From positions 1-21,398 of the IMG/VR virus record IMGVR_UViG_3300032156_001575: DNA of 21,398 nt. One strand, written 5' to 3'. Position numbers and translations under genes: made by a program. Below are positions 1 to 21,398 of this stretch, piece by piece; the stretch's first letter is position 1, and each line of letters begins with the position of its first letter. The notes beneath the pieces are model-generated. The model was not told where the DNA came from. It saw nothing but the letters and a program-made list of their open reading frames with translations, and ran no database searches. This DNA comes from a virus.

Positions 1-2
1 AA

Positions 3-848
3 ATCGAGAGTACCAGGAAGCGAAAGTATTGTGCCGATAGAGATTGCATTCAACGGAGAAAAAACACTTTCAAGCGCCTCTGGTATAGGATATTTCACAA
101 TCCCAATCCAAGAAAATGGTCGCGAATCAAGACGGAACGTCTCTGCCTCTGTTGTGGCCGATCTTTTATCGCGGAACGCCCCAGGATCAAATATTGCACG
201 ATCTCATGCGCTTCAAAAGCGAACTGGCCCAACAACATCGCCTTCAGAAGCCACCATGGCCGGAAGGTCCGCTTTTTCCCTGTTATCCGGAACTGTCCCG
301 TTTGCGGTAAGGAATTTATTGTCAAGCAGAATTCCGCCGGAGAACTTGCGAAGGGAACCAGGAAAACCTGTTCACCGGCCTGTAAAATCAGCCGGGGCAG
401 CGAAATCCAACGCATTTGGCGACCTACCTGCCTTCATTGCAACAACCCGTTCTTGCCGAGAAAGGGTCCGCGAAACCGCAATGGCAAGATCCGGGTATTC
501 TGCGGATCCGAACACTCGATCAGCCACCTGCGGAGCGTCGGTCTGCATCTGTATCGCGAAGAGATCAAGAATTTTTATCGCGATCATGGCTATCAGGAAT
601 GTGCCAAGAGCCCAAACGGACCATACATACGTGAAAGTCTTCGCAGGGAGATCTTCCGTCGCGACGACTACGTCTGCCAGCTCTGTCGGCGACCGGTGGA
701 CACCTTACCAGGGTCTCATCCGACGAAAGCCACGATCGACCATATCAAACCGAGGTTTTTGGGCGTCGACAACCGGAAGAAAAATCTTCCCTGCCTGTGT
801 TTTGAGTGCAACTCATCACAGGGAGCAGTTTATGGAAAGATAGCCTGA
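3..848 (+). CDS. HNH endonuclease with tandem zinc ribbons (5' partial)
   Basis: This reading frame is open from the first bases of the window to the TGA at 846-848, so the gene starts upstream and at least 281 residues are present. The C-terminal part is an HNH nuclease: a CQLC pair (675-686), then the catalytic-type IDHI (735-746), an Asn-rich stretch, and a CFEC pair (798-809) that would complete the structural zinc site. Before it lie serial zinc-ribbon units, each with a CxxC knuckle and a distal CxxxC-like pair: Cys at 144/153 and 195/207, at 294/303 and 369/381, and at 429/438 with 501 and His 513. The distal half of a further unit is at 30-47. A TTG at 453 could serve as an internal start but would discard all the zinc ribbons. 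Phage HNH proteins next to terminase genes either assist packaging or act as homing nucleases; which applies here is unknown. It overlaps the next gene by one base (TGATG). Confidence 0.82.
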   Translation: MESTRKRKYCADRDCIQRRKNTFKRLWYRIFHNPNPRKWSRIKTERLCLCCGRSFIAERPRIKYCTISCASKANWPNNIAFRSHHGRKVRFFPVIRNCPVCGKEFIVKQNSAGELAKGTRKTCSPACKISRGSEIQRIWRPTCLHCNNPFLPRKGPRNRNGKIRVFCGSEHSISHLRSVGLHLYREEIKNFYRDHGYQECAKSPNGPYIRESLRREIFRRDDYVCQLCRRPVDTLPGSHPTKATIDHIKPRFLGVDNRKKNLPCLCFECNSSQGAVYGKIA

Positions 849-1351
849 TGGCGGGACGCAAACGGAAGCCGCGGTATATGCACCTGGTTCAGGGAACGGC
901 GCAGCCCTGCCGGATGAAGGACGAGCCGAAGGCACCGCCGTCTGCTCCCAATCCGGCGATTGAGATCTCTTCGCGGGCATCGTTCTGGTTCGGCGTGCTT
1001 TGCACGCGCCTTCAGGCGTTGAAAATCGGTTCGGCTGTCGATTCGGAGACGGTTATGCTCTGCGCTGTGCGGCTCGCCGAAATCGAGGAATGCAACGCCG
1101 ACATCCAGGCGTACGGGCGCGTCACGTTCAAGATCGAAACCATCATGGTACCGGGACCTGATGACAAGCTGGTGATGAAGGCGCAGAAAATCCTCAAGTC
1201 GAATCCTGCGGTCACGCAGAGAAGCGAGGCCTTGCGCCATGCACAAAGCCTGCTCGCCGAATTCGGATTGAGCCCGGCGAGCCGGGGCAAGATCGATCTG
1301 GCCGATCAACCCGAAGATCTTAATCCTTGGATGCTCTTGGCCAATGACTAA
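848..1351 (+). CDS. terS: Terminase small subunit (P27 family)
   Basis: Predicted small terminase subunit, which recognises phage DNA at the start of packaging and recruits the large subunit. The 167-residue protein opens with a basic stretch (MAGRKRKPR), then a proline-rich segment. A helical core follows, including WFGVLCTRLQALKIGSAVD and a downstream DSETVMLCAVRLAE-like helix. Near the C-terminus is the family hallmark LLAEFGLSPASRGKI, matching the EFGLTPxSRxR signature of P27-type small terminases. The ATG at 848 is chosen because it overlaps the HNH stop as TGATG and places the basic N-terminus first; a longer in-frame extension back to 806 lies inside the HNH gene. Its place just before the large terminase supports the call. 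Confidence 0.88.
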   Translation: MAGRKRKPRYMHLVQGTAQPCRMKDEPKAPPSAPNPAIEISSRASFWFGVLCTRLQALKIGSAVDSETVMLCAVRLAEIEECNADIQAYGRVTFKIETIMVPGPDDKLVMKAQKILKSNPAVTQRSEALRHAQSLLAEFGLSPASRGKIDLADQPEDLNPWMLLAND

Positions 1352-1535
1352 GGCGAAACCACGCGAGAAAAAGGATGATGGAAACATCGGACCGGCGCAT
1401 GCGGTGAAGATGATGCCGGTCTCCGACCTCATTTGGGCTCGATTTTACCTAAATTTCCGCGTTTATTCGTGTTTTTTCCTCCGAAATAACTTGTTTTTCC
1501 ACATAGGCATTTCGACCAGGACGATCGTGCGGTGA
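1344..1535 (+). CDS. Doubtful small ORF after terS
   Basis: A 63-codon frame begins at an ATG overlapping the terS stop by 8 bases (ATGACTAA), the kind of junction seen between coupled genes. The first 30 residues are hydrophilic and end in VKMMPVSDLI, which resembles the opening strand of ParB-like nuclease or ParB-methyltransferase proteins, a gene type sometimes found between phage terminase genes. After this, from about 1440, the sequence becomes AT-rich and the protein turns into an unconvincing Phe-rich run. It may be a remnant of a longer gene whose remainder was lost, or chance. No function is claimed. Confidence 0.25.
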   Translation: MTKAKPREKKDDGNIGPAHAVKMMPVSDLIWARFYLNFRVYSCFFLRNNLFFHIGISTRTIVR

Positions 1536-1574
1536 GACCGTATTACTTGCGCCACGACATCACGTTTTCGAAAT
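1352..1574 (+). other. Gap between terminase genes
   Basis: Apart from the doubtful ORF at 1344-1535, no gene is convincing here. The stretch 1440-1510 is distinctly AT-rich with T runs, unlike its neighbours. At about 1523-1558 the bases can form an imperfect hairpin (TCGT-GCG against CGC-C-ACGA, with CGGT/ACCG nested inside), too weak to name. I see no convincing -35/-10 promoter, tRNA or intron core. The gap is unusual in an operon whose other genes overlap or nearly touch. Confidence 0.5.
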
Positions 1575-3356
1575 GTGACTTTAGGATGTCCTCGCCACCC
1601 CTTTCCGAAAGCTACCGGGACGGCGGGAAATGGGCGACGACGAAGGGGGAAAACCCTGCCTAAACCCGTCAACTACGTTCAAAAAGCACGAAAATATGCT
1701 GAGGACGTCGTTTCCGGCAAAATTCGCGCCTGTAAATGGGTGCAACTCGCCTGCCAACGTCAAATCGACGACCTGGAGCGCTGGTCCGAGTCGGGGCTCT
1801 ACCGTTTCGACCACAAAAAAGCCAATCGGATCTGCGCGTTCATCGAGCTGCTGCCACACATCAAGGGCGAGTGGGCGAAGCGACACGAGAGATTGATCCT
1901 CCAGCCCTGGCAGATCTTCATTTTGACCACGGTTTTCGGCTGGGTGCAGAGGGCGACGGACCTCCGGCGCTTTCGGATCGCATACAACGAGATGGGGCGC
2001 AAGAACGGGAAGAGTTCGACCTCGGCGCCGATCGGGCTTTACATGATGTGCGCCGACGGGGAGGCTGGGGCCGAGACCTACTGCGCGGCCACAAATCTCA
2101 CCCAAACCCGCGCCGTCTGGCAGGAGTGCGCGAAGCCAATGGTGGAGCGCGAGGCCGGACTCCGGAGCGCCTTCCGCGTCGACACATCGGCTCACTCGAT
2201 CTACCAGCATGGCACGAACAGCTTTTTCCGGCCCCTATGCGCCAAGAGCGACTCGCTCGACAGCCTCAACATCCACTGCGCGATCATCGACGAGCTGCAC
2301 GCCCACAAGACCCGGAAGCTGTACGACGTCCTGGAGACGGGGCGCGGGGCGCGCAAACAGCCTCTCCTCTGGCTCATCACGACCGCGGGATCGAACCAGA
2401 GCGGGATCTGTTACGAACAGAGGCGCTACGTCACGCAGATTCTCAACGGCGTGGTGAAGGACGAGACTTATTTCGGGATCATCTACACGCTCGACGACGA
2501 CGACGACTGGCGGGACGAAAAGAATTGGATCAAGGCGAATCCGAACCTGGAGGTTAGCGTCGGCCTCGACTACCTGCGCCCGCTTGCTGCGAAGGCCGCG
2601 GCGATCCCGTCCGCGCTGAACAACTTCCTTACGAAGCACATGAGCAAGTGGGTCAACGCGAACGTGGCCCTATTCGACATGATCAAATGGCACGCACAAG
2701 CCGACACGAGCCTCCGGATGGAGGATTTCAGGGAAGATCCCTGCTGGCTCGGCCTCGATTTCGCGCCTGTCCATGATTTCTCGTCACGCGTCGCCGTGTT
2801 CCGCCGCGATCTTGAGGACGGGCCGCATTATTATCTTTTCTCCAAACATTTCCTCTCCGAGGGAGAGTTGAAAGAATCAACCAACGCGAGTTATGCCGGA
2901 TGGAAGAGTGAAGGTTGGATCCTCTGTAACGCCGGCAATCAGACCGACGAGAAGGAAGTCGAGGAAGATTCCGTCGCGCTGATCGAAGCAGGATACCAGG
3001 TGCGTGAGGTCGACTGCGACCCGAGCCGGATGCAGGGGATCGAAAAGCGGGTCGCCGAGAGAACCGGGGCCACGGTCGTGCCGGTTTTGCCGAACATGAA
3101 AAACCTCTCGGCGCCGACCGACAAGCTGATCGGCTTGATCGCCGACGGTAAGGTCCACCATAACTGCGATCCCGTCCTGGCATGGATGATGTCGAACGTC
3201 ACAGGCCATTATGACCGCGGCGGGCGCGTCTACCCCGGCAAGGATTTCGTCGAGAACAAGATCGACGGCGCGATGGCGCTGCTCACGGCGCTCTGCCGCG
3301 CGCTCGTGCCGGAACCGCCGCCGCCGAAGAAGGAATACCAAGCCATTTTTGTTTGA
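1575..3356 (+). CDS. terL: Terminase large subunit (HK97-type ATPase/nuclease)
   Basis: The packaging motor: an N-terminal ATPase drives DNA into the prohead and a C-terminal RNase H-like nuclease cuts concatemers. With GTG 1575 as residue 1, a Walker A variant GRKNGKS has its Lys at 146, Walker B reads AIIDELHAH (Asp239-Glu240), and the coupling motif is LITTAGSN. The nuclease domain begins at LGLDFAPVHD (Asp395), followed by VDCDPSRMQ and the C-terminal KIDGAM (Asp564). The length suits the family. The start is uncertain. GTG 1575 has no clear ribosome site, and conserved sequence begins only at about NYVQKARKYAEDVV (1668 on). Between 1575 and there the only other start-like codon in frame is CTG 1656, which does have AGGGGG six bases upstream. 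An out-of-frame ATG at 1630 could join only through a -1 shift. Confidence 0.93.
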   Translation: MTLGCPRHPFPKATGTAGNGRRRRGKTLPKPVNYVQKARKYAEDVVSGKIRACKWVQLACQRQIDDLERWSESGLYRFDHKKANRICAFIELLPHIKGEWAKRHERLILQPWQIFILTTVFGWVQRATDLRRFRIAYNEMGRKNGKSSTSAPIGLYMMCADGEAGAETYCAATNLTQTRAVWQECAKPMVEREAGLRSAFRVDTSAHSIYQHGTNSFFRPLCAKSDSLDSLNIHCAIIDELHAHKTRKLYDVLETGRGARKQPLLWLITTAGSNQSGICYEQRRYVTQILNGVVKDETYFGIIYTLDDDDDWRDEKNWIKANPNLEVSVGLDYLRPLAAKAAAIPSALNNFLTKHMSKWVNANVALFDMIKWHAQADTSLRMEDFREDPCWLGLDFAPVHDFSSRVAVFRRDLEDGPHYYLFSKHFLSEGELKESTNASYAGWKSEGWILCNAGNQTDEKEVEEDSVALIEAGYQVREVDCDPSRMQGIEKRVAERTGATVVPVLPNMKNLSAPTDKLIGLIADGKVHHNCDPVLAWMMSNVTGHYDRGGRVYPGKDFVENKIDGAMALLTALCRALVPEPPPPKKEYQAIFV

Positions 3357-3365
3357 GGAGGACTT

Positions 3366-5537
3366 ATGCCGTATCCAGGCGAGCACGCGTGCAGGCTGAG
3401 GGATCCCAAGGATTTCGACAAATTCGCCCGTCAGAACTGCCAGCAGAAGCACGATGGGAAGTGCATCGACGTCATCTTCGGAATCAAGGACAACAAGTCG
3501 GAGATCCAGGCGCTGCGCTACGACAAGAGCATCTGGACCGCGGACGCGGCCCGCAGCCATTGCGGTTCCAGGGGCGGCGCGTTCGAAGCAGCTTCCGGCA
3601 AGGAGATGGAAGTGAAGCGCCTCTACTCCGTAATGGAGATCAAATCCGTCGACGAGGAGCAGCGCGTGATCGAGGGCATCGCGACGACGCCGACCCCCGA
3701 CCGCGTCGACGACGTCGTGGTCCAGGAGGGCATCGAATACGTCGTGCCGATCCCGTTCCTGTACCAGCACAACTCGCGGCAGCCGATAGGCATGGTCATC
3801 GACGCGAGGATGGAGCCGAAAGGGATGTGGATCAAGGTCAAGATCGCCGCCGCGGGCGTCGCGACGTTCATCGACGAGGCCTGGGCGTTGATCAAGGCCA
3901 AGCTCGTGCGCGGTCTCTCCATCGGGTTTCGCAGCCTGGAGGAGAGCTACGACAAGGAGCGACACGCGTTCAACTATCTCCGCATCGAACTGCTGGAGAT
4001 AAGCGCCGTGACCATACCGGCGAACGCTGAAGCCACGATTTTGAGCGTGAAATCTGCTTCTTCGGACGCCCTGGCCGCGTTTGGCCGCAATCCGTCCGAA
4101 GTCGTCACGGTTTCCAAGAACATAAAACTGCCCGGCGCTGCGGGCGTAACCGGAGTTCACACCAAGAAAGGGAATATGACCATAGCGGAACTCATCGCCT
4201 CGTTGGAGGCGAAGCGAGCGGCTACCCTTGCGGCCAAGGAAGCCATTCGGAAGAAGGCAACAGACGAAGGCCGCACGATGGACGAGAGGGAAGGCCAAGA
4301 GTATGACGGTCTGCAAACCCAGATCGACACCATCGACACGGACCTGAAACGGTATCGGAAGGACGAGGAGCAGCTGGTCGCCTCCGCGACCCCGATCACG
4401 GCGAAGGCCGTGACGTCCCCGCAGGCCGGAGCGAACCTCCGGGGCGGCGTCGTCACCGTCAAGGGACCGAAACTCCTTCCGGGAACGGCGTTCGTGCGCT
4501 TCGCCATGGCTTTGATGGCGGCGAAGGGCGACGAGCACCGGGCGCTCCAGATGGTGCGCGGCAACAAAAGCTGGATGGAGCAGACGCCGGAACTCGAAAC
4601 CGTTTTGAAGGCCGCGGTCGCCGCCGGTACCACCACGGCGACGGGCTGGGCCGCGGAGTTGGCCGACTACACTTACATGGCGTCGGAGTTCATCGAGTTC
4701 TTGCGGCCGCAGACGATCATCGGGAAGATCCCGAACCTGCGCAAGGTGCCGTTCAACATCAAGGTCGCTCGTCAGACCTCCGCGACCAGCGCGGGCTGGG
4801 TCGGAGAAGGCGGGCGAAAGCCGTTGACGAAGCTCGGGCTCGACACCATCGAGTTCCGTTTCTTCAAGGCTGCCGGCATCGTCGTGCTGACCGAAGAACT
4901 CGTCAGACTTTCCAACCCGTCGGCCGAGGCCTTGGTTCGCCAGGATCTCGCCGACACGATCATTCAGTTCCTCGACGAGCAGTTCATCGACCCGACCGTG
5001 GCCGGATCCGCGAACGTGTCTCCGGCGTCGGTCCTGAACGGGTCGTCCCACGCCGCTGCCTCCGGCACGAGCGCGGACGACTTCAGGGCAGACTTCAAGA
5101 CGGGCGCGTCGGTCCTGATCGCCGCGGATATTCCGATGACCGGCCTCTGCTTCGTCTTGCAGCCGAGCCTGGCGCTCTCGATGTCGCTGATGAGAAACGC
5201 GCTGGGGCAGAAGGAATTTCCGGACGTCAAGGCTGAGGGCGGGTCGCTGGAAGGCTACCTGGCCGTGACTTCGAACAGCGCATGCTCGGGCGTCGTGGGA
5301 ATCTTGGCGCCGAGCGAGATCCTGCTCGCCGACGAGGGCGGGATCACCTTGGACGCCAGCCGCGAGGCTTCGCTCGTGATGGACGACGGCGGGTCGCCCG
5401 CCGTGGTCACGATGCACAGCCTGTGGCAGGAGAACAAGGTCGGCCTGCGCGTCGAGCGCACCGTCAACTGGGCCAAGCGGCGAACCGCGGCGACTTACTA
5501 CATCACCAGCGCGAATTACGCCGCGGGCAGCCCGTAG
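3366..5537 (+). CDS. Prohead protease-major capsid protein fusion
   Basis: One 723-residue frame holds the maturation protease and the HK97-fold coat protein. Residues 1-78 form an accessory domain (MPYPGEHACRLRDP, then an SIWTADAARSHC segment) also seen ahead of other phage proteases. Residues 80-240 are a U35 protease with the expected order of catalytic residues: His135 in YQHN, Ser185 in GLSIGF, Glu211 in LEISAVTIPAN. Residues 271-350 are a charged, helical, delta/scaffold-like region. Residues 370-720 are the coat domain, with SAGWVGEGG, a TEELVRLS helix and DEQFIDP. In HK97 the protease and coat are separate genes and the protease removes the delta domain; here one chain would supply both. 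A strong AGGAGG (3356-3361) precedes the ATG. An in-frame ATG at 4176 may give free coat protein. Confidence 0.92.
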   Translation: MPYPGEHACRLRDPKDFDKFARQNCQQKHDGKCIDVIFGIKDNKSEIQALRYDKSIWTADAARSHCGSRGGAFEAASGKEMEVKRLYSVMEIKSVDEEQRVIEGIATTPTPDRVDDVVVQEGIEYVVPIPFLYQHNSRQPIGMVIDARMEPKGMWIKVKIAAAGVATFIDEAWALIKAKLVRGLSIGFRSLEESYDKERHAFNYLRIELLEISAVTIPANAEATILSVKSASSDALAAFGRNPSEVVTVSKNIKLPGAAGVTGVHTKKGNMTIAELIASLEAKRAATLAAKEAIRKKATDEGRTMDEREGQEYDGLQTQIDTIDTDLKRYRKDEEQLVASATPITAKAVTSPQAGANLRGGVVTVKGPKLLPGTAFVRFAMALMAAKGDEHRALQMVRGNKSWMEQTPELETVLKAAVAAGTTTATGWAAELADYTYMASEFIEFLRPQTIIGKIPNLRKVPFNIKVARQTSATSAGWVGEGGRKPLTKLGLDTIEFRFFKAAGIVVLTEELVRLSNPSAEALVRQDLADTIIQFLDEQFIDPTVAGSANVSPASVLNGSSHAAASGTSADDFRADFKTGASVLIAADIPMTGLCFVLQPSLALSMSLMRNALGQKEFPDVKAEGGSLEGYLAVTSNSACSGVVGILAPSEILLADEGGITLDASREASLVMDDGGSPAVVTMHSLWQENKVGLRVERTVNWAKRRTAATYYITSANYAAGSP
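4164..4178 (+). promoter_or_regulatory. Possible internal ribosome site and ATG for free capsid protein
   Basis: Inside the protease-capsid fusion a purine run (AAGAAAGGGAA) lies just before an in-frame ATG at 4176. The residues that follow (MTIAELIASLEAKRAA) look like a natural coat-protein N-terminus. The residues before it look like a protease C-terminal tail. A start here would give a 453-residue capsid protein with its own delta domain. The Shine-Dalgarno match is only moderate. Confidence 0.4.
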
Positions 5538-5562
5538 GTGCTCGCTGATCCAACAAATCTGG

Positions 5563-5600
5563 GGAGAGATTCCGGATCATGCGGGATCTCTCCTCTTTTC
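5563..5600 (+). terminator. Likely rho-independent terminator or attenuator after the capsid gene
   Basis: GGAGAGAT (5563-5570) pairs exactly with ATCTCTCC (5586-5593). The stem extends inward through a T-G wobble and CC/GG to about 11 base pairs around a nine-base loop. It is followed by TCTTTTC. The T tract is short, so termination may be partial, as fits a capsid gene needing more transcript than the portal gene downstream. Confidence 0.55.
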
Positions 5601-5617
5601 CAAACTGGAGGAGTGCC

Positions 5618-5845
5618 GTGAAAAACGTCGTCGTGAAAAAGAATCATTCCTACTCCGGTGCCCGGCGGATGAGGGGATCCTCGTATCCCGCTTACGAACG
5701 CGACATTCCGATCTTGATCCGCATGGGTTACGTCGAGATGGATGAGAAGGCTGTCGTCAAGAAACCCCCGCCTCCAGATGAAGCGCTCTCGAAACGGACC
5801 AGGAACGGGCGATTCAGAAGGCGCGACGCGGAGGCCGACGAGTGA
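5618..5845 (+). CDS. Small basic phage protein of unknown function
   Basis: A 75-residue protein starting at GTG 5618, chosen because GGAGGAG (5607-5613) sits four bases upstream. An upstream in-frame ATG at 5579 lies within the terminator hairpin and has no ribosome site. The protein begins MKNVVVKKNHSYSGARRMR, then has YERDIPILIRMGYVE, and ends in a Pro/Arg-rich tail. Its outline (a basic patch followed by a segment resembling 'acidic-residue, aliphatic, GxV/A-E') is like small proteins often found among head genes, but I do not recognise the family. It overlaps the portal start by four bases (GTGA). A head or decoration role is inferred from position only. Confidence 0.7.
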   Translation: MKNVVVKKNHSYSGARRMRGSSYPAYERDIPILIRMGYVEMDEKAVVKKPPPPDEALSKRTRNGRFRRRDAEADE

Positions 5846-7209
5846 TAACGCTGAAAACCGTTTGGAGGGCGCTGAAATCGGCGGTCGTGAGCCGGGTCAG
5901 TTCCTCGTGGTACTGGTGGGGCAGGATTCTGGAAACCTACACCGGTGCCTGGCAGTCGAACGTCGAGACGAACACGACGGAGCAACTGCTTAACTTCTCC
6001 GCGGTGTTCGCGTGCACGACCGGCATCGCCACGGACGTCTCGAAACTGCGGATCAAACTTACGAAGGACCAAGGCGGAATCTGGAACGAGATCACCGAGG
6101 ACGACCCGTTGCTCGACGTCCTGCGCAAGCCGAACCACTACCAGAACCGCATCAAGTTCCTCGAGCAATGGATCCTCTCAAAGTTGCTGAACGGAAACAC
6201 CTACATCCTGAAAAAGAGAAACGCGAACAAGGTCGTCGATGCGCTCTACGTCTTAAACCCTCTCCGCGTGACGTGTCTCGTCGCCGACGACGGCTCGGTG
6301 TTCTACCAACTCCAGACGGACTATCTTTCCCAGCAGGGAATCGAAAGCGTCACGGTGCCGGCGAGCGAGATCATCCACGACATGATGTGTTCGCTTTTCC
6401 ACCCGCTGATCGGCGTGTCGCCTCTCTACGCCTGCGCTCTCTCCGCGACGATGGGAAACAAGATCCAAAACGCGAGCACCGGGTTTTTCGCGAACCGGGC
6501 CTTGCCCGGAGGGATCCTGACGGCGCCAGGTCACATCGAGGACGACACCGCGGTCCGCCTCAAGACCGCTTTCGAGGAGAAGTTCGGAGGATCGAACGTC
6601 GGTCGTCTCGCCGTGCTCGGAGACGGCTTGAAGTTCGAGGCGATGCAGATGACCGCGGAGCAATCCCAACTCGCGGACCAACTGAAGTTCACCATCGAGG
6701 ACGTCGCCAGGGCGTTTCATTACCCGTTGTTCAAACTCGGAGGGCCGATGCCTCCGTACGCCGGCAACGTCGAGGCGCTGATCACTTCGTACTACACGGA
6801 TTGCCTTCAGATCTTGATCGAATCCCTGGAACTGTGCCTCGACGAGGGCCTCGGCCTGGCCGCGAACATGGGGACGGAATTGGACCTCGACAACCTCATG
6901 AGGATGGATACCGCCGGACTCTACGAAACCAACTCCAAGGCGGTCGGCGGCGGCTGGATGAGCCCGGACGAGGCGAGGTTCAAGGCCAACTACCCGAAGG
7001 TGACCGGAGGCAACACGCCTTACCTCCAGCAGCAAAACTACAGTCTGGCTGCTCTCGCCAAACGCGACGCGTCGCCGAACCCGTTCGCGAACACGCCGCC
7101 CGCGACTCCTCCGGCGAAAGAATTGGCCGCGCCTCTCATCGCCCAGCCTAGTTGCGATGAATATCGCCTATTCAACTACTGTGAGGCGAGAAAGGTGTTC
7201 TTGACATGA
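5842..7209 (+). CDS. Portal protein (HK97 family)
   Basis: Forms the ring at the unique vertex through which DNA enters and leaves and to which the tail attaches. The 455-residue protein has the usual segments in order: NFSAVFACTTGIATDVSKL near residue 52; a PNHYQNRIKFLEQWILS helix with LLNGNTYIL; IIHDMM...GVSPLYA; a GFFANRALPGGIL wing region; a KFGGSNVGRLAVLGDGLKF strand; and DVARAFHYPLFKLGG before the C-terminal helices. A Pro/Ala-rich linker (NPFANTPPATPPAKE) lies near the end. It starts at a GTG overlapping the previous stop and ends overlapping the next ATG (ATGA). In most HK97-like phages the portal precedes protease and capsid; here it follows them. Confidence 0.94.
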   Translation: MITLKTVWRALKSAVVSRVSSSWYWWGRILETYTGAWQSNVETNTTEQLLNFSAVFACTTGIATDVSKLRIKLTKDQGGIWNEITEDDPLLDVLRKPNHYQNRIKFLEQWILSKLLNGNTYILKKRNANKVVDALYVLNPLRVTCLVADDGSVFYQLQTDYLSQQGIESVTVPASEIIHDMMCSLFHPLIGVSPLYACALSATMGNKIQNASTGFFANRALPGGILTAPGHIEDDTAVRLKTAFEEKFGGSNVGRLAVLGDGLKFEAMQMTAEQSQLADQLKFTIEDVARAFHYPLFKLGGPMPPYAGNVEALITSYYTDCLQILIESLELCLDEGLGLAANMGTELDLDNLMRMDTAGLYETNSKAVGGGWMSPDEARFKANYPKVTGGNTPYLQQQNYSLAALAKRDASPNPFANTPPATPPAKELAAPLIAQPSCDEYRLFNYCEARKVFLT

Positions 7210-8327
7210 TGGACGAGAACGAACGCACGGGTTTGTTTCTAGCATTGAAGGAGGTCGTGACCGAGTTCGTCTCTAATATGATCAAAAGCCTTGGAAAGCG
7301 GATCGACGATCTGGAGGCTAGACAACTCGAACCGGGGCCTCCGGGATCTCCAGGCAAGGACGGGCGCGACGGAAAAGACGGAGAGAAAGGTCAACCGGGA
7401 CCTCCAGGGAAGGATGGAGAGAAAGCTGAACCAGGTTCGCCAGGTAAAGATGGGGAACCTGGTAAAGAGGGACCTCCAGGCCGGTCGGTGACAGGTCTGC
7501 CAGGGCCTCCAGGCGAGAAAGGCGACTCGATTACCGGGCCTCCAGGACTTGCAGGGAAAGATGGTTTGCCAGGCAAGGATGGCAGGGATGCGGTCGTCGA
7601 CGTGCCCGGTATCGTCTCGGAAGTTCTCCGGCAGATCCCGATCCCTAAAGACGGAAAAGACGGGCGCGATGGCAAAGACGGGCAGAGGGGCGAAGCTGGA
7701 CCTCCAGGGGAATCAAGGAAAGGCGAGCCTGGGCCTCTAGGCGAGAAAGGCGAGGCGATTACCGGGCCTCCGGGGCGTCCTGGAGATCCCGGATCACCTG
7801 GTCGGGACGCTCTCCAGATCGACGTTTTACCGGGATTGGATCTCCTGAGATCCTACCCGAGAGGGACCTACGCGAGGCACGAAGGCGGCATCGTCCGTTC
7901 TTTCCGCGACACGATTCCGGGTGAGACGCTGGAGGACTCGGGCTGGGAAGTCATCTGGGCCGGGATCTCCGAGATCGAGGTTTGCCAGGGAGAAGATCCC
8001 AGGCGTTTTTCCGTGACGGCTCGGTTGACCGGCAAGCAGGTCGCTCGGATCAGCGAGTTCACCATCCCGATGATGATCTACCGGGGAATCTATGATTCCG
8101 AACTCATATACCGGCACGGGGATGTCACCACCTGGGGCGGGTCGGCATGGCACTGCCAGGCGAACGAAACAAAAACGGCGCCCGGCAAATCAACCGACTG
8201 GAAATTGATGGTCAAGGAAGGCCAACGGGGCAAAGACGGGCATGACGGAAAGGACGGGCAGCCAGGACTGCCTGGGCCTCCGGGCCGTGACCTCACCCAG
8301 CTCGGATACGATGGAGGTAAACAATGA
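7206..8327 (+). CDS. Collagen-like fibre protein
   Basis: A 373-residue modular protein with no signal peptide, so a virion part rather than a secreted one. Residues 10-40 form an amphipathic, probably trimeric coiled coil. Residues 43-127 are Gly-X-Y triplets rich in PPG and KDG, residues 128-147 a non-collagen break, and residues 148-200 more triplets. Residues 215-335 are a globular region containing YPRGTYARHEGG and RGIYDSELIYRHGDVTTW with a later SAWHCQA and TDWKLMV. That last part resembles the small Trp-rich sugar-binding-like domains on phage fibres. Residues 339-362 are a short third collagen block. The ATG overlaps the portal stop (ATGA). Position between portal and connector suggests a fibre at the head or neck; receptor binding is inference. 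Confidence 0.88.
   Translation: MMDENERTGLFLALKEVVTEFVSNMIKSLGKRIDDLEARQLEPGPPGSPGKDGRDGKDGEKGQPGPPGKDGEKAEPGSPGKDGEPGKEGPPGRSVTGLPGPPGEKGDSITGPPGLAGKDGLPGKDGRDAVVDVPGIVSEVLRQIPIPKDGKDGRDGKDGQRGEAGPPGESRKGEPGPLGEKGEAITGPPGRPGDPGSPGRDALQIDVLPGLDLLRSYPRGTYARHEGGIVRSFRDTIPGETLEDSGWEVIWAGISEIEVCQGEDPRRFSVTARLTGKQVARISEFTIPMMIYRGIYDSELIYRHGDVTTWGGSAWHCQANETKTAPGKSTDWKLMVKEGQRGKDGHDGKDGQPGLPGPPGRDLTQLGYDGGKQ
7332..7805 (+). repeat. Collagen Gly-X-Y repeat tract
   Basis: Two long Gly-X-Y blocks (7332-7586 and 7647-7805) are separated by about 20 non-collagen residues. A third short block lies at 8220-8291. The charge pattern KDGRDGKDG recurs on either side of the break. One segment (7512-7545) is repeated almost base for base at 7740-7773, showing recent internal duplication. 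Confidence 0.85.
8313..8318 (+). promoter_or_regulatory. Ribosome binding site for the connector gene
   Basis: GGAGGT lies ten bases before ATG 8329, within the last codons of the collagen gene. It favours ATG 8329 over the in-frame ATG 8311, which overlaps the site itself, and over 8242. Confidence 0.6.
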
Positions 8328-8328
8328 C

Positions 8329-8688
8329 ATGAACCTCGTCGAATTGGACGAAGCCAAAAGGCACTTGAGGATCGCGTCCGATGACTCCTCGTTCGACGCG
8401 GAGGTGAACGATAAGATCCCGCTCGCCTCCGGGATGGTGCTGAACCGGATCAAGGTTCTGGTGGAGGAGGCGTCGCCGGCGACAGGCCCTCCGAAACCTA
8501 CAGACGTTTACCAGACGCTCGCGGAGAACTATTCAAAACCCATTTCGTTCGTCGAAGCCAATCTAAAGGCGGCGACCCTGGCGGTCCTGGCCGAGATCTA
8601 TGAAAACCGGCTCGCGAGCGAAGCCCAGGTATTCACGCCTTACGTGCTGGCTTTGCTCGAACCCTTCCGCGACCACGCGCTGGCCTGA
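8329..8688 (+). CDS. Head-tail connector (HK97 gp6-like)
   Basis: A 119-residue protein starting MNLVELDEAKRHLRI. The opening matches the 'vtLeeaKahLRid' N-terminus of gp6-type connectors (phage QLRG family). It continues with SSFDAEVNDKIPLAS and ends with helices including AATLAVLAEIYENR. Such proteins form a ring below the portal, onto which the head-closure protein docks. The start at ATG 8329 follows GGAGGT and lies one base after the collagen stop. In standard operons the head-closure gene comes next; here about 10 kb of fibre and sugar genes intervene before it at 18983. Confidence 0.82.
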   Translation: MNLVELDEAKRHLRIASDDSSFDAEVNDKIPLASGMVLNRIKVLVEEASPATGPPKPTDVYQTLAENYSKPISFVEANLKAATLAVLAEIYENRLASEAQVFTPYVLALLEPFRDHALA

Positions 8689-8696
8689 AGGAGAAG

Positions 8697-9410
8697 ATGA
8701 GCGATCCCCTGGTAAGCTGCGTCATGCCGACGTGGAACCGGCGCAGGTTCATCCTCGCCGCGGTGGACTGCTGGCTGAAGCAGACCTACGAGAACCGCGA
8801 GTTGGTGATCCTGGACGACGGCGAGGAACCCGTGGAGGATCTCTTGCCGGAGGATCCTATGATCCGATATGTGTTCGAGAACAAGCGGCTCTGCACTGGG
8901 GACAAACGGAACCGGGTGAACTCCCTCGCCAGGGGCGAGATCATCTGTCATTTCGACGACGACGATTGGTCCGCCGCGACAAGGATCCAGCGCCAGATCG
9001 ACATCCTGGCTCAGACGGGCAAGATCGTGACCGGGTTTTCGAACCTGCTTTTTTGGAAGGCCGACGAATCGCGTCCGATGATCTATCGCTCCCGGATCCC
9101 CGGCTACGTTTGCGGCACCACGCTTTGCTACCGGCGCGACTTTTGGGAGATCCACCGTTTTCGCTCCAAGCAGGAGGCGAGCGACAACGATTTCGTGTAC
9201 CCGATCACGCGGGAAATTGCGGCCAGCAAGGAGACGAACCAGATGGTCGCCCGCATCCACTCCTGCCACCATACCTCCAAGAAGATCGGAATCAACGAAG
9301 AGATCGGAAGGTCGGAGATCCCGGAAGAGTTCTGGGAAAACGAAAGACTAATCATCACAGGAGGGCCAAATGGCCGGAACAACGAACAGGGGGAAATACA
9401 AGTTCCTTGA
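8697..9410 (+). CDS. GT2-family glycosyltransferase
   Basis: A GT-A fold transferase that would use a nucleotide sugar. The 237-residue protein opens LVSCVMPTWNRRRFILAAVD, the typical first strand and helix of family 2 enzymes. ELVILDDGEE follows, then the metal/nucleotide-binding acidic cluster HFDDDDW (Asp87-Asp90), then GTTLCYRRDFW and a DNDFV segment that may bear the catalytic acid. There is no membrane helix. A strong AAGGAG precedes ATG 8697. Its last 41 bases overlap the next gene, giving a tail (NGRNNEQGEIQVP) that looks derived from overlap rather than fold. It is separated from the other sugar genes by the fibre module. Acceptor and sugar are unknown. Confidence 0.88.
   Translation: MSDPLVSCVMPTWNRRRFILAAVDCWLKQTYENRELVILDDGEEPVEDLLPEDPMIRYVFENKRLCTGDKRNRVNSLARGEIICHFDDDDWSAATRIQRQIDILAQTGKIVTGFSNLLFWKADESRPMIYRSRIPGYVCGTTLCYRRDFWEIHRFRSKQEASDNDFVYPITREIAASKETNQMVARIHSCHHTSKKIGINEEIGRSEIPEEFWENERLIITGGPNGRNNEQGEIQVP
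9359..9365 (+). promoter_or_regulatory. Ribosome binding site inside the GT2 gene
   Basis: AGGAGGG, four bases before ATG 9370, lies inside the glycosyltransferase coding region. It supports the start of the next gene despite the 41-base overlap. Confidence 0.65.
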
Positions 9411-9825
9411 TTGGCTTTTTCGCGGCACGGCGCTGCCGACGAACTACTACGTCGCGCTCGTGACATCGGCCGTTGCACCCGTCGCCGACACCAATACGAA
9501 ATCGGAACTGACCGAGATTCCCAACGGTAACGGCTATACCACGGGCGGCATGTCGCTGACCAAAAATGCCACGGATTTCGACGTATTAACCGAAGACGAC
9601 GTCAACGACAAGGCCATCATTCAGCTCAAAGACCTCGTGTGGACGGCGTCCGGTGGCAACTTGCCGGCTTCCGGCAGCGGCGCTCGCTATGCCATCTTCA
9701 ACGACGACAACGCCACGCAGGGCAGCCGCCTGGTGCTGGTTTTTTGGGATCTGGTTTCTGATCGCACCGTGAGCGTCGGGCAAAGCCTAACGCTTCAAAA
9801 CTGCGAACTGGACCTGATGGAATAA
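9370..9825 (+). CDS. Phage fibre-associated protein (beta-rich)
   Basis: A 151-residue protein starting MAGTTNRGKYKFLDWLFRG, then TNYYVALVTSAV, a GYTTGGMSLT segment, and an ending of short hydrophobic strands (RLVLVFWDLVSDRTVSVGQ). The plan 'LLxxxFRGxxx..yyVaLxTs...eixxxGYxxxxxs..a' is shared by small proteins encoded near phage tail-fibre genes. I assign it by this outline only and give no precise role; an adaptor or fibre-base function is inference. The ATG has AGGAGGG four bases upstream inside the preceding glycosyltransferase gene. It opens a five-gene fibre block that separates the first glycosyltransferase from the rest of the sugar cassette. Confidence 0.7.
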   Translation: MAGTTNRGKYKFLDWLFRGTALPTNYYVALVTSAVAPVADTNTKSELTEIPNGNGYTTGGMSLTKNATDFDVLTEDDVNDKAIIQLKDLVWTASGGNLPASGSGARYAIFNDDNATQGSRLVLVFWDLVSDRTVSVGQSLTLQNCELDLME

Positions 9826-9854
9826 CGATTTCACCAAGAGAAGAGGAGCCTGCA

Positions 9855-10277
9855 ATGATCGATCTATCGAAACTCGCGGTAAAAACCGAACCCAGCGAGG
9901 CGGCAGCGGCCTTGACCGGCGCGCATGTCGGGTTCGTAGTCAAGCCATCCGAGATCTATCCCGCCATGATCGCGGAAATCAAAGCTATCCTGGGCGATGA
10001 CAAATTGGCCCCGGATAAATTTCTTGACCTCAAGGGCACGCCGAACCCTCTCCGCATGTATTACGACGAAGCGAAGTCACTCGGCGCGGACGGCATGGAT
10101 CTCGCGCTCGTTCCCCATGCCGAGACGAGCGACCTGAAGGCTAGCGGAAAGATCGACCGCAATCGCGCACTTGAATGCGCGCGGAAATGGTTCACGGAGT
10201 TACTGCACCAGAGCATCGGCGGCAAGCCGATGGGACTGCGGATTCTGGCAGAGGACAAGGCGTTCAAACTCTGCTGA
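9855..10277 (+). CDS. Uncharacterised fibre-module protein
   Basis: A 140-residue soluble protein with no signal peptide or membrane segment. GAGGAG precedes ATG 9855. The start (MIDLSKLAVKTEPSEAAAALTG) is followed by an alpha-helical middle and ARKWFTELLHQSIGGKPMGL near the C-terminus. I do not recognise the family. It lies between two other fibre-module genes, is well spaced and uses codons like its neighbours, so it is very likely real. A structural or assembly role is suggested only by context. Confidence 0.7.
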   Translation: MIDLSKLAVKTEPSEAAAALTGAHVGFVVKPSEIYPAMIAEIKAILGDDKLAPDKFLDLKGTPNPLRMYYDEAKSLGADGMDLALVPHAETSDLKASGKIDRNRALECARKWFTELLHQSIGGKPMGLRILAEDKAFKLC

Positions 10278-10284
10278 GGGCTGC

Positions 10285-10743
10285 ATGAGGGTATCGGTTG
10301 CAATAGCCGTTCAGGATCGTGGCGGGGTGTTTGAGGGAGATATCGTTGCCGTCATGCCCTCCCGTCATCGGTGGGGAACGGAAGAAGTGAAGCACTTCCT
10401 CATCGTCGAACTGGACTTCCCGAACATGACCAGCATGGCGCAAGCCCAAAAGCTGACGATGGCCCATTACACCGACGGCGTGCTGCGCTGGATCAGGGGC
10501 GTGGACGCCGATGGTTTTCCGATTCCGGATTTTCCAAAAACAGGCAAGAGACGGTTCCATCTTTCTTTCACTGACATCGAATCGGCGGCAGGTTTCGCGA
10601 TCGACTGGAATCGCGTTCGCAATCGGGATGACAACTATCAACCCCTGGGCGGCGTGATGATCACGGGCTTGGGTAATTTGCGCGACAGGTTCAGGGCGGC
10701 AAAAGTATCGCTCTCCGACCTGATTGCCGTGAGGAATGCGTAG
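10285..10743 (+). CDS. Uncharacterised fibre-module protein
   Basis: A 152-residue protein. ATG 10285 is chosen because TGAGGG lies a few bases upstream and earlier in-frame starts fall inside the previous gene. It starts with a strand (MRVSVAIAVQDRGGVFEGDIVAVMP) and has a FLIVELDFPN strand, a central DADGFPIPDFPKTGKRRFH loop, and an ending with IDWNRVRNRDDNYQPLG. It appears to be a mixed alpha/beta soluble protein. I do not recognise the family. Its stop TAG is directly followed by the ATG of the beta-helix gene, so the two are probably translated together and may work together. Confidence 0.7.
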   Translation: MRVSVAIAVQDRGGVFEGDIVAVMPSRHRWGTEEVKHFLIVELDFPNMTSMAQAQKLTMAHYTDGVLRWIRGVDADGFPIPDFPKTGKRRFHLSFTDIESAAGFAIDWNRVRNRDDNYQPLGGVMITGLGNLRDRFRAAKVSLSDLIAVRNA

Positions 10744-12558
10744 ATGGCGAGTTCGAGGCGGACGGGAGGGGCAATCGAGCATGTGTCCGTTTTTGGTGCG
10801 GCCCGCGCGTACACCTCGCTTTCCACGTGGGAGGTGGATACGACTTACAATCTCGTGTCTGCCAACAAGGTTGAAGTCTTGGAATGCTACAACGACCAAT
10901 CCAGCTACGATCAGCAAATTGTTATTGCGGGAGCTACCGTCGACTCGACCCGGTTCAGGATCATCCGCCCGGCGTCGGGGAGCGGAACGAACGGGGTCAA
11001 TTTCCACAGCGGAGATCCTTCGACCGGCGTGAGATTCTTCAGCACGGCGGGCACCGTGATCACCGTCGAGGAAAGTTACTGCCAGATTCAAGATTTGGTC
11101 TGCAAGACAACGATCAACAACACCGGCACAGTTGACGCCGTGACTATCAATGGGGCCTCGGTTACGGGAATCAGATTCGTTGGCCTGCTCGTCGTGGACA
11201 GCAATAATTCCGGCAGCGGAAAGTGCAACGGCTTGACCCTGTCCAACTCCGCGGGAATAAACGGAGCCATCGACTGCCTTTTCCACAACAACGAACAGCA
11301 CGGCATCAACGTCATCATGCAGACGGCGGGCTACACCTCGTTCGCCTATAACTGCACGTCCACGAACAATGGCGCGTATAACATCCGTTTCGCCGCTACC
11401 GTCGCGACGGCGGTCGCCAAAGCTGTGAACTGCATCGGGTCCGACGGCGTGTCCGGGGACTACGTCAGGGCTGGCGGCGCGGCAGGCACCATCGACGTCA
11501 GCTACTGCACCTCAAAGGACGCAAGCGCGGAAACCTGGGGCGGAACGGGAAATCACAACAGCCACACCTTCACGTTTGCCTCTGGAACGGACAATTTCCA
11601 TCTTGCCTCGACCGACGTCGGCGCGATGGATCTCGGCACCAGTCTTGCGGCGGACGGTCTGTTTGCCTTCGACGACGATATCGATCGCCTCGTGCGCCTG
11701 GGCACCTGGGACATGGGTTTCCATGAGTACACGACCGGCAACATAACCGTCGCGCCGGGCGCTGCTGCCGGCAAGAGTACGTCGGTTGATCCGACCGTCG
11801 TTCTCGGGGCGCTCGCCCTGGCACCAGCGGCAGCGGAGAGCAGAGGAGCCGTCGTTGCCCCAACGGTCATGCAAGGCTCTCTGTCGCTGACTCCCTCCGC
11901 GGCCTCAAGTCCTGCATCGTCATCCGGTCCTGAAATCGTCCTGGGCGCATTGTCAATCTCTCCGAGTGCGGCCTACTCTGTGGCCCTGGCCGTGAATCCG
12001 TCCGCGGTGCTCGGATCACTCGCGCTCGGTCCAACAGCGGCTGAAGGCAAAGCAACTTCTTACGCCCCGACGGTTGTTCAAGGATCGCTTTCGCTTGGTC
12101 CTGTCGCGGCGGCGAGCCCTGCATCCTCGGCCGGACCGACGGTGGTTCTCGGCGCAATCCTGATCGCTCCGAACGCCGCCTACGCGGTCGTCATGACCGT
12201 GGATCCGACCGTCGAGGCGGGCGCGAACGTCACCGTGCAGCCGGGCGCGGCATCCGCGGTCATCTTATCCGTGGCTCCGACGATAGTGTTCGGGTCAATT
12301 TCCGCGACCCCGCAGGCGGCTGCCGCCATAGGTCGAAGCATTGCTCCCGACGTGATGCAGAGTTCCATGATCGTCGCGCCGACCGCGGCAGAGGCGCGGA
12401 TAAGTTCGACCGATCCGACGGTCATCCTCGGGGTGCTTCCGCAGACCATCTATGCGACGTTAATCCTGGCGAAGGCGCGAACCAATTTCTCTCTTAAAAA
12501 ACCGGGCCAGACGTTCAGCCTCAAGAAACCCGACACCGACTTCGAGGTGTTCAAATAA
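10744..12558 (+). CDS. Tailspike-like beta-helix protein with 23-residue repeats
   Basis: A 604-residue virion-type protein without signal peptide. Residues 1-330 look like a right-handed parallel beta-helix: many short strands and turns rich in Asn, Ser and Gly, with runs such as GINVIMQTAG and YNCTSTNNGAYNI, closing with LGTWDMGFHEY as in other beta-helix proteins. Residues 334-566 are about ten copies of a 23-residue repeat with consensus 'hxPxAAxxxxxxxxPTVVLGxLx'. The tail (residues 570-604) carries a tandem xFSLKKP motif. Phage spikes with such helices bind or cut surface polysaccharide, but I see no clear catalytic residues. It directly follows its neighbour's stop and leads into a small structural-looking gene and the sugar cassette. 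Confidence 0.78.
   Translation: MASSRRTGGAIEHVSVFGAARAYTSLSTWEVDTTYNLVSANKVEVLECYNDQSSYDQQIVIAGATVDSTRFRIIRPASGSGTNGVNFHSGDPSTGVRFFSTAGTVITVEESYCQIQDLVCKTTINNTGTVDAVTINGASVTGIRFVGLLVVDSNNSGSGKCNGLTLSNSAGINGAIDCLFHNNEQHGINVIMQTAGYTSFAYNCTSTNNGAYNIRFAATVATAVAKAVNCIGSDGVSGDYVRAGGAAGTIDVSYCTSKDASAETWGGTGNHNSHTFTFASGTDNFHLASTDVGAMDLGTSLAADGLFAFDDDIDRLVRLGTWDMGFHEYTTGNITVAPGAAAGKSTSVDPTVVLGALALAPAAAESRGAVVAPTVMQGSLSLTPSAASSPASSSGPEIVLGALSISPSAAYSVALAVNPSAVLGSLALGPTAAEGKATSYAPTVVQGSLSLGPVAAASPASSAGPTVVLGAILIAPNAAYAVVMTVDPTVEAGANVTVQPGAASAVILSVAPTIVFGSISATPQAAAAIGRSIAPDVMQSSMIVAPTAAEARISSTDPTVILGVLPQTIYATLILAKARTNFSLKKPGQTFSLKKPDTDFEVFK
11743..12441 (+). repeat. Ten-copy 69-bp (23-residue) repeat array
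   Basis: About ten in-frame units of 23 residues (one of 24), each with an 'xPxAA' start, a variable centre and a 'PTVVLGxLx' end. Copies 2-4 and 5-7 resemble each other position by position (VMQGSLSL/VVQGSLSL, SPASSSGP/SPASSAGP, AAYSV/AAYAV). The array therefore also has a 69-residue higher-order period. Confidence 0.88.
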
Positions 12559-12559
12559 C

Positions 12560-12901
12560 ATGGAAGAAGTCAACGAACGAACGACTCCCAAAGTGACGGT
12601 CGCTTTCACGGACGAGAACGGGGCGCCCGTGGTTCCCAACAACGCCTGGTACCGGATCGACGACGCTTTCAGCGAAACGGCGATGCTGGCCGAAACCGCG
12701 ATCTCGCCGCTCGCCTCGTCGGTCGACATAGAACTTACGCAGAGCGACACGACGATCCTCGACGAAAACAATGAGTTCGAGATCCGGCGTATCACGACCC
12801 GCTGGAAGTATTGGACGGGCAGCAGATGGAAATGGGATGCTAACGAATACTTCCTGAAAATCAAAAACCTCGCCGGAGTGACGGCGACTTCGCCCGTATG
12901 A
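12560..12901 (+). CDS. Small structural phage protein
   Basis: A 113-residue protein that looks like one beta-sandwich: KVTVAFTDENGAPVVPNNAWYRIDD, then SSVDIELTQSDTTIL, then EFEIRRITTRW and a final ANEYFLKIKNLAG strand. The 'vtFtDenGapvvP..v.yRiDD' opening is familiar from small proteins that accompany fibre genes in phages, but I cannot name the family. No good Shine-Dalgarno is present (GAGGTG lies 11 bases upstream), so it is probably translated by coupling with the spike gene two bases before it. Its stop overlaps the next ATG (ATGA). It may bind or decorate the spike; that is inference. Confidence 0.68.
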   Translation: MEEVNERTTPKVTVAFTDENGAPVVPNNAWYRIDDAFSETAMLAETAISPLASSVDIELTQSDTTILDENNEFEIRRITTRWKYWTGSRWKWDANEYFLKIKNLAGVTATSPV

Positions 12902-13584
12902 CGACGGCCATCCTCGTGACGACTTTCAACCGACCTTCAGCCCTGGAGAGATCCTTGCCTCAGATTGCCAGGCTCGGCGCACCCGTGCTGGTGGTGGACG
13001 ACGGGAGCGTGACCAGGTGGACGCGGGAACTTGAGAAGTGCGCCATCGCGGATTACCTCTACGTGCCGCGCAACCGCGGCCTCGCCGCGGCCATGAACAT
13101 CGGCCTTTCCTACTGGCTCGCGGACAAAGACGTCAGATGGATCTCGTATTTTCAGGACGACGTCGATGTCCATCCGAAAATGCTGGAGATCCTCTCCAGG
13201 TTCCAGAAGTACAGCCAGGTCTTGACCGGCCACGACGCCGGCGAGCATCGGGCGCACAAGGAGAGCGTCGTCGACGGCGTCAGCATCAAAGACAAGTGGG
13301 CCATCAGGGCGACGCACGTTCACGCCTCCGCGAGCTTCTGGCGCGACATGATGCCCATTCCTACGCGGGAGCTGGGCGCACCGAAGCGGCAGGGACTTGG
13401 CCGCGGCTTGGGTAGCGACGTCGATTGGTGGTTCGTGCGCGATAGCCCGAAATCGTCTCAGAAAACCAACCGGCCCGTGCTGTGCGTTCCCGGCCTCGTC
13501 CGGAGTTTCCTCTACAAGGCCGAGGACTCGTGTTGGAACAACCCTCAGAAGGCAGGCGAGGAGCCGCCGTTAAAGGAATGGTGA
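12898..13584 (+). CDS. GT2-like glycosyltransferase
   Basis: A second GT-A fold enzyme of 228 residues. It opens TTAILVTTFNRPSALERSL, then VLVVDDGS. A YVPRNRGLAAAMNIGLSYWL segment, typical of family 2 transferases, precedes the acidic nucleotide-sugar motif FQDDVDV (Asp87-Asp88). Later come SFWRDMMP and a DVDWWFV segment that could hold the catalytic base. No membrane helix is present. It is not a close copy of the 8697 gene; shared residues are mostly family motifs. Its ATG overlaps the preceding stop by four bases and it overlaps the methyltransferase by seven (ATGGTGA). Sugar and acceptor are unknown. Confidence 0.87.
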   Translation: MTTAILVTTFNRPSALERSLPQIARLGAPVLVVDDGSVTRWTRELEKCAIADYLYVPRNRGLAAAMNIGLSYWLADKDVRWISYFQDDVDVHPKMLEILSRFQKYSQVLTGHDAGEHRAHKESVVDGVSIKDKWAIRATHVHASASFWRDMMPIPTRELGAPKRQGLGRGLGSDVDWWFVRDSPKSSQKTNRPVLCVPGLVRSFLYKAEDSCWNNPQKAGEEPPLKEW

Positions 13585-14153
13585 ACCCGGTCGAATTCGC
13601 CCTCGGGATACCTGGATGGATGCGAGAGTTGGAACTCTCCTGGCTATCGCGGATCGCCGCGGCGCTGCCTTCGGGCGCGGTCTGGCTGGAGGTCGGATCC
13701 TGGATGGGGAAATCCTGGTCGGCGGTCGCCTTGAGTCTGCCGCTGCCGGCGACGATCATCTCCGTGGACACGTTCGACGGCGGGACCTACGACGGCGCGA
13801 CCGTCAAATATGTGAAAGAGCACGGCCCGGTGATGGAGGATTTCGTCCGGGTCCACGAACAGGTCCGGAAGGAACGTCCCGGCCTCGCGAGTTTGATCAT
13901 GGTGATGTCATCGGCGGCTGCCGCTTGGCTCGTGGCGGACCGCTCGTGTGACGTCGTCTTCATCGACGGTGACCATAAAACGAACGCCGTCCTGGAAGAC
14001 AATAGGATTTGGTCGCCTAAGATAAAATCGGGCGGGTTGCTTTGCGGGCACGACGCCGACGATCCGAACGTTCTCGCCGCACTGGAGGATCTTCCGCTTG
14101 AGCGAATGGATCCTTCCGGACGGGGAAGTATATGGTGTCGAAAGAGAAGGTAA
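13578..14153 (+). CDS. SAM-dependent methyltransferase, class I
   Basis: A 191-residue Rossmann-fold methyltransferase. WLEVGSWMGKSWSAVA (from residue 36) is the SAM-binding Gly-rich motif I, TIISVDTFDGG is motif II, and DVVFIDGDHK (Asp130) is the post-motif seen in the Methyltransf_24-type enzymes that act on sugars and small molecules. KSGGLLCGHDADDPNV resembles the next strand and its metal- or substrate-binding Asp/His residues. ATG 13578 is taken as start (AAAGGA upstream); GTG 13581 is also possible. It overlaps the gene before by seven bases and the gene after by 22. In this setting it probably O- or N-methylates a sugar, but the substrate is inferred. Confidence 0.82.
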   Translation: MVNPVEFALGIPGWMRELELSWLSRIAAALPSGAVWLEVGSWMGKSWSAVALSLPLPATIISVDTFDGGTYDGATVKYVKEHGPVMEDFVRVHEQVRKERPGLASLIMVMSSAAAAWLVADRSCDVVFIDGDHKTNAVLEDNRIWSPKIKSGGLLCGHDADDPNVLAALEDLPLERMDPSGRGSIWCRKRR

Positions 14154-14713
14154 TGATTTGGGGCGCAGGAGGTCATTCCCTGGTAGTCGCCGACATCTTG
14201 CGCGAGATGGGGTGTTTCGAAATCTGCGGTCATATCGTGGGAAGCAGGGAGCAATTGGCATCGTTGGATCCGGACGTCAAGCTGATCATCGCCATCGGCG
14301 ATTGTGACGCGCGGTCGAGGTTGGCCGGACTCGCCGGCGAAGCGGGCTTCGATTTGGTGACCGCGATCCATCCGATGGCCACGGTGGCGCGAGACACGGA
14401 GATCGGGGAGGGGACGGTGATCGCCGCGGGTGCCGTGGTCAACTCCGGATCCAGGATCGGGCGCAACGTGATCATTAATACCTGCGCGAGCGTGGACCAC
14501 GAATGCCTGGTCGAGGACGGGGCTCATATTTGCCCAGGCGCCCGCCTGGCAGGGAACGTCCGGATCGGGCGCGGTACCAAGGTCGGAATCGGCGCCAGCG
14601 TGATCGAGCGCATCAAGATCGGGACGCACTCGATCATCGGGGCCGGGGCCGTAGTCGTCAAGGACGTCCCCGACAATGCGGTCGCCTACGGCGTTCCCGC
14701 GAGGTGCCGGTGA
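14132..14713 (+). CDS. NeuD/PglD-like sugar acyltransferase
   Basis: Transfers an acyl group, usually acetyl from acetyl-CoA, to an amino or hydroxyl group of a sugar. The N-terminal domain starts VMIWGAGGHSLVVADIL, a nucleotide-sugar-binding Rossmann strand. The C-terminal half is a left-handed beta-helix of hexapeptide repeats (IGEGTVIAAGAVV, IGRNVIINTCASVDHEC, IGRGTKVGIGASV, IGTHSIIGAGAVV). His123 in SVDHEC fits the catalytic base and AHICPGARLAGNVRIG matches the family signature. ATG 14132 keeps the first strand whole; a later ATG 14153 overlaps the methyltransferase stop but would start inside it. The gene is followed at once by an aminotransferase, the usual partner of this family. Confidence 0.9.
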   Translation: MVSKEKVMIWGAGGHSLVVADILREMGCFEICGHIVGSREQLASLDPDVKLIIAIGDCDARSRLAGLAGEAGFDLVTAIHPMATVARDTEIGEGTVIAAGAVVNSGSRIGRNVIINTCASVDHECLVEDGAHICPGARLAGNVRIGRGTKVGIGASVIERIKIGTHSIIGAGAVVVKDVPDNAVAYGVPARCR

Positions 14714-15810
14714 TGAACAGGATCCTCCACGTGGGCCGACCCAACATCGGAGACCGGCAACGATTTCTGGAACGCGTCAACGCGATGCTCGACCGCAACT
14801 GGCTGACGAACGACGGGCTTCTCGTGCAGGAGTTCGAACGGGAGGTTGCCCGCTGCGTCGGAGCAAAGTATTGCGTCGCGACCTGCAACGCCACGACCGC
14901 CCTGGGGATCCTGGTCCGCGCTCTCGGATTGGAAGGCGAGGTCATCCTTCCTTCCTTCACTTTCGTCGCGACCGCGCACGCGCTGACCTGGCAGGGACTG
15001 ACGCCGGTCTTCTGCGACGTGGACGAAACGCACAACCTGGATCCGGAAGAGGTCGGGAAGCTGGTCACGGCGCGGACGAGCGCCATCCTGGGCGTTCACC
15101 TTTGGGGCCGACCTTGCGACGTCCCGGCCCTGGAGGAAATCGCCGACCGCTATGACCTGGCGCTCATCTTCGACGCGGCCCATGCGTTCGGATGTTCGGC
15201 CTGGGGAAAGCCGGTCGGAAACTTCGGGGATGCGGAAGTGTTCAGCTTTCACGCGACCAAGTTCGTAAACAGTTTCGAAGGCGGGATGATCTCGACGAAC
15301 GATATTGCCCTGGCTGCGAAGGCTCGCTTGATGCGCAATTTCGGTTTCGCCGGGCCCGACAGGGTGATCGAACTCGGCATCAACGGCAAGATGCCGGAGA
15401 TCTGCGCCGCGATGGGCTTGACCTCGCTCGAAAGCATGTGGGATTTCATAGCGGTCAACCTTCGAAACCACAAACGATATTGGGAGCGCCTGGAAAACCT
15501 CCCCGGTATCAGTCTCCTGCGCTACGACTATCGCGGGCAATTCAACTACCAGTATGTCGTCGTCGAGGTGGACGGATTCAGGGACGAACTTCAAAGGGCG
15601 CTCTGGGACGAGAACATCATGGCGAGGCGATATTTCTATCCCGGATGTCATAGGTCCGAGCCGTATGCCTCCAAGCTCCACGCGCCGCTGCCGTGGACGG
15701 AACGGCTGAGCGAGCGGGTGTTGTGCCTCCCGACGGGGACCGAGGTCGAGGAGGATGACGTCGACCGGATCTGCTCTCTCATCGAGCAAGCCGTGCTGGC
15801 AAGGTGCTGA
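14713..15810 (+). CDS. DegT/DnrJ/EryC1/StrS sugar aminotransferase
   Basis: A PLP enzyme that aminates a keto-sugar nucleotide, normally with glutamate. The 365-residue protein has family features in order: NWLTNDGLLVQEFEREVA, CNATTALGILVRAL, EVILPSFTFVATAHAL, an IFDAAHAFG segment whose Asp154 would contact the PLP ring nitrogen, and the FSFHATK motif with Lys183 as the PLP lysine, then EGGMIST. The C-terminal domain contains YQYVVVEV and RRYFYPGCHRSEPY. It starts one base into the acyltransferase stop (TGATG). The pair implies an N-acylated amino sugar. The expected 4,6-dehydratase or oxidase supplying the keto sugar is not in this window, so the host or another region must provide it. Confidence 0.92.
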   Translation: MNRILHVGRPNIGDRQRFLERVNAMLDRNWLTNDGLLVQEFEREVARCVGAKYCVATCNATTALGILVRALGLEGEVILPSFTFVATAHALTWQGLTPVFCDVDETHNLDPEEVGKLVTARTSAILGVHLWGRPCDVPALEEIADRYDLALIFDAAHAFGCSAWGKPVGNFGDAEVFSFHATKFVNSFEGGMISTNDIALAAKARLMRNFGFAGPDRVIELGINGKMPEICAAMGLTSLESMWDFIAVNLRNHKRYWERLENLPGISLLRYDYRGQFNYQYVVVEVDGFRDELQRALWDENIMARRYFYPGCHRSEPYASKLHAPLPWTERLSERVLCLPTGTEVEEDDVDRICSLIEQAVLARC

Positions 15811-16550
15811 TGCGAACGATCGGATTAGTCATGCCCTGGTGGGGAAACGCGCCCGCCTGGTTGCCGCAGTTTTTCAGGCGCGCGGCAGCGACGACGCGGA
15901 TCGAGATGATCCTGCTCGGAGACGCGGCCCGCTTCGCGCCGGAGCTGAATACGTCCAGGATGCCGGTCACGATGGACGAGTTCGAAGCCAGGGCGAGCCA
16001 GCTGGTTGGCTTCCCCGTCAGGAAGCGGAGCGAGAGTTTTCCCCGAGGGCAGTCGCTTTGCGAGCTGCGCCCGATGCTCGCGGACATGTATCCCGATCTC
16101 CTCGCGAAATATGAATGGTGGGGATGGGGCGAGTTCGATTGCGTGTGGGGCGATTGGGATTCGTTGCTCACGGATGAACTAATGGCGCGATACGACATGA
16201 TCGGCAGCAACAGTTACAGCGTCACGGGGCCGCTCACGATTTTTCGTAACGTGCCGGCGATGGCAAAACTCTATGAAAGCCGCCTTGACCTGGTCGCGAT
16301 CCCGGAATATGCGAACCTGGACGAATCCGGATTGAACGGGGTCGTGAGGGTCGCCGTGGAGGCCGGAAGGATGCGTGCTTTTTATGCCGGGGTCGAGGCC
16401 CATGACCGTCTGGAACGCTGGAACCGATGCATACTGCGGGGCAACAAACTCTATCCGATGGACGCGCAGGGCAACGTCGGAAGAGAAATCATGATTTTCC
16501 ATTTTCCGCGCACCAACGAATGGAAGTTGCGAGAGGAGGCAGCGGCTTGA
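15810..16550 (+). CDS. DUF6625-like glycosyltransferase-type protein
   Basis: A 246-residue protein starting MRTIGLVMPWWG. The best diagnostic segment is GQSLCELRPMLADMYPDLL, then YEWWGWGEFDCVWGDWDSLL. That is the 'lC.lrp.y..~~~~l~.yefWgw.D.D~v~Gdl' pattern of the DUF6625 family, believed to be GT-A-like glycosyltransferases with Asp residues in place of a DxD motif. GSNSYSVTGPLTIFRN follows, also as in that family. ATG 15810 overlaps the aminotransferase stop by one base. It has no signal peptide or membrane segment. Activity is inferred from fold resemblance and its neighbours. Confidence 0.75.
   Translation: MRTIGLVMPWWGNAPAWLPQFFRRAAATTRIEMILLGDAARFAPELNTSRMPVTMDEFEARASQLVGFPVRKRSESFPRGQSLCELRPMLADMYPDLLAKYEWWGWGEFDCVWGDWDSLLTDELMARYDMIGSNSYSVTGPLTIFRNVPAMAKLYESRLDLVAIPEYANLDESGLNGVVRVAVEAGRMRAFYAGVEAHDRLERWNRCILRGNKLYPMDAQGNVGREIMIFHFPRTNEWKLREEAAA
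16534..16549 (+). promoter_or_regulatory. Ribosome site deciding a TTG start
   Basis: AGGAGG (16534-16539) lies seven bases before TTG 16547, which overlaps the previous stop as TTGA. No ATG or GTG is nearby in frame, and the conserved metal-binding Asp pair follows at residues 8-9. This makes TTG the start of the deacetylase-like gene. Confidence 0.75.
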
Positions 16551-17248
16551 AGTTCTGCATCCGCGTCGACGACTTCGGCTGGACCTCCAGCGGGACGAAG
16601 GATCCCGGGCTCGAGATGGCGCAGAAGTATCACGCGGCCATGCAGGGACTGCCTTACCTCGCCGCGGTAATTCCTTCCTGCGTGGATGGCAAAGGTTTGG
16701 CCTGGTTGCGCTCGTGCCCGGACGCCCTTACCGTCGCCATGCACGGTTTCAATCATGAACTCAGCGGGAGCAAGGTCGCGTCCGAGTTTCACGATTCCAA
16801 CCGCGCAGAATGCCGCCTCCGGATCGCGCTGGGCAAGCGGGCTCTGCAAAACGTTCCGGTCGCGCACATGGTCTTGCCTTTCAACGCCTATGAGCCCGAC
16901 CTCGCCGAGGCTTGCTACCTGGAGGGCTTGCATTTCATTTGGGGCGGCTCGTCGCATTGTGAAAGGGAACCGAGCAGGTGGCCGGTGCCTCCTCCGCCCT
17001 ACCCGCTGGGGCGCGTGACCTTCGTGCCGAGCTGGGAACCAACTTACGCGGCTACCCTGTGGAGGATGAAGCCGACCGACAGGCCGCTGGAGGAGACGTT
17101 GCCGGCGCTTCTGGATCAGCCGGGCAAGGCAATCATCACGTTGCACATCACCTGGGAAGCGGCCAAGTGCGAGGATTTCAAAGGCGTCCGCTGGCTCGTG
17201 GACCTGATCCGGGACCGGATCATTTCGTCCGAGGAATACCTGGCATGA
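16547..17248 (+). CDS. NodB-like polysaccharide deacetylase
   Basis: A 233-residue protein with the metal site of NodB-type carbohydrate esterases. KFCIRVDDFGW gives Asp8-Asp9, and VAMHGFNHEL gives the HxxxH pair His66 and His70, which would hold a zinc or other divalent ion. It has VAHMVLPFNAYEPDLAEA and HFIWGGSSHC segments in the middle, and IITLHITWEA near the C-terminus supplying a late His. No signal peptide is present, so it acts inside the cell, unlike most peptidoglycan deacetylases. It might remove an N- or O-acyl group from a glycan precursor. The TTG start and AGGAGG site are clear. It overlaps neighbours by four bases each side. Confidence 0.78.
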   Translation: MKFCIRVDDFGWTSSGTKDPGLEMAQKYHAAMQGLPYLAAVIPSCVDGKGLAWLRSCPDALTVAMHGFNHELSGSKVASEFHDSNRAECRLRIALGKRALQNVPVAHMVLPFNAYEPDLAEACYLEGLHFIWGGSSHCEREPSRWPVPPPPYPLGRVTFVPSWEPTYAATLWRMKPTDRPLEETLPALLDQPGKAIITLHITWEAAKCEDFKGVRWLVDLIRDRIISSEEYLA

Positions 17249-18138
17249 GGATCTACAGCCTCGTGACCAAGACCGTCGAACAAGGCGGGTGGACGGGCGT
17301 GTCTCGGTTCGACTTGGAATTACGCGCAGTCCTGCCTGGGCTGATCTCCGTTACGAGATTGCCCGGTGATCTCCGGGACGACGACGTCGTGATCGCGGAC
17401 AACCACCTTTCGATGATCGTTCCCGCCGCAAACCGCAAGATCATCGTCCACCACGGGTGCGCTCTCACCCATTACCAGAGGGACCGATCCTGGAGGAGCG
17501 AGGCGACGTTGCAGATGATCGAACGCCAGCGTTTGATGTTCCTGAACTGCCTTACCGAGGCGAGCGTTCCCGTCTCCGTTTCCCCGAGCGCATGGGTGCA
17601 AGAGAGATTTTCTCAAGACGCTGCGCCGGATCTCTTCGACCTGGAGTATTCAAAAGTTATTCCCCATTGGGTCGAGCAGATCCCGTCGCTGCCTAAATCC
17701 GGCAAGCCGAAGATCATCGGGGACTGGCGCGACCATAACAAGGGCGCGGACGCTTGGAAGCAACTCGCCGTCCATCATCCTCATTGGCATTTCCAGCCGC
17801 TCGATTTCAAAGACATGGAAGGTCGGCGTCACCAATACGGCGAGGCGTCGCTCTACCTCTGCCTGTCACTTTCGGAGGGCGGATCGTATGCGGTCTGCGA
17901 CGCGGAGGCCGCAGAACTGCCTATCGTAACGACGAACGTTGGAAATTACCGGGAATTCAACGACTGCGAAGTGATTCCCTGGATGGACCGCGACCGTTCG
18001 GACCTGGTCGCCGCAGTCATCGAAAGGAAACTCGCGCGAGGCAGGACGAAGCCGTCGTTTTATGCGGCGTACACATTCGAGCGCTGGGCGTCAGCATGGC
18101 AGGAAGTGATCTCCGATGGGAACGGAGGTTTGGGATGA
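17245..18138 (+). CDS. GT4-like glycosyltransferase
   Basis: A 297-residue protein of GT-B appearance. The N-terminal half starts MRIYSLVTKTVEQGGWTGVSRF, with a basic segment and KIIVHHGCALTHYQRD. The C-terminal half has KPKIIGDWRDHNKGADAW, resembling the strand and loop that meet the nucleotide sugar. Its best motif is LSLSEGGSYAVCDAEAAELPIVTTNVG, the 'PSxxEgfGxxxxEAmAxGxPVVatdxGg' pattern of GT4 enzymes in a divergent form. It is shorter than usual GT4 proteins. ATG 17245 overlaps the deacetylase stop and the next ATG overlaps its own stop. It could extend the same glycan; its sugar is unknown. Confidence 0.78.
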   Translation: MRIYSLVTKTVEQGGWTGVSRFDLELRAVLPGLISVTRLPGDLRDDDVVIADNHLSMIVPAANRKIIVHHGCALTHYQRDRSWRSEATLQMIERQRLMFLNCLTEASVPVSVSPSAWVQERFSQDAAPDLFDLEYSKVIPHWVEQIPSLPKSGKPKIIGDWRDHNKGADAWKQLAVHHPHWHFQPLDFKDMEGRRHQYGEASLYLCLSLSEGGSYAVCDAEAAELPIVTTNVGNYREFNDCEVIPWMDRDRSDLVAAVIERKLARGRTKPSFYAAYTFERWASAWQEVISDGNGGLG

Positions 18139-18980
18139 AATCGCTTGTGATCGGCTTTGCCTCCGGCATGGGCAACTGCGTGTTCATGCTGCCGGCAGTC
18201 AAGGCCTTGAAGATCATGGGATATCGGATCTCGCTCTACGTTCAGACGGATTTCGACACCTCGCCGCTCTGGAGGCGATGCTCCTATACCGATGAAATCG
18301 TGACTGATGCGAGGGTGAATGGATCAGAGATGCTTTGCGGACAGTGGAGGCCCGCAGCCTGGAAAGGCAGGGTCGTGACGCAGTACCAGATCCCGACGAT
18401 CTATTACTGCGAATGGAAGTCCAATTTTCGACTCGCCCAGGACCGGGGATGGAAAACCGAGATCCCGGATGTATCGGATTGGTGCCGGGATCTGGATCGC
18501 GACAAGCGCTGGGACGTAGGGATCGCCCCCGGATCCAAGGGTGGGACCTGGACGCGTAAGAGATGGCCTGGCATGGAAGCGGTCGCCGGCCGTTTGCTCG
18601 AGCTGGGAAAATCCGTCGCGGTGTTCGGCTTGCCGGAGGACGGCGTGGAATCCGTTCCAGGGTGGCACGTAGATACCCGGAACATCGGAAACCTGCCGGA
18701 CGCCCTGGCGGGATGCCGGATCTTGATCGGCAACGACTCCGGAGTGACTCAGCTGGCCTCCTCGCTGGGGATTCCGGTCGTGATCGTCTATACGGCGTCG
18801 AGCGAAACAAAGACGCCTCCCATCCAAGAACCGAACGTGAAGATCGCCGCGGACGTGACCTGCCGCCCGTGCGTGAGCACTCCGCGGTGGCACGGATGCG
18901 CCGATTGGATCTGCCACAGGATTGACCCGGAGAAGGTGGTCGCCGCCGGACTCGAGCTGCTGAACAAAGCGAAGGAGTGA
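18135..18980 (+). CDS. GT9-like (heptosyltransferase-type) glycosyltransferase
   Basis: A 281-residue GT-B enzyme similar to family 9, which in bacteria adds heptose to lipopolysaccharide. It starts KSLVIGFASGMGNCVFMLPA, the family's GxGN opening, and has GIAPGSKGGTWTRKRWP at the start of the second domain. Then come AVFGLPEDG and the strong LIGNDSGVTQLASSLGIPVV, matching the 'xGnDtGxxHlAaAlgxPxv' nucleotide-binding motif. Cys-rich residues follow (VTCRPCVSTPRWHGCADWIC), possibly metal binding. GGAGG lies upstream of ATG 18135. It is the last sugar gene; its stop is two bases from the head-closure ATG. The heptose specificity is not established here. Confidence 0.86.
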   Translation: MKSLVIGFASGMGNCVFMLPAVKALKIMGYRISLYVQTDFDTSPLWRRCSYTDEIVTDARVNGSEMLCGQWRPAAWKGRVVTQYQIPTIYYCEWKSNFRLAQDRGWKTEIPDVSDWCRDLDRDKRWDVGIAPGSKGGTWTRKRWPGMEAVAGRLLELGKSVAVFGLPEDGVESVPGWHVDTRNIGNLPDALAGCRILIGNDSGVTQLASSLGIPVVIVYTASSETKTPPIQEPNVKIAADVTCRPCVSTPRWHGCADWICHRIDPEKVVAAGLELLNKAKE

Positions 18981-18982
18981 CG

Positions 18983-19324
18983 ATGAATACTCCGCGCATC
19001 GGAGAAATGAAGGAAAGGATCAACCTCATAGAGGTCACTTCGCCTTTCAACATCTACGGGGAAGGAACGCTGGCTTCGACCTTCGCGAGCAACGTCCCCG
19101 CCAAGATTGAGTACCTGGCCGGAGGAGAGAACGAGGAAACGGAACAGGTGCAGAGCGCGACGCAGGGATTCAACGTGTGGATCCGCTACAAGGCTGGCGT
19201 GACCGCGTTCCAGCAGATCGTATGGGGAAGCAGGCGCCTCGTGATGACGGGGCCTCCGGAGGAGATCGTGCGACGGCGATGGATACTTATCCACGCCAAA
19301 GGGTCGACCGACCGCAAGCTGTGA
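18983..19324 (+). CDS. Head closure/head-tail adaptor protein
   Basis: A 113-residue protein of the phage head-tail joining family (PF05521-like; SPP1 gp16/HK97 gp7 type). It opens RIGEMKERINLIEV, has VPAKIEYLAGGE and a GFNVWIRYKAGV strand, then RRLVMTGPPEE and RRRWILIHAKG, all in the family's usual order. These proteins cap the connector after DNA packaging and present a face to the tail. ATG 18983 is chosen over GTG 18977 because AAGGAG (18972-18977) serves the ATG at correct spacing. It returns the operon to normal order after about 10 kb of fibre and sugar genes. Confidence 0.86.
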   Translation: MNTPRIGEMKERINLIEVTSPFNIYGEGTLASTFASNVPAKIEYLAGGENEETEQVQSATQGFNVWIRYKAGVTAFQQIVWGSRRLVMTGPPEEIVRRRWILIHAKGSTDRKL

Positions 19325-19385
19325 GCCAACGAGGATGCTTTTTTGACGATGAACGTTTGTATTTTTTCAACGAAAGGAAACTGCA

Positions 19386-19814
19386 ATGCCAGAATCGGAA
19401 GGCGTACTTGGTCTCAATACTCAACTGAAGCTCGGCGACGGCACCTCGCCGGAGGTGTTCACGCTGATTAAGGAGATTTTCGGCGCTATCGACGGGCCGG
19501 AGATCACCCAGCAATACGTGGACTTCACCCACATGCAATCGGCGGGCGGGTTCGAGGAGCAGAAGGCGTCCTTCAAGACTCCCGGCCAGGTGACCTGCAC
19601 GGTCCATTACCTCAAGGACGACGTGCAGCACGAGGCGCTCGTCGCCGCGGCGGTGGCCGTTCCGACGACCCTGAAGCATTTCACGCTCACGTATCCGGAC
19701 GGGACCGTGATCCCGTTCTCGGCATACCCGAGCGTGAAGTTCAACTCGGACACGAAAGGCAAATTCACGATGGCTTTGACACTCAAGTTGTCGGCGGGAT
19801 TCGTCGTAAGTTAA
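19386..19814 (+). CDS. Tail tube (major tail) protein
   Basis: A 142-residue tail tube candidate. Short beta strands predominate: GLNTQLKLGDGTSPEVF, then IDGPEITQQYVDFTHM, VTCTVHYLKDD, KHFTLTYPDGTVIPFSAYPSVKFN and TMALTLKLSAGF, the pattern of lambda gpV/TTP-type proteins. AAGGAAA precedes ATG 19386 after a 61-base gap holding T runs but no convincing terminator. Directly downstream are the tail chaperone genes, as expected for a tail tube gene in a siphovirus. Many copies would stack in rings around the tape measure. Confidence 0.85.
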   Translation: MPESEGVLGLNTQLKLGDGTSPEVFTLIKEIFGAIDGPEITQQYVDFTHMQSAGGFEEQKASFKTPGQVTCTVHYLKDDVQHEALVAAAVAVPTTLKHFTLTYPDGTVIPFSAYPSVKFNSDTKGKFTMALTLKLSAGFVVS

Positions 19815-19862
19815 ACGTGAAGTCTGAGCGGTTCGTTTTTCACAACCTCAAAAGGAGGATCT

Positions 19863-20261
19863 ATGGATCGCATAGAGCTGCGCTCCAAGTTTCAGAGTCG
19901 AATCGAGAAGTTTCCGTTGGAGGAGTTCGGGCTGGAGGTTTGGCTTCGTCGTCTCAGCGGACTGGCGAGGGCAAAACTGCAACTCATTTCCCTTGAACTC
20001 GGCGCCAAGAAGAAAAGCGACCCGCAGGAAGTTCTCCAGTTCCAATGCCAGGTCATCGCCGAGGGCCTCGTCGATGCTGCGGGCGCGAGGCTTTACAAGG
20101 ACGACGAAAGCGGCGCCGTCGCCGAGGAGATTCCGGGCGTCGTGATCGACCAGATCGCGACGAAGATCCTGAAAATAAGCAGCACGGAATTCGTGCCGAA
20201 GGTCGAGGAAATATCAAAAAACTTAGCGCCCATCCCGAGCGACGATTCGCCTTCCGCCTAG
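19863..20261 (+). CDS. Tail assembly chaperone, short form (G-like)
   Basis: A 132-residue product of the zero frame, with AGGAGG (19854-19859) before ATG 19863. The N-terminal part contains PLEEFGLEVWLRRLSGLARAK. The sequence ends SKNLAPIPSDDSPSA, a run beyond the slippery site that looks like a short tail. In lambda, gpG coats the tape measure during tail assembly, and a fraction of ribosomes shift to make the G-T fusion. The position after the tail tube gene and the downstream -1 frame support the call even though this family varies greatly in sequence. Confidence 0.84.
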   Translation: MDRIELRSKFQSRIEKFPLEEFGLEVWLRRLSGLARAKLQLISLELGAKKKSDPQEVLQFQCQVIAEGLVDAAGARLYKDDESGAVAEEIPGVVIDQIATKILKISSTEFVPKVEEISKNLAPIPSDDSPSA

Positions 20262-20500
20262 CGAAGGTGCTCGGCCGGTGGGACGTCGACCGGATGTTGT
20301 CGGAGATGGACGCTGAAACCTTCGACGAGTGGATGGCGTTCTCGCTTCTCGAACCCCTGGATCCTGCCGGAGCGATCCTCCAGGGATTCACGGGGCCAGC
20401 CGAGGAGCGAGTCCAGCCCAAGCCACCGGGCAACTGGATGAACCAGAAAATCCAGATGCTCCAATGGATGAACATCTTCGGGAAGAAGAAAAAGGAATAG
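19863..20500 (+). CDS. Tail assembly chaperone fusion (G-T-like, -1 frameshift product)
   Basis: A product of the zero frame to the slippery heptamer at 20216-20222, then the -1 frame to TAG 20498-20500: about 212 residues. The added part begins LSAHPERRFAFRLAKVLGRW and continues DRMLSEMDAETFDEWMAFSLLEP, the 'Grt..el...ms..Ef.eW.ay..lEP' pattern of chaperone T parts. It has no good start or ribosome site of its own in place, so translation by frameshifting is the simple explanation. In lambda the T domain recruits tail tube subunits onto the tape-measure/G complex. The protein ends IFGKKKKE, a basic tail. Confidence 0.85.
20216..20222 (+). other. Programmed -1 frameshift slippery site (A AAA AAC)
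   Basis: The heptamer reads tcA AAA AAC in the frame of the G-like gene, a canonical X XXY YYZ site. Slipping back one base leads exactly into the open -1 frame. A seven-pair stem (CGCCTTC with GAAGGTG, 20248-20269) lies about 26 bases downstream, further than usual for a stimulator, so its role is uncertain. Confidence 0.85.
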
Positions 20501-20501
20501 C

Positions 20502-20993
20502 GTGGCCGAAGAATTCGACGCCCTGATAAAACTGATGCGCGCGACCTCCGAGGAGGCTGTGCCGTTCGCGGAAAACGCCGCGGCGAAAGTCTATAAGGAT
20601 GCGGCCATCGCCGCAGCCCCGCGCAGGACCGGGCAACTCGCCGCAAGTATCAAGATCATCGAGGGCAGACGGCTGAGAACTCTGACGGGAGAAACGCGCC
20701 GGCGTCTCTTCGTCGGCCCGGAGAAGCGCAAAGGATATTACGGTTACTGGCTGGAGAAGGGCCGCAAGGGTTTCGACGTCGCGGTGAGGAAACTCTCGAA
20801 AACCAAGGCCAAGGCGCTTCACTGGAAGGACAAGAGCGGCAAGGACGTGTTCATGAACCGGGCCCACGTTCCACCGATGGGTAAGCGCGAGTGGTTCTAT
20901 CCGTCGCAGAGGAGCGTCGACGGCGCAGCCGAGGACGCGGCGTCGGCGGCGTTCGAGGCCAAGCTCGCGGAAATAGATTCGAGAACCCAATGA
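20502..20993 (+). CDS. HK97 gp10-like neck/tail completion protein
   Basis: A 163-residue protein starting at GTG 20502, one base after the chaperone stop. The hallmark is APRRTGQLAASIKI (residues 38-51), the 'aPv.TG.Lr.Si.' motif of the HK97-gp10 family, followed by GYYGYWLEKG, matching 'YA.~~E~Gt'. RAHVPPMGKREWFYP resembles the usual 'a.PFlrPA' part. The family sits at the neck or terminates the tail. It is normally encoded between head closure and tail tube; here it comes after the chaperones. Its stop TGA overlaps the next ATG (ATGA). Confidence 0.86.
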   Translation: MAEEFDALIKLMRATSEEAVPFAENAAAKVYKDAAIAAAPRRTGQLAASIKIIEGRRLRTLTGETRRRLFVGPEKRKGYYGYWLEKGRKGFDVAVRKLSKTKAKALHWKDKSGKDVFMNRAHVPPMGKREWFYPSQRSVDGAAEDAASAAFEAKLAEIDSRTQ

Positions 20994-21398
20994 TCGATTG
21001 CATTCATAGGGCAACCGCAAATATTCAATGTTTTCCCAGGAGAGAAGGATTTGCCTATTTATATGCCCTGATCGGTGAAGATGAAATGGTATCGCCCGCC
21101 AGCGTGAGATATGTCGGTAAGACCATGGCGCGTCCGCTAATCAGATATCACTGCCACCGCAAAGATGCGGATTGCGGAACAACTCATTGCAATAAATGGT
21201 TTAAAAGAGTCCTGAAATCAGGCAAAGAACCGACCATGCATATTCTTGCCACTGTTCCTATTGAGTATGCAGCAAAGGCTGAGGCGAAATTGATTTCCTC
21301 GTTTCGGAAAGCGGGAGCGAAGCTCACAAATATCTGCGATGGCGGCGAGGGTGCTCCTGGGCACACTGTTTCAATGGAAACGAAAAGGAAAATATCTG
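20990..21398 (+). CDS. GIY-YIG homing endonuclease (3' partial)
   Basis: Open from ATG 20990 to the window end with no stop, so the gene continues outside. The visible 136 residues contain a GIY-YIG nuclease: FAYLYALIGED for the first strand, VRYVGKTMARPLIRYHCH for the YIG strand and following Arg/His helix, then KWFKRVLKSGKEP and a helix with AEAKLISSFRKAGAKLTN, whose Glu may be the metal ligand. After LTNICDGGEGAPGH comes SMETKRKIS, which looks like the start of a NUMOD3 DNA-binding repeat as in I-TevI/Seg-type homing enzymes. GC content is lower than in the structural genes, as expected of a mobile element. It overlaps the neck gene by four bases (ATGA). A tape measure gene would be expected nearby. 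Confidence 0.86.
   Translation, partial: MIDCIHRATANIQCFPRREGFAYLYALIGEDEMVSPASVRYVGKTMARPLIRYHCHRKDADCGTTHCNKWFKRVLKSGKEPTMHILATVPIEYAAKAEAKLISSFRKAGAKLTNICDGGEGAPGHTVSMETKRKIS

What the first reader, a model, noticed from the sequence alone, without database searches (positions are those of the whole stretch)
8697..18980. Sugar-modification cassette embedded in the head-tail interface operon
Nine carbohydrate genes (two GT2, methyltransferase, NeuD/PglD-like acyltransferase, DegT aminotransferase, DUF6625-like, NodB-like deacetylase, GT4-like, GT9-like) lie between the connector (8329) and head-closure (18983) genes, which are usually neighbours. None has a signal peptide, and all share the operon. 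This suggests a glycan made and attached during virion assembly, or a surface glycan made late in infection. The virion-glycosylation reading is inference; the gene content and position are read from sequence.
Basis: partly seen in the sequence, partly recalled or inferred. Interest (0 to 1): 0.85.

Follow-up and report, generated by a model that had tools for sequence, protein, structure and literature searches.

The report
Swappable sugar cassette between phage neck genes
An uncultured virus of bacteria carries nine sugar-handling genes wedged between two genes that are normally neighbours and build its neck, and many related viruses keep different sugar genes at the same spot, which suggests that these viruses coat their own particles with changeable sugars.

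Summary
Nine carbohydrate genes lie on one strand between the connector (8329) and head-closure gene (18977). In 94 relatives with both flanking genes the median gap is 9 bp; the window's 10.3 kb is the largest. Misassembly is excluded: phages from other metagenomes have the same layout with different sugar genes. In 24 contigs a GT2a relative lies between head markers and head-closure/tail-tube genes (three had been picked by their portal).

The cassette has two layers. A core (GT2a, GT2b, NodB-like, GT4, GT9) is shared, wholly or in part, with six other phages (four measured: 34-69% identity), two of which lack the collagen-like gene. An accessory block (methyltransferase, VioB/PglD-like acyltransferase, DesI-like aminotransferase, DUF6625), found complete only here, predicts an N-acylated 4-amino-4,6-dideoxyglucose, as on mimivirus fibrils and Pseudomonas flagellin. 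No enzyme has a membrane segment.

Best reading: a modular locus that glycosylates a virion protein during assembly (0.55). Acceptor and glycan are unproven; host-glycan remodelling remains the main rival. Neither GT2a nor GT9 has a relative among 50,697 phage records.

The parts
5842..7209 (+). portal protein; left landmark, used to find relatives
   Evidence: 578 related stretches in viral contigs; prophage relatives mostly in Pseudomonadota
7206..8327 (+). collagen-like (Gly-X-Y) protein next to the portal; candidate acceptor
   Evidence: PF01391 1.5e-20; phrog_1289 2e-42
8329..8688 (+). gp6-like head-tail connector; left border of the insert
   Evidence: PF05135 2e-5
8697..9410 (+). GT2a, GT-A glycosyltransferase; the most widely conserved gene of the locus
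   Evidence: PF00535 1.4e-17; AF2 pLDDT 90.7, PDB matches heparosan synthase, SpsA, 5hea, TarP; acidic D87/D89/D90 invariant in 12 relatives
9370..9825 (+). fibre-like accessory protein
   Evidence: PF23140 weak, phrog_644 2.5e-10
9855..10277 (+). unknown small protein of the fibre module
   Evidence: no family match
10285..10743 (+). unknown small protein of the fibre module
   Evidence: no family match
10744..12558 (+). 604-aa fibre-like protein with an Ala/Ser/Pro/Thr-rich region (residues 336-575)
   Evidence: phrog_8501 minor tail protein 0.0027; composition
12560..12901 (+). unknown small protein of the fibre module
   Evidence: no family match
12898..13584 (+). GT2b, GT2 glycosyltransferase (core)
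   Evidence: PF00535 3.6e-11; 52-69% identity to L082, L163, L164, L165
13578..14153 (+). SAM methyltransferase (accessory)
   Evidence: PF13578 9e-14
14132..14713 (+). NeuD/PglD/VioB-type N-acyltransferase (accessory)
   Evidence: TIGR03570 195 bits, cut-off 160.8; best solved relatives PerB, PglD, VioB
14713..15810 (+). DegT aminotransferase of the DesI kind: predicted dTDP-4-keto-6-deoxyglucose 4-aminotransferase (accessory)
   Evidence: TIGR04427 488 bits, below its cut-off of 650; best solved relative 2po3 1e-120, next 7e-54
15804..16550 (+). DUF6625 protein (accessory; also in the L003 cassette)
   Evidence: PF20330 9e-24; L003 PF20330 2e-25
16547..17248 (+). CE4/NodB-like deacetylase (core)
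   Evidence: invariant D8 D9, H66, H70, H200; CE4 fold matches of a pLDDT 67 model
17245..18138 (+). GT4-like glycosyltransferase (core)
   Evidence: PF13692 1.6e-4, below cut-off; 47-57% identity to four relatives; no solved relative found
18135..18980 (+). GT9 (heptosyltransferase-like) glycosyltransferase (core)
   Evidence: PF01075 1.5e-13; 43-54% identity to four relatives
18977..19324 (+). head-closure/head-completion protein; right border
   Evidence: PF05521 2.3e-8; start overlaps the GT9 stop by 4 bp
19386..19814 (+). major tail (tail-tube) protein; right landmark and candidate acceptor
   Evidence: phrog_158 1.4e-12

Best explanation
This is a modular glycosylation locus of a siphovirus-like phage that probably decorates one or more of its own virion proteins in the cytoplasm during late assembly. 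Steps read from sequence: soluble GT2a, GT2b, GT4 and GT9 enzymes and a CE4-type deacetylase form a core kept between head and head-closure/tail genes in several phages; an accessory block (DesI-like aminotransferase, VioB/PglD-like acyltransferase, methyltransferase, DUF6625) is added here. Inferred steps: the host's dTDP-4-keto-6-deoxyglucose is aminated to dTDP-4-amino-4,6-dideoxyglucose (viosamine, Qui4N) and N-acylated; the core GTs build a short glycan on a residue of a neck, tail or fibre protein; the amino sugar, possibly O-methylated, becomes an end or branch. Exchange of cassette contents between phages would give different surface sugars on similar particles, for example to escape recognition or tune adsorption.
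For: Place conserved with content varied: window, L003, L010, plus L006, L008, L162-L165, L182 and others; 24 contigs with GT2a relatives flanked by head markers and HCP/MTP, three of them (L003, L006, L010) first fetched by portal similarity. All 14 records over 33 kb with a PF05521 head-closure gene have GT2a within about 7.1 kb of it; for the ten picked by GT2a alone a uniform model gives about 10^-5, not corrected for relatedness. Core GTs are diverged about as much as HCP/MTP: L163 HCP 45, MTP 45, GT2a 55, GT2b 60, GT4 53, GT9 52%; L164 49, 51, 53, 52, 55, 43%. L164 and L165 have a different capsid/portal type without a collagen-like protein in the stretch seen, yet keep the module. In the window's supported portal clade 16 of 17 labelled rows have GT genes at this place. 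No TM segments and co-directional overlapping genes. Amino-sugar reading. Precedents: Freeman et al. 2023, glycans on capsid and tail-tube C-termini of mycobacteriophages (cited in PMC12619734); P. syringae flagellin modified viosamine (PMC3927599); mimivirus 2OMeVio4NAc (PMC10117803; PMC9614988).
Against: No acceptor was identified: relatives with and without the cassette do not differ in Ser/Thr content of MTP or HCP; the MCP C-terminus and connector do differ, but phylogeny and MCP type confound this. GT2a and GT9 have no relative in 50,697 phage records, so there is no homology to the proven mycobacteriophage enzymes among those records. GT9 resembles LPS heptosyltransferases, and TarP, a fold match of GT2a, acts on wall teichoic acid. 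The portal-to-HCP interval also takes non-sugar cargo (L154 collagen and Gly-rich genes), so position alone proves nothing about function. 34 of 90 GT2a contigs had no detectable head marker. The sugar label on the portal tree is partly biased because some loci were fetched through GT2a.
Confidence: 0.55

Rival explanations
1. The enzymes modify a host glycan (LPS core, O-antigen or capsule precursor) on the cytoplasmic face late in infection, to block superinfection or to stop released particles sticking to debris.
For: GT9 resembles heptosyltransferase II (TIGR02195 4e-11; 1psw 4e-6), and such enzymes act as soluble proteins; GT2a fold matches include TarP; 7 of 16 related records carry an integrase, so some relatives are temperate; prophage relatives are mostly in Pseudomonadota.
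Against: No flippase, polymerase or membrane-bound GT as in gtr conversion operons. The genes sit inside the structural operon, not as a separate moron. In several phages they are kept between head and tail genes and diverge like the neck genes.
Confidence: 0.25
2. The locus is a recombination hot spot for optional late cargo; the sugar genes are one kind of cargo with no single target, and fibre-type cargo can take their place.
For: Fibre modules at the same place in L005, L006, L008 and in the window; collagen and Gly-rich genes in L154; the cassette beyond GT2a is largely different in L003 although its portal is 72% identical.
Against: Does not explain the fixed order GT2a-GT2b-...-GT4-GT9 kept at 43-69% identity in several phages or the clustering of the trait on the portal tree (4 changes against about 32 in shuffles). 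It is compatible with, rather than opposed to, virion modification.
Confidence: 0.12
3. The glycosyltransferases hypermodify phage DNA as defence against restriction.
For: Phage GTs that glycosylate DNA are known (Pyle et al. 2024, as cited in PMC12619734).
Against: No thymidylate-synthase/dCMP-hydroxymethylase family gene in 15 of 16 records, with a working control; no Tet_JBP in 13 records, though its control was silent. The only PF00303 match is in L167's record, where none of the head/tail markers used was found near GT2a.
Confidence: 0.05
4. The contig joins phage and bacterial DNA by misassembly.
For: None found.
Against: Same layout in phages from other metagenomes; ORFs at both borders are overlapping or nearly touching; even GC across the insert.
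Confidence: 0.01

Closest known systems
Virion glycosylation of mycobacteriophages (Freeman et al. 2023; known here only through PMC12619734, and own knowledge)
   Same: Phage-encoded glycosyltransferases; virion proteins as target (inferred here).
   Different: GT2a and GT9 find no relative among the phage records searched, which include mycobacteriophages. Here the genes form a multi-enzyme cassette with its own amino-sugar pathway inside the neck operon of phages whose prophage relatives are mostly in Pseudomonadota.
Mimivirus viosamine cluster (PMC10117803, PMC9614988)
   Same: Virus-encoded 4-aminotransferase and N-acetyltransferase for Vio4NAc, with a predicted methyltransferase; GTs in the same cluster; the virus also encodes collagen-like proteins.
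   Different: Mimivirus encodes its own 4,6-dehydratase and uses UDP sugars; none is in the window, and a dTDP sugar is predicted. Mimivirus's products are measured, here not.
Pseudomonas syringae viosamine island and flagellin glycan (PMC3927599)
   Same: vioA aminotransferase, vioB acyltransferase, vioM methyltransferase and a transferase for a terminal modified viosamine on a protein.
   Different: No VioR/VioS/ACP acyl genes here; acceptor unknown.
Prophage-encoded TarP and gtr serotype conversion (TarP fold match; rest from own knowledge)
   Same: Phage GTs acting on sugars; TarP shares the GT-A fold with GT2a.
   Different: These act on host surface polymers; gtr systems use membrane proteins, absent here.

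Membership tests
Phage virion glycosylation system | Phage-encoded glycosyltransferases | tested here: met
   GT2a, GT2b, GT9 above Pfam cut-offs; GT4-like below
Phage virion glycosylation system | Homology of GT2a/GT9 to glycosyltransferases of cultured phages, mycobacteriophages included | tested here: not met
   no tblastn match in 50,697 phage records at E 1e-5; the other GTs were not searched there
Phage virion glycosylation system | Glycan present on a virion protein | not testable with these tools
   needs mass spectrometry
N-acyl-viosamine (Qui4NAc) pathway | 4-aminotransferase for dTDP-4-keto-6-deoxyglucose | tested here: inconclusive
   best family DesI by a wide margin (2e-146; 2po3 1e-120) but below the equivalog cut-off (488 of 650 bits)
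N-acyl-viosamine (Qui4NAc) pathway | NeuD/PglD/VioB N-acyltransferase | tested here: met
   TIGR03570 195 bits against cut-off 160.8
N-acyl-viosamine (Qui4NAc) pathway | NDP-glucose 4,6-dehydratase in the same cluster | tested here: not met
   no Epimerase/dehydratase match among the insert's genes; host RmlB assumed; an Epimerase-family gene is in the L003 cassette
N-acyl-viosamine (Qui4NAc) pathway | sugar O-methyltransferase | tested here: inconclusive
   PF13578 methyltransferase present; no solved relative; substrate unknown
Phage DNA hypermodification by glycosylation | base hydroxylation/hydroxymethylation gene (TET/JBP or dCMP/dUMP hydroxymethylase) | tested here: not met
   PF00303 absent in 15 of 16 records, control rings; PF12851 absent in 13, control silent; window is a fragment
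gtr-type serotype conversion | membrane flippase/polytopic GT | tested here: not met
   no 19-residue window above 1.94 on the Kyte-Doolittle scale in any insert protein
CE4 (NodB) deacetylase | metal triad Asp-His-His and NodB fold | tested here: met
   D8 D9 / H66 / H70 invariant in three sequences; top fold matches are CE4 enzymes, model pLDDT only 67

The most novel reading that the evidence does not exclude
A family of uncultured phages carries a dedicated, exchangeable glycan locus in the neck operon and coats particle proteins with lineage-specific glycans. In this phage an N-acyl (perhaps O-methyl) viosamine is added to a portal-adjacent collagen-like fibre or neck fibre: a bacterial-virus parallel to mimivirus fibrils and to the BclA collagen-like spore glycoprotein.
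Probability: 0.2. Interest if true: 0.82.

Novelty: new variant of a known kind. Interest (0 to 1): 0.63.

Why it matters
Proven glycosylation of phage particles is rare. A fixed genome position where sugar-enzyme sets are exchanged between related phages would show that virion glycans are a diversifying trait, as capsule and O-antigen loci are for bacteria. It gives a simple marker (distance between connector and head-closure genes, GT2a next to either) for finding such phages, and prophage relatives in cultured hosts make tests possible.

Tried and rejected
Misassembly: rejected. DNA glycosylation: tested by PF12851 (control silent) and PF00303, not supported. gtr-like conversion: no membrane proteins. 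Ser/Thr-rich C-terminal acceptor tails by analogy with mycobacteriophages: no signal in MTP or HCP; differences in MCP and connector are confounded by phylogeny. Collagen-like protein as obligatory acceptor: weakened, because L164 and L165 keep the core without a Gly-X-Y protein in the stretch seen. DegT scan of viral contigs found nothing. Homology of the window's fibre module to those in L005/L006/L008: none found with phmmer. PF01973 (MptE-like, a family that I recall as once including Maf flagellin glycosyltransferases) hits in the first gene after the connector of five relatives are all below cut-off, so not used as evidence. Literature searches for this layout returned nothing useful in the open-access library; the library lacks most subscription papers, and the mycobacteriophage and DNA-glycosylation papers themselves were not held.
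Full report
WHAT WAS CHECKED. The window is an entire 21,398-base IMG/VR record, classed linear, so probably a fragment. Its genes run in one direction: HNH gene, terminase small and large subunits, a protease-major capsid fusion, a small ORF, portal, a collagen-like gene, connector, the insert, head-closure protein, major tail protein and further tail genes. Between connector and head-closure protein lie GT2a, five non-sugar ORFs (9370-12901), then GT2b, methyltransferase, NeuD/PglD-like acyltransferase, DegT aminotransferase, DUF6625 protein, NodB-like deacetylase, GT4-like and GT9 genes. From 12558 on the spacing between successive genes runs from 1 bp to -22 bp, the last overlap joining GT9 to the head-closure gene.

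IS THE LAYOUT UNUSUAL? A portal scan of viral contigs kept 80 loci and a scan of species genomes kept 80 more, mostly in Pseudomonadota. With iterated profiles for connector, head-closure and tail-tube proteins, 94 loci have both connector and head-closure genes: median gap 9 bp, 51 at most 50 bp apart, 12 over 2 kb, 3 over 5 kb. Those three are the window (10,289), L010 (8,037) and L003 (6,394), and all three hold sugar enzymes. L003: GT2a before the connector, then GT2-like, methyltransferase, PIG-L deacetylase, an unmatched gene, a short DegT, WbqC, NAD-epimerase family, DUF6625, GT2 and a further weakly matching GT2-like gene. L010: GT2, methyltransferases, a GT1-like, a nucleotide-sugar-transferase-like gene, a GT47, and a GT2a relative next to the head-closure gene. 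L003 shares 72% portal identity with the window, yet beyond GT2a (66%) and a weakly similar DUF6625 (24%) and DegT (E 4e-7) the cassette is different. So the site is kept and its content exchanged.

CORE AND ACCESSORY LAYERS. Scans with GT2a and a GT4 alignment found phages that share GT2a-GT2b-...-GT4-GT9 in the same order: L082, L163 and L165 have all four, with a NodB gene in L082 and L165; L164 keeps the order with the connector after GT2a. L179/L188 and L182/L187 carry both GT2a and GT4 relatives; their full order was not read. Identities of the core genes (34-69%) are comparable to those of head-closure and tail proteins (41-51%), which suggests long association rather than recent gain. 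L164 has a distant portal (25%), and L164 and L165 have a separate capsid gene and no Gly-X-Y protein in the stretch seen; the module therefore follows the neck and tail genes rather than the capsid type. The methyltransferase-NeuD-DegT-DUF6625 block was found complete only in the window.

HOW WIDE IS IT? 309 stretches in viral contigs encode GT2a relatives. Among the 90 contigs examined, 24 have GT2a between head markers and head-closure/tail-tube genes, about 30 more show one side only, and 34 show no marker. Three of the 24 (L003, L006, L010) had first come through their portal. In 28 records over 33 kb, 14 carry PF05521, and in all 14 it lies within about 7.1 kb of GT2a. For the ten of these found through GT2a alone, uniform placement gives about 10^-5; the phages are related, so this is only a guide. 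In the window's supported portal clade of 19, 16 of 17 labelled rows have GT genes at this place; over the tree the label needs 4 changes against about 32 in shuffles, with the caveat that some rows were fetched through GT2a and that the tree is a quick one with some long branches. Insert genes of relatives are rich in methyltransferases and GTs, but fibre or glycine-rich cargo also occurs.

WHAT SUGAR? DegT is by far most like DesI (2po3 1e-120, next 7e-54; TIGR04427 488 bits, below its cut-off), which aminates dTDP-4-keto-6-deoxyglucose at C4. The adjacent acyltransferase passes the NeuD/PglD/VioB model, with PerB, PglD and VioB as best solved relatives. A methyltransferase lies beside them. 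By established pathway knowledge this gives an N-acylated 4-amino-4,6-dideoxyglucose, possibly O-methylated, the kind of sugar on P. syringae flagellin (PMC3927599), on mimivirus fibrils (PMC10117803 and PMC9614988) and, as anthrose, on BclA (PMC9614988). No dehydratase is in the insert; host RmlA/RmlB is assumed. Whether DegT makes the C4 amino sugar was not tested.

WHAT ACCEPTOR? Unknown. All enzymes lack transmembrane segments, which fits work in the cytoplasm on proteins or on lipid-linked cores. Candidates: the collagen-like protein (not obligatory, since L164 and L165 lack one in the stretch seen), the 604-aa fibre-like protein with an Ala/Ser/Pro/Thr-rich region, head-closure and tail-tube proteins. 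A composition test found no clear signal. GT2a has a confident GT-A fold (pLDDT 90.7) closest to heparosan synthase, with SpsA, 5hea and TarP among further matches; these include enzymes acting on polysaccharide and teichoic acid, so fold does not settle the acceptor.

RIVALS. DNA glycosylation lacks any known base-hydroxymethylation gene in nearly all relatives tested. Misassembly is excluded. Host-glycan remodelling late in infection remains possible, since soluble LPS-core-type enzymes are related to GT9 and some relatives are temperate. A bare cargo hot spot explains the variability but not the ordered, co-diverging core.

VERDICT. A real, conserved and variable glycosylation locus in the neck operon; virion glycosylation is the most likely role, not demonstrated. 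New variant of a known kind.

Noticed in passing
L164:9548-10675: GT2a relative lies in frame at the C-terminal end of a 375-aa ORF with about 150 residues of unrelated N-terminal sequence; possible fusion to a small structural protein, or an upstream in-frame start.
   Followed up: partly
window 7206-8327: Collagen-like gene directly after the portal; relatives of it found in 141 loci of the portal-family set, so a portal-adjacent Gly-X-Y or related protein is common in this lineage.
   Followed up: partly
window 3366-5537: Prohead protease and major capsid protein matched in one ORF (phrog_617, phrog_10, phrog_80).
   Followed up: no
window 9370-12901; L005:7266-12095; L006:5088-8705; L008:6096-8494: Fibre-like gene modules of no detectable mutual homology at the same portal-to-HCP interval.
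   Followed up: partly
L162:1512-2285 and window 1-848: An ORF that by eye looks like a GIY-YIG homing endonuclease inside the L162 cassette (not tested with a profile), and an HNH gene at the window start; such genes could help cassette exchange.
   Followed up: no
L048:12571-13203, L052:3786-4439, L058:7959-8660, L033:12046-12684, L015:13345-14031: First gene after the connector has sub-threshold similarity to PF01973 (MptE-like).
   Followed up: partly
L003:16487-17101: DegT homologue of only 204 aa in the L003 cassette, much shorter than the family.
   Followed up: no
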